Shown: piece after piece, positions 1 through 45,796 of the stretch
Position numbering within the stretch: position 1 is the stretch's first letter
Layout: every line of letters begins with the position of its first letter
Assembly (NCBI GenBank): GCA_938040325.1
Contig: CALHXW010000222.1
Coordinates: 1-45,796 of the forward strand
Length of the DNA stretch: 45,796 nucleotides
Direction of reading: 5' to 3'
Source of the DNA: an uncultured bacterium
Lineage (GTDB): Bacteria > Myxococcota_A > UBA9042 > PHBI01
Program-made: the position numbers and the translations under genes
Notes under the pieces: model-generated
Told to the model about the DNA's origin: nothing
The model's database searches: none
Seen by the model: only the letters and a program-made list of their open reading frames with translations

Positions 1-32
1 TCTAGCGCGTCTACCAATTCCGCCACTTTCGC
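1..32 (-). tRNA. tRNA-Leu, 5' part only (runs off window)
   Basis: On the minus strand the first 32 nt read GCGAAAGTGGCGGAATTGG followed by TAGACGCGCTAGA. This is the acceptor strand, the D-arm and the start of the anticodon stem of a bacterial tRNA-Leu. The anticodon lies outside the window, so the isoacceptor cannot be given. The 5' end at position 32 is set by the GCGAAAG acceptor strand. Confidence 0.9.
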
Positions 33-52
33 AAATCATCGGAGAGACGTCG

Positions 53-163
53 CTAGCGACGCTTCCCACCCTTCGCAGCTGCAAGCGCACGAGCGATGCG
101 AGCCTTCTTCTTGTTCTGAGCTTCTTTCTGCCGCATTTTCGTGGACTTCGTGCCCTTACCCAT
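53..163 (-). CDS. Very small basic protein (36 aa), unknown function
   Basis: This 36-residue protein begins MGKGTKSTKMRQKEAQNKKK and ends AAAKGGKRR. It is about one third Lys/Arg with no acidic cluster, and the middle would form an amphipathic or charged helix. A longer in-frame start exists upstream, but a GAGGAG ribosome binding site lies 7 nt before the ATG at 163, so the short form is preferred. A candidate promoter (TTGCGC, 16 nt, TATAGT) lies at 210-237, giving a roughly 40-nt leader. The N-terminus superficially resembles the Thx-type ribosomal peptide, but the rest does not match. RNA binding or a ribosome-associated role is a guess from composition only. The gene sits 20 bp from a tRNA-Leu. 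Confidence 0.72.
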   Translation of the reverse strand: MGKGTKSTKMRQKEAQNKKKARIARALAAAKGGKRR

Positions 164-209
164 GTCCGTTCTCCTCGTGGTTGCGCCCTTGGGCGCCTTC
201 GGGGACGGA

Positions 210-237
210 ACTATAGCTCCACGAGGCTTGTGCGCAA
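210..237 (-). promoter_or_regulatory. Candidate sigma70 promoter of the 36-aa protein gene
   Basis: On the minus strand TTGCGC (232-237) is followed after 16 nt by TATAGT (210-215). This is a good -10 and a fair -35 and would start RNA about 40 nt before the ATG at 163. A GCGCCC/GGGCGC inverted pair (183-196) lies in the leader. Confidence 0.5.
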
Positions 238-440
238 CCAAAAACGGCTGTCGCACAAAAAGCGACGCTAAGCGCGTCATCGCGGCACGTCGGCGTGCTC
301 GTTCGAACGTTCCGGAGCCGCATGTGATGCGCGCAACGCGGGGCCCTGGGGCGCAGCTCCAAGGGCATTAGCGCCCTCGTCGCCGCCAACTCGCCGGACG
401 GCGAGCGAACCAGGGATGTGGGCGACTGGATCGCCTAAAG

Positions 441-560
441 CCGCAGCCGGAAAGAGCGTTTGTTCTAGGACTAGACCCAAATCAAGCGCTGTTTTCGAGC
501 GAGGCGACGGCGATGTGCTTGCCAGCGGCGTCCGCTGGACGAAGGCGATGCCCTCGTCAG
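441..560. repeat. Dispersed intergenic repeat, family A, compound copy A1
   Basis: Three modules lie side by side. Positions 442-468 match the reverse complement of the start of copy A3 near 36457 (shared CGCAGCCGGAAAGAGCG then TTGTT...CTAG). Positions 471-521 match the reverse complement of copy A2 (shared CAAGCGCTGTTTTCGAGCGA, then GGCGATGTGCTTG). Positions 522-560 carry CCAGCGGCGTCCGCTGGACG and GAAGGCGATGCCCTCG, which recur in A3. The 164-590 interval otherwise holds no convincing gene. It is the 3' flank of the minus-strand membrane-protein gene at 591 and the upstream flank of the small gene. Confidence 0.8.
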
Positions 561-590
561 CGGAGTCAGCGCGCTCGCTGCGCGAGTTTG

Positions 591-1436
591 CTACGTTGGC
601 GGCGCGTCCTTTGCTGGAAAGCGCCAGCGGGTCGCCAGCAGATAGGGCACAGCCACAGCGGCGGTGTGGAGCCACAGCCACGGCGTCGACGGCTGGTCGA
701 GGGTGGCTAGCAGCACGAAGAAGAGGCTAGACGCGATGATGCGCGGGCCGGCGGTCGCCCAGGGCATCGCATGGCCCGCGGCCCTGCTCCGGGCGACCCC
801 GATGGCGATGGCAACGCACAGGGCGGCGAACCCGTACACGGCTTCGGGCGGCCACGGGTCGCGCAGCACCCACCGGAGTGCTCCCCACCATGTCGCGATC
901 AGCAGCGCATGTGTCACGCCGATGGTGAAGACCGGAAGCAAGAGTAGCCGCTGCCTTAGCGGCCGCTCGCCGTCGAGCCACCAGCTCGCGGCGACACCGA
1001 AGAAGCCCCAGCCGATGATGCCAATGAGAGGCACATCGAAGTAGTTTGGCAGCGTCCACGACCAGAGCCCAGCGGACACCGCTATGATCTCCATCAATGA
1101 CGCGTCGATGAAGACCAGCAGACCGACGGCCGCGGCGCGCTGGCGACGCGTGAGGCCCGGCCAGAGGACCATCACGACCTCGCGCGCGCTCAGCACCACC
1201 ATCGGCCATATCAGAGGGATGAGGAGGGGCACATCGCCGAGCTTCAGCCACCAGCCGTCTGCGTAGGCATAGGCACGGTACGCGCTGATACAGCTTTGCT
1301 CGCCAACCCAAGCGGTGAGCGCCACACACACGAGCGTGAGTGCGCGCTCGCGGCGGCCCTCACGTGGCGCCAACACCACAGCATAGGCGAGCGTGAGGAC
1401 GCCCACGCATGCAAGCTGAAACGCCGTGAAGCTCAC
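591..1436 (-). CDS. CruF-like carotenoid biosynthesis membrane protein (PF04240-type)
   Basis: A 281-residue polytopic membrane protein with about seven hydrophobic segments. The central stretch has an acidic residue in helix 4 (IDASLMEIIAVSAG), then GLWSW and DVPLIGIIGWGFFG. This agrees with the carotenoid 1,2-hydratase/CruF (DUF422) family, which hydrates acyclic carotenoid ends in the membrane. The family match comes from pattern memory, not a search, so the substrate is open. Its GTG start (1436) overlaps the TGA of the upstream gene as GTGA, so translation is probably coupled. It is the last gene of a minus-strand operon with two secreted peptidase-like genes, an odd neighbourhood for carotenoid metabolism. 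Family A repeat A1 lies just downstream. Confidence 0.62.
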   Translation of the reverse strand: MSFTAFQLACVGVLTLAYAVVLAPREGRRERALTLVCVALTAWVGEQSCISAYRAYAYADGWWLKLGDVPLLIPLIWPMVVLSAREVVMVLWPGLTRRQRAAAVGLLVFIDASLMEIIAVSAGLWSWTLPNYFDVPLIGIIGWGFFGVAASWWLDGERPLRQRLLLLPVFTIGVTHALLIATWWGALRWVLRDPWPPEAVYGFAALCVAIAIGVARSRAAGHAMPWATAGPRIIASSLFFVLLATLDQPSTPWLWLHTAAVAVPYLLATRWRFPAKDAPPT

Positions 1437-3325
1437 GGGGCGCAGACACCTGCTGGGTCACGACAGCGTCCACGCGTGTGTGCAGGACGCTCACGCTTCT
1501 CGAACCACGGGCGGTAGAGTCGGACCTTCATCTGCTGGTCCTCCGGTGCCCTGCGGTTGCAGGTCGCGATCTCTTTGCTGCCGGGCTCGGCGGCCCAGCG
1601 ACGCTCGACGCACTCGTTGGGGTTGTAGCTGACCTCAAAGCGCTTAATGCGGCTGAGGACGTCGGCGAGCGTGAGCGGCCAGGTCGAGCCGTCCGAGCGT
1701 CGGTAGGTGTACTTCCGCGCTTGGGTGAGCGTCTTGATCTTGCGGGTCAGGTTGCGTCTGAGCTGTGCCTGCGAGACGCCCTTCGGCAGCACGAACCGGT
1801 GGGGGTACTTCTCCACGCGCTCCGGGAAGTTCAGCACCGTGTCCATGGCGATCAGCAGGCGCATGTCGCGCGACGGCGTAGAGTAGTCTTCCCACGGGCC
1901 AGACGTGATGAAGATCTTGCCGCCGTTGGGCATCTCCATGTCGACCCCAGGTCGCTCTCGCTTCCACTGTTCACCGTTTTCGACCGACTCGACGCGGCGA
2001 CGGACCTGCTGGTCGAGGGCATCGATGGTCGCTGTTAGCGCAACGGTGGGCGGCAGTGGCCGCGGCGTGATGAGCTCGTCCATCGTCTCATAGAAGCCCT
2101 CCTTGCCGTTTTCCCACTGCTCAAGGCTGAAGTCGCCGTAGTCGTACGTCTTGCGATCGATGTCTCGGTTGCTCAGCACCTCGATGACATCCCGCTTCTT
2201 GCGGACCGGTCGGAAGCGCTTCCAGCCGGCGCCCGCGAGCTTGTCGTCCTCCGGGAACATGAACGAGCCACGCCAGAAAATTCGACGGCCGATCGTCCCG
2301 TCCGGCTGGGCGTCGACGGCCATGAGAACGCCGGCGTTTGTGCCCTCCTGAGGGTACCAACGACCGACCATCATGGTGTGACCGTAGGGATCGGCATAGA
2401 TGGTGCCTGGTCGCAGCGAGTGCCGCGTGAGCTCGACCGGATAGAAGTCGGACTTCTGGTCTTCAGGCAGGCTACGCAGGCTCGACGAGTGCACGATCGA
2501 CTGCATCTTGCGGGCGAACTTCTCGAAGGCGTCAACCTTGTGTTCGGCTTCAGCCGGCATCTCGTTGGAGTAGAACTCCTCCGAGCACCGGGGCGGTCGC
2601 TTCGCATTGCCGCGGCGACACGCCCGGAACGTGAAGGGCAAGCCCAGCTTCCAGGCAAAGTAGCCCCGCAGGTAGTAGGGGAAGTCAGCGCAGTCGGGGT
2701 TCGCGCGTAGCCGGTGGTCTCCCCGTGACGCGTCCTCGTCGAGCGCCAGGTAGTTGTAGAGGAGGTTGCGGTCCGGGTCGCGCAGCACCTCCGACAGAGG
2801 ACGCCAGCTCACATCGGCCTCGAGCGGTGCATCGAAGAGGTGCTCGATCCAGAGGCTGTAGAGGTTCTCGACGTCGCGCTCCCACTTCACACGGCTCTTC
2901 CACACCGGCGGTGGATTCTCCACGTCGAGCACCTGCATCGGGTCGACCTTCCGGCGCCAGCGGACCTTGACCCGCTGGCAGGCCAGGACCTCCCCGGCTT
3001 GGCTGACGAGCGCGAAGCGCCAGTTCCCGCGCTCGGGGCGCTCCATTGTGTAGGTAAAGCCGAAGGGTGGGCCGCCCGAGATCTTCGGGTCGACGACTCG
3101 CTGGGCGCCATCGGGCGAGCGCGCAACCATCCGCACTGGGCCGGGGTCTTTGTCGGCCACGACCACCACCGAGAGGTCTCGGCGCTGGTCAGGCCGCCGT
3201 GGCATGTTGAAGATCGACACGTCGAGCGAGTCTTCGCAGCGCCGGAGCTTGCCGATGTCTGGGAGTGGCGCCTGGGGCGCAGCCATCTCGGCCAACATCA
3301 GAATAGTCGCGATCGTCATCGTCAC
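1433..3325 (-). CDS. Secreted protein with possible papain-like Cys-His-Asp triad, unknown function
   Basis: 630 residues. The short hydrophobic N-terminus (TIATILMLAEMAAPQAP) looks like a signal peptide. The first 130 residues look like a beta-rich domain. A segment near C212 (NPDCADFPYYLRGYFAWKLG), H316 (ADPYGHTMMVGRW) and D338 (VDAQPDG) follows the Cys, His, Asp order of papain-like folds such as NlpC/P60 or transglutaminase-like proteins. No named family is recognised, so the triad is an inference. The C-terminal half is charged and beta/alpha mixed. GTG at 3325 overlaps the preceding TGA, and ATG at 3319 is an alternative start. It is sandwiched between an NlpC/P60 gene and a membrane-protein gene with 4-nt overlaps on both sides, so all three are probably translated together. 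Confidence 0.7.
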   Translation of the reverse strand: MTMTIATILMLAEMAAPQAPLPDIGKLRRCEDSLDVSIFNMPRRPDQRRDLSVVVVADKDPGPVRMVARSPDGAQRVVDPKISGGPPFGFTYTMERPERGNWRFALVSQAGEVLACQRVKVRWRRKVDPMQVLDVENPPPVWKSRVKWERDVENLYSLWIEHLFDAPLEADVSWRPLSEVLRDPDRNLLYNYLALDEDASRGDHRLRANPDCADFPYYLRGYFAWKLGLPFTFRACRRGNAKRPPRCSEEFYSNEMPAEAEHKVDAFEKFARKMQSIVHSSSLRSLPEDQKSDFYPVELTRHSLRPGTIYADPYGHTMMVGRWYPQEGTNAGVLMAVDAQPDGTIGRRIFWRGSFMFPEDDKLAGAGWKRFRPVRKKRDVIEVLSNRDIDRKTYDYGDFSLEQWENGKEGFYETMDELITPRPLPPTVALTATIDALDQQVRRRVESVENGEQWKRERPGVDMEMPNGGKIFITSGPWEDYSTPSRDMRLLIAMDTVLNFPERVEKYPHRFVLPKGVSQAQLRRNLTRKIKTLTQARKYTYRRSDGSTWPLTLADVLSRIKRFEVSYNPNECVERRWAAEPGSKEIATCNRRAPEDQQMKVRLYRPWFEKRERPAHTRGRCRDPAGVCAP

Positions 3326-4656
3326 TGTCCGAACACCGCCAGCTTGCTGATGCGTTGGATAAACGCCGTCTTACTTGTTCCGCGCCCGACCTCGAGGTCG
3401 CTGACCTCGACACGGTCGATTCGCACCGTCTGCTCAGCGTCTGCGCCGCAGGGCCGCTTGTACTCACTGATCGCCGAGATACTAAAGGGTTTTCCATCGA
3501 ACTCGCCGAGATAGAGCATGATGTGACCCGGCATGTAGAGCAAGACAACGCCGCGTCGGCCGGCCGCGCGAATGGCGGCGAGCTTGGCGCGTTCGTCGAG
3601 CCCAGCGACGTTGATGACCTGGCCTCCAGAGCTGGCTTGGACGCCGCTGTGGCGCCCGAGCCGGACGTCGAAGAGGGCGAGCGTGTCGAGCAGCAGCCGC
3701 GAGCAGTCGCGGCCGCGACCCATCCCGCCCCAGCCGTAGGTCTCACCCAGCCTCGGGGCCACCCGCGCGAGGACATTGCGGCGCGTGAGCGGCAGCGGCC
3801 CCTCGTGGACGTCTGCGGATGCCTCGATAAAGGCATCGGCAAGGCCGTGGTTGGTGGGGGCGAGCACGTGGTAGCTGCCATCATCGGTCCGGCCGAGCAG
3901 GGGAAAGCTCGTGCCCATGCGGGCCTGGTGGCCCGTGCTCAACATCACCCAGTCATCGAGGATGACGAGCCGGTCGTGGTCCGAGCGGTGGGCGAAGTGG
4001 CGCGCGCGCCAGGCCGGAAGCGGCGGCGTGAGCACCTCACCGCGGAGCCACCCCACCGTGTGGCCAGCGTGCACGTAGCGCCAGAGTCCGTCCGCGCTGA
4101 TCCGGTGCACCCGGACCAGCTCGCCGACATGGACCGACGAGCACTGGTTGCGGTCAAAGTCTGGGTCTGCCGGTGGGCGGTAGAGGCCTCCATCGAGGGG
4201 AACGCAATGGAGGTCTGTGCCTTGGGACACAACCCGTAGCTCGTCCACAGCGCGGGACTCGCGGGCCCGCCGCGCGGCACGGCGGAGGCTTCCGTGGCTG
4301 CCTTCGATATAGTCACCGCTCGTGACCCGATCTTTGAGCCAGTCAAAGCGCTCCTGCAGCTCGCGCGTCACCTTGTCTGGGGCCCGTGCTGCGCCGTCGA
4401 CGAGGTCCTGGTAGGTCCCGAGGCGTCGGCTGTTTGCCAGGTTGAGCTGAGCGATCTCCGTGGCCGTGAGCAGGACGCGGTCGAGCTCGTCCCCAGGGTG
4501 GCTGGCCAACCACGTCTCGAGCGTCCTGTGGCGGCTGGCCGTCGTGTGGACCGCGTCGGCGACGACCGTGGGCTCATCGCACTGGGCTGGGACCGCCAGC
4601 GAGGGCGAGCCGAGCGCCATGCACAGGCAAACGAGGGTGGAGCGAAGCGTTGTCAC
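3322..4656 (-). CDS. Secreted NlpC/P60-family peptidase with SH3-like domains
   Basis: 444 residues from the GTG at 4656, followed by a signal-like sequence (TTLRSTLVCLCMALGSPSLA). The middle has two beta-rich SH3b-like stretches (around ELVRVHRISADGLWRYVHAG and GTSFPLLGRTDDGSYHVLA). The catalytic domain follows: TYGWGGMGRGRDCSRLLLDT carries the nucleophile Cys (about residue 318) and MPGHIMLYLG carries the general-base His (about 378). This order matches NlpC/P60 proteins with an SH3 prefix, which cut cell-wall stem peptides. A TTG start at 4692 is possible; neither start has a strong ribosome binding site. The 3' end overlaps the next gene by 4 nt (GTGA). Confidence 0.83.
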   Translation of the reverse strand: MTTLRSTLVCLCMALGSPSLAVPAQCDEPTVVADAVHTTASRHRTLETWLASHPGDELDRVLLTATEIAQLNLANSRRLGTYQDLVDGAARAPDKVTRELQERFDWLKDRVTSGDYIEGSHGSLRRAARRARESRAVDELRVVSQGTDLHCVPLDGGLYRPPADPDFDRNQCSSVHVGELVRVHRISADGLWRYVHAGHTVGWLRGEVLTPPLPAWRARHFAHRSDHDRLVILDDWVMLSTGHQARMGTSFPLLGRTDDGSYHVLAPTNHGLADAFIEASADVHEGPLPLTRRNVLARVAPRLGETYGWGGMGRGRDCSRLLLDTLALFDVRLGRHSGVQASSGGQVINVAGLDERAKLAAIRAAGRRGVVLLYMPGHIMLYLGEFDGKPFSISAISEYKRPCGADAEQTVRIDRVEVSDLEVGRGTSKTAFIQRISKLAVFGQ

Positions 4657-4758
4657 GTCGTGACAACATAGGGCAGACCCACCGTCATCCAAGAAAATGC
4701 TCAGAATTCACGGAAAACGCGGGCCGCGCGGTCGCCGTGTCACGTCCGAGACAGCGGG

Positions 4759-5838
4759 TCAGCTGCGCTCTACGACGATCGCGGTGCCATCGAGCGACAG
4801 CGTCACTGGCGTGACATGGCTCTCGTGTCGTGTGGGCTGCGGCGGGACCATCACCCGGAGAGAGCTGATCTCGGCGATGCCGGTCTTCAGCCTATTGAGC
4901 GGCGCCAGGGCGGAGGCGACTGCCGGCAAGAGCTCGCTATCGGCGCCAAGCGCTGCAAGGCAGGTGCGAGCACGAGCGACGATGGTGACGGCCACTTTTC
5001 GCGCAGGCTCATCGCCGGGCGTGTCGGCTCGGAGGAGCCGGATCAGCGCCGTGATTGCTGTACAGACGTCATCGAGGCCGGCAGTGGCGCCACCGTCGAG
5101 GTCGATGCGCGCGAACACGAAGACCATCTGTTCCTGCCCATGGACGTAGGGGCGTCCGCTGTACACGGTCAGGGGCGCGCTGATGGCGAGCTGTCGAAGC
5201 GAGTAGCCTCGCAGCCGCCACAGTCCGAGTTCCCGAGCGTGCTCTGGGTGCAGGTCCGTCAGGAGCGCGTTCCGATGAAAGGGGGCTGAGCCCACTCGTT
5301 CCCACGTGCGGTGCCGGAGCCCGTGAGGAGTGAGCCACGTCAGCGTCAGGCGGCGGCACGCGCTGTCGATGAGTCGCGGATCGGCCAGCAGCCGGGTCAA
5401 GAGCTCCTCGTCGTGGATCTCCTCGCCGAGCCCGCCGACGATGACCTCGAGCTCGTCCGCTTCATCGAACGTGCTTCGCTCGAGCTCGCGCGCTGCCCAC
5501 AAGACAGCGCCACCTTTCGAGACGCGCCCTAGCATCAACACACCGACTTGGCGCTCGTCACCGTCTTCCACGATCGCCATGGTCGCCGCGCAGTAGCGCT
5601 CGCTCGCCTCCCAGCGGACGAAGCGACCTGGACTGTCTCGGTAGAGGCGTCGCATCAGCGCCGCCATCACGACCTGCGGGGCGATGTCTGCGCCGGCACG
5701 AGCGCCCTGAACCAGCGAGTGGGTCATGGCCAGCGGTGCGTCAACGAGCTGCTCAACGGCGGCCCCAAAGGCATCCGGATGGAGCTCTTCGTCGAGGTCG
5801 GCGATCACTCGCTCGAGTTGGTTGGCGCACAAATTCAT
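4759..5838 (-). CDS. Conserved-looking cytoplasmic protein, unknown function
   Basis: 359 residues with no signal peptide or membrane segment. The start is set at the ATG at 5838 (MNLCANQLERVIADLDEELH); the open frame runs further upstream, but that part is Arg/Ala-rich and lacks a ribosome binding site. The sequence alternates helical stretches and beta strands, for example VGVLMLGRVSKGGAVLWAAR and QMVFVFARIDLDGGATAG, which would fit a GAF- or receiver-like alpha/beta fold. No catalytic motif is visible. Separate transcription from the neighbours is plausible: 161 bp upstream and about 100 bp downstream are non-coding. Confidence 0.6.
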   Translation of the reverse strand: MNLCANQLERVIADLDEELHPDAFGAAVEQLVDAPLAMTHSLVQGARAGADIAPQVVMAALMRRLYRDSPGRFVRWEASERYCAATMAIVEDGDERQVGVLMLGRVSKGGAVLWAARELERSTFDEADELEVIVGGLGEEIHDEELLTRLLADPRLIDSACRRLTLTWLTPHGLRHRTWERVGSAPFHRNALLTDLHPEHARELGLWRLRGYSLRQLAISAPLTVYSGRPYVHGQEQMVFVFARIDLDGGATAGLDDVCTAITALIRLLRADTPGDEPARKVAVTIVARARTCLAALGADSELLPAVASALAPLNRLKTGIAEISSLRVMVPPQPTRHESHVTPVTLSLDGTAIVVERS

Positions 5839-5999
5839 GGAGCCCTGGCGCGCGCGACGTTCCGCCGGCGGAGGCAACAACGTCAGCACATGACTTCGCG
5901 TGGTTCGAGGCGCTGACCATAGTGCGATGCAGCATGCGCTGCGAACAAAAACCGGCCTGCGTCCTTGTTTGGCCACCAAGTTGTTCGGAGCTGCCCGAG

Positions 6000-8252
6000 C
6001 TACTCCGTCGCAGCTGCTCGTAACGCCTTGCGATCGTGGGCAACATCGGGAACGAGCGCGATGACCGGCACGATCTCGATGCGTGGCTCGAGCGGCATTC
6101 CCGGGCGCTTGTGGATCGACACGGAGAAGTCTCCCATGAAGACGGGGCGGGGCGATCGTGACTGCACCACGTCGGGGACGCCGGCGAGGTCCCAGATGTT
6201 GAGCAAGAGCCTGAGCTCTTCGGCACCGCGTGCCTTGTCGCCCATGAGGTTGGACGCATAGCTCAGCCACTTCAGGGTCAAAAAGCCGATTCCAGGGGCA
6301 GGCTTCATGGTGAGGCCGGCGTCGAGGAGCCCGCGAGCGCCAGCGGGATCACCGGTCATCACGGCCGCCTGCCCGGCGGCTAGCTTGGCAAACGAGCTCT
6401 TCGGTTCGAGTCGCCGGACCTGCTTGAGCAAGAGCGGCGTCACGTCGTGGTTGCCGGTCGACACCAGCAGTGCGCCGAGCGTCGCAACCAGCGCGAGCGA
6501 GCGCTTTCGTCCGGCCGAGCTGGACTCGTCGAACGCCACGCGAGGCTTTGGCAGTCGGTTGATGGCCTCTTCGGCGCTCAGCCGTCCCTTGCCGGCGTCT
6601 TTGGCGTCGAGCGGCGCGCCGTCGAGGGTCTGGGACGCGAGCTGAGCGGTCACGGTCGCGAGGTGCCAGGTCCCGAGATCCATCCCTGGCGGCATCTTGT
6701 CGGGATCGGCGAGCGCGCCGCGCGCTTTGAACTCGCGGCGGAGCGTCTTGTAGGTCGCGAGCGCTCGCCGAACGAGCTTCTTGTCGCCGCGCTGGACGCC
6801 ATAGCCGGCGCGAACTTGTGCGGTCATAAAGCGCAGCGCCAGGCGGTCATCGCCCTTGAGACGCTTGGCGGACGTGTCGGCCGTCTTGAGGGCTTGGTCA
6901 GGTCGATCGACGCCTACATAAGCGGCAAGCGCGAGCCGTGCCATGGTCAGCGAGCGCGGAAACGCCTTGAGACCAGCAGCGACCTCACCCTTCACCGTGT
7001 TGAGCACGTCGCTCGTCGGGGTCTTCTCGCCGCGTTCGTTGGCCGCTTTCCACTGGCCAATCGCGAGCAGAATTCGCGCCGCGTGGCCAACCAGCGCGCC
7101 CCGCTCTGGTTCGCGCTCCTTGAGTGCGGCGAGGTCGCTGTCGAGATCGCGAGCAGCGATGGCTGCGAGCTGTGGGTCCGCGGTCACGCGCGCGTGGACG
7201 ATCGCTGCAATGCGGGCGTCGCGAAGCTGGGCATCGAGGCCGCCGGGCGCGCCGCTCTGCTCGGCTTCGTCGACCAGCGACAAGAGGCTGCCGAAGCGTT
7301 GCTGAGACAGGTAGAGATCGGCGGCGGACTGCTGGACCTGCAGATCTGTGGGGTGGTCGGCGACGAGCTGCTTGGCGAGAAAGAGTGCAGGTCCCAGGCG
7401 TCCCAGCCGCTGATAGCTCGCAAGCTGCGCGGCAGCGACCGCCGGTGGAGCGCCGTCTCGCCCGGCCTCGTAGGCGCGCGTGGCCTGCTCGTCCTTGTAG
7501 CGCTGCTGGGCGAGGTCGAGCCTTGCCGCGAGCCCCGGTGCACCGTCGGTGACCCGCTCGTAGAGCCGGCGAGCGGCCTCGGGCTTGTCGACCTTGAGCA
7601 AGGTGCGGTGGAGGTTGATGGCGTGGTGCGGGGCTTCGCTGATGACGAACGCCTGCTGAAACGCCGCCGCTGCATCCGCAGGTCGCTTCTCGCGGTCGAG
7701 CCAGTGTCCCCGCTGATTGTGCGCGATCGCGAGGTCGCGATCGCGGTCGAGCACCGCGTGGAGGGTGTGGGGGAACCAGTCTTTGCCCAGCTGGCGCATC
7801 GCACGGAGCGATGCAAGCAGGTCGACGTAGCTGTCGCGGGCGTTGCTCGGCACCTGCTCGAGCAGCTGCGAGAGCGACTCACGCATCGTGGGCTGGGTGT
7901 CGAACGTGTAGCCGACGGCATGGACCATAAACGACGTTGTCATCCGAGCGATGTCGAGCCCGCGGCTCGTCTCCCCACGGTCGACGACCACCTGCACGGT
8001 CGTCGCGAGCAGGACCAGGTCATGGAGGTCGGCGGGGGTGTCGAGACCGAGGTCTTCGTCGCCGAGGAGCAACCGGTTCGTGAGCCTGCGAATCTGGCCC
8101 AGCAGCTGCGTGGTCGGCGCGGTCGAGAGATCGCTCTCTGCCAAGATCCGCGCGGCGAGCGGCAGGCGGTCGCTCACCTTCGGCGGTCCGGCCCACGCGC
8201 TACTCGCAGCCGAGAGGAGGCACACTGTCAGCAACATCACCGTTGTACGCAT
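6000..8252 (-). CDS. Secreted TPR-like helical-repeat protein
   Basis: 750 residues with a clear signal peptide (MRTTVMLLTVCLLSAASSAWA, cleavage after AWA). The rest is almost wholly alpha-helical with degenerate TPR-like pairs, for example NQRGHWLDREKRPADAAAAF and AARRLYERVTDGAPGLAARL, then further helices to residue about 690. The last 60 residues are beta-rich. TPR proteins usually scaffold protein contacts, here in the periplasm or at the surface. GAGG lies 4 nt before the ATG. The next gene upstream ends 83 bp away. No partner can be named from sequence. Confidence 0.75.
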   Translation of the reverse strand: MRTTVMLLTVCLLSAASSAWAGPPKVSDRLPLAARILAESDLSTAPTTQLLGQIRRLTNRLLLGDEDLGLDTPADLHDLVLLATTVQVVVDRGETSRGLDIARMTTSFMVHAVGYTFDTQPTMRESLSQLLEQVPSNARDSYVDLLASLRAMRQLGKDWFPHTLHAVLDRDRDLAIAHNQRGHWLDREKRPADAAAAFQQAFVISEAPHHAINLHRTLLKVDKPEAARRLYERVTDGAPGLAARLDLAQQRYKDEQATRAYEAGRDGAPPAVAAAQLASYQRLGRLGPALFLAKQLVADHPTDLQVQQSAADLYLSQQRFGSLLSLVDEAEQSGAPGGLDAQLRDARIAAIVHARVTADPQLAAIAARDLDSDLAALKEREPERGALVGHAARILLAIGQWKAANERGEKTPTSDVLNTVKGEVAAGLKAFPRSLTMARLALAAYVGVDRPDQALKTADTSAKRLKGDDRLALRFMTAQVRAGYGVQRGDKKLVRRALATYKTLRREFKARGALADPDKMPPGMDLGTWHLATVTAQLASQTLDGAPLDAKDAGKGRLSAEEAINRLPKPRVAFDESSSAGRKRSLALVATLGALLVSTGNHDVTPLLLKQVRRLEPKSSFAKLAAGQAAVMTGDPAGARGLLDAGLTMKPAPGIGFLTLKWLSYASNLMGDKARGAEELRLLLNIWDLAGVPDVVQSRSPRPVFMGDFSVSIHKRPGMPLEPRIEIVPVIALVPDVAHDRKALRAAATE

Positions 8253-8335
8253 GAAGCCTCATCGTGGGGAGAGCGCCTGTCCTACCCGAGGACGGCGGAT
8301 GGTCCAGTCGGGTACACGCACCCGTCGCTGGCACG

Positions 8336-9442
8336 TCAGTCGTCTGAACCCGGCTTGGTCGTCGGCGATTCCTTGACCGCTGTCACCGTGAGCGTCCCGT
8401 CGCTGCCGCGCTCGATATCGATGCCCTCGCCCGACGGCCAGCGGAGTGCACCGGCCACGGGCTCGACGGGCTCGAGGAGATACGCCTGCAGGACCCGGTA
8501 CAGCGCGTCCTCGTCAACCTCAGGCGCTGCCATCTTTGCTGCAGCCGGATCGCGCCGGAAGCGGCGTAGCCACGCCAGAAAGTGAGCGGGCTCGCGCGGC
8601 GGCGAGGCGCGGACCTCGGCAGCAAAGGCTTGAAACGCAGGCAAGTCGGCCTGCGTGGCGAGGATGTTGTCGCCCGTCGCCATGCGCTGGGCAATCACCG
8701 CCGGGGCCTCCACGGAGCGACGAAGCTCTCCAAGCATGTTCTGGGCAGCCTCCGCGTCGCCTTTCTGGAGCAGGATCCGTGCCGCGTAGACCCGCACCCA
8801 AGGATTGTCGCGATTGACGAGGAAGACGCGCTCGAGGCTCCTGATGCCATCCTCCCAAGCCCCGCCTTCTTCGCTCGACAGTGCATCTCCGATGTCGCCG
8901 ATCACCGGCTCCAAGAAGATCTCGTCGGTTGCCTCCGACCAGGCTTCGTGGGCGATCGAGACACCGCCCTTGCCCGCGTCGAAGACGCCGACGATCCGCG
9001 GTGGCGCCAGCTTCGGGCGCATAAAGCGCAGATACCACCGGTGGCCGTCGACCACCGCTGAGCACTCGGTCGCATAGCAGCGGAACCCGCTTGGAAGCGC
9101 TGCGAGGCGGGTCGTGAGCGCCTCGCCTTGAATGCGCGAGGCTGGATGCTTCGCGTCTGCCCACACCACACCATGGGGGTGCGCATGAGCTGCCGGGTCG
9201 CTGAGCAGCTTCTCAAGGCTTGGCCCGACGCTATCCGGTGGCGCGAGGTCAGGTGTCCACGGTGGGGTCGCTGGTCTCTGAGTGACGGCGGCGTCTGGGC
9301 GCGGGGCCTCAGCGCGGGTGTCGAGTGCCTGCGCTCGTGGCGCTACGTCGGGTGTCTCGGGCGTCGCCGGCGGGCGGGCGCAGGCTGACACAACGAGCCA
9401 CGCAAAGACGGCGGCGCATGATCCACAGCGCTGAGTGAGCAC
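8336..9442 (-). CDS. Lipoprotein with Pro/Ala/Thr-rich linker and helical C-terminal half
   Basis: 368 residues. The GTG start lies 3 bp after the stop of the upstream gene, suggesting coupling. A lipobox ending VVSAC (about residue 21) predicts lipid attachment, followed by a Pro/Ala/Asp linker to about residue 70. The middle is mixed alpha/beta; residues about 190-290 contain TPR-like helices (AARILLQKGDAEAAQNMLGE). No enzyme motif is visible. With the TPR-like protein downstream (83 bp), it may form an envelope pair; that is inference only. Confidence 0.68.
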   Translation of the reverse strand: MLTQRCGSCAAVFAWLVVSACARPPATPETPDVAPRAQALDTRAEAPRPDAAVTQRPATPPWTPDLAPPDSVGPSLEKLLSDPAAHAHPHGVVWADAKHPASRIQGEALTTRLAALPSGFRCYATECSAVVDGHRWYLRFMRPKLAPPRIVGVFDAGKGGVSIAHEAWSEATDEIFLEPVIGDIGDALSSEEGGAWEDGIRSLERVFLVNRDNPWVRVYAARILLQKGDAEAAQNMLGELRRSVEAPAVIAQRMATGDNILATQADLPAFQAFAAEVRASPPREPAHFLAWLRRFRRDPAAAKMAAPEVDEDALYRVLQAYLLEPVEPVAGALRWPSGEGIDIERGSDGTLTVTAVKESPTTKPGSDD

Positions 9443-9445
9443 CGG

Positions 9446-10165
9446 CTACAGAGAGACCTTGGCCATGACCGGCAGGTGGTCGCTGCCCATGAAGGGAAGC
9501 GGCATCGCCGGCGCCACGACCTCGATCTCCTTGGAGACGTAGATGTGGTCGATAGCGAACTCGGGGTCGTCGGCCGGGTAGGTCGGCATCGGGACGTCAC
9601 CCGCAGCGTTGGTCAGGAAGGGCGAGAGCTGCCGCAGCGCCTCGTCGTCCACATCGGCGTTGAGGTCGCCGAGCAGCAGCAGCGGCGACGCTTGCGTCTG
9701 GGCGTGTCGGAGCAGCGCCGGAACCTGCGCCGCACGATCGATCGGGTTGACCGACAGGTGCGTCACCAAGACGCTCACCGGCCCCTTGGGGGTCACGACC
9801 GTCGCCGAGAGGATGCAACGCTGCTCGTCCTTGCGCTTGGGCAAGCGATGGCGCGTCCAGGGCCCCATGGGGAACCGCGACAGCAGCGCGACGCCGTATC
9901 CGGGCTTCTCTTCGGCGGTCGGGGCGGGCTTGATCTCGACGGGGTCGGTGCCCTTACGAACACCCAGAGCGGAGGCGAAGCGGAAGTGTCCGAGCCCGGA
10001 CAAGCGCGACAGCTCTTGGGTGTGTCGGCCGGGAACGCCCTCGATCCAGTCGTTTCCGACCTCTTGGACGGCGACAACGTCAGCCTCGCCGATGATACCC
10101 GCGACCGTCTCTAAGTCACTCTCGAGACCTAGTTTGACGTTGTAGGTCATCACCGAGAACTCCAT
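9446..10165 (-). CDS. Endonuclease/exonuclease/phosphatase (EEP) family protein
   Basis: 239 residues covering a complete EEP fold without a signal peptide. Motifs in order: VMTYNVKLG, VVAVQEVGND (metal-binding Glu), GVALLSRFP, VTHLSVN, LLLLGDLNAD (Asp/Asn pair), AIDHIYVS, and SDHLPVMAKV (catalytic Asp-His near the C-terminus). Members of this superfamily are Mg-dependent phosphodiesterases acting on nucleic acids, phospholipids or inositol phosphates; the substrate is not set by sequence alone. GGAGG precedes the ATG by 5 nt. The lipoprotein gene downstream starts 3 bp after its stop. Confidence 0.9.
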   Translation of the reverse strand: MEFSVMTYNVKLGLESDLETVAGIIGEADVVAVQEVGNDWIEGVPGRHTQELSRLSGLGHFRFASALGVRKGTDPVEIKPAPTAEEKPGYGVALLSRFPMGPWTRHRLPKRKDEQRCILSATVVTPKGPVSVLVTHLSVNPIDRAAQVPALLRHAQTQASPLLLLGDLNADVDDEALRQLSPFLTNAAGDVPMPTYPADDPEFAIDHIYVSKEIEVVAPAMPLPFMGSDHLPVMAKVSL

Positions 10166-10216
10166 TGCGCCTCCACATGCTTTGGCAAAGAAGACTGTTG
10201 TACTCGGTTAGCAGTC

Positions 10217-10246
10217 CGCCGACAACCGCCGTCCGCGTTGTCGGCG
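10217..10246. repeat. Perfect inverted repeat upstream of the EEP gene
   Basis: CGCCGACAAC (10217-10226) and GTTGTCGGCG (10237-10246) are perfect reverse complements around a 10-nt GC-rich loop. It lies about 50 bp before the EEP start in a 398-bp gene-free stretch (10166-10563). That stretch otherwise holds only a weak family A piece near 10446-10475 and no convincing gene. The hairpin could act in the leader of the EEP transcript or as a terminator. Confidence 0.6.
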
Positions 10247-10445
10247 TGAGTCGTCGGTGTGGGCTGACGGCGTCCCGGTCACCAAGCGCTCGGCGACCGG
10301 GGTTGTGACCGTCTTCGCCGGCCGACTTCGTCCGATCCCAGCGTCTTGTGCGCCGGTCACGGTTGTCGATACGCGTCGTCCTCAATCCTCTGCGGCCAGC
10401 GGCGTCAACTCGCGCCAACCGATCAAACCCCTGCCGCCGACGACT

Positions 10446-10475
10446 GTCCTAAATCAAGCGCTCGTTTCTGACTCG
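10446..10475. repeat. Possible degenerate family A repeat fragment (A4)
   Basis: The segment CCTAAATCAAGCGCTCGTTT resembles the ACCCAAATCAAGCGCTGTTTT core of copy A1 (474-494). The match is short and gapped, so it may be a remnant or chance. It lies between the 3' end of hemH and the EEP gene. Confidence 0.35.
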
Positions 10476-10563
10476 CGTGAGAGCCGGCGGCGTGACACGT
10501 CGTCGGCGCGGGCGATACCAGCATGGCCCTGCTCGCGCGGATGGCCGAGATCGCGTGGAGCGC

Positions 10564-11601
10564 TTAGCCGCGCCCTTGCAGCGACTGACGCGCCAGGTTG
10601 GCCACCGCGTCCATCCAGCTCGGGTCGCTGTTGACGCACGGCACCTGCAAGAGGTCGTCGCCGCCAGCCTCGACGAAGTCTTCTTTGGCCCGGATCCCGA
10701 TCTCTTCGAGGGTCTCGAGGCAGTCGGCCACAAAGGACGGGGTGAGCACCGCCAGCCGCTTCACGCCGCGCTTAGCGTAGCGAATCAGCAGCTCGTCGGT
10801 GTAGGGCTGAATCCATGGCGTGCGCCCAAGCCGGGACTGAAACCCGACCGACCAGCTCTCTGGATCGTCGAGTCCGAGGGCTGCGGCTGCAGCGCGAGCG
10901 GTCGCGTACGACTGGGCCCGGTAGCAGCTTCGGTTGGCGTCGACGATCGCATCGCAGCAGTTGGCCCGCGCGAGGCAGTGGGCCTGGCTGAAGTCCGTGG
11001 CCTGGACCTGGCGCTCAGGCAGCCCGTGAAAGCTGAACATGACGTGGTCAGGCTTGAACGCGGCGAGCGGCTCTCGCGCGACGTCGGCAACGGCCTTGAT
11101 GAAGCCGGGGTCCTCGTAGAAGTCGGGCACGACCGAGAGCGCCGGGACCACGGTCTTCTTGCTGGCGAGCTCGAACACGCGCTGGAGCGTCGAGCCTGTC
11201 GAGGCGGAAGCGTACTGCGGGTAGAGGGGCAAGACGACGATGCGGTCGGCGCCCGCAGCCTGGAGCTCGTCGAGGGCGTCGCTCACCTTGGGGCGCTGGT
11301 AGCGCATGCCAGCGGCGACGACCCACTCGGGTCCGAGTCGCTCGCGCACGCCGTCGGCCAGGTCATGGAGGTTGGTCAGCAGCGGGGAGCCACGATCCGA
11401 CCAGATCTCGGCGTAGGCCGCTGCGCTCTTCTTCGGGCGGAAGGGCAGGATGACGCCGTAGAGGAGCGCGTTGCGCCCGGCAGCAGGGATGTCGAGCACC
11501 CGAGGATCACTGAGGAACTCGCGCAGGTAGCGACGCACCGCCGGCGTCGTGGGAGCGTCGGGTGTTCCTAGATTGACCAGCAAGAGGCCGTTGCGCTTCA
11601 C
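10564..11601 (-). CDS. hemH: Ferrochelatase
   Basis: Inserts iron into protoporphyrin to make heme. 345 residues, a normal length. Diagnostic stretches are LLLVNLGTPDAP near the N-terminus, LPLYPQYASASTGS, MFSFHGLPERQ with the metal-site His, and VGFQSRLGRTPWIQPYTDE. An internal segment, AHCLARANCCDAIV followed by NRSCYRAQ, carries four Cys placed to bind a [2Fe-2S] cluster, as described for a class of ferrochelatases with internal rather than C-terminal ligands. The start is GTG at 11601: GGAGG lies 8 nt upstream, while the ATG 15 nt earlier lacks a site. It stands alone, with no other heme gene nearby. Confidence 0.97.
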   Translation of the reverse strand: MKRNGLLLVNLGTPDAPTTPAVRRYLREFLSDPRVLDIPAAGRNALLYGVILPFRPKKSAAAYAEIWSDRGSPLLTNLHDLADGVRERLGPEWVVAAGMRYQRPKVSDALDELQAAGADRIVVLPLYPQYASASTGSTLQRVFELASKKTVVPALSVVPDFYEDPGFIKAVADVAREPLAAFKPDHVMFSFHGLPERQVQATDFSQAHCLARANCCDAIVDANRSCYRAQSYATARAAAAALGLDDPESWSVGFQSRLGRTPWIQPYTDELLIRYAKRGVKRLAVLTPSFVADCLETLEEIGIRAKEDFVEAGGDDLLQVPCVNSDPSWMDAVANLARQSLQGRG

Positions 11602-11644
11602 CTTGTCTCCCTCCATCTGTCGATCCGCCCGTCAACGCTGTCCA

Positions 11645-13309
11645 TCAGGCTCGGCCACCGTCATTACGCCGCTGCGGCTCACGCGGCAAGCGGATCGTAA
11701 AGGATGTCCCCTTGCCGCTCTGGACGGGCGAGACCGCGTCGATGGAACCACCGTGCTCCAGCACAATCTCACGAGTGAGCGCGAGACCGAGCCCAGTGCC
11801 GTACGACTTGCCGGTCACAAAGGGGTCAAAGAGCCGCTCGCGGACCTCGTCTGGGATGCCTGGCCCGTTGTCGACGACCTCGATGGTCACGCCCTCGGGG
11901 CTGGGTGCCAGCCGGATCGCCAAGTGGCGCGGCTTGGGAACGGTCGCCAGGGCTTCGATCCCATTGCGTGCGACGTTGATGATGGCCTGGCGTAGCTGGT
12001 CGGCGTCTGCACGGACCGGCGGCGGACCGCCTTCCAGGCTGGACGCCACCCCCGACAGCTCAAGCTCGATGCCCGCGTCGTGCACCTCGCGCTTGATGAA
12101 CTCGGCGAAGTCGGAGAGCAGCGCGCCGACGTCGACCTGCACCCGGTTCGGCTTCGGCAAGCGCGCGAAGTGAAGGTAGCCGTCGGTGATCGAGCGCAGG
12201 CGCTGGACCTCGCTCATGATGGCCTTGAGCGAGTCGCGAACCTCGACAGGAGCGTCCGACAGCTCGGTCAGCTCTTCTTCAATGAACTCCGCGTTGAGGC
12301 TGATCGAGGAGAGCGGATTGCGTACCTCGTGGGTGATCTGTGCCGAGAGCTTGCCGATGGTGGCGAGGCGCTCAGTCCGGAGCAGCTCGTCGCGGCTGGC
12401 AGCAAGCTCGGCGTCGCGTGACTGAAGCGACGCGGCCATGCGGTTGAACTCGGCGCCGAGCTGCTGGATCTCGTCACGGCCGGCCGCGGCGCCACCTATG
12501 TCGACCCGCTCGTCGTAGTGACCTGCGCCGATCCGCTTGGCGCCAGCCGTCAGGCGGCTGATGGGTCGCAAGGTCCACAGCGAGATAAAGAGCATCAAGA
12601 GCGACAGGAGCAGAGCCCCGGTGGCGACGATGACGACGGCGAGCGTGGTGGAGCGTTCACGCGCCTCCGCGCGACCATCCACCGCTGTGATCTGCTGGGC
12701 GATCGTCTGGGCCACCGGTTGCAGCGTCACCTGGATGCGACGCAAGACCATGGCCAGCGCGCGCGCCTCCTGCGACTCCGCCGTGAGGCTGTCCTCAGTG
12801 AGGAGCTTGTTGGCGCGCCGGAGCAGCTGGTCGTAGAGGTCGGCGCTAGGTAGAGGATCGGCCAGGCTGACGAGGTCCTTTGGGGCTACGCCGGCCACTG
12901 CGTCGGCTAGCACGCGGGACTCGGCGAACTCGACGAGCTGGCGCCTCACCTCGACGAACGCCGCTCGCTCGTCTTCATGCAGCAGCGGCGTATCGGCGAC
13001 GTTGTCGAGCCGCGCCACGATCGCTTCAATGCTTGTCGGACCGACGAAGGGCCGGGTCTTTGGCATCATGCGACGGAGCAAGGGCTGGTCAGTCACGTTG
13101 AAGCGCCGCACCATCCCTTCGACCGTCTTGAGCTGACGCATCAGCCCGTCGAGCTGGTCATGCATCGGAATCACTTCGCGCCACAGCAGCGTGGCTGCGC
13201 GTCGCTGAGAGCTCATCTCGTAGAGCGTGAACGCGCAGGTCGCGCCGAACGCGATGATGACAACCGCGAACCCCAGAAAGATTCGCGTCGAGACAGAGAG
13301 TCGAAGCAT
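11645..13309 (-). CDS. Membrane sensor histidine kinase (HAMP-HisKA-HATPase)
   Basis: 554 residues from ATG 13309. The first transmembrane helix (IFLGFAVVIIAFGATCAFTL) is followed by a roughly 200-residue helical periplasmic sensor, a second helix (VIVATGALLLSLLMLFISLW) and HAMP (LRPISRLTAGAKRIGAG). A coiled coil leads to the H-box ITHEVRNPLSSISLNAEF, an N-box (NVARNGIEAL), G1 (VVDNGPGIP), F-box and G2 (YGTGLGLALT). All catalytic boxes look intact. The nearest neighbours are hemH downstream and an Rrf2 regulator divergently upstream; no response regulator is adjacent, so this is an orphan kinase. The open frame extends 44 codons upstream, but that part is not kinase-like. Confidence 0.93.
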   Translation of the reverse strand: MLRLSVSTRIFLGFAVVIIAFGATCAFTLYEMSSQRRAATLLWREVIPMHDQLDGLMRQLKTVEGMVRRFNVTDQPLLRRMMPKTRPFVGPTSIEAIVARLDNVADTPLLHEDERAAFVEVRRQLVEFAESRVLADAVAGVAPKDLVSLADPLPSADLYDQLLRRANKLLTEDSLTAESQEARALAMVLRRIQVTLQPVAQTIAQQITAVDGRAEARERSTTLAVVIVATGALLLSLLMLFISLWTLRPISRLTAGAKRIGAGHYDERVDIGGAAAGRDEIQQLGAEFNRMAASLQSRDAELAASRDELLRTERLATIGKLSAQITHEVRNPLSSISLNAEFIEEELTELSDAPVEVRDSLKAIMSEVQRLRSITDGYLHFARLPKPNRVQVDVGALLSDFAEFIKREVHDAGIELELSGVASSLEGGPPPVRADADQLRQAIINVARNGIEALATVPKPRHLAIRLAPSPEGVTIEVVDNGPGIPDEVRERLFDPFVTGKSYGTGLGLALTREIVLEHGGSIDAVSPVQSGKGTSFTIRLPREPQRRNDGGRA

Positions 13310-13475
13310 GGGGCGTGAGGGTACGCGCCCGCGGTCGATCGCGCCCGAAAACTCGAGCGGGCCGCCGAAAATTCGAACCGGGTGCGGCTTAGGGGCAAGG
13401 CGCGCCACACGTCGTGCGGCAGTGAACGTCGGCGACATCATCTTTGTCAGCGCTGGGTCTTGACTCCAGCCAAAC

Positions 13476-13494
13476 TGTAATCACAATGGGTACA
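13476..13494 (+). promoter_or_regulatory. Candidate operator: 19-bp dyad before the Rrf2 gene
   Basis: TGTAA, 9 nt, then GTACA forms an imperfect dyad (TGTA...TACA is exact). The same layout, TGTAA-N9-TGACA, occurs 25-43 nt before the start of the neighbouring SDR gene (14011-14029). Shared sites before a regulator and its neighbour suggest one regulator binding both. The site sits 14-32 nt upstream of the GTG start, where it would block RNA polymerase. Confidence 0.5.
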
Positions 13495-13507
13495 CTTGGA
13501 GGCGACC

Positions 13508-13930
13508 GTGGTCACCGGAAACACACATTTCAGCATCGGAGTGCACGTGCTCACGGCGCTTGCGTACAATCCGGGTGTTCCGATCTCGTCGGAGCAACTG
13601 GCGGGCAGCGTCGACACCAACCCCGCATTTCTCCGCCAAGTCATCGGGCGACTCAAGAGCGCCGGGCTCGTCAAGACCAAGCTCGGCAAGGGCGGCGGCG
13701 CCCTGATCGCCCGACAACCAGACGCGATCACGCTGCTCGACATCTACCGAGCGACCGAGGGGCAGGCGGAGCTCTGCACGCACACCTGCGCTCCCGACAG
13801 CGAGTGCGTCGTTGCCCGAGAAGTGCCGCAGTTCCTCGGTGCACTCTCAGCGCGACTTGACGCCGTCATCTCCGAAGAGCTGGCGCGCACGAGCGTCGCC
13901 GACATCGCGGGGAGCCTCCGCACGCGCTGA
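13508..13930 (+). CDS. Rrf2-family transcriptional regulator
   Basis: 140 residues from the GTG at 13508; GGAGG lies 5 nt upstream, which rules out the in-frame TTG at 13496. The winged-helix N-terminus (FSIGVHVLTALAY, SSEQLAGSVDTNPAFLRQVI, LGKGGGALIA) and TLLDIYRATEG are typical of Rrf2/YwnA-like regulators. Three Cys at about 90, 94 and 100 (LCTHTCAPDSEC) lie in the loop where IscR/NsrR-type proteins hold Fe-S clusters, but the spacing differs; a thiol redox switch is also possible. It is transcribed toward an SDR gene that shares its candidate operator, so autoregulation and control of that gene are likely. Confidence 0.9.
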   Translation: MVTGNTHFSIGVHVLTALAYNPGVPISSEQLAGSVDTNPAFLRQVIGRLKSAGLVKTKLGKGGGALIARQPDAITLLDIYRATEGQAELCTHTCAPDSECVVAREVPQFLGALSARLDAVISEELARTSVADIAGSLRTR

Positions 13931-14010
13931 GTCGCAGCGGCGGCTCGCCACCCAGTCTTCGCGTCCGGCATGGTGCCGGCGCATGCCCCGAGCGCACCCG
14001 CGCTCATAAT

Positions 14011-14029
14011 TGTAAGTGTGTCAGTGACA
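14011..14029 (+). promoter_or_regulatory. Candidate operator: matching 19-bp dyad before the SDR gene
   Basis: TGTAA, 9 nt, TGACA has the same length and half-site as the site at 13476-13494. CATAAT (14005-14010) just upstream could be a -10 box, which would place the dyad over the transcription start. The ATG follows 24 nt later after a strong AGGAGAG site. Confidence 0.5.
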
Positions 14030-14053
14030 TACGTCTATAACAGGAGAGAGACC

Positions 14054-14803
14054 ATGACAGCACTCAACAACAAAGTCGCAGTGATCACCGGCGGAACCAC
14101 CGGCATTGGCCTTGCCACTGCGCGTGCCTTCGCCGACGCCGGAGCGACAGTGATCGTCACTGGACGCAACCCAGAGACCTTGGCTCAAGCCCGCGCCGAG
14201 CTTGCAGGCCGCGCAGAGGTCATCGCCTCCGACGCAGGCGATCCGGCTGCCATTGCCGACCTCTTCGCCACGGTGAAGGCGAAACACGGCCGCCTCGACG
14301 TGCTCTTTCTGAACGCAGGCGTCGCCCTCTTTGCGCCCGTCACGGAAGCGAGCGTCGAGACGTTCGATACGATGTGGAAGGTCAACGTCCGTGGGCCGTG
14401 GCTGGCGCTTCAGGCTGCAGCGCCCCTCTTGAGCTCTGGCGCGAGCGTGCTCCTGAACACGAGCGTCACCAACGTCAAGGGGATGCCGGGCACCAGCGCG
14501 TACGCGGCCACCAAGGCAGCGCTACGCTCCATCGTGCGGACGGCCGCTGCCGAGTTCGCGGCCAACGGCGTGCGCGTCAATGCGATCTCACCGGGACCCG
14601 TGACGACGCCGATCTACGGCAAGCTCGGCATGCCGGCTGAGGCCGTCTCGGAGTTTGCTGCGAGCATCGAGGCGCAGATCCCGCTTGGACGCTTTGGGCG
14701 GCCCGACGAAGTTGCTCAGACGGCTGTGTTTCTCGCCTCGGATGCCGCCAGCTTCATCTCCGGAGCTGAGATTCCAGTAGACGGCGGGATGACCCAAGTC
14801 TAG
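14054..14803 (+). CDS. Short-chain dehydrogenase/reductase (SDR), classical type
   Basis: 249 residues, the normal size for a classical SDR. The cofactor motif TGGTTGIG is at 12-19, followed by NAG at 87-89. The catalytic Ser lies near 137 (LLNTSVTN) and the YxxxK motif YAATK has Tyr150 and Lys154. The C-terminus IPVDGGMTQV is usual for the family. Arg37 after the second strand (VTGRN) hints at NADPH use. The substrate is unknown; SDRs beside Rrf2/YwnA-like regulators often respond to reactive electrophiles. A strong AGGAGAG lies 5 nt before the ATG at 14054. It is followed by a short hairpin (AGCCCG/CGGGCT, 14802-14820) and family B repeat B1. Confidence 0.95.
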   Translation: MTALNNKVAVITGGTTGIGLATARAFADAGATVIVTGRNPETLAQARAELAGRAEVIASDAGDPAAIADLFATVKAKHGRLDVLFLNAGVALFAPVTEASVETFDTMWKVNVRGPWLALQAAAPLLSSGASVLLNTSVTNVKGMPGTSAYAATKAALRSIVRTAAAEFAANGVRVNAISPGPVTTPIYGKLGMPAEAVSEFAASIEAQIPLGRFGRPDEVAQTAVFLASDAASFISGAEIPVDGGMTQV

Positions 14804-14836
14804 CCCGCAGCGATCGGGCTGGGGAGGCGGGGCGTT

Positions 14837-14915
14837 TAGCAGCGTTGCTGGGAAATGCGGACTCTTGGGACGCGCGCGAGGTGTGGTGAATCCTCGTTTC
14901 CCCGAACGTTGCTAG
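14837..14915. repeat. Dispersed hairpin repeat, family B, copy B1
   Basis: The left arm (14837-14865) and right arm (14888-14915) are imperfect reverse complements. The right arm reads GAATCCTCGTTTCCCCGAAC then GTTGCTAG. Nearly the same right arm ends copy B2 at 25775-25802. The element fills the space between the convergent SDR and gcvPB genes, and its terminal CTAG contains the TAG stop of gcvPB. It may serve as a two-way terminator. Confidence 0.75.
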
Positions 14916-16408
14916 ACGTCTTCGCCCGCCTCCGGGTGCCACCGGAGGATAGGCTTTCGGATGGCGCGGGTCTCGTCGAGTCGTCCCACGATCGTCTTCG
15001 TCGGAGCGTCGAGGATGGCCTGTGGGTCGCGCCTCGCGGTCTCGTCGACGTCGATCATGGCGTCGATGAACGTGTCGAGGGTCTGGAGGCTCTCGCTCTC
15101 GGTCGGTTCGATCATGATGGCGTTGGGCACGCAGATCGGAAAGTACATGGTGGGCGGGTGAAAGCCCCGATCGATCAGGCCCTTGGCAATGTCACGGGTC
15201 TGGACGCCCGTCGCCTTGCGCTGGTGCTTGTCGGTCAGCACGACCTCGTGCATGCAGGTCCGGTCGAAGGGCACGTGGTAGTGGTCGCGGAGTCGCACGC
15301 GCACGTAGTTCGCGTTGAGGACGGCCATGTCGGTCGCGTCCTTGAGGCCTTCACAGCCGAGCTCGCGGATGTAGGTGTAGGCGCGGACGTGCATGCCGAA
15401 GTTGCCGAAGAACGCTTTGACGCGCCCGACCGACTCTGGGCGGTCGTGATCGAAGGTGTAGCCGTCGTCTGTCTTGACGACGCGCGGCGTCGGCAGGTGC
15501 GGCTCCAGCTCGCTGACGGCGCACACGGGACCCGACCCAGGACCACCGCCGCCGTGAGGCGTCGAGAAGGTCTTGTGCAGGTTTAGGTGCATCGCGTCGA
15601 CGCCCATGTCGCCTGGGCGGGCACGCCCCAGCAGCGAGTTCATGTTCGCGCCATCGCAGTACACGAACCCACCCTTGGCGTGCACGAGCTCTGCGATCTG
15701 GGTGATGTCGGACTCGAAGAGCCCCAGGGTGTTGGGGTTGGTGACCATGATGCCGGCAACATCTTCGGTCATCGCGGCCGCGATGGCCGCCGGATCGACG
15801 GTGCCGTTGGCTGTGGATGCGATCGGTATCGTCTTGTAGCCGTTCATCGCGCAGGTGGCAGGGTTGGTGCCGTGGGCGGTGTCGGGGATCAAAACTGTCT
15901 TTCGCGGATTGCCGTCGCGAGCGATCAGCCGGCTTCGGAACATGGCGAGCGCGGTGAACTCGCCCTGCGCGCCTGCAGCTGGCTGTAGCGTCACGCAGTC
16001 AAAGCCCGTGATCTCGGCCAGGTAGCGCTCAAGCGTCCAGTAGAGCTCGAGGGCTCCTTGGATCCAGCTCTCGGGCGCCAGGGGATGGAGTCCCGCAAAG
16101 CCGTCCATGCGGGCGACTTCCTCGTTGATCTTTGGGTTGTACTTCATCGTGCACGAGCCGAGCGGCACAAAACCCACGTCGATGCCGTAGTTCTGCTGCG
16201 ACAGACGGACGAAGTGGCGGACGGCTTCCAGCTCACTGACCTCAGGCCACAGCGGCGCCTCGTCGCGAACGAAGCCCGCCGGCAGGTTGACCTTTCCAGG
16301 CGCGCTACTCGCACTGGCCGGCAGGGAGTGGGCATAGCGGCCCGGCGTCGACATCTCGAAGATCAACGGTTCCCGGAACTTCAGGCCGCGCGTCACTGGG
16401 TTGCTCAT
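14912..16408 (-). CDS. gcvPB: Glycine dehydrogenase (decarboxylating) subunit 2
   Basis: The P2 subunit of the glycine cleavage P-protein, which decarboxylates glycine on PLP and passes the aminomethyl group to lipoyl GcvH. 498 residues, the usual length for the split form. Recognisable stretches are LGSCTMKYNPKINEE, DTAHGTNPATCAMNG, CDGANMNSLLGRARPGDMG and the PLP Lys (about 279) in LNLHKTFSTPHGGGGPG. The start is ATG 16408 with GGAGG 5 nt upstream. The partner genes gcvPA, gcvH and gcvT are not in the window on either side, so this subunit gene is detached from its usual operon. Its TAG stop lies inside the end of repeat B1. Confidence 0.97.
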   Translation of the reverse strand: MSNPVTRGLKFREPLIFEMSTPGRYAHSLPASASSAPGKVNLPAGFVRDEAPLWPEVSELEAVRHFVRLSQQNYGIDVGFVPLGSCTMKYNPKINEEVARMDGFAGLHPLAPESWIQGALELYWTLERYLAEITGFDCVTLQPAAGAQGEFTALAMFRSRLIARDGNPRKTVLIPDTAHGTNPATCAMNGYKTIPIASTANGTVDPAAIAAAMTEDVAGIMVTNPNTLGLFESDITQIAELVHAKGGFVYCDGANMNSLLGRARPGDMGVDAMHLNLHKTFSTPHGGGGPGSGPVCAVSELEPHLPTPRVVKTDDGYTFDHDRPESVGRVKAFFGNFGMHVRAYTYIRELGCEGLKDATDMAVLNANYVRVRLRDHYHVPFDRTCMHEVVLTDKHQRKATGVQTRDIAKGLIDRGFHPPTMYFPICVPNAIMIEPTESESLQTLDTFIDAMIDVDETARRDPQAILDAPTKTIVGRLDETRAIRKPILRWHPEAGEDV

Positions 16409-16560
16409 GTGTCCTCCCGCGAGTCGCCCGCGTTGTACCCGGTCCCGGTCCGCCACGCCAAGCTGAATCAGCCGATGCTCGTTGGTTGGAGGCGGGGGTC
16501 TGCACCTCGAGACCACAGAGCACCAACTCAGCGGGGCCTCGCGACCGCGGGCAGGACAGG

Positions 16561-17403
16561 TCAGTCGCCAGCGAGCGCTGCGTCCGCAACCGCGTCTGGG
16601 TCTTCCAGCGGCACCAGGTGGGTGCCCTCAAGCTCGATGAACCTGGCGTTCGGGGCGAGCGCCTGCCAGCGGCTCCACGAGTCCTTGTTCAAGGTGCTCG
16701 AGCGGCTACCGCGGACCGCCGTCGTGGGGACGCTAAGGTTGGCGAGCATGCCCCAGGGGTCGGGCGGTTCCGCGTAGATCCTCGCCTCCCACAGACGTGG
16801 GAATGCGAGGCTGACGCCCTCGGCGCTCGGCACGAGAGCGTGGTGCACCAAGGCGCTCAGCGCGTCGTCGCTGATGTCGGAGAAGACCCGCTTCGAGCGC
16901 CAAGAGGCCCAGGCGCTGGCGTGGTCATCGTAGTGTTGTCGACGTCTCGCCGCGCCCGCAGACATGGGGTTGGCAAGCCGGTCGGGCAGCGAGAGCGCCA
17001 CCGCTTGGGCGATCCACTCCGGGGGCAAGAACACAGGCTCGACGAGCACCACGCGCTCGAAGAGATCCGGGCGCTGTTCGGCTGCAAAGGCGATGGTGAC
17101 CGCGCCGAGCGAGTGCCCGACGGCTCGGTACGGACCGCGCCCATGGAGCTCAAGCGCTGCAATGAGGTCGGTGGCGAACACGCGCCAGCCATCGAGCTTG
17201 AGCTCTGGGTCGAGCGGGTCAGGCGCGTCGGGCCAGAGCGCCCGGTGGGCCGGGGCGATGACCTCTCCATGCTCTTGCAGGCGCTCGAGCAGCGCATGGT
17301 AGCAGCCGGGCGGAAAGCCATTGGCGTGCGCAAAGACGAACGGAGAGCCCGCGTCCGTGCGCGAGCCAGGCACGTCGCTGGGCTTGGCGGTGGTGTCGAC
17401 CAT
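16561..17403 (-). CDS. Alpha/beta hydrolase
   Basis: 280 residues from ATG 17403. The oxyanion region is FVFAHANGFPPGCYHALLER, the nucleophile elbow is GHSLGA, and the C-terminal His is in EGTHLVPLEDP, with an acid residue likely in the strand before it. The HANGFP start resembles a subgroup of small cytoplasmic esterase/hydrolase-like proteins, substrate unknown. No signal peptide. It lies 152 bp upstream of gcvPB on the same strand with no obvious functional link. The open frame extends 20 codons further upstream without a ribosome binding site. Confidence 0.88.
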   Translation of the reverse strand: MVDTTAKPSDVPGSRTDAGSPFVFAHANGFPPGCYHALLERLQEHGEVIAPAHRALWPDAPDPLDPELKLDGWRVFATDLIAALELHGRGPYRAVGHSLGAVTIAFAAEQRPDLFERVVLVEPVFLPPEWIAQAVALSLPDRLANPMSAGAARRRQHYDDHASAWASWRSKRVFSDISDDALSALVHHALVPSAEGVSLAFPRLWEARIYAEPPDPWGMLANLSVPTTAVRGSRSSTLNKDSWSRWQALAPNARFIELEGTHLVPLEDPDAVADAALAGD

Positions 17404-17567
17404 GCCGGCATGGTGGCGCGGCTCATCGACGGGCGCAACCGTGTTGCACCGGCCGAGCGACACTAGAACGCATCAACAATCACAGAAATTTCACATCCAA
17501 TAGACCTTTTTCTCGCGTGCTCCGTCCACGCTCATCGGACACCACGGAGAGACACAGGAGGTCGGAA

Positions 17568-19775
17568 ATGCGAAGTATTCTCGCAGGGATTAGTGCGTTC
17601 GTTTGGCTAGGTGCGCTCACGCTCACGACGGGCTGTTCGTCGTACGGCAGCTACGTTGACACCAACCCCGATGAGGGGCTTGGGCGTGTCGTGGTCTACC
17701 GAAACGGCATCGCGTTTTACGAGCGCCGCGCCACCGTCGAAGATGGCGTCATCAAGCTCGATGTGCCGCCCGACAAAGTCGACGACCTGCTCAAGTCACT
17801 GACGGTCGCCGAGTACGGCACGGGGCGCCCGCTGCCGGTGTCGTTTCCGACCTCCGGTACCGGCGACACGGGGGCGGTGGACATGACTATCCAGGTCAAT
17901 GACCCCAGCGTCCGCGACGTGGTCCTGACCTACATCGGTGACGCGCCTGCGTGGAAGCCGAGCTACCGTGTGGTGGTTGGCGACCAGGGCGTGAAGCTCC
18001 AGGGTTGGGCGATCGTCGACAACACGTCGGGCGAGCGCTGGGAGAAGGTGCGGGTCGGTGTCGGCTCGAGCTCGGCGTTGTCCTTTAAGTACAACCTGCG
18101 AAACGTCGTGAACGTGCACCGCCAGACACTGCACGGGCAGACGGGCTTCGCGGTCGCACCGCCGACCGGCGGCGCGGTGGTGCGCAAAAAGCATGACCAG
18201 CAGCAGGTGGTCGCCAGCTTCGACGCGCGCTCGATCCCAACCATGGACCGCGCTGACGGTGACGTGGCGGAGGACGACCTGCTCGCCGACGTCGATGCGC
18301 CGCAGCGCGAGCAGGCGATTGCACGCACAGAGGCCAGGCGTCGCAAGGCGAAGGCGCGGGGCCGGAAGGGCCGGGCGCCTCGCAAGACAACCTCCACCGC
18401 GACCAACTTCGGTGGCGGGCTTGCTGGCTTGGCAAGTGGTGCAAAGGCCCAGACGCGCCCCAGGCCGGTCGTTAAGCCGATGCCGACGCAACAGGTCCAG
18501 CAGCTGGCCACCCAGCTCCGCAACAGCAAGCGTCAGGTCGTGATCGAAGGCTACTCGAGCAAGGGCGAGCGCAACGGACAGTGGGTCTCGAGCGATCGGG
18601 CGAACTGGCTGCGCAACGAGCTCATCAAGAATGGCGTCCCGCCAGCCCAGGTGGCGGTCGACGCCAAGGGAGCCGTTGCGGGACGCAGCGCTGGGGTGCG
18701 CTTGGTGCAGGCGCCGATCTCACCCGAGAACGCCGCAGACCTAGCCGCTGAGCCGGTCGGTGAGAGCCACTTCGAGTCCGAGCGAACCATGACGGTCGAG
18801 CGCGGCACGAGCGCGATGATCGCGATGCTCGACGACAAAGCGGACGGCGACATCGTCTACCTCTACGATCCGGTTGCTGAGCGTGGGAACGAGCGCTTCG
18901 CGTTTAAGGCGATTCGCTTCAAAAACCCCACCGACTCGACGCTTGAGACAGGTCCTATGACGGTCTACGGCGAGGGCCGCTTCATCGGTGAGGGACTGAC
19001 CGAGCCGATCCCCCCGCGCGCCACCGCGGTCGTGCCCTTCGCCCTGGACCGTCAGGTCATCGTCGAGCGTGCTGATGACAGCGTCGACAGCATTCATCGA
19101 CTTGTCGCGCTCGACCGCGGCGTCCTGCGCACCGAGGTCAAGCACACCCGCCGGACGACACTCGAGCTGACGAGCATGCTGCACAAGCCGGTCGAGCTCT
19201 TCATTCGCCACAACGTGATGAAGGGCTGGTCGCTGACAAAGAGCCCCGATGTCTACGAGCAGATCGGCGAGCGCCACCTCTTTAAGGTGCGTCTTGAGCC
19301 CGGCGAGCAGACCAAGGTCGTCATTGCTGAGACGACCCCGTTGATGAAGACCCTGGATCTCCGGACCCGCAGCGGCGTGGATCTTGTGCGGCTCTACCTC
19401 GACGGTGGCGCGACCGACAGCGCGTTCGATAAGCCCATGCGGGCGCTGCTCGCGCTCTATCGGGACATGGGCGACACCCGCCAGAAGATCCAGCACACCC
19501 GCGAGCGCCTTGCCGAGTTCCGCACCCGCATGATCGAGCTGCAGACGCAGATCGCGAGCCTGCACGACGTGAAGGGAGCCAGTCAGCTCATGCGGCACCT
19601 CCAGGCCAAGCTCAAGGAGACCTCAGCGCGCGTGCAAAAGGACACGATCGCGGTGGTCGATCTCAAAGAGAAGCTCATGCTCAACCGCATCCGCTTCCAA
19701 GATGGTGTGGCCGAGCTGACTCTGGCAAAGAGCGCGACGACGCCGCGCGACAAGGACGCGAAGCTCGGGGGCTAG
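17568..19775 (+). CDS. DUF4139-type lipoprotein with an OmpA-like insert and C-terminal coiled coil
   Basis: 735 residues. The signal peptide ends in a lipobox (LTTGC, Cys23). Residues about 40-180 (VVYRNGIAFYERRATVEDG, APAWKPSYRVVVG, LQGWAIVDNTSGERWEKVRV) and about 410-610 resemble the DUF4139/mucoidy-inhibitor-like beta domain. They are interrupted by a basic linker and by an OmpA-like segment at about 305-385 (VVIEGYSSKGERNG, DRANWLRNELIKNGVPPAQV) of the kind that binds peptidoglycan. The last 100 residues form a coiled coil (TRQKIQHTRERLAEFRTRMI). ATG 17568 follows AGGAGG by 6 nt. An envelope anchor or surface role is inferred. Repeat A2 with a T-run follows the stop directly. Confidence 0.78.
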   Translation: MRSILAGISAFVWLGALTLTTGCSSYGSYVDTNPDEGLGRVVVYRNGIAFYERRATVEDGVIKLDVPPDKVDDLLKSLTVAEYGTGRPLPVSFPTSGTGDTGAVDMTIQVNDPSVRDVVLTYIGDAPAWKPSYRVVVGDQGVKLQGWAIVDNTSGERWEKVRVGVGSSSALSFKYNLRNVVNVHRQTLHGQTGFAVAPPTGGAVVRKKHDQQQVVASFDARSIPTMDRADGDVAEDDLLADVDAPQREQAIARTEARRRKAKARGRKGRAPRKTTSTATNFGGGLAGLASGAKAQTRPRPVVKPMPTQQVQQLATQLRNSKRQVVIEGYSSKGERNGQWVSSDRANWLRNELIKNGVPPAQVAVDAKGAVAGRSAGVRLVQAPISPENAADLAAEPVGESHFESERTMTVERGTSAMIAMLDDKADGDIVYLYDPVAERGNERFAFKAIRFKNPTDSTLETGPMTVYGEGRFIGEGLTEPIPPRATAVVPFALDRQVIVERADDSVDSIHRLVALDRGVLRTEVKHTRRTTLELTSMLHKPVELFIRHNVMKGWSLTKSPDVYEQIGERHLFKVRLEPGEQTKVVIAETTPLMKTLDLRTRSGVDLVRLYLDGGATDSAFDKPMRALLALYRDMGDTRQKIQHTRERLAEFRTRMIELQTQIASLHDVKGASQLMRHLQAKLKETSARVQKDTIAVVDLKEKLMLNRIRFQDGVAELTLAKSATTPRDKDAKLGG

Positions 19776-19781
19776 TCCGGG

Positions 19782-19848
19782 CTAGTCCCAAATCAAGCAC
19801 ATCGCCTTCGCCTCGCTCGAAAACAGCGCTTGTTTTGGGCCTAGTTTT
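19782..19848. repeat. Dispersed hairpin repeat, family A, copy A2 (terminator-like)
   Basis: CTAGTCCCAAATCAAGC (19782-19798) pairs with GCTTGTTTTGGGCCTAG (19828-19844) with two mismatches over 17 bp, and TTTT follows. The loop holds TCGCCTTCGCCTCGCTCGAA, matching copy A1 in reverse. It starts 7 nt after the stop of the lipoprotein gene, so it probably terminates that transcript. The rest of 19849-20146 holds no convincing gene and is the leader region of the next gene. Confidence 0.8.
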
Positions 19849-20146
19849 ACATGCCGGAAGTTCGTTCCTATCTCCTCGACGGTCCATCGCCGATCTCTTC
19901 GGTCCGACTTCTTGAAGGGTCCCGACGCGGCCACAGGCTCCGGGAGGTCGTTCCGCTTGAGTGGTCGGGACAACATGGGCGCGTGCGGCAAGGTTGCCGC
20001 GCGCGTTTCGCTGTCAGAGGTGTGCCCCAGCGGACCCGGTGCAGTTTCTCAGATGTGCTGCGACCGGTATGCTCACGGAATGGTCGTGTGGGTCACCCTG
20101 TTCGGCATGGCTTGGGCGCATGAGTGTCTGCTGGAGAGGAGTTGCG

Positions 20147-22261
20147 GTGAACAACGTGGCCAAGAGACCGGGCTCCGCAGCGCCGAGACGCAGTCTGCCG
20201 ACGCTCTCCTGTCGTCGTTCGCGGCTGACGCACGCGTGTCGCGGGGCAGCGGTGGTCGCGTCTGCCTTGGTCTTGGGTGCGTGTTCGTCGCTTCCCATCA
20301 AGCGTCAGATCGACGTGGACGTGCTCTGGTACAACGCCGGGACGGCGGGACCGGGGCAGGGCAGCAGCCGAACGAACGTGCGGGTCGAGCCGAACCCGGA
20401 AGACAAGATCCGGGTCGGCGTGATCGAGAGCGCATCGCTTCAGACCGGCAAGATGTGGCGGGCGGCGATCTGGATGGCGGCGTTTCAAGCCGCGGTCGCC
20501 ACCAACCAAGATCCGGCAGATTGGCTCGTCAGCGTCGAGGTCGACAACCTCGGCGACCGCATTGACGGGCCAAGTGCTGGCGGCCTGCTCACCGCGGCGA
20601 TGATGGCAGGGATGTTGGGAGCGAACGCTGACGCCAACTTCAGCATGACAGGGACCGTCAACCCGGACGGAACGATCGGCCCGGTCAGCGGTATCCCCAA
20701 CAAGTTCTCGGCCGCCGTCAACAACGGCAAGCGCGTGCTGGGTTTCCCGCTTGGCCAAGGCAAAGCGCGCGATCTGAAGACAAAGGCGATGGTCGACCTC
20801 AAGACGCGCTTTGGCAGCGACAACGTGCGCCTGGTGGAGATGAAGGATGTGGGCGACGCCTACGAGGCACTCACCGGCAGGTCCCTCAAGGGGCCGGCCC
20901 CGCTGCCGGTGGCCGCCATGGCGCTGCCTGACAACGTCGCAAAGGCAATGACCGAGCAGACGAAGCACTGGCTCGGCGGCGCACAGCGGACCTACCGAGA
21001 CTTCGAGGCGCTCAAGCTCAATAATCCGGCGCTCAAGCGGCGCTGGGAGGTGGTTAATCGCAACTTCGGGCTCGCGGAGAGCCTGCTCAAGAAGGGTCGC
21101 GTGTCAGCTGCCTACCTTCGCTCCGCCGGGATGTTTGCGGCCGCCGACAGCGCGCTCCTGCTCGCTAGGATCGTCTCGGACGTGGGTAAGAACGAGCTGA
21201 TTGCTGCCCGGAACTTCGCCAACGGCGTCTTCGAGTCCGTCGACTCGCGCATGGCCGACACCATCAAGCGATTCAAAGACATCGAGCCGCGCTCCGCGTC
21301 CGACCTGATGACGCTCATCGACGGCTACGAGGCCTTTGGTGAGGCGGTCCGCTACCTCGGTGACGCCATCAAGGAACGTCAGAAGTCCAACCGAGAGCTC
21401 CAGGTGATCGGCCTTGGCCTCAAGGCGAAGAAGCTCAAGGTCGACAACAAGCTCAAGGCCCGGCTGATCCGCCTACTCTACGAGCCGCTCGAGGCGATCA
21501 TTAACGCCAACGTCAACACCGTCATTGCCAAGCAGAGCCTCGAGTTCCGGCCTGCTGCCGACGAGTCCGAGCGCGGCAACCGCAAGCGCAGTCAGGCCAG
21601 TCAGGGCCGCGTCGAGCGACTCGGTCAGCTCTTGCGTGTGGCCGCAGGCGCCAACAAGACCTACTTCGAGACCATCGCGCTCGAGCCAATGGCCAACAAG
21701 ATCAAGATCTCGGTGTCCGATGCCCGCGTTCGCTTCAAAGACCCGACCTGGCAGCACATTCGGCACGACCCGCGAATGCTGCACAGCATTCTCGAGGAGC
21801 ACTTGGGCGGCAATTCCTTTCCGCTGTCGATCTTCGACCTGTCGACCGCCTTCAATATCTACATCGGCGCAGCGACCCTCATCGCGAAGTACTACTCCCT
21901 CGACATGAAGCTCAACGACGGACGCATCACCGCGGTCGGGCGCAAGAAGGCCTTCGCCACAATGCTCACGCTCGCGGAGGAGAAGGCCCGCGAGCATGCT
22001 GCCCGTGCCAAGCGAGCCGTTGGCGACGTGCCGGTCGCGGCCCGCATCGCCTACCAGACGGGACGCGCCTTCGAAGAGCTTGGCGGCGCCGAGTCGCGGG
22101 CAGACGCGCTCGAGCAGTACTGGCGCTCGTCGATGTTTAGCCAGCTCGCCGTCATCCTGCGCAAGCGCGTCTCCGCTGACGCTGAGCCGGCCGTGGGGAC
22201 CGGACCCGAGCAGCCTACCAGGGGCGCTTCGCTTTCGGCTGGGGCTTCAGCGTCACCGTGA
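20147..22261 (+). CDS. Lipoprotein with a Lon-type (S16) protease domain
   Basis: 704 residues. GTG 20147 is chosen because GGAGAGGAG lies 6 nt upstream. A long basic n-region and a hydrophobic stretch end in the lipobox VLGAC (Cys46), so export and lipid anchoring are predicted. Residues about 55-240 form an S16 domain: DNLGDRIDGPSAGGLLTAAM carries the catalytic Ser (143) and SGIPNKFSAAVNNGKRVLGF the catalytic Lys (186). They are 43 residues apart, exactly the spacing of the Lon dyad (E. coli S679/K722). No AAA+ ATPase is present. The remaining 460 residues are helical and unrecognised. The 3' end overlaps the convergent kinase gene by 47 bp. Confidence 0.85.
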   Translation: MNNVAKRPGSAAPRRSLPTLSCRRSRLTHACRGAAVVASALVLGACSSLPIKRQIDVDVLWYNAGTAGPGQGSSRTNVRVEPNPEDKIRVGVIESASLQTGKMWRAAIWMAAFQAAVATNQDPADWLVSVEVDNLGDRIDGPSAGGLLTAAMMAGMLGANADANFSMTGTVNPDGTIGPVSGIPNKFSAAVNNGKRVLGFPLGQGKARDLKTKAMVDLKTRFGSDNVRLVEMKDVGDAYEALTGRSLKGPAPLPVAAMALPDNVAKAMTEQTKHWLGGAQRTYRDFEALKLNNPALKRRWEVVNRNFGLAESLLKKGRVSAAYLRSAGMFAAADSALLLARIVSDVGKNELIAARNFANGVFESVDSRMADTIKRFKDIEPRSASDLMTLIDGYEAFGEAVRYLGDAIKERQKSNRELQVIGLGLKAKKLKVDNKLKARLIRLLYEPLEAIINANVNTVIAKQSLEFRPAADESERGNRKRSQASQGRVERLGQLLRVAAGANKTYFETIALEPMANKIKISVSDARVRFKDPTWQHIRHDPRMLHSILEEHLGGNSFPLSIFDLSTAFNIYIGAATLIAKYYSLDMKLNDGRITAVGRKKAFATMLTLAEEKAREHAARAKRAVGDVPVAARIAYQTGRAFEELGGAESRADALEQYWRSSMFSQLAVILRKRVSADAEPAVGTGPEQPTRGASLSAGASASP

Positions 22262-24194
22262 TCGTCTGGCCGTCCTGCTCGGGCGTGACGGTCACCGACT
22301 GATTGCGGTACTCCTCGTTGTCGGCGACCACGCGGATCCGAGGTGGAGCATCCGATGACTTCCAGCTGATCTGCGCCCGCCGGCGCTTGTGGTTTCGGCC
22401 CCAATGGATGCGGGCACGCGCTGCTGTCGGACGCGTCTGGAGAAACACCGTGTAGCGCTCCGGCTTGGCCACGGCAGGTGCAGTCGCCACGGGCGCTGCT
22501 GGTGTTGGGTTGACGACCGGCGCCGACCTCACAGGCGCCACCTCGGTCGGCGTCGCGACGACAGCGGGTGCGGCTGGCGGCGTGTTGGCCACCGCCGCGA
22601 TCTCAGCACTGCGTTGCCCAGCGTTCGTGCCTGCCACAGCCGCCGTCGTGGCGGTTGCTCCAGTCAGGACCGGCGTCGCGACCGTTGGTGCCTGAGCCGC
22701 GATGGCGGCCACAGCAGCTGGCGGTGCCGTCGCACCCGTGGGCTCCTCGGCCCTTGCGACGCGGACTCCCGCAGCGTCGGGCTCGGCGGACTTCGCGTCG
22801 ATCGGCGCGCCCGCAGCAGCCTCCGAGGCGCGCGCGTCTTCGGCGTTGGTCTCCGGGCCCTCCGTCGGCTCGCCGCCTCCGACCATGCCGACTTCGTCCG
22901 CGCTGGTCTCGTCCACAAGCGCCGCTGTGTCTGACCGGGTCGCCGTCGCGTCATCGCCGCTTCCGAAGAGCCCAAGCTGCACCGCAGCAAACGCACCGCC
23001 CGCGACCAACACCACCGTCGCCAAGAGCCAAGGCCACAGGGGCGTACGGCGCTGGATCTTGAGCTGCGACATCGTCTGGCTCAGCTTCACACCCGTCAGC
23101 AGCGCATCGGGGTGGGCACCTCGCCGCGTCTCGCGGAACGCAAAGTCAGGCTCGCTCGCTGGGCCACTCGAGGGTGGCGGGGTATCGATGATGACGGGCG
23201 GCGCCGCTGGCTGCTCGACGTCGCTAGCCTGCGTGGTGCCCTTGACCGGCATCTCCAAGCGCAGCATCGCCAGGGCCTCGCGCGCGTCCGACGGGCGGTT
23301 TCGCTTCTTCTTCTCGAGCAGGCACATGACGAGGTCTGCCAGCGGACCCTTGATTCGCGCACCGTTGCGCAGCATGGGCTGCGGCTTCTCGACGACGTGC
23401 GCGACCATGTACTCGTTGGGCGACTCACACTCGAAGAGGCTCACCCCTGTCAGGCACTCGTACATGATGACGCCAAGCGAGTAGAGGTCGGACGCTGGTC
23501 CCACCTCTTTGGCGGTCGCCTGCTCCGGTGACATGTAGCGCGGCGAGCCGATGACCGCGCCAGCGCGGGTGAGCGTCATCTCGGCCGAGAGCTCGTCGCT
23601 GACCTTGGCAATGCCGAAGTCGAGGACCTTCACGAAGTTCTCTTGGCCGGCGATGTTGGCCAGGAAGATGTTTTCCGGCTTGAGGTCGCGGTGGATGATG
23701 CCGCGCTCATGGGCTTCTGCGAGCACCGTCAAGATCGCTTCGGCAATCTGGACGACGCTGTCTTCACTCAGTGGCTCGCCGTCGTCGAGCAGCTCTTCAA
23801 GCGACGTCCCCTCAAGGTACTCCATCACGAGGTAGAGCTGGTCGTTTTCCGAGCAGCCGAAGTCGAGCATGCGAACGGCGTGGGGGTGCTTCAGCGCTGC
23901 GACCGCGCGTGCTTCCTGTTGAAAGCGTGCGGCATGGGTCAGGTCCTGCGACATGTGCTGATGCATCAGCTTGATGGCGACCGTGCGCCCGACATTGAGC
24001 TGCTTGGCGCGGTAGACCACGCCCATCCCGCCGACGCCGAGGATCTCTTCAAGCTCGAAGCGACCCTCAAAGGTGGTGCCGATGCGTCGCTCGTACTCAG
24101 CCGTCTCGCTCTCGCGGACTGGCAGCGTCTTGTAGCCGTCGGCCGGGCAGGAGCGGGCTTCGGTCTCAAGACGACACTGGGGGCAGACGCGCAT
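22215..24194 (-). CDS. Membrane Ser/Thr protein kinase with PEGA-like tail
   Basis: 659 residues. The N-terminal CPQC...C (4, 7, 16) looks like a small zinc-ribbon remnant. The kinase domain (about 45-310) has GVGGMGVVYRA, the ATP Lys75 in VAIKLM, HRDLKPEN (168-175), DFG (192-194) and MSPEQ, so it should be active. A transmembrane helix (WPWLLATVVLVAGGAFAAVQ) follows near residue 400, then an Ala/Pro/Thr-rich linker of about 180 residues. The final domain (TVFLQTRPTAARARIHWG...) resembles PEGA. Such kinases are abundant in Myxococcota. A 17-bp inverted repeat lies about 90-105 bp before the start. Confidence 0.95.
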   Translation of the reverse strand: MRVCPQCRLETEARSCPADGYKTLPVRESETAEYERRIGTTFEGRFELEEILGVGGMGVVYRAKQLNVGRTVAIKLMHQHMSQDLTHAARFQQEARAVAALKHPHAVRMLDFGCSENDQLYLVMEYLEGTSLEELLDDGEPLSEDSVVQIAEAILTVLAEAHERGIIHRDLKPENIFLANIAGQENFVKVLDFGIAKVSDELSAEMTLTRAGAVIGSPRYMSPEQATAKEVGPASDLYSLGVIMYECLTGVSLFECESPNEYMVAHVVEKPQPMLRNGARIKGPLADLVMCLLEKKKRNRPSDAREALAMLRLEMPVKGTTQASDVEQPAAPPVIIDTPPPSSGPASEPDFAFRETRRGAHPDALLTGVKLSQTMSQLKIQRRTPLWPWLLATVVLVAGGAFAAVQLGLFGSGDDATATRSDTAALVDETSADEVGMVGGGEPTEGPETNAEDARASEAAAGAPIDAKSAEPDAAGVRVARAEEPTGATAPPAAVAAIAAQAPTVATPVLTGATATTAAVAGTNAGQRSAEIAAVANTPPAAPAVVATPTEVAPVRSAPVVNPTPAAPVATAPAVAKPERYTVFLQTRPTAARARIHWGRNHKRRRAQISWKSSDAPPRIRVVADNEEYRNQSVTVTPEQDGQTITVTLKPQPKAKRPW

Positions 24195-24281
24195 AGCCCT
24201 GACTTCGACTCCCTTTCCTGAGGACCTGACTCAACTTGGGGCACGTCGACGACGAGGCTCCCGGCGACTCCATGATTGGCC

Positions 24282-24298
24282 GAATCGGTCGCCGATTC
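24282..24298. promoter_or_regulatory. Palindrome upstream of the kinase gene, possible operator
   Basis: GAATCGG and CCGATTC flank TCG, a perfect inverted repeat with a 3-nt centre. It sits in the 327-bp gene-free stretch 24195-24521 before the kinase start, where a repressor or activator could bind. No clear -35/-10 pair was found next to it, and nothing else is evident in that stretch. Confidence 0.4.
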
Positions 24299-24521
24299 AA
24301 GCAACCTACCCCGGCCTTCTCATAAGAATCCGGCTGCGGACGCGGATCTGCAGTCATGACGGGCGCGTACTCATGCTGCGAAACTTGAGGGGAGCCCGAC
24401 GCATCTTCGGTTCGCTCTACGCGTTCATGCCCGTCATCACGACACCTTCTCGCCCTTGCTCGACGGCCGCGGCGCCGCTTGCTCGTCCGGGCAGTGCGCT
24501 CTGCTGAGCGACGACGCGTCG

Positions 24522-25619
24522 CTACTGGCAGCCATGCGCCTGTCGCAGAAGCTGGATTTCGTTGGCCAAGTCTGCCGAGAGCACCAGCGGCTTAAGCGTT
24601 GGGCCGTCGATCTCCAGCGCTGGACGCCCCTCGGTCAGGTTGAGGTAGAACCATGCGCGTGCCCAGACCGTGAGCACCGCCTCGCGATAGCACGCGTCAC
24701 CCGAGATGAACTGGTAGACGCCCGGGTAGCTCTCTCGGGCGAGCTTGAGGTAGCGCTCGATGTACCAGAGGAAGGTGAGGATGCCGTCGCGTGCCGACGT
24801 AGAGTAGCCGCCGAACTGGTCTTCGAATGCGTAGTCGGTGGCGAGCGAGTTGATGTACTGAGTGGCCTCCTCCACGACGCTGTTGAATCCTTGGTCGCCG
24901 CCCTCGAATGCCGCGTTGAAGGGGTCGCCGTCCATGTAGACGTCGCGGTAGAAGTCGTCGGGATTCGTCGCCGCGTACGCATCGCCATTGATGAGACTGC
25001 GCGCGAAGGTCTTGCCGTAGCGGTCGGTCGTGTCGCCGTCCTTGCAGGTGAGCTGCAGGTCTGGGCGGAACACGAAGGTGTCCTCGCCGAACTCGCCGAT
25101 GCTGAGGTCGAGCGAGTGGCCGCACTCATGGACGACCGTCGACAGCCGGTTCATGACCTCAACAGGGGTGCTCGCGTTGCCTAAGAAGATCTCGGCGCAG
25201 TTGTCGAACGCCCCGCGGAGCTGGCCCTGCTCGGTGATGTAGCGGCCAATCGGGTAGCGGGCCTCCAGCGACTGGTAGATGAAGGGCACCCGGTTGCTCG
25301 CGTTGAAGGCAGCGACGGCCGATGCAACGCTGGCGTTTGGGCTCGGGGGCGTCTCGCTGTAGAGGTTCTCGTCGCAGAGGTAGGACGTCTGGGTCACCGT
25401 TGTGTCTTGGGGCGGAACCCCGGTGTCGGGCGCCGGGACCGTGTCGTCGCCAAAGGTCGTGTCGCCGCCAGTGTCCGTGCCGCCGAGCGTGTCAGTGCCC
25501 CCGAACATGGTGTCCACGCTCGCGTCCTCGACCAGCATGTTCGTGCCGTCATCGCCGTCGTCGCCGCAGCCTGAGACGACCAGCGCCAGTGCCGAGATCA
25601 AGCTTCCAAGTCGCCGCAT
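24522..25619 (-). CDS. Lipoprotein with a HExxH metallopeptidase-like motif
   Basis: 365 residues from ATG 25619 (GGAGG lies 7 nt upstream; an ATG four codons earlier has no site). The lipobox LVVSGC (Cys18) is followed by an Asp/Thr/Gly-rich spacer to about residue 75. The main domain contains RLSTVVHECGHSLDLSIGEF, a perfect HExxH (H164, E165, H168). A downstream acidic helix, SVVEEATQYINSLATDYAFE, could give the third zinc ligand, as in gluzincins. A surface zinc protease is inferred; the family is not recognised by name. Four Cys in the mature domain suggest disulfides outside the cytoplasm. Confidence 0.78.
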   Translation of the reverse strand: MRRLGSLISALALVVSGCGDDGDDGTNMLVEDASVDTMFGGTDTLGGTDTGGDTTFGDDTVPAPDTGVPPQDTTVTQTSYLCDENLYSETPPSPNASVASAVAAFNASNRVPFIYQSLEARYPIGRYITEQGQLRGAFDNCAEIFLGNASTPVEVMNRLSTVVHECGHSLDLSIGEFGEDTFVFRPDLQLTCKDGDTTDRYGKTFARSLINGDAYAATNPDDFYRDVYMDGDPFNAAFEGGDQGFNSVVEEATQYINSLATDYAFEDQFGGYSTSARDGILTFLWYIERYLKLARESYPGVYQFISGDACYREAVLTVWARAWFYLNLTEGRPALEIDGPTLKPLVLSADLANEIQLLRQAHGCQ

Positions 25620-25663
25620 CAAGCCCTCCATCCATCGAGCGTCGCGACCTTAACAGGCTGGTG

Positions 25664-25802
25664 AGCAGCGTCGCGTTCGGAAACGGAAAAATCCGGTCGC
25701 GAGGCCGGCGGGCGCGACATCGCTGCGCCAGCGCCGGTCGGATCGCGTGGACGCGGCCCACCTCGCTGCGTCCCAGAATCCGCGTTTCCCGAACGCTGCT
25801 AG
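25664..25802. repeat. Dispersed hairpin repeat, family B, copy B2
   Basis: The left arm starts at GAGCAGCGTCGCGTTCGGAA (25663) and the right arm, AGAATCCGCGTTTCCCGAAC then GCTGCTAG, spans 25775-25802. The arms pair imperfectly and enclose a GC-rich interior with its own inverted parts. The right arm matches copy B1 (14888-14915) at all but a few positions. It lies just past the stop of the copper-monooxygenase gene, whose CTAG (25805-25808) follows 2 nt later. Confidence 0.7.
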
Positions 25803-25804
25803 GG

Positions 25805-27499
25805 CTAGGGCGCGACGTTGATCTCGCAGGCGGCTGTGTCGGCGTTGCATGCGCCGGCACGAAGCTTCGGGAGCAGGCAGGCGTTGACCACGCTGAGCTG
25901 AGGCTGGCACTCGGTCACCGCGCACTCCAATACGTCGCCTCCGCAGTCTTGAATGCAGCCGCCGAGGCCCGCCATCTGCAGCGGGCACTCGCGGACGCCG
26001 CAGTCGGTGTACACCGGGCCGATGCCGCACTGCACACAGCCGACGCCGGGATAACTGAGGCAGTCGAGGACGCAGAGTGCGTCGTCGTCGTCGCACGTGT
26101 CGATGCACACGTCGAACCCATCGCAGAGGGTTCCGTCGCCGCTCGCGATGTTTGGGGTCATCGTCAGAACGTAGTTCAAGCACATCTCATCGAGAGTGCC
26201 CTCGCCCCACGTGACGTCGCGTGGCGTCTGCGGCTCGCCGTTGACGGTCGGCTGGTTCTCGGCCGTGTTGTCATAGGTGCAGCTGATGCGCAGGGTCTCG
26301 CCCAGGCGGACGTCGACGTGGTCGGCGTCGTCGAACATGTAGACCTGCTGCCAGTTGAAGTCCCAGCTAGGCACGCGCGTCACGCACGACGTCTCGCCGC
26401 TGTAGTGGGTGACATCGACGTCGATGGCCGTGCCCAAGAGGTGCATGTGAGGAATGGTCCCGATGATGGTGCCAGAGACAGGGCTAGGGACCTCTTGGAC
26501 GGCGACGACGTCGCGCTCGTTGGCGGGGATCTGCAGGTTGCCCTTGGCAAGCCCGGCGATCGCCACGTTGTGGGTCGGGCGCTCGGTCATCTGCCAGAGC
26601 CTAGCACCTGACGCGTCGGCAGGGATCTCTGTGTCGGCGGGGATGCCCAGCGTGTTGTAGTGGATCTGGGCGACGAACCGAGAGCCGGCCGGTACGAAGA
26701 ACGCGGCGCCCTCTGGATACACGGTCGGGACCATGCCGGGAACCCAGCCACCGATGAGCGTATCGCCTGGGGTCCCAACGCCGCCGTAGCAGGTGTAGCC
26801 CGGCTGCGCGTCGGCCGCGATGCGGGTCTCAACGGCTGCCACGTCTGCCGCCGGGATCATGTAGAGCAGCACGTGGTGCACGTAGGGGCGCTGGTCGGGC
26901 ACCACGTCGTGGGCTCGGATGTAGAGATCGCTGTCGACGGTCTGCGGGTATAGAAAGCAGCGGTAGTCGTCGGGTCTGGCGCGGTCGGGGACATAGCCAT
27001 CACTCGGCACCAGCTCAAGATCCGCCGGCCCGAGGCTAGCCAGCACGTCCACCGATGCCGGTGGTGCCGTGTAGTCCGCCGGGTCGCCCTCAGCGAAGCC
27101 GTCCTCGGCCCATGCAGCAACGGCAGCAAGGTCGCTCTCGCTCAGGACGCGGGCATCCTTGACGTCGCGGCAGTCAGGGTCCATCGGCCATGGCGGCATC
27201 TGGCCGGACGCGACCGCCGCCACAAGCGAAAACCGTGCGGTGTGAGCCTGCTCAAAGGTGTCGAGGGCGAAGGGCGCGGCCCCCCCGTCGGTGTGGCACG
27301 ACACGCAGTTCTCTTCGATGATGGCTCGCACCGTGCCGTGGTAGGTCGTCGCGCCGGTGCTGTCGGGGGCGTCGCTGTCGGGCGACTGCACGTCCAGCTC
27401 CGACACAGCATCGCTGTCCGCATCGTCGTTCGTGTCGTCTCCGCAGCCGATGACAAGCGCGCACAGGGTCATCGTCAATCGGTTGATTCGTTGTCGCAT
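25805..27499 (-). CDS. PHM-like copper type II monooxygenase with N-terminal cytochrome c motif, lipoprotein
   Basis: 564 residues; ATG 27499 follows GGAGG by 5 nt. The lipobox VIGC (Cys19) precedes an acidic linker. A heme-binding CVSCH (65-69) begins a short cytochrome c-like part. The monooxygenase fold follows with every copper ligand of the peptidylglycine monooxygenase family: HH208-209 (YVHHVLLYM), H280 (AQIHYNT), H351 and H353 (TIPHMHLLG), and M439 (LDEMCLNY). In that family two coppers hydroxylate C-H bonds using an ascorbate-like reductant; here the fused heme may deliver the electrons. The last 110 residues form a Cys-rich domain with about 17 Cys. The substrate is unknown. Confidence 0.9.
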   Translation of the reverse strand: MRQRINRLTMTLCALVIGCGDDTNDDADSDAVSELDVQSPDSDAPDSTGATTYHGTVRAIIEENCVSCHTDGGAAPFALDTFEQAHTARFSLVAAVASGQMPPWPMDPDCRDVKDARVLSESDLAAVAAWAEDGFAEGDPADYTAPPASVDVLASLGPADLELVPSDGYVPDRARPDDYRCFLYPQTVDSDLYIRAHDVVPDQRPYVHHVLLYMIPAADVAAVETRIAADAQPGYTCYGGVGTPGDTLIGGWVPGMVPTVYPEGAAFFVPAGSRFVAQIHYNTLGIPADTEIPADASGARLWQMTERPTHNVAIAGLAKGNLQIPANERDVVAVQEVPSPVSGTIIGTIPHMHLLGTAIDVDVTHYSGETSCVTRVPSWDFNWQQVYMFDDADHVDVRLGETLRISCTYDNTAENQPTVNGEPQTPRDVTWGEGTLDEMCLNYVLTMTPNIASGDGTLCDGFDVCIDTCDDDDALCVLDCLSYPGVGCVQCGIGPVYTDCGVRECPLQMAGLGGCIQDCGGDVLECAVTECQPQLSVVNACLLPKLRAGACNADTAACEINVAP

Positions 27500-27768
27500 C
27501 GACACCTCCGCCAGTCACAGTACCCCAAGGTACGCCTGAGCTGGATCTGACAACAACAACATTGACGTCGAGACCATCCATGCACGCGGTCGAGTTGGCG
27601 GCCGGTCGCTTGCCCTTGCGCCTGTCTCGCGACGTCAGAGCTTCTTTAGCAACGGCCCCCACAAAGCGAACGCTGCGGTCCTGCACGCAACGAAAAAGGT
27701 GATGGCGCAGCGATATCGCTGCACCACCACCTTCGTAGAGGTCTCTTGTTGCGGCGTTGATCGAGTTC

Positions 27769-29766
27769 CTACGGCCCGACGTTCGCTGCTCCACCGTTTG
27801 CACCGGCTGTGCCGCTACCGCCGAGAGACGCGCCGCCGACTCCGCCCAAGCCGCCGGAGCCTTCATTCACGAATGTGTTGGTTGGGTCGAAGTCTGAAGG
27901 GGCTAGTGAACCGCCAGCCGCCCAGACGTATACGCCGAAGCTCGCGCCGCCACAGCCGCCACCACCACCACCGCCGTGGCCGCCCCGGCCGCCGTCGCCG
28001 CCATCGCCGCCGTCGAATGCGCAAAACGACATCAGCCCTTGCCCTGCTGCGCCGCCGCCGCCGCCGAAGCCTGCTGCACCGCCGACGCCGCCGTTGCCGC
28101 CGTTGCCGCCATTGCCGCCATCGCCGCGCGACACAATGTTGTCTGCGACGATCGGGCCCGCGGTGGCCGCGGTCGTGTAGGTGATGAACACACCAAAGCT
28201 GCCACCCCCAGCGGCACCGCCTTGGCCATGCCGAGCGCGGCACCCACCTGATCCGCCGCCGCCGCCGGTGCCACCGATGTCGATGCCGCCGATCGTCGCC
28301 CCGCATTGGTTCCCGAGGACCTCGACGCCTGCGCCTGCGCCGCCTCCGCCTCCGCCACTGCCATGGCTGCCAGACACGCCATCGTCGCCCATGCCGCCGA
28401 CCCAGTGACCGCCGACCACCGCGCCTGCTGGTGTCGCGCAACCCTGTCCGCCAGCTCCGTCCTGGCCAATGCCGCCGGCGGCTCCCGCTTGCGCGGCGAG
28501 GGGTTGGTCATTGGGCGGAGCGCGACACAGCTCACAATCCGATTGCGTCTCGACTTTCAGGTCCCAGCCAGCCTCGCCGCCGACGCCGGGAGCCGGTCCA
28601 TCGCCTTCGCGTCCCTTGTCACCGGATGCCGGAGCGCTGCCCCACTGCGGACAGTTTCCGTCGCCACCAGGACCGCCAGAGACACTGGTGCCGTCACCGC
28701 AGAAGCCTTGGCCACCGGCGCCCCCGAGGGTCTCATGTGCGCTCCCGCAGCTGCGCGTGCCGTTGTTGGCGACCTCGCCGATGTCGTAGGCGTCGACGCC
28801 ATCAAACCCGTCGGTCCCGTTGGCGCCGTCAGCTCCCACGTTGCCGACCGTGCCGTTGCCGCCCGCGCCCGCAAAGATCGCGTTGTCTCGGAGCTCAAAG
28901 AACTCGCCAACGTCGCGGAGGTAGACAGCGTAGCTGTTGGCGCCGCTGACGTTGGCCGAGTTGGGGCCGAAGATCGAGAAGCCGCGCACCACGGTCACCG
29001 CCTGCTGTCCAACCGACACAGCAGTGACGGTTCCCGGCGCGCCGACAACACCGTGCCGACCCAAGATTGCCGTCTCGTACGCCACCGTGTCGCGGGACCT
29101 GAAGTTCGCGGAATAGCCGCCAAACACTCCGACGCCATCGGCAACCATGATGTTCTCGGCGTAAACGCCGGACGCCACATACACGTCTCGCAGACCGAGA
29201 CTGGCCGCTTGCACGATGCCAGCGCCGATGGTGCGTAGGGGCGAGGTCTGGGTGCCAAGGGCCGCGTCATCACCATTGCGCGCAACGAACACTCCATTGT
29301 CGGCTTCACCATCGATGCCGTCGCAGTTGGTGTCGATGCCATCGCCGGCGAGGTCGGGTCCCGGCTGGAGGTCGCACTCGCGGTTGGGAACGCAGACGAA
29401 AGCGATGTCGGCGCCGTCCGAGCTGATCGACTTGCAGTCAAAGCGCTCGGGGCAGACCTCTTCGCATAGCTTGGTGCAGATGTAGCCATCCCAGCCTTCG
29501 ACGCACCAACCGCTGAGGCACTCGACGTTGCTCTGGCATGGCCAGCCGAGCTCGCCCTCTGTGACCTCTACGTCATCGGCAGGGGTGGTGTCTTCGGCGC
29601 TGGTGTCGCCAAACGTGTCGTCGCCTGAGATGGTGTCGAAGGTCTGCTGCGAGTCATCGTTCAGAACGTCGGTGACCATGCCGTCAGGCGCGTCATCGGC
29701 GCACGAGCACAGAAGTGCGACAGTGGCAGCAGTCCAGAGATATTGGGGGAGACGAAGCCGGTTCAT
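27769..29766 (-). CDS. Gly-rich surface lipoprotein, probable beta-helix
   Basis: 665 residues with lipobox ALLCSC (about Cys22), an acidic Asp/Thr spacer, a Cys-rich segment (PCQSNVECLSGWCVEG) and a MopE-like stretch (LAGDGIDTNCDGIDGE). Residues about 165-290 have DUF1565/beta-helix-like strands (TSPLRTIGAGIVQAASLG, DVYVASGVYAENIMV). The final 370 residues are about 40% Gly in GGxGG-type tracts with Ala, like PE-PGRS or adhesin repeats. Such proteins are usually surface-exposed. Dense GCC/GGC tracts at 27.8-28.5 kb come from these Gly codons. The 263 bp upstream of 27769 show no gene. Confidence 0.85.
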   Translation of the reverse strand: MNRLRLPQYLWTAATVALLCSCADDAPDGMVTDVLNDDSQQTFDTISGDDTFGDTSAEDTTPADDVEVTEGELGWPCQSNVECLSGWCVEGWDGYICTKLCEEVCPERFDCKSISSDGADIAFVCVPNRECDLQPGPDLAGDGIDTNCDGIDGEADNGVFVARNGDDAALGTQTSPLRTIGAGIVQAASLGLRDVYVASGVYAENIMVADGVGVFGGYSANFRSRDTVAYETAILGRHGVVGAPGTVTAVSVGQQAVTVVRGFSIFGPNSANVSGANSYAVYLRDVGEFFELRDNAIFAGAGGNGTVGNVGADGANGTDGFDGVDAYDIGEVANNGTRSCGSAHETLGGAGGQGFCGDGTSVSGGPGGDGNCPQWGSAPASGDKGREGDGPAPGVGGEAGWDLKVETQSDCELCRAPPNDQPLAAQAGAAGGIGQDGAGGQGCATPAGAVVGGHWVGGMGDDGVSGSHGSGGGGGGAGAGVEVLGNQCGATIGGIDIGGTGGGGGSGGCRARHGQGGAAGGGSFGVFITYTTAATAGPIVADNIVSRGDGGNGGNGGNGGVGGAAGFGGGGGAAGQGLMSFCAFDGGDGGDGGRGGHGGGGGGGCGGASFGVYVWAAGGSLAPSDFDPTNTFVNEGSGGLGGVGGASLGGSGTAGANGGAANVGP

Positions 29767-29839
29767 GGCAGTCCTTCGGGGTTCGTTGCGGGGGCTGAGC
29801 GGCAGGTGGAGGTCAGAATCGAGCGGTGGGATATGACAA

Positions 29840-29868
29840 CGGCGGCACCCGTGAGTCGGGTGCCGCCG
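29840..29868 (-). terminator. Perfect 11-bp hairpin, terminator-like
   Basis: CGGCGGCACCC (29840-29850) and GGGTGCCGCCG (29858-29868) are perfect complements with a 7-nt loop. It lies just past the acidic-lipoprotein gene on the minus strand; a second hairpin, CGCTGTT/AACAGCG (29882-29899), sits between them. Only a weak T-run follows on the minus strand. Confidence 0.6.
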
Positions 29869-29929
29869 CTAGTATGCGCGACGCTGTTTAACAACAGCGG
29901 CTGAGTGGGCGGTTAGGCCCGAGCATCCC

Positions 29930-30712
29930 CTATCGCCCAACCGGGCCGTCGTAGGGGCCGCTGAACTCGCCGTCGCCGCAGTCGAGATCGTCAGGGCGAT
30001 CGAAGCGCTCGCCGTAGCCCGGACCGTCGCTGGACTTGTTGTTGCCAGCCTTGACCCAAACCGCGGTGGGGTCGCAGTCTGCCGAGATCGTGGCCGAGTA
30101 GTGGCCGCTGAGGTTGTCGAACTTGACGTCTTCGGCACCGTCACAGGCCACGACGACGTTGCTGAGCTCCTTGCAGGAAACGACTTCGACAAAGTCGCAG
30201 CCCCAGATCACTTCGATGTCGTCGATGCTGCCCATGAAGCTGCACTCGAGGACCCCTTCTTCGTCCTCACCGTCGCCGCAGGCCGGGTGGGGCTCGTCGT
30301 CGCGGCAGTCATTGCGCTCTGGCTCATCGCCATACTCAAACGTGTAGCCCTCTGGCTCTTCCTCGTCGGTGGGCTCTTCCTCGTCGGTGGGCTCTTCCTC
30401 AACGGGGTCGCCGTAGGGGTCCGACGGTGTCTCTTCTTCGGTCGGGACGTCGCCATCAGCAGGGACACCATCGAGGCCGTCTGTCCCGCCGGGGCCCGCG
30501 CTACCGTCATCGAGCGCCTCGCCGGACTCTGTTCCGCTCCCTTCGTCAGCTGGCGTGCCGTCATCGGCTGTGCCGTCATCTCCGCCGTAGGTAATCCCTG
30601 GGCCGCCTTCTTCGAGCGCGCTGCTCACTCCGCCCAGCTCTTCCGGCTGTTCGTAGTTGTTGGCACAGCCGATCGCTAGCGACGCAATCCCGATAACAAA
30701 AATCTTACGCAT
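29930..30712 (-). CDS. Highly acidic lipoprotein with Cys-containing C-terminal domain
   Basis: 260 residues from ATG 30712 (GGAG 8 nt upstream). The lipobox LAIGC (Cys16) leads to a linker of about 110 residues dominated by Asp, Glu, Gly and Pro with tandem EEPTDE units. The C-terminal 110 residues contain eight Cys (for example CSFMGSIDDIEVIWGC, CKELSNVVVACDG) and look like a small beta-rich disulfide domain, with the pattern of a right-handed beta-strand repeat (VEVVSCKELSNVVVACDGAE). Function unknown; surface display is likely. It is the middle of a run of lipoprotein genes. Confidence 0.78.
   Translation of the reverse strand: MRKIFVIGIASLAIGCANNYEQPEELGGVSSALEEGGPGITYGGDDGTADDGTPADEGSGTESGEALDDGSAGPGGTDGLDGVPADGDVPTEEETPSDPYGDPVEEEPTDEEEPTDEEEPEGYTFEYGDEPERNDCRDDEPHPACGDGEDEEGVLECSFMGSIDDIEVIWGCDFVEVVSCKELSNVVVACDGAEDVKFDNLSGHYSATISADCDPTAVWVKAGNNKSSDGPGYGERFDRPDDLDCGDGEFSGPYDGPVGR
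30354..30400 (-). repeat. 18-bp perfect tandem repeat inside the acidic lipoprotein gene
   Basis: GGCTCTTCCTCGTCGGTG occurs at 30354-30371 and 30372-30389, with a partial third unit to 30400. It encodes EEPTDE repeats. Unit length is a multiple of three, so gain or loss of units changes spacer length without a frameshift. Confidence 0.9.
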
Positions 30713-30819
30713 ACTTGTCTCCGTGTTCTCCAATGGACTGGGGGCATCCATCGTGTTGTGAATACTAGCTACACGCGCAAAGACCTGCAAACGGAATGTG
30801 AATAGAGTGTGACCTTCAA

Positions 30820-30840
30820 GAAACCCGGATGGGGTTTTGG
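30820..30840 (-). terminator. Short hairpin past the IgGFc-like gene
   Basis: AAACCC (30821-30826) and GGGTTT (30832-30837) pair around GGATG/C. It lies about 50 nt past the minus-strand stop at 30893. The stem is short, so it is a weak terminator candidate. Confidence 0.35.
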
Positions 30841-30892
30841 TATGAGGCTTTCGCGCGCCTTTGGCTGCATGTGCCTGTTTTTAATAGCTATT

Positions 30893-33214
30893 CTATTTGT
30901 CCGAAAGGGCGGCGCCTGCCGGGTATCCATATGAGACGTCGTTGTCAAAGCCGTATACTGAGATGCTGAACTTTTCGCTGGATGTCGCAACATGCACCCC
31001 GTCGCTGATGGGGCGACGCCAGACGTCAAAGTCTGCAAGCTGTTCCGTGGGTGGTCCGAGGGCGACGCCATCGAGCTCGACCACGGCACCGCGTGGGCCG
31101 ACGACCGTGATGTAGTCGTCGACGAACCCCGACGGCACCAAGAATACAAAGTCGGATCGGAACTGGTTGGTCGACAGCATCACGAGCATTGCTGGATCAC
31201 CGACTGGCTCGCAGCGTTCTCCACTACAGAGATGCCCAGTTGGACAGTCCGCGTCTGATGCGCATGCTGGTTCCACGCATCGATTGGGGCCCACGGGGTC
31301 TCCAAAGAACCGTCCGGGGAGGCAGCGGTAACCAGCATCGGGGCAGGCGTCTGGGAGTGGGCACGACTCGGCGCATCGTGCGCCGGTCTCAAATGGGAAA
31401 CACTGGGCCGAGCCTCCACATCCCGAGTCCTGGTCGCATGCATCGCCAATGCAGACCTGAGCACCATCGGAAAGCACGAGGCATCCGGCGCTGGCGCTAC
31501 ACGATGTGTCTGCTGCGCACTCGTTCGTGCAAAAGCCGCTTCGACACACCGCAGGACCGCTGCAGTCAGCAGCACCATTGCAAGGCGTAGGCAGGCAGTG
31601 GCCGTTGCCGACGCTCACCTCACCGGGGCCGCCAGCGGCCAGGCACTGGCTGCCAGCATGCTCGCAGTCGCTACTGCCTACCTCACACAACGCCAGGCAA
31701 CGCCTCTCGCCCCCTGGGCTGGTCGCAAGGCAACGCTCGCTCGCTTTGCAGTCTGCATCGGCCGCGCAGGGCTGGCCCTGGGAGGTCGCTTCGTGACTTG
31801 AGGCGAGGATCTGTACGACCTGAATGGGTTGGTCGGCTGTGACCACAAAACTCTGACGGCTCACAACCTCGACGACCTCGCCTGCAGTCACAGCACGCTC
31901 CGCGATGACAGGCGGGTCGAACGTGAGCGTTGTGTCCGCGGCGGCGACGACGCGCCAGTAGTCAGGTGCCAACCCCCTTTGAATGGATGAAGCTGCGACC
32001 ACCGACGTGCCCCAAGTCGAGATGGGCAGGAGCTGCTGCTCAAGGTGGTCGGCGCAACATCGCTCCGCCGTCCGTGTCTGACGGTTGCCGCTGAACACGA
32101 CCACCGGTTTCGTGGCCGAGATGGTCGTTCCGGAGAGATCACCAGCAGCGTCGGCGCTGAGGTTGAGTACCGTGCCGCCATGGACGGTGGCCGTGTGAGT
32201 TGCGGCGGCCGCGATCGTCGGGACACCCGCACCACTGGCGATCGTGGCGGTCGGTGTGACTGTTACCTCGGTGTTGGCGAAGACGCCTACGACGGTCACG
32301 AACCCGCTGCGGGCGCCAGTCAAGGCGATGTAGTCAGTGCCGACGCCACCCGCTGGCAAGAGCAGCGACGCGTCGTTGCTGAAGACAGGCCGGTCGTTGT
32401 CAAGCGGGTTGAACTGATAGGCGATGAAGGGGCGAGTGCCGCTGAGATAGAACGACTCGGCACCGAGTGACGTGCCAATGGTGTTGCGCGTTCCCAGCTC
32501 GAAGACGTGGAGCTCGCGCGGGGCAAGACTCTGGACATCAATGACGTCGCCACCGAACCGGTCATGGACGGCCACCTCGAGGCTTAGCACCGGGTGCGGG
32601 TTGGACACGATCACCGCGAAGTTCGCGTTGGAGGGGTGCTCTTCAGGAGGGACGTCGAGCGTGACGTCCCCGTTCTGCAGGTCGACAGCGAAGTAATCGC
32701 AGCCAACGTTGACGCTCGCCTTGATGTCGCTCGCGCACGGATCGAGACAGAAGCCGTTGAAGCACTCGAGGCCCGGATCGCAGGTCTGAGCGAGGAATGT
32801 GGCTTGACCAAGCTCGTCGCACTCCAGGATCTCGTTGTTCTCAGCGCCACTGCACGTGCGCTGTCCGGGATTGCAAACCAATGCCCCATCGAGGTCCGCG
32901 CTCGAGTCCATGTCGCTCGCGTCGCCTGCAGTGTCGCTTGCCGCATCGCCGCCTTGAGTGCTCTTGGCGTCGTGGCCACAGCTCGACGCTGCGACCAAGA
33001 GCGTGAACATGGCCGTGAGTAACCCAGGAGCGAGCGCCCGTGAGACACGCGTCGGGCGATCGTTGTTCGTCAGGCACGCCTTGGTCACCTCGTCCGAGCG
33101 GACTTGGAGTTCGTCACCGCCGCTCGGTCCGAGTGTCAGAACGCCGCTAGCGCGATCTCGACCGCGACGGAAGAACGCTAACAGCCTGCGTCGTGAGAAG
33201 GTCGCTCCACTCAT
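30893..33214 (-). CDS. IgGFc-binding-like lipoprotein with EGF/Dickkopf-like Cys-rich middle
   Basis: 773 residues in the frame shown, but the start is uncertain. The first 68 residues are not signal-like, and the lipobox is MFTLLVAASSC (about Cys79). A GTG at 33088 would give a normal signal peptide. Residues about 150-470 match the IgGFc-binding N-terminal pattern known from myxobacteria (FELGTRNTIGTSLGAESFYL, LPAGGVGTDYIALTG, KPVVVFSGNRQT, CCADHLEQQLLPISTWG). A Cys-rich region of four to five CxxDxxC-type modules (about 480-680) follows, and a second IgGFc-like piece closes the protein (TNQFRSDFVFLVPSGF). A surface adhesin-like role is inferred. Confidence 0.82.
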   Translation of the reverse strand: MSGATFSRRRLLAFFRRGRDRASGVLTLGPSGGDELQVRSDEVTKACLTNNDRPTRVSRALAPGLLTAMFTLLVAASSCGHDAKSTQGGDAASDTAGDASDMDSSADLDGALVCNPGQRTCSGAENNEILECDELGQATFLAQTCDPGLECFNGFCLDPCASDIKASVNVGCDYFAVDLQNGDVTLDVPPEEHPSNANFAVIVSNPHPVLSLEVAVHDRFGGDVIDVQSLAPRELHVFELGTRNTIGTSLGAESFYLSGTRPFIAYQFNPLDNDRPVFSNDASLLLPAGGVGTDYIALTGARSGFVTVVGVFANTEVTVTPTATIASGAGVPTIAAAATHTATVHGGTVLNLSADAAGDLSGTTISATKPVVVFSGNRQTRTAERCCADHLEQQLLPISTWGTSVVAASSIQRGLAPDYWRVVAAADTTLTFDPPVIAERAVTAGEVVEVVSRQSFVVTADQPIQVVQILASSHEATSQGQPCAADADCKASERCLATSPGGERRCLALCEVGSSDCEHAGSQCLAAGGPGEVSVGNGHCLPTPCNGAADCSGPAVCRSGFCTNECAADTSCSASAGCLVLSDGAQVCIGDACDQDSGCGGSAQCFPFETGARCAESCPLPDACPDAGYRCLPGRFFGDPVGPNRCVEPACASDADCPTGHLCSGERCEPVGDPAMLVMLSTNQFRSDFVFLVPSGFVDDYITVVGPRGAVVELDGVALGPPTEQLADFDVWRRPISDGVHVATSSEKFSISVYGFDNDVSYGYPAGAALSDK

Positions 33215-33229
33215 GGGTGCTGCCTTCGT

Positions 33230-33610
33230 CTAGTTCGAGGGAGGTACGCAGGCCTTGCCCGCATCGGTGTCCGCCCAGGTGATGCTGCCCGAGCAGTTCG
33301 ACTCGTTGGCGGCGTCGCGGTTGGCGTTGCACTCGGACTTGGAGCTGCAGGTGCGGAAGCAGTAGTTGACGTTGTCGTCGTGGGTCACGCACGCGCTCGT
33401 GCTCGGACAGTCTGCGTCGACGGTGCAGCCGCTCACGCCGCAGTACCCGCCCTTGAACTGCTGGAGGCAGACCTGGCCGTCGTCCTCGAGGCAGTCGGCG
33501 TTCGTGGTGCACTGCGCGCCAATGCCTAGGCGGTCCGCCTCAGTCTCGTCTCCACAGCTGGGGAATACGACGAGGCAGGCCAGGGCGAGCGCCGAGATAA
33601 GGAATTTCAT
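33230..33610 (-). CDS. Small Cys-rich lipoprotein
   Basis: 126 residues from ATG 33610 with GGAG 7 nt upstream. The signal (MKFLISALALACLVVFPSC) ends in a lipobox at Cys19. The rest is a disulfide-type module with about 12 Cys in the pattern CTTNADCLEDDGQVC, CGVSGCTVDADCPSTSAC, CFRTCSSKSEC. This resembles the Cys-rich modules of the neighbouring larger lipoprotein. The next gene begins 15 bp after its stop, so the two are probably cotranscribed. Function unknown. Confidence 0.83.
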   Translation of the reverse strand: MKFLISALALACLVVFPSCGDETEADRLGIGAQCTTNADCLEDDGQVCLQQFKGGYCGVSGCTVDADCPSTSACVTHDDNVNYCFRTCSSKSECNANRDAANESNCSGSITWADTDAGKACVPPSN

Positions 33611-33806
33611 TGTTTTCTCCAAGAGCCAGTTGTCAGCCGACACTACCTGCATGCAGCTGTGTGTCCAAGATGTCTTACTGTGTCATTTTTACCCGAGTCG
33701 AGAATACGGAACGCGCAACCCCAAAGCTGGCCGAGGATGCGCCGCGTGAGGGAGCTTGCCGGCACGCTGCTGTGGCCCATTGGTGCGTGAAGCCGTGGTG
33801 ACTATC

Positions 33807-34250
33807 ATGGTCGGCATGACGGGCCAGCGAAACGTGTCGACATCCGATCAGCTCCCCGAGCGCCTAGTCCTCTATGATGGTGCCTGCGGGCTCTGTCATC
33901 ATGCGGTTCGCGCGCTGCTCAAGCGAGACCGCCAGCAACGTCTTTGGTTTGCTCCGCTGCAAGGCGAGACGGCGGGCCAGGTGCGGACGCGGCATCCAGA
34001 GCTGCCGACCGATCTATCCAGTGTCGCGTACGTCGACAGCGGGCGGCTATGGCTCCGCTCAGCGGCGTTCTTTCGTATGGCGCGGGCTCTGCCCTATCCG
34101 TCGCGGGCGGCGAGCTGGCTCTGGATCATTCCGCGTCCGCTCACAGACTTGGTCTATCGCGGAGTCGCCGCCATCCGCTACCGCGTGTGGGGCGAGCTGG
34201 AGACGTGCTCGCTACCGAGCCCAGAGCAGCGCGCGCGCTTTCTGGACTGA
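33807..34250 (+). CDS. DCC-family thiol-disulfide oxidoreductase-like protein (DUF393)
   Basis: 147 residues. LVLYDGACGLCHHAVRALLK contains the DxxCxxC signature (Asp24, Cys27, Cys30) of the DUF393/YuxK family, predicted to have a thioredoxin-like fold. A later helix (SAAFFRMARALPYP) and the W/RP region (LWIIPRPLTDLVYRGVA) also fit. No signal peptide. The exact start is open: ATG 33807 and ATG 33816 are both possible. It is divergent from the Cys-rich lipoprotein gene. Confidence 0.87.
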   Translation: MVGMTGQRNVSTSDQLPERLVLYDGACGLCHHAVRALLKRDRQQRLWFAPLQGETAGQVRTRHPELPTDLSSVAYVDSGRLWLRSAAFFRMARALPYPSRAASWLWIIPRPLTDLVYRGVAAIRYRVWGELETCSLPSPEQRARFLD

Positions 34251-34513
34251 CTCGCCTGGCCGAGCGGCCGGAGTGGACCGCCAGCGGGCGAGCGTCCCCA
34301 GCGGCCCCGGTCCGCGCGGCCAAGACGGCAGCGCCATCTAAGAAAGTTTGCCCTCCGTGAGCGCTCGCGGTCCGTCTCAGCATGGCTCACACACACCAGC
34401 TCGCTGACGCCGCGCGTCTCAAGCGCTTGCCTAGAGGTCAGCGGAACTCGCGACGGCGAGGGAGACCTGTGTCGGGCCGCACTCTGCAAACCACCCAACT
34501 GTCTGGAGGGGCC

Positions 34514-36460
34514 ATGACCCGTCGTCGCTTGTTCACTCGATTCCTGATGATGCTCGCCGCGCTGAGCGTCGCCGCATCGGCCCCACCTGCAAGTGCCAAG
34601 GGGCCTGCTGACAGCCAAGTTCGGACGGTCGAGTCGGCGTTCAAGAGCCTCGACAAGAGCCTTGCCGCCGACACGCTCCGCGTTCGCTCCGTCGACAAGA
34701 AGATCCAAAAGATCCGGGAGCGCATCGACAAGATTCGCGCCAAGGACCCGTCCTACGACGTCAGCCGCTTCGTTCAGCGCATCGATGCCGCGGAGAAGCT
34801 CTTCAACGAGCGCGCCGCCGGGGCGGCCGCAGCGGCGGTCAAGGACGCTATCCCACCGGCGCCGCCAATCCCCGAGCCATTCGTCGGCCTCGAGCAAGCG
34901 GGTCCAGTGGTCGCGACGTGGTGCGATGGGGTGAAGGCGCGCGTGAAGCGCGTGACCCCAAAGAACATGGCGAAGATGGCTGCTGACCTTCGACCCGAGG
35001 GCATCAAGAAGATGGGGCAGCTCTTGTGCGGCGCGCCGCAGCTCGACGCGATGCAGGCTTGGACCGGCCACTACCTCCAGCAGCTCATTAACACCTACGG
35101 CGTGACGCTGCGAGACGCCCAGGCGTTGGTGGCGACGTTCGTTGCGATGAAGCGTCCAGCACGCGAGGCTCAGGCCGGGTGTGGCAGCGCAGGAGACGAG
35201 CGCTCGCGTCGTCGGGCTCGGTCCGGTGCAGGTGGCGGTTCCGCTGCGTCCTTGCCGCAGCGGGCCATCGCCGTGGTGACCGGCTGCGCTAATGGCGAGC
35301 ACTTCGACCGGGCGTGGTGGGACATCGACAGGGACACGAACGTCGGGGTGGCGGTGAGCGTCGCGAACGTGCTCGCGGCCATCCCCGCCGACAACGCTCA
35401 GGTCGCCGCGGCCACCGAGGGGCAGGCCATCAACCACTATGCGCTGACGGCCGTTGATCGCCTCAACCTCGATGAGACGACTTTTTTGGCCGAGCTCAAG
35501 TCGGCTGGCGTGACCGGCGTTCAGCACCAGCTCGCTCGGCTCTCGTTTAGCGCGGCGACATCGCGCGTTGCCATCATCGAGGCCCGCCTCGACGAGCTCG
35601 CCCAAGCGTCACCGGTGCTGTCGAAGGCAAGGGCTGCCGCCGACGCCGCTGTCGCAGCCTTCGCTGACCTCAAGAGCAAGCACGCTGACGCGTTCAAGTT
35701 TGCCGACGCCATCGAAGCGGCGACGCGCGGTGGCGACGACAGCGGGTTGGCTGGGTGCGATGCCCAGGCCGCGACCCACCTTGCCGCTCACTTCAGCCGT
35801 GCGTCACCCAAGACCATCGACGATGCCCGGGACGCGTTTGCCGATCCCCTTGGCGCCCGCCTGGCGAGAGCCGCCATCGCCTGCCTGAGCCACAATGGCC
35901 ACCAGACCGCCGCCGGTATCTACCAGGCCGAGCTGGTCTATCGCCGCGCGAGCTTCCGCGGACCGCGCTCGCTGGCCGAGGCTGCAGCCAACGGTGTGCT
36001 TCACGCCGCGTCTTTCAAAGATGGCGGCAGCCCAGTGAGCATCCAACCCTTTCGCCCCGGCAACGCAGCCAGCTGGCACGAGTCTGGACTGGCGCGCTTC
36101 AACCTTGGCCAGCCCAAAGACGGCATCGCCAAGCACGTCAAGGTCGCGGGTCGCGAGGCGACGCTCAGCTTCAAAAAGCAGACGTACAAAGCCCGCCCCT
36201 ACGTCTGCCGCGACACCAACCGCATCGAGCGCATCGAGGCGGATGGCACGGTCCACTACAAGCGGACCTGCTCGCCCGGCAAAAAGGTCATCACCATGAC
36301 CGAGCACCCAGCGTCCCTGACGATGCCGCCGTTTCTGGCGCCCATCGCCAAGGGGCACTTCGTCGAGTTCTACCGCAACAACGGGCAGGGAATGCCGCTC
36401 GCCACCTACACCTCGCCGGACCGCAAGCGTTTGCTGACCTACTTGGGCCTGGCTCTCTAG
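34514..36460 (+). CDS. Secreted helical protein, unknown function
   Basis: 648 residues; GGAGG lies 5 nt before ATG 34514. The signal peptide (LFTRFLMMLAALSVAASAPP) is followed by a coiled-coil-like segment at about 30-110 (VDKKIQKIRERIDKIRAK) and Ala-rich helices for most of the length. The C-terminal 130 residues are beta-rich. Six Cys are spread along the protein. The reverse strand here also has a long open frame (34178-35605), but signal peptide, ribosome binding site and codon use favour the plus strand. The gene stops at a TAG that is part of the first CTAG of repeat A3. No family is recognised. Confidence 0.75.
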   Translation: MTRRRLFTRFLMMLAALSVAASAPPASAKGPADSQVRTVESAFKSLDKSLAADTLRVRSVDKKIQKIRERIDKIRAKDPSYDVSRFVQRIDAAEKLFNERAAGAAAAAVKDAIPPAPPIPEPFVGLEQAGPVVATWCDGVKARVKRVTPKNMAKMAADLRPEGIKKMGQLLCGAPQLDAMQAWTGHYLQQLINTYGVTLRDAQALVATFVAMKRPAREAQAGCGSAGDERSRRRARSGAGGGSAASLPQRAIAVVTGCANGEHFDRAWWDIDRDTNVGVAVSVANVLAAIPADNAQVAAATEGQAINHYALTAVDRLNLDETTFLAELKSAGVTGVQHQLARLSFSAATSRVAIIEARLDELAQASPVLSKARAAADAAVAAFADLKSKHADAFKFADAIEAATRGGDDSGLAGCDAQAATHLAAHFSRASPKTIDDARDAFADPLGARLARAAIACLSHNGHQTAAGIYQAELVYRRASFRGPRSLAEAAANGVLHAASFKDGGSPVSIQPFRPGNAASWHESGLARFNLGQPKDGIAKHVKVAGREATLSFKKQTYKARPYVCRDTNRIERIEADGTVHYKRTCSPGKKVITMTEHPASLTMPPFLAPIAKGHFVEFYRNNGQGMPLATYTSPDRKRLLTYLGLAL

Positions 36461-36608
36461 ACTCAAAACAAGCGCTCTTTCCGGCTGCGACGAAGGCGAT
36501 GCCCTCGCCAGCGACGTCCGTGCGTTCGCTTCGCTCACCTGAAGCTCAAACGATGCACGCATCGCCTTCGTCCAGCGGACGCCGCTGCCACCTGAACGGT
36601 GGCTCTAG
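36457..36608. repeat. Dispersed repeat, family A, copy A3, between convergent genes
   Basis: The element begins CTAGACTCAAAACAAGCGCT (36457) and ends at CTAG (36605-36608). Both terminal CTAGs contain stop codons: TAG of the plus-strand gene at 36458-36460 and TAG of the minus-strand ligase gene at 36605-36607. Internal modules GACGAAGGCGATGCCCTCG and, inverted, CAGCGGCGTCCGCTGGACGA recur in copy A1. It fills the whole 144-bp gap, so it probably serves as a two-way terminator. Confidence 0.85.
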
Positions 36609-38152
36609 CCGGGCTGGTGAACGTCGAAGAGGGGGCGAAGCCGGTGTTTTTGTACCTTGCCGAGCGCGTTCTTCGGGAGGCGCTCAAGCACGATGACCGC
36701 GCGCGGCTTCTTGTAGCTTGCGAGCCGCTCGCTGACCCACGGCGGTAGCGCATCGGCAAGCTCATCGTCGGAGGTGTCGCTGGCGTTCGGTGCTCGGACG
36801 ATGGCGGCACAGATGCGCTCGCCCCACGCGGGGTCGGCGACGCCGACAACGGCTGCCTCGCTGACGCTGGGGTGCCCCAGCAGCACATCCTCGATCTCGC
36901 GCGCACTCAGCTTGAAGCCGCCGCTCTTGATGATGTCGACGGACTTGCGGCCGACAATGCGAAAGTAGCCGTCGGCGTCGCAGGTCGCCACGTCGCCCGT
37001 CTGGAACCAACCGTCAGCATCGAAGCTGGCGGCAGTCGCCGTTGGGTTCTGCCAGTAGCCGTCCATCAAGCCGTTGCCTCGGACCCAGATCTCGCCTGGC
37101 TCGCCAACGGCCCCCGTCGCATCCGGGACAAGCGGACGGCCGTCATCCCCCCGCAGCTCGGCCTCGTAGCCGGGCACCGCAAAGCCGACCGTCCCAGCGC
37201 GACGCTCGCCATCATAAGGGTTGGAGAGGGTGAAGCCCGTCTCGCTCATGCCATAGCGCTCGAGGATGCGTGTTCCAGTGTGGGTCTCGAAGCGTTCGTG
37301 GTCGCTTGCGGGGAGCGCAGCGGAGCCGCTCGTGAAGAGCCGTGCGCCGGCAAAGGCGTCGGTGTCGGCAGGGTGCGCATCGAGGTGCTCGAGCAGCCGG
37401 TGGTGCATGGTCGGCACCCCCATGAAGATGGTCGCGCCGGCTCGAAGTGCGGCCAGAACGCCCTCGACGCTAAAGCGCGCAAGCACGTGGCTGGTCATGC
37501 CGTGGAGCATGGTGCCCAGCACGCCGAGACCCAGGCCGTGGACGTGGAAGAGCGGCAGGGCGAGGGCGAGGGTGTCGTCTTTGGAAAAGCGCCACAGCCC
37601 GGTCGTTGCGCCCACGTTGGCGGCGAGCGCGCGCTGGCTCAGCATCACGCCCTTGGAGCGTCCGGTTGTCCCGGACGTGTAGATGATGAGCCCAAGAGCG
37701 TCGGGGCTCGCGGGCTCGAGCTGCGGGGGCTGTGAGCGTTGTCCGGGAGGCGGGACGGCAAAGGGCGCGCTCGTCGGTGAGATCAGCCGCGGAGGGTTCG
37801 GCAGCCCGGCGGCGACCGCTGCGGCTTCACTGTCGGTCGCCGCGATGAGCGCTGAGGCACCCGAGTCGGTGAGGATGTGAGCGACTTCCGCGCCACGGTA
37901 GCGGGTGTTGATCGGCACGTGGACGAAGCCGAACTCGAGGTGGGCGAGCAGCGCGATGACCAGCTGCGGGCACGACGGAAGCATGAGGGCGACCCGGTCG
38001 CCGGGACAGACGCCGCTGGCAGCAAGACCACGCGCGTAGTGGTGAGTTCGCGTGGCCAGCTCGCCATAGGTCAGCGTCGTGTCTCCAAAGACGAACGCCG
38101 GCCGACTCGCCGCCTCCGGGTCGTGGAGGTAGGTGACGAACGGCGACGTCAT
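36605..38152 (-). CDS. Acyl-CoA synthetase, malonyl-CoA synthetase-like
   Basis: 515 residues of the adenylate-forming family, which activates a carboxylate with ATP and joins it to CoA. The P-loop-like motif is IIYTSGTTGRSKGVML, followed by VPTMHHRLLEHLD, ERYGMSETGFTLSNPYDGER, GWFQTGDVATCDADGYFRIV, GRKSVDIIKSGGFKLSAREI and the C-terminal catalytic Lys in PKNALGKVQKH. The ERYGMSETG...SNPY.GERR..GTVGF pattern is closest to MatB/ACSF3 malonyl-CoA synthetases, but other short acids are possible. It overlaps the upstream VOC gene by 4 nt (ATGA), so the two form an operon. Confidence 0.93.
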   Translation of the reverse strand: MTSPFVTYLHDPEAASRPAFVFGDTTLTYGELATRTHHYARGLAASGVCPGDRVALMLPSCPQLVIALLAHLEFGFVHVPINTRYRGAEVAHILTDSGASALIAATDSEAAAVAAGLPNPPRLISPTSAPFAVPPPGQRSQPPQLEPASPDALGLIIYTSGTTGRSKGVMLSQRALAANVGATTGLWRFSKDDTLALALPLFHVHGLGLGVLGTMLHGMTSHVLARFSVEGVLAALRAGATIFMGVPTMHHRLLEHLDAHPADTDAFAGARLFTSGSAALPASDHERFETHTGTRILERYGMSETGFTLSNPYDGERRAGTVGFAVPGYEAELRGDDGRPLVPDATGAVGEPGEIWVRGNGLMDGYWQNPTATAASFDADGWFQTGDVATCDADGYFRIVGRKSVDIIKSGGFKLSAREIEDVLLGHPSVSEAAVVGVADPAWGERICAAIVRAPNASDTSDDELADALPPWVSERLASYKKPRAVIVLERLPKNALGKVQKHRLRPLFDVHQPG

Positions 38153-38907
38153 GCGGGAGCGCGCCAGACTCCGAAGCTCGCGCCGGCGGGGCCGATCAGC
38201 ATAGCGCTGCGCCCAAACGGGCCGTCGCGTGGGTCATCGTAGACGAATCCGCCAAGCTCTTTCGCACGCGCGGTCGCGGCGTCGACATCGCGGACACTCA
38301 CGTAGGGCTGCCAGCGCGGGGGCTGGGTGCTGCCTTGAAGTCGGGTCCGCGCAACCGCAAAGGGGGCAGCGCCGTTCACCAGCGGCACGCCCATCACGCC
38401 GTCGCCGAGGTCGACGGGGTCATCTGCGCGCCAGCCGAAGAGGTCGCTGTAGAAGCCGAACGCGCCTTGCACGTCGTCGGTCAAGAGCTCGTAGAAGCCG
38501 AACGCACTGCCGCGCGGGTCGGCGTCGCCGAGGTCGCCCGCGTCACGCAGGGCCGCGAACACCGCGCCTCCTGGATCGGTCAGCACGGTCATGTTGCCGC
38601 CCGACTGCTCGGCTGTGAGGTGAACGTGACCCCCAGACGATGCGCCGCTGTCGGCAGTTGCGCTTGGGTCGGAGGCGCTGAGGTAGCTTATCCAGTGGGT
38701 GCGCGAGGTCTCCGTCGGGACGATCTGCACGCAGCCGAAGACCGCGAGGTTCGACTGCGGATCGACGCACGCGATGTAGTTGCCCCCGTTGTTGGGGAGC
38801 TCCTGCTGGGCGACGCGCCAGCCAAAGAGTCCACAGAAGAACGTCAGCGATTTCTCGACGTCCGTCGTCATCAAATCGTGCCACATGAAGCTGCCGATCG
38901 CGGCCAT
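38149..38907 (-). CDS. Two-domain VOC (glyoxalase-fold) protein
   Basis: 252 residues made of two VOC modules: FMWHDLMTTDVEKSLTFFCG to about residue 120, and FGFYELLTDDVQGAFGFYSD to the end. Each has the beta-alpha-beta-beta-beta order, and DPGGAVFAALRD and GPAGASFGVWRA mark the ends. His in MWHDL and Glu in FYELL could be metal ligands. VOC proteins include dioxygenases, isomerases and resistance proteins; the substrate is not readable. GAGGTGAGTC precedes the ATG. It is the first gene of a two-gene operon with the acyl-CoA synthetase, which suggests they act in one pathway. Confidence 0.88.
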   Translation of the reverse strand: MAAIGSFMWHDLMTTDVEKSLTFFCGLFGWRVAQQELPNNGGNYIACVDPQSNLAVFGCVQIVPTETSRTHWISYLSASDPSATADSGASSGGHVHLTAEQSGGNMTVLTDPGGAVFAALRDAGDLGDADPRGSAFGFYELLTDDVQGAFGFYSDLFGWRADDPVDLGDGVMGVPLVNGAAPFAVARTRLQGSTQPPRWQPYVSVRDVDAATARAKELGGFVYDDPRDGPFGRSAMLIGPAGASFGVWRAPA

Positions 38908-39148
38908 GACTCACCTCGGTCCTAGTCGGCGCGACGATAACCTCAAGCGGCGGGTAGCGCCAGCAGCGCCGGTGGCGTGCACCCTCGCGGGGCGTTCGGC
39001 GCGGAGCTGTCGGGCGTCCGCCCTCATGCGATGGCCCTCGAGGCGTGTCGGGCCCGCAGTGGCCGGTCGGACGGTGGCCTGCGTGCCAGCGTTGCCGGGG
39101 GCTAGCAGGCTGCGTCCAATCGCTCACGGTGCCAAGGGTCCGCGTCGC

Positions 39149-39178
39149 TTGTCAGGCCGATGACCCGTGAACTACTCT
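39149..39178 (+). promoter_or_regulatory. Candidate promoter of the 39.2-43.8 kb operon
   Basis: TTGTCA (39149-39154), 18 nt, TACTCT (39173-39178) is a fair sigma70-type pair just before the first ATG at 39186. If real, the leader would be very short. The rest of the 278-bp divergent gap (38908-39185) shows no other structure. Confidence 0.35.
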
Positions 39179-39185
39179 CGGGACC

Positions 39186-39680
39186 ATGGGCAAAGATGTG
39201 ACATCAGGTTCCGGGGACTCACCCGATCTTCCGGCCACCCGTGCGCCCCGCTCCAGTGGCGCTCGCGGCGTTGGTCGTCGCGGCTTTATCGGAGCACTTG
39301 GGGCCGCGTCAGGACTCTTGGGAGTCGGCGCGCTCACCGCCACCCGGCGATCGCGGCGGCGAGCCACCGCCGGCTTTGAGCAGCGCGAGGCTGCGCCCGA
39401 CTTGCCGCTTGCGCTGCGGGTCGTCGCCGATCTCGCCGATGACACCACCGCGCAGGTGCGCTTGCTGGTCGACACGCCGGATGGCGAAGTGGTCGTCGAC
39501 GGCGGCACGCTGCGCTTCCGCGGTGGCCAGGCCGACGGTCCGGTCGTCTTGCGCTACCCGTTCGAGACGCGGGTTGCCGGCGAGTACACCTACCGAGCCC
39601 GCGTCGAGGTCGCGGGTGCCGAAGTCGCCACCAGCGACGCGGTGAGCTACCGGGTTCGTCCGATCGTGTGGTTCTCATGA
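39186..39680 (+). CDS. Tat-signal protein with an Ig-like domain
   Basis: 164 residues. GVGRRGFIGALGAASGLLGVG is a twin-arginine signal or anchor with an RRGFIG motif. An Arg-rich patch (TRRSRRRATAG) follows it. The mature part (about 75-164) is all-beta: LPLALRVVADLADD, QVRLLVDTPDGEVVVDG, RYPFETRVAGEYTYRARVEV, consistent with one Ig-like domain. Tat export suggests folding or a cofactor before export. It is the first gene of the three-gene operon; its TGA overlaps the next ATG (ATGA). Confidence 0.78.
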   Translation: MGKDVTSGSGDSPDLPATRAPRSSGARGVGRRGFIGALGAASGLLGVGALTATRRSRRRATAGFEQREAAPDLPLALRVVADLADDTTAQVRLLVDTPDGEVVVDGGTLRFRGGQADGPVVLRYPFETRVAGEYTYRARVEVAGAEVATSDAVSYRVRPIVWFS

Positions 39681-41470
39681 TGCGGTTGCTGGCCATCGCG
39701 CTCACGCTGCTCATGGCAAGCGCAGGTCTCGAGGACGCGACCGCAGCAACGGGGTTCCCGCAGGCCAAGATCAACCACATCGACGTCAGTGAAGCACCTA
39801 AGATCAAGGTCTACTTCTCGCTGCTCGGATCGAGTCTCAAGCCAGCGACGCTTGCCCAGGTCAACAAGGTCAAGATCTACCATAAGGATAAGGGCGAGTC
39901 GGCCGAGTTCCTGATGGGCGTCGCCGACGATGAGCCGATCTTTCCTGACGACATGGATGACTCGGAAAAGGCCGACAAGTCCGAGAACCCGCCTGAGCTC
40001 GCTGCAGCGATCGATCAGGAAGAAGGCGCGGCCGTCGTCGTTGTCGTGCCAGGCCACGGCGGCGAGGAATACAAGGGCGAGCTCGGCAACCGGAACCGCA
40101 ACGGCGCGGCGATGTTCTTTAAGAAGATGGGCAAGACCCACAACATGAACGTCGTCTTTTACAACGACTTCGTGTGGAGCTTCGTCAAAGCGCAAAACCG
40201 CGAGAACGAGCTCGCCAAGTACGACCTCTACAAAGAAAAGTGCGAAAAATGGGCCGACCTGCAGCTGCCGATGTACGGCGAGCCTCCGGCGGAGGACGCG
40301 GCTAGCGACCCTGATGAGGTGTTGTGTGGGCTGACGTCGGAGTACAGCTCGCTGGGCGACTTCGTGAAGAAGAAGGTCCACGAGGGATTTTGGCCGCAGC
40401 TCTTTCGGCTCAACCCGGTGCTCTGCGGCCAGCCCGAGAACGACCCGAAGTTCATGTCGATCAAAGTGCCCAAGTCCGAGCGCGATCGAGAAAAGAACCC
40501 GTACGCTGACCACGACGGGTCGTCAGCGTTCGATGTCGCGCTCAAGATGCTGGTGAAAGAGGGCAAGCCGCACCAGCCCAAGATCATGATCCTGACCGGC
40601 GACGGCGCTGACGGCTACGTCCTCGCCGACGAAGACTGCGACATCGTCTTTCGCAAGGAGTGCGAGTCGGGCGGCGGCAGCATCGGTGGCGGTGAGGAGG
40701 GTGAGCCGAAGCTGACCCGTAAGGAGCGTCGGGCCCGCCGAACGGGTCTTGCTAGCTGCATGAAAGCCAAGCGTCAGCAGCGCATCAACAAGAAGCAGGC
40801 CGAGTTCGCGTCGCGACTCAACAGCTGGATCTCGCTGGCGAAGACGGCCAACGTGCGCATCTACTCGGTCGTTCACCCGAACGCTACGCCAGAGCAGAGC
40901 ACGCGTCTCCAGCTGCTCGCGTGGCGCACCGGCGGCACGGCGCGCGTCGCGGATGACCCCAACGAGGTCGTCGACCACTACGACACGCTCATCGAAGAGC
41001 TCAACAGTCAGTTCGTGGTCACCTTCAACGACGAGGACGCCGTTGGTGGCGCGCCACGGACCTACATCGTCCAGGCCTTTGCACCTCAGGATGACTACAA
41101 GACCGAGCCCTACGAAGTCTTCATCCCGGCGGTGAAGGTCAAGTCCACGGTCGACGAGCTACGCGAGCTCGGCACGGAAAAGCTGGGACCGGCCGGTTTC
41201 ATGGCCGCCGCTGCGGGCGTTGGGCTGATCTTGCTGCTCATCTTGTTCAAGCTGGGCAAGAAGGTCTTTGGAGGCGGTGGTGCTAAGGCACTCAAGAAGG
41301 CGAAGGCTGGAGCGAAGGGGGCAAAGGGCGCCAAGGACATGAAGGGCATGAGCAAGCATGCCAAGAAGGCGGCCAAGGCCAAGGACAAGGCCAAGAAGGC
41401 TGCGATCAAGAAGAAGGCGGCGCTCGTGAAGGCCAAGGCGAAGGCGAAAGCCAAAGCGAAGAAGGGATAG
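39677..41470 (+). CDS. Degenerate VWA-domain membrane protein with Lys/Ala-rich cytoplasmic tail
   Basis: 597 residues from ATG 39677. The signal peptide is MMRLLAIALTLLMASAG. Residues about 110-470 follow the VWA order: strand 1 AAVVVVVPGHGGEEYKG, VVFYNDFVWSF, DGSSAFDVALKML, KIMILTGDGADGY, VRIYSVVHPN and QLLAWRTGGTARVADDPNEV with a final strand QFVVTFND. Strand 1 should hold DxSxS, but here it reads PGHGG, so the metal site is lost. A transmembrane helix (FMAAAAGVGLILLLILFKLG) follows at about 505-525. The final 70 residues are almost only Lys, Ala and Gly with KAKAKAKAK tracts like a histone-H1 tail and would face the cytoplasm. Confidence 0.8.
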   Translation: MMRLLAIALTLLMASAGLEDATAATGFPQAKINHIDVSEAPKIKVYFSLLGSSLKPATLAQVNKVKIYHKDKGESAEFLMGVADDEPIFPDDMDDSEKADKSENPPELAAAIDQEEGAAVVVVVPGHGGEEYKGELGNRNRNGAAMFFKKMGKTHNMNVVFYNDFVWSFVKAQNRENELAKYDLYKEKCEKWADLQLPMYGEPPAEDAASDPDEVLCGLTSEYSSLGDFVKKKVHEGFWPQLFRLNPVLCGQPENDPKFMSIKVPKSERDREKNPYADHDGSSAFDVALKMLVKEGKPHQPKIMILTGDGADGYVLADEDCDIVFRKECESGGGSIGGGEEGEPKLTRKERRARRTGLASCMKAKRQQRINKKQAEFASRLNSWISLAKTANVRIYSVVHPNATPEQSTRLQLLAWRTGGTARVADDPNEVVDHYDTLIEELNSQFVVTFNDEDAVGGAPRTYIVQAFAPQDDYKTEPYEVFIPAVKVKSTVDELRELGTEKLGPAGFMAAAAGVGLILLLILFKLGKKVFGGGGAKALKKAKAGAKGAKGAKDMKGMSKHAKKAAKAKDKAKKAAIKKKAALVKAKAKAKAKAKKG

Positions 41471-41473
41471 CCG

Positions 41474-43783
41474 GTGGGCAACGAGATCATCATCGACGGT
41501 GAGCGCTACGAAGTCTCCGACAAAGTCACCATCATCACCTACGAAGATCCTGGCGGCATGAGCTTCAAGAAGAAGAAGCGAAAAGCGCTCGCGAAGACCG
41601 GCTCGCCGCTGATGGCGTGGCGCAAGAAGAAGGGCAAAGGAAAGCTCAAGACCCTCGAGAAGGTCAAAGAGCACGTCAACCAGGTCATTCTTCACGCGGA
41701 TCTGACGCGGGACTCCAAGAAGTGCTTCGACGTGTTGGTGGCGCGTGGCCTGTCGACCCACTTCCTCATCGACTGGGACGGCGTCATCTACCAAGGCATG
41801 GACGTCATGAAGAAGGCGTTTCACGCCGGCGACTTCAACGACCTCTCCATCGGGATCGACCTCAACAACCTCCTGCCCAACCTGGTGAAGAAGCCCGGCG
41901 CACCGATGTATAATCGGAAGCATCCGCGCTACCAGGAGATGATGAGCAAGGAGTTTCGGCGTCCGAAGAGCGGGCGCATGCGCATCAACAAAGGCCGACC
42001 CTTGAGGTCGTATGGCTACACGGACGCGCAGTACACAGCCCTGGTGGAGCTTCTGAAGACGCTCACCAAGTACCTGCCCGCCATCAAGAAAGAGGCGCCT
42101 TTCGACGCCACTGGCGAGATCGTCAAGAACGTGCTCGACGACGAGAGCTTCAGTGGCTTCATCGGCCACTGGCACATCTCGACCCAGCGGTGGGATCCGG
42201 GGCCAGGCTTCGACTGGCAGCGGGTCTATCACGCGCTCCACAGCGAGCATAACTCGTTCCCCTTCGAGATCGTTGAAGGGCGTAACATTCGGGACTTGTT
42301 GTCGAAAGATAAGGTCACCGAGTACGCCAAGATGTACTACGACAACAACGAGTCCAACGAGTCAGGCGGCTACTACCCGATCGGGCTGAACCAGACGTGG
42401 CATGGCGGCATCCACTTGCACGGCCACTCGAGCACCAAGATCCGCGCGATGTTCGACGGGCAGCTGGTGGCGGCTCACTTCGGCGACCACACCACCAAGC
42501 TTGGCTCCAACAACTTCATCCTGCTGCGCCACCGGGTGAAGATCCCGGCCAAACAGAAGGGCGTCGACCCCAAGTACTTCACGTTCTACAGCCTCTACAT
42601 GCACCTCGAGTCGCAAGACATCGACAAGGCTACCGTCTCAAGTCCGAAGTGGATCAAGGACCTCTACCGCTTCAAAGATCCCGAGGAAGAAGAGAACGAG
42701 CCGGATCTGGAAAAGAAGAAGCTCGACGACGATGAGTTTGAGGAAGACCTCGACACGCTCGAGGGTGAGAAAGCCAACAAGGAAAAGAAGGACCCTGAAG
42801 GCGAGGACTTCATCGACACGGGCCCGCGAGTGCCGTGGCTTGAGGTGGGCGACCACATCACGGGCCTCAAGCGAGGCCAGATCGCGCTCTTCGACAAAGA
42901 GCAGCCGATCTTGGTCAGCAGTGGTGACGTGCTGGGCACGATGGGTGAGTTCGGCCAGCCCGACGAGTGGAAGCGCATGCTCCACCTGGAGATCTTCGCA
43001 GACAAGGACTGGAAGGACGCGATCGACATTGGCGCGCACGGCCGCTACCTCGTGGAGCTCGACGACGACGTTGGCACGGACCTCTTCATTGAAGACAACA
43101 ACATCCTGAGCCTCTTCGAGGGACGGCGGAAGGCGTCCAAGACCTCGCTCGCTCCGCAGAAGGTTCTCGACAGTGAAGACGTCATCGACTTCTTCACCGG
43201 CGGCCAGCGGACCGAGGACGTGCGGCCTTGGCTGCGTAAGCTGGTCACGCGGCATGTCAGCGAGTGGAGCGATCGCGTCGACTGGGTGAGCGCGCTCTCG
43301 TCAGCAGAGGACTGGACCGAGCGGGTCAGCGAGTTCAAGACGGTCGTAAAGAACTCGGGGCTTGCGAGGAGCTCCATCGAGACGGTGCTGCCCTTTATCT
43401 GGCTCAACAAGCAGGTGGCTGAGCACATCGGCATCAAGGACTACAACGGCATCCTCAACTACTTCCATCCGATCCACTTTCTGATCTGGATGACGTTTCA
43501 CAGCAACCAGCGCCTCAAGGTCATCTCCAAGGGGATGTCCAAGCGCAAGCTCAAGCAGCTCAAGCGGGCCGAGACGGAGAAGGCTCGCAAGAAGCGCGAG
43601 TGCCAGCTGTTGGGAACTTGCGAGACCGACTACGAGAACGAGGGCATCGAGCGCGTCGACTTTGGTGCCGAGTACGACGTGGAGGTCGACGATGACTACG
43701 ATCCGACCGAGGAGCTCAATGACTGGCTCACCGGTTGGGATCAAGGCGAGTGGCTGCGCGAGGAAGATGACAACGAGTGGTAG
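41474..43783 (+). CDS. Amidase_2 (PGRP-like) fused to a degenerate M23 domain
   Basis: 769 residues; GTG 41474 lies 3 bp after the previous stop. Residues about 60-260 are an N-acetylmuramoyl-alanine amidase domain: VNQVILHADLT (Zn His74), AFHAGDFNDLSIGIDLNN (His117), FIGHWHISTQRWDPGPGFDW (His232, Asp241). Residues about 300-510 follow the M23 endopeptidase order: WHGGIHLHGHSSTKIRAMFD, SNNFILLRHR, YSLYMHLESQ, LVSSGDVLGTMGEFG, MLHLEIF. The HxGxD Asp is replaced by His and the HxH motif reads LHL, so this half is probably inactive. A charged acidic insert sits at about 397-450. No signal peptide is visible, so export must use another route or the protein acts after lysis. Confidence 0.85.
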   Translation: MGNEIIIDGERYEVSDKVTIITYEDPGGMSFKKKKRKALAKTGSPLMAWRKKKGKGKLKTLEKVKEHVNQVILHADLTRDSKKCFDVLVARGLSTHFLIDWDGVIYQGMDVMKKAFHAGDFNDLSIGIDLNNLLPNLVKKPGAPMYNRKHPRYQEMMSKEFRRPKSGRMRINKGRPLRSYGYTDAQYTALVELLKTLTKYLPAIKKEAPFDATGEIVKNVLDDESFSGFIGHWHISTQRWDPGPGFDWQRVYHALHSEHNSFPFEIVEGRNIRDLLSKDKVTEYAKMYYDNNESNESGGYYPIGLNQTWHGGIHLHGHSSTKIRAMFDGQLVAAHFGDHTTKLGSNNFILLRHRVKIPAKQKGVDPKYFTFYSLYMHLESQDIDKATVSSPKWIKDLYRFKDPEEEENEPDLEKKKLDDDEFEEDLDTLEGEKANKEKKDPEGEDFIDTGPRVPWLEVGDHITGLKRGQIALFDKEQPILVSSGDVLGTMGEFGQPDEWKRMLHLEIFADKDWKDAIDIGAHGRYLVELDDDVGTDLFIEDNNILSLFEGRRKASKTSLAPQKVLDSEDVIDFFTGGQRTEDVRPWLRKLVTRHVSEWSDRVDWVSALSSAEDWTERVSEFKTVVKNSGLARSSIETVLPFIWLNKQVAEHIGIKDYNGILNYFHPIHFLIWMTFHSNQRLKVISKGMSKRKLKQLKRAETEKARKKRECQLLGTCETDYENEGIERVDFGAEYDVEVDDDYDPTEELNDWLTGWDQGEWLREEDDNEW

Positions 43784-43876
43784 GTCGACGCCGCCGTCGC
43801 GATCGAGGTCTTGGACCGCTAAGCGTCCCTCCGAGCCGCGAAAACGAACGGCGGGCGCGGCCTTCGCTGGTGATGC

Positions 43877-43905
43877 TTGCCACCGGAAATGAGTTGAGTT
43901 AGGTT
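43877..43905 (+). promoter_or_regulatory. Candidate promoter of tRNA-Ser(TGA)
   Basis: TTGCCA (43877-43882), 17 nt, TAGGTT (43900-43905) precedes the tRNA by 16 nt. The remaining 43784-43876 shows nothing further. Confidence 0.4.
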
Positions 43906-43921
43906 CCGCGCCGCTCCCTAC

Positions 43922-44004
43922 GGAGGAGTGGCCGAGTGGTTGAAGGCAGCGGTCTTGAAAACCGCCAGGCGCAAGTCTCGGGGGTTCGAATCCCTCCTCC
44001 TCCG
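43922..44004 (+). tRNA. tRNA-Ser(TGA)
   Basis: A full class II tRNA: acceptor GGAGGAG pairs with CTCCTCC, discriminator G, anticodon loop CTTGAAA giving anticodon TGA, a variable arm, and a GGTTCGAATCC T-arm. CCA is not encoded. It reads UCN codons. Confidence 0.97.
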
Positions 44005-44033
44005 AACTGACGCTCTCTACAAATTTGAGTCCT

Positions 44034-44126
44034 GGAGAAGTGACCGAGTGGCTGAAGGTGCTCGCCTGCTAAGCGAGTGTAGGGTTTATAGCTCTACCGA
44101 GGGTTCGAATCCCTCCTTCTCCGCCA
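44034..44126 (+). tRNA. tRNA-Ser(GCT)
   Basis: A full class II tRNA: acceptor GGAGAAG/CTTCTCC, discriminator G, loop CTGCTAA between CTCGC and GCGAG giving anticodon GCT (codons AGC/AGU), a long variable arm, and encoded CCA at 44124-44126. A strong terminator follows immediately. Confidence 0.97.
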
Positions 44127-44162
44127 AGGGTCGCCCGAGCAATCGGGCGGCCCTTTGTGTTT
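44127..44162 (+). terminator. Rho-independent terminator after tRNA-Ser(GCT)
   Basis: AAGGGTCGCCCGA and TCGGGCGGCCCTT pair with a GCAA loop, followed by TGTGTTT. This is a stable intrinsic terminator. Confidence 0.85.
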
Positions 44163-44278
44163 GAAGCCGCAGCGGCGTCGCGATCGTAGGTCGCGGCAGG
44201 TCGACGTACATCTTCGGGGCGTCTTGGACGCGGCTAGCCCCCGCCAATGCGGGACTTGCGAGTCTTTCGCGAACGCGC

Positions 44279-44307
44279 TTGACAGACCCCTAGGGCATGC
44301 CTAATGT
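44279..44307 (+). promoter_or_regulatory. Sigma70 promoter of tRNA-Arg(ACG)
   Basis: A perfect TTGACA (44279-44284), 17 nt, TAATGT (44302-44307). The tRNA starts 13 nt downstream. This is the best consensus promoter seen in the window and probably also drives tadA. Confidence 0.85.
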
Positions 44308-44319
44308 CCGCCCTCGCTT

Positions 44320-44393
44320 GCACCGGTAGCTCAGCTGGATAGAGCAACGGTCTACGGAACCGTAGGTCAGAGGTTCGAATCCTCTCCGGTGCA
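44320..44393 (+). tRNA. tRNA-Arg(ACG)
   Basis: A full tRNA: acceptor GCACCGG/CCGGTGC, discriminator A, anticodon loop CTACGGA giving anticodon ACG. In bacteria this is the substrate of TadA, which makes inosine at position 34 so it reads CGU, CGC and CGA. The tadA gene starts 45 bp downstream. CCA is not encoded. Confidence 0.97.
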
Positions 44394-44438
44394 ACCCTTA
44401 CCTTTCGGGCTCGCCCGACGCTCTTTGAGAAAAGGCTG

Positions 44439-44957
44439 ATGAGCGGATCCGACGCTGTCCTCGACGAACCAGACGCTGATGCGGGGTTCATGAAGGCAGC
44501 GCTGGCCGAGGCCCGACGCACCGCGGGGCTCGGAAACGTCCCTGTAGGAGCCGTCATCGTCGTCGACGACACGATCGTCGCGCGCGCTGGCAACCTACGA
44601 GACGTTTTGAATGACCCGACAGCGCACGCTGAGCTGCTAGCCCTCTCTGAGGCTGGTCAGAGGCTCGGTCGCTGGAGGCTCGACGACGCGACGATGTACG
44701 TCACGCTGGAACCTTGCGCTATGTGCGCGAGCGCCATCCAGCAGGCGCGTCTCAAGCGAGTCGTCTACGGCGCGCTGGAAGAAAAAACTGGCGCGGTCGA
44801 GCACGGTCCGAGGTTGCTAGACGACGCGCCCGTCGAGACGCGTCACGCGATCGAGCATGCGCCTGAGTGCGCAGCGCTGATGAGCGCGTTCTTCGAGCAA
44901 CTCCGGGAGATCCGCAAACGCGAAGCTAAACGTGGAGGGGTGTCCGAGTTGGCTTAA
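44439..44957 (+). CDS. tadA: tRNA adenosine-34 deaminase
   Basis: 172 residues, the normal length. It deaminates A34 of tRNA-Arg(ACG) to inosine. The zinc-site motifs are complete: PTAHAELLAL (His63, catalytic Glu65) and TLEPCAMCASA (Cys93, Cys96). FMKAALAEARRTAGLGNVPV GAVIV is the usual start of the fold. The substrate tRNA gene lies just upstream. The last 24 nt of this gene, including the TAA, are also the 5' acceptor and D-arm of tRNA-Ser(CGA). Several bacteria keep tadA next to tRNA-Ser and the SRP RNA gene, as here. Confidence 0.97.
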   Translation: MSGSDAVLDEPDADAGFMKAALAEARRTAGLGNVPVGAVIVVDDTIVARAGNLRDVLNDPTAHAELLALSEAGQRLGRWRLDDATMYVTLEPCAMCASAIQQARLKRVVYGALEEKTGAVEHGPRLLDDAPVETRHAIEHAPECAALMSAFFEQLREIRKREAKRGGVSELA

Positions 44958-45022
44958 GGTGCCTGATTCGAAATCAGGTGTGCGGCAACGCACCGGGGGT
45001 TCGAATCCCTCCCTCTCCGCCA
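44934..45022 (+). tRNA. tRNA-Ser(CGA)
   Basis: A full class II tRNA: acceptor GGAGGGG/CCTCTCC with one G-U pair, discriminator G, loop TTCGAAA giving anticodon CGA, a long variable arm, encoded CCA at 45020-45022. Its first 24 nt overlap the 3' end of tadA, so the tadA transcript must be cut to release it. Confidence 0.96.
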
Positions 45023-45024
45023 GT

Positions 45025-45052
45025 GTACTCGCTCGTAGCTACGAGCGAGTAC
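45025..45052. repeat. Perfect 28-bp palindrome between two tRNA-Ser genes
   Basis: Each half reads GTACTCGCTCGTAG or its exact complement, so all 28 positions are self-complementary with no loop. It begins 3 nt after the CCA of tRNA-Ser(CGA). It may be a processing or terminator hairpin, or a protein-binding site. Confidence 0.9.
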
Positions 45053-45071
45053 GCTTGTAGGACTCGCTTGT

Positions 45072-45161
45072 GGAGAGGTGACCGAGTGGTTGAAGGTGTA
45101 CGACTGGAACTCGTATGTAGGGGCAACTCTACCGAGGGTTCGAATCCCTCTCTCTCCGCCA
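45072..45161 (+). tRNA. tRNA-Ser(GGA)
   Basis: A full class II tRNA: acceptor GGAGAGG/TCTCTCC, discriminator G, anticodon stem TACGA/TCGTA with loop CTGGAAC giving anticodon GGA, a long variable arm, encoded CCA at 45159-45161. Confidence 0.96.
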
Positions 45162-45170
45162 GCCGAGTTT

Positions 45171-45197
45171 CGACGATGTGAACCAGTCGCATCGTCG
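45171..45197 (+). terminator. Hairpin between tRNA-Ser(GGA) and the SRP RNA
   Basis: CGACGATG (45171-45178) and CATCGTCG (45190-45197) are perfect complements with an 11-nt loop and are followed by TTT. It could end the tRNA transcript or separate it from the SRP RNA. Confidence 0.5.
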
Positions 45198-45200
45198 TTT

Positions 45201-45293
45201 ATGGTCGAGGCCCGCAATGGAGTTTCTGTGAACTCCGCCAGGTCCGGGAGGAAGCAACGGTAACGGTTGCTTCATGTGCGGGTCCTCGGCCAA
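45201..45293 (+). ncRNA. ffs: SRP RNA, small bacterial type (4.5S)
   Basis: The outer helix pairs GGTCGAGGCCCGCA (from 45203) with TGCGGGTCCTCGGCC (to 45291). The apical part has CCGCCAGGTCC, a GGGA tetraloop and GGAAGCAACGG, matching the conserved Ffh-binding hairpin. The RNA is the scaffold of the signal recognition particle. A terminator follows at 45322-45360. It shares a cluster with tadA and tRNA-Ser as in several other bacteria. Confidence 0.93.
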
Positions 45294-45321
45294 TCCCTAC
45301 GTCTTTTCTCAAGTTGACGCG

Positions 45322-45360
45322 AACGCGCTGCTCCTCACGGAGTCGGCGCGTTTTTCGTTT
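45322..45360 (+). terminator. Rho-independent terminator of the SRP RNA
   Basis: AACGCGC...CTCC and GGAG...GGCGCGTT pair around TCAC, followed by a T-run (TTTTTCGTTT). Confidence 0.8.
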
Positions 45361-45605
45361 CTGCGAGCGCAAGGCTGTCCTGCGTGGACGGCTCCTCTGC
45401 GGGTGGCCTATCCATCCGGGGGCGCCTTCGCTACCTTAGGGCATGCCCGAGACGCTCACACCTGCCAATCTCTTTGCTCTGCGTTGTGCACCGCGGCCCT
45501 CAAGCTGCGTGGGCCACGCGTCCTTGGGCTCTCGTCGCTGCCGGCAGCCGCACGCTCTTGCGGCCGGCCGCAGGTCGTTGCGCGCCGCCAAAGGCTGGTG
45601 ACGAG

Positions 45606-45796
45606 ATGCCGCCCAAACCATGGTCGCACGTACGCGCCTCGACGCTGTGGCAGAACCGACGCGACGACCTCAGCTACCGCGAGGCTCACGCGCAGAGCTG
45701 CAACAGCTGCGGTGCATCCTACTGCTGCTCCATGTTGGCGCTCACGAAGGTCACGGTCGCGACGCCGAGCGACGTCGACTACCTCGGCTACCTCCT
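45606..45796 (+). CDS. Cys-cluster protein of the YkgJ type, 5' part only
   Basis: Runs off the window; 63 residues are visible. The start is ATG 45606 (MPPKPWSHVRASTLWQ). The segment AQSCNSCGASYCCSMLALT holds the CxxC...CC cluster of YkgJ-like zinc/iron-binding proteins, followed by TPSDVDYLGYLL, which also fits that family. This is not dnaX, which often follows ffs elsewhere. The 242 bp from 45364 to 45605 hold no convincing gene. Confidence 0.7.
   Translation, partial: MPPKPWSHVRASTLWQNRRDDLSYREAHAQSCNSCGASYCCSMLALTKVTVATPSDVDYLGYL

What the first reader, a model, noticed from the sequence alone, without database searches (positions are those of the whole stretch)
39186..43783. Candidate undescribed three-gene envelope system
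Three genes are joined by an ATGA overlap and a 3-bp gap: a Tat-signal Ig-like protein, a VWA-like membrane protein with a Lys/Ala-rich tail, and a peptidoglycan amidase fused to an M23-like domain. The VWA and M23 parts both lack metal-binding residues, so their job may be binding rather than catalysis. I know no characterised operon with this set. The tight spacing implies one complex or pathway at the cell wall.
Basis: partly seen in the sequence, partly recalled or inferred. Interest (0 to 1): 0.8.

Follow-up and report, generated by a model that had tools for sequence, protein, structure and literature searches.

The report
Wall-cutting enzyme with its export escort
In many Myxococcota bacteria three neighbouring genes encode a predicted wall-cutting enzyme with no export signal of its own, a small protein with a likely export signal and the same kind of tail end that related weapon systems use to hold such enzymes, and a predicted membrane protein; the small protein likely carries the enzyme out of the cytoplasm, and the enzyme gene is found almost one-for-one with a syringe-like injection machine that it may serve.

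Summary
The three genes are real and recur through the class and in several other Myxococcota families. The 'degenerate M23' part of gene 3 is not a broken peptidase: with the C-terminal region it matches WHIX, a recently named two-part domain that loads wall-degrading effectors onto the C-terminal tail of T6SS spike proteins. Yet 65 of 77 genomes with gene 3 lack the T6SS sheath gene VipA. Instead gene 3 tracks one group of extracellular contractile injection systems (70 of 77 genomes; 0 of 67 with the lower-scoring group). Gene 1, down to 14% identical to the window's copy, keeps little besides an invariant twin-arginine pair and a C-terminal F-S/G-x tail. That tail also ends the gene (VgrG or PAAR in most) directly upstream of T6SS WHIX genes (14 of 21), and 2 of about 716 other genes. 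I infer that gene 1 docks gene 3's WHIX-type domain and carries the signal-less amidase through Tat; gene 2 is a single-pass VWA partner. Amidase paralogues without WHIX in the window's genome and two relatives have their own lipoprotein-like signals (5 of 5). Docking, export and a role for the injection system are predicted, not shown.

The parts
39186..39680 (+). gene 1: predicted Tat-exported Ig-like protein, 164 aa; proposed WHIX dock and export escort
Evidence: ORF; profile match before gene 2 in 34 of 38 class loci with gene 2 and 6 of 16 outside, 7 more by eye; RR invariant in 40 rows.
39276..39281 (+). twin-arginine pair R31-R32 of gene 1
   Evidence: sequence; invariant in 40 rows
39666..39677 (+). 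C-terminal tail V-W-F-S of gene 1, counterpart of the family's F-S/G-x tail
   Evidence: 35 of 41 gene 1 proteins end F[SG]x, 4 more (this one included) end F[SGC]
39677..41470 (+). gene 2: predicted signal peptide, beta strands, VWA-like fold without DxSxS, one TM helix, basic tail predicted cytosolic; 597 aa
   Evidence: AF2; Foldseek; alignment
40031..41005 (+). VWA-like part of gene 2 (about residues 119-443)
41195..41260 (+). predicted transmembrane helix of gene 2 (about residues 507-528, by eye)
   Evidence: sequence and helix 491-532 in the model
41273..41467 (+). Lys/Ala-rich tail of gene 2 (residues 533-597), near relatives only
41474..43783 (+). gene 3: amidase fused to a WHIX-type domain, no signal peptide seen, 769 aa
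41663..42241 (+). Amidase_2 domain of gene 3 (about residues 64-256)
42359..42631 (+). WHIX-type region 1 (residues 296-386)
   Evidence: hhalign to T6SS-linked WHIX-type proteins, probability 99.9, E 3.6e-37
42398..42415 (+). WHxxxH motif W309-H314
   Evidence: W 117 of 117 rows, H310 116, H314 113
42836..43498 (+). WHIX-type region 2 (about residues 455-675: LHLEIF, HVSEW, FHPIHF); the profile match itself covers the HVSEW-FHP part
   Evidence: hhalign probability 98.8, E 9.6e-17, 72 columns; for the C-terminal slice 97.7, with 10 column-shuffled controls at 4.7 or less

Best explanation
The trio encodes a predicted wall amidase without its own export signal (gene 3), a likely Tat-exported small protein whose C-terminal tail would plug into the amidase's WHIX-type domain (gene 1), and a predicted single-pass membrane protein with a VWA-like outer part (gene 2); I infer that gene 1 carries folded gene 3 out through Tat and that the amidase then likely opens the wall for a contractile injection system found in the same genomes. 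Steps. (1) Shown by sequence: gene 3 = Amidase_2 + WHIX-type two-part module; gene 1 = RR motif + F-S/G-x tail; trio conserved; gene 3 co-occurs with one eCIS group. (2) Inferred: the WHIX cavity of gene 3 caps the tail of gene 1 in the cytoplasm, as Awe1 WHIX caps the VgrG4 tail (PMC12135965). (3) Inferred: the folded pair crosses by Tat on gene 1's signal. (4) Inferred: gene 2 holds or controls the pair at the inner membrane, its C-terminal tail (basic, or FHA in other families) facing the cytoplasm. (5) Least certain: the cut serves release or firing of the injection system.
For: Both WHIX halves match proteins found downstream of VgrG/PAAR genes. The WHIX-tail docking precedent has co-precipitation and secretion data (PMC12135965 section 11). 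Tail: gene 1 35 of 41 F[SG]x plus 4 F[SGC]; the ORF within 100 bp upstream of a WHIX-type gene 14 of 21 (30 loci examined, 9 had no such ORF), ten of eleven of these 14 checked being VgrG or PAAR and one DUF4280 by Pfam; background 24 of 738 genes, 22 of them gene 1. Gene 1 rows are 14-38% identical to the window's, yet RR and the tail persist. No gene in 12 fetched eCIS stretches has the tail (0 of 176). Five amidase paralogues without WHIX in G000, G001 and G002 all start with a lipoprotein-like signal. TatC in 48 of 52 class genomes, own included. Co-occurrence: 70 of 77 gene 3 genomes have the eCIS-A marker, 70 of 73 eCIS-A genomes have gene 3, 0 of 67 eCIS-B (from 34 and 63). In G334, which has no eCIS marker or sheath match, gene 3 lies in a T6SS cluster (Hcp, gp25, TssF, TssG). 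Tat export of a partner without a signal is known (PMC10924467, start of abstract in listing).
Against: No interaction was tested: complexes could not be folded here. TatC was not found in G002, G005, G010 and G011, all with gene 3. The window's own gene 1 tail is one residue short (WFS); two of 41 gene 1 proteins lack the Phe (L161, L165); of 7 found by eye, L162 and L064 lack the F-S/G-x tail and L173 has Tyr. Seven of 21 upstream ORFs of WHIX-type genes lack the tail, VgrG-like ones among them (L146, L149, L159). No gene 1 was found in f35, f37, f58 and f59 loci, and neither gene 1 nor gene 2 next to gene 3 in L163 and L164 (f47) or L179 and L180 (f35), so gene 3 there has another partner or none. 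Gene 3 and the eCIS marker are on different contigs in all 70 genomes (best hits compared by eye), so the link is co-occurrence only, and related genomes are not independent. The eCIS-A marker profile was built from eight genomes that have gene 3. Signal-peptide neighbours of T6SS WHIX effectors act as immunity proteins, which rival 1 uses.
Confidence: 0.42

Rival explanations
1. Effector and immunity: gene 3 is a wall-degrading cargo fired by the eCIS (or T6SS), and genes 1 and 2 are periplasmic immunity or inhibitor proteins that protect the producer.
For: WHIX proteins are T6SS cargo and most of their neighbours have signal peptides and are taken to be immunity proteins (PMC12135965 section 6); gene 3 has no signal; gene 3 in G334 sits in a T6SS cluster; co-occurrence with an eCIS group.
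Against: Effector-immunity sets are typically polymorphic and patchy (general knowledge), whereas gene 3 is near-universal wherever eCIS-A occurs (70 of 73). Gene 1 carries the dock-like tail, which fits a carrier better than an inhibitor of the amidase. No eCIS-A gene seen has such a tail (0 of 176; stretches partial).
Confidence: 0.22
2. Lysis or release module: the trio frees eCIS particles by dissolving the producer's wall, gene 3 acting as an endolysin-like enzyme.
For: eCIS particles are described as released on lysis (PMC8213781, passages); amidase with lysis-type PHROG matches; co-occurrence with eCIS-A.
Against: No holin-like gene was recognised in the trio; gene 2 is a VWA protein, not a pore; the 67 genomes with the lower-scoring eCIS group do without gene 3. 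It overlaps with the best explanation, differing only in purpose.
Confidence: 0.15
3. Housekeeping wall remodelling: a Tat-escorted amidase unrelated to the injection system, the co-occurrence reflecting shared ancestry.
For: Distribution clustered by family; trio not on the eCIS contig; G005 and G192 have gene 3 without a sheath match, and G046, G051 and G297 have the marker without gene 3.
Against: Absence is concordant inside family f8: G017 lacks both while its genus mate G036 has both; G029 and G035 lack gene 3 and the eCIS marker. The split follows the eCIS group (70 of 73 against 0 of 67).
Confidence: 0.15

Closest known systems
WHIX effectors of the T6SS (Fridman et al. 2025, PMC12135965; abstract, sections 6, 11, 12 and passages read)
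   Same: WHxxxH motif, two-part domain, fused to a peptidoglycan enzyme, neighbours with signal peptides, occurrence after VgrG/PAAR in the relatives I fetched
   Different: 65 of 77 host genomes lack VipA; follows an eCIS group; the dock-like tail sits on a Tat-type protein, not on VgrG/PAAR; near-fixed, not polymorphic. The paper's Table 2 lists one AmpD-like amidase and one PGRP among N-terminal fusions
CisA of Streptomyces CIS (PMC12237407, passages read)
   Same: a single-pass membrane protein accessory to a CIS, with cytosolic and outer parts
   Different: CisA has its N-terminus inside and a substrate-binding-like outer domain, and is encoded in the CIS cluster; gene 2 has a VWA outer part, C-terminus predicted inside, and lies elsewhere
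Tat hitchhiker pairs and Tat-exported amidases (E. coli HybO-HybC, AmiA, AmiC: recalled; partner export in the start of the PMC10924467 abstract)
   Same: a Tat signal on one partner exports a folded partner without a signal; amidases use Tat
   Different: here the proposed joint is a WHIX cavity and a C-terminal tail
AmpD/AmiD amidases (2y2c, 2bh7)
   Different: no WHIX-type module (general knowledge)
M23 peptidases (PF01551)
   Same: weak profile match (18.5 bits)
   Different: below cut-off (28.7); Asp ligand is His and the first His of HxH is lost (mapping by eye)

Membership tests
WHIX domain | WHxxxH motif | tested here: met
   W309 117 of 117 rows, H310 116, H314 113
WHIX domain | two conserved regions separated by a variable stretch | tested here: met
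   both halves align to T6SS-linked WHIX-type proteins; the reference WP_005373349.1 itself was not compared
WHIX domain | fused to a peptidoglycan-targeting domain | tested here: met
   Amidase_2
T6SS WHIX effector | host genome has a T6SS | tested here: not met
   own genome (90% complete) has no VipA match; 2 of 52 class genomes have one; 12 of 77 genomes with gene 3
T6SS WHIX effector | secreted by the T6SS | not testable with these tools
   -
eCIS component | encoded in the eCIS cluster | tested here: not met
   different contigs in 70 of 70 genomes
eCIS-associated system | co-occurs with the eCIS | tested here: met
   70 of 77 and 70 of 73
Tat substrate (gene 1) | RR motif followed by a hydrophobic stretch | tested here: met
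   RR invariant in 40 rows; the generic model is below cut-off for the window's protein
Tat substrate (gene 1) | Tat machinery in the genome | tested here: met
   TatC in G000 and in 48 of 52 class genomes
M23 peptidase (gene 3) | profile above cut-off with H, D, HxH | tested here: not met
   18.5 against 28.7 bits; D is H, first His of HxH is M
VWA protein (gene 2) | VWA fold | tested here: met
VWA with MIDAS (gene 2) | DxSxS | tested here: not met
   not seen in alignment A2

The most novel reading that the evidence does not exclude
The WHIX-tail joint, known only as a way to hang wall-cutting weapons on T6SS spikes, has been rewired to the Tat translocon: a dedicated Tat escort carries the spike's F-S/G-x tail and hauls a folded, signal-less wall amidase into the periplasm, giving one group of contractile injection systems a dedicated wall opener. 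It would be the first WHIX cargo outside T6SS, the first Tat escort with a spike-type tail, and a missing envelope module of an 'extracellular' CIS.
Probability: 0.35. Interest if true: 0.88.

Novelty: new variant of a known kind. Interest (0 to 1): 0.72.

Why it matters
If right, a cargo-loading joint reported as almost exclusive to T6SS genomes also works on a protein export pathway, and one eCIS group has a dedicated, separately encoded wall module. That would bear on how eCIS particles leave or fire through a Gram-negative envelope, for which tCIS and the Streptomyces CIS show membrane-linked modes. It also gives a simple searchable rule (F-S/G-x at the C-terminus) for WHIX docks.

Tried and rejected
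Rejected: M23 peptidase reading of residues 300-510 (profile below cut-off; WHIX-type match far stronger). Rejected: Lys/Ala tail as a core feature (near relatives only). Not supported: gene 3 docking on the eCIS hub; the five complete hub C-termini seen show no F-S/G-x tail and no gene in 12 stretches does, but the spike tip may lie outside them. PADLOC gave no meaningful hit. Searching residues 555-705 alone found only proteins of this family's size range, nearly all already in hand (51 hits). The tree of the 123-aa eCIS marker (30 rows) does not make gene 3-positive systems one clade (5 label changes): most low-scoring rows (11 of 13) form a clade inside the high-scoring ones and two (G272, G363) sit elsewhere on a long branch, so eCIS-A and eCIS-B are score groups, not proven lineages. 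VIA-align rows for gene 3 cover the amidase almost alone, so the WHIX part was not matched to a solved fold. Gene 1 was not folded (two AF2 jobs only).

Dropped before counting: 4 f17 genomes (G291, G338, G367, G369) whose one search hits cover WHIX region 1 only in ORFs of 1271-1778 aa and which all have VipA. G004 is counted among the 77 though its hits are WHIX-less paralogues; without it the figures are 70 of 76. The 200-bit split between eCIS-A and eCIS-B was set after seeing the gap in scores. Fisher p values ignore relatedness. In one search at most 79 of up to 429 candidates per genome were scored, so absence of gene 1 there is not certain.
Full report
Observation. The window holds three tandem genes: gene 1 (39186-39680), gene 2 (39677-41470) and gene 3 (41474-43783), with an ATGA overlap and a 3-bp gap. 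Gene 3 carries Amidase_2 (E 6.4e-14) and only a sub-threshold M23 match; no signal peptide is seen, and the N-terminus is conserved through the family. Gene 1 and gene 2 have no Pfam match at E up to 1.

Recurrence. Gene 2 is found in 40 of 52 and gene 3 in 43 of 52 genomes of the class, own included; G004's gene 3 hits are paralogues without WHIX, which leaves 42. Neighbourhoods were fetched for 38 class genomes (40 loci) and 20 genomes outside. Gene 2 and gene 3 stand on one strand in 36 of 40 class loci and 16 of 20 outside. The four class loci that lack one of the two are the two halves of G033 and of G042, where the genes are on different contigs. In most loci the genes are adjacent, but in G044 and G048 they are 3.3-3.7 kb apart, and in L174 1.7 kb. 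Outside the class, L163, L164, L179 and L180 show no gene 2 match. A gene 1 profile match stands before gene 2 in 34 of 38 class loci with gene 2 and 6 of 16 outside. Reading the missed loci by eye adds L072, L064, L162 and four f29 loci, L170-L173. A profile search of the class finds one strong gene 1 match (E below 1e-15) in 38 genomes and none in the nine genomes without gene 3 (the positives match partly by construction, and the number of candidates scored was capped). The four gene 3 genomes without one are G003, G009 and G043, where the contig ends, and G031, which has a divergent copy.

Not a T6SS here. VipA is found in 2 of 52 class genomes, not in the window's own, and in 10 of the 34 strong gene 3 genomes outside the class, so in 12 of 77. 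Instead 42 of 52 class genomes have phage-type sheath genes over cut-off. Twelve stretches around such genes were fetched from eleven genomes; their gene order is eCIS-like, and Pfam on ten proteins of two of them gives Pvc16_N, sheath, T4 gp19 tube, CIS_tube with LysM, GPD hub and gp25. A 123-aa conserved protein of these clusters, searched in 377 phylum genomes, gives two score groups: 73 genomes at 200 bits or more (eCIS-A) and 67 at 180 or less (eCIS-B). Of 77 genomes with gene 3 (four weak f17 hits dropped) 70 have eCIS-A; of 73 with eCIS-A, 70 have gene 3; of 67 with eCIS-B, none. Exceptions: G004, G005, G045, G049, G050, G192 and G334 have gene 3 without the marker (G045 and G050 have sheath matches; G004's hits are WHIX-less paralogues); G046, G051 and G297 have the marker without gene 3. 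By sheath alone, in the class, 40 of 43 gene 3 genomes and 2 of 9 others have it. In G334, which has neither marker nor sheath match, gene 3 sits just before a small ORF and genes for Hcp, gp25, TssF and TssG, with VipA on the same contig. Gene 3 and the eCIS marker are on different contigs in all 70 genomes (compared by eye).

The tail. In the studied WHIX case the cavity is predicted to cap the C-terminal tail of VgrG4, which ends ...VSFSGR, and binding and secretion are lost when the last 14 residues are removed. In my loci the ORF within 100 bp upstream of a WHIX-type gene ends F[SG]x in 14 of 21 cases (30 loci examined, 9 had no such ORF; L144 has a second, shorter ORF there that ends FSG). 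Of these 14, eleven were checked by Pfam: seven VgrG (FSG), three PAAR (FSI, FSV) and one DUF4280 (FGF). Gene 1 ends the same way: 35 of 41 F[SG]x and 4 more F[SGC], the window's WFS among them. Rows of gene 1 are 14-38% identical to the window's; RR is invariant, F7 and P44 of the aligned window piece are near-invariant, and the tail region stands out in the consensus. Among 738 genes of the loci 24 end F[SG]x, and 22 of these are gene 1 (21 by profile, one by eye). None of 176 genes in 12 eCIS stretches does. The WHIX paper has no occurrence of 'FSG', 'twin-arginine' or 'eCIS' in its main text.

A natural contrast. The same genomes hold amidase paralogues without WHIX (40% identical in G000). 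All five found in G000, G001 and G002 start with lipoprotein-like signals (read by eye). So the form without WHIX has its own export signal, and the form with WHIX has none but has gene 1 beside it.

Gene 2. AF2 (pLDDT 86.9) and Foldseek give a VWA-type core with flanking beta strands, a C-terminal helix long enough to span the membrane and a helical basic tail. In f29, f35 and f37 the C-terminal end is an FHA domain (five of five tested). This suggests an inner-membrane partner linked to cytoplasmic control; CisA of Streptomyces is a functional parallel, not a homologue shown here.

Mechanism and weight. The joint between gene 1 and gene 3 is the best supported inference (about 0.6); Tat export of the pair about 0.5; a purpose tied to the injection system about 0.5; all together I give 0.42, as the parts support one another. 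The main rival is an effector with two immunity proteins. The near-fixed distribution and the position of the dock-like tail on gene 1 speak against it, but no experiment does. Papers: passages of PMC12237407, PMC8894136, PMC8213781 and PMC13323088 were seen by term search; a whole-word search for WHIX in the library listed three papers, two of them relevant.

Noticed in passing
L174 (G334:C526), 5761-11911: Gene 3 homologue directly before a small RR-bearing ORF and genes for Hcp, gp25, TssF and TssG: an amidase with a WHIX-type module inside a T6SS core cluster in a Myxococcota genome.
   Followed up: partly
L131, L136, L140, L143, L148, L153, L157, L160, L130, L133-L135, L138: VgrG proteins upstream of WHIX-type genes end FSG, and PAAR proteins FSI/FSV: a candidate general WHIX-dock signature.
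   Followed up: partly
L170-L172, L175, L177: Gene 2 homologues of families f29, f35 and f37 end in an FHA domain; L171 has a further small FHA gene just after gene 3.
   Followed up: partly
L129 and L147 (Archangium, Myxococcus), ORFs of 1504 and 1498 aa: Large proteins with a WHIX-type region 1; the f17 genomes with similar hits have several VipA matches.
   Followed up: no
window 43921-45161: Five tRNA genes (four Ser, one Arg) follow the trio, with a TadA-like deaminase ORF (44439-44957, by its look) among them.
   Followed up: no
G097 and G223 (f29): A second, lower-scoring copy of the 123-aa eCIS marker: two eCIS types may coexist.
   Followed up: no
L218 (G004:C1064), 1226-3373: A tandem protein with two amidase domains and no WHIX motif.
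   Followed up: no
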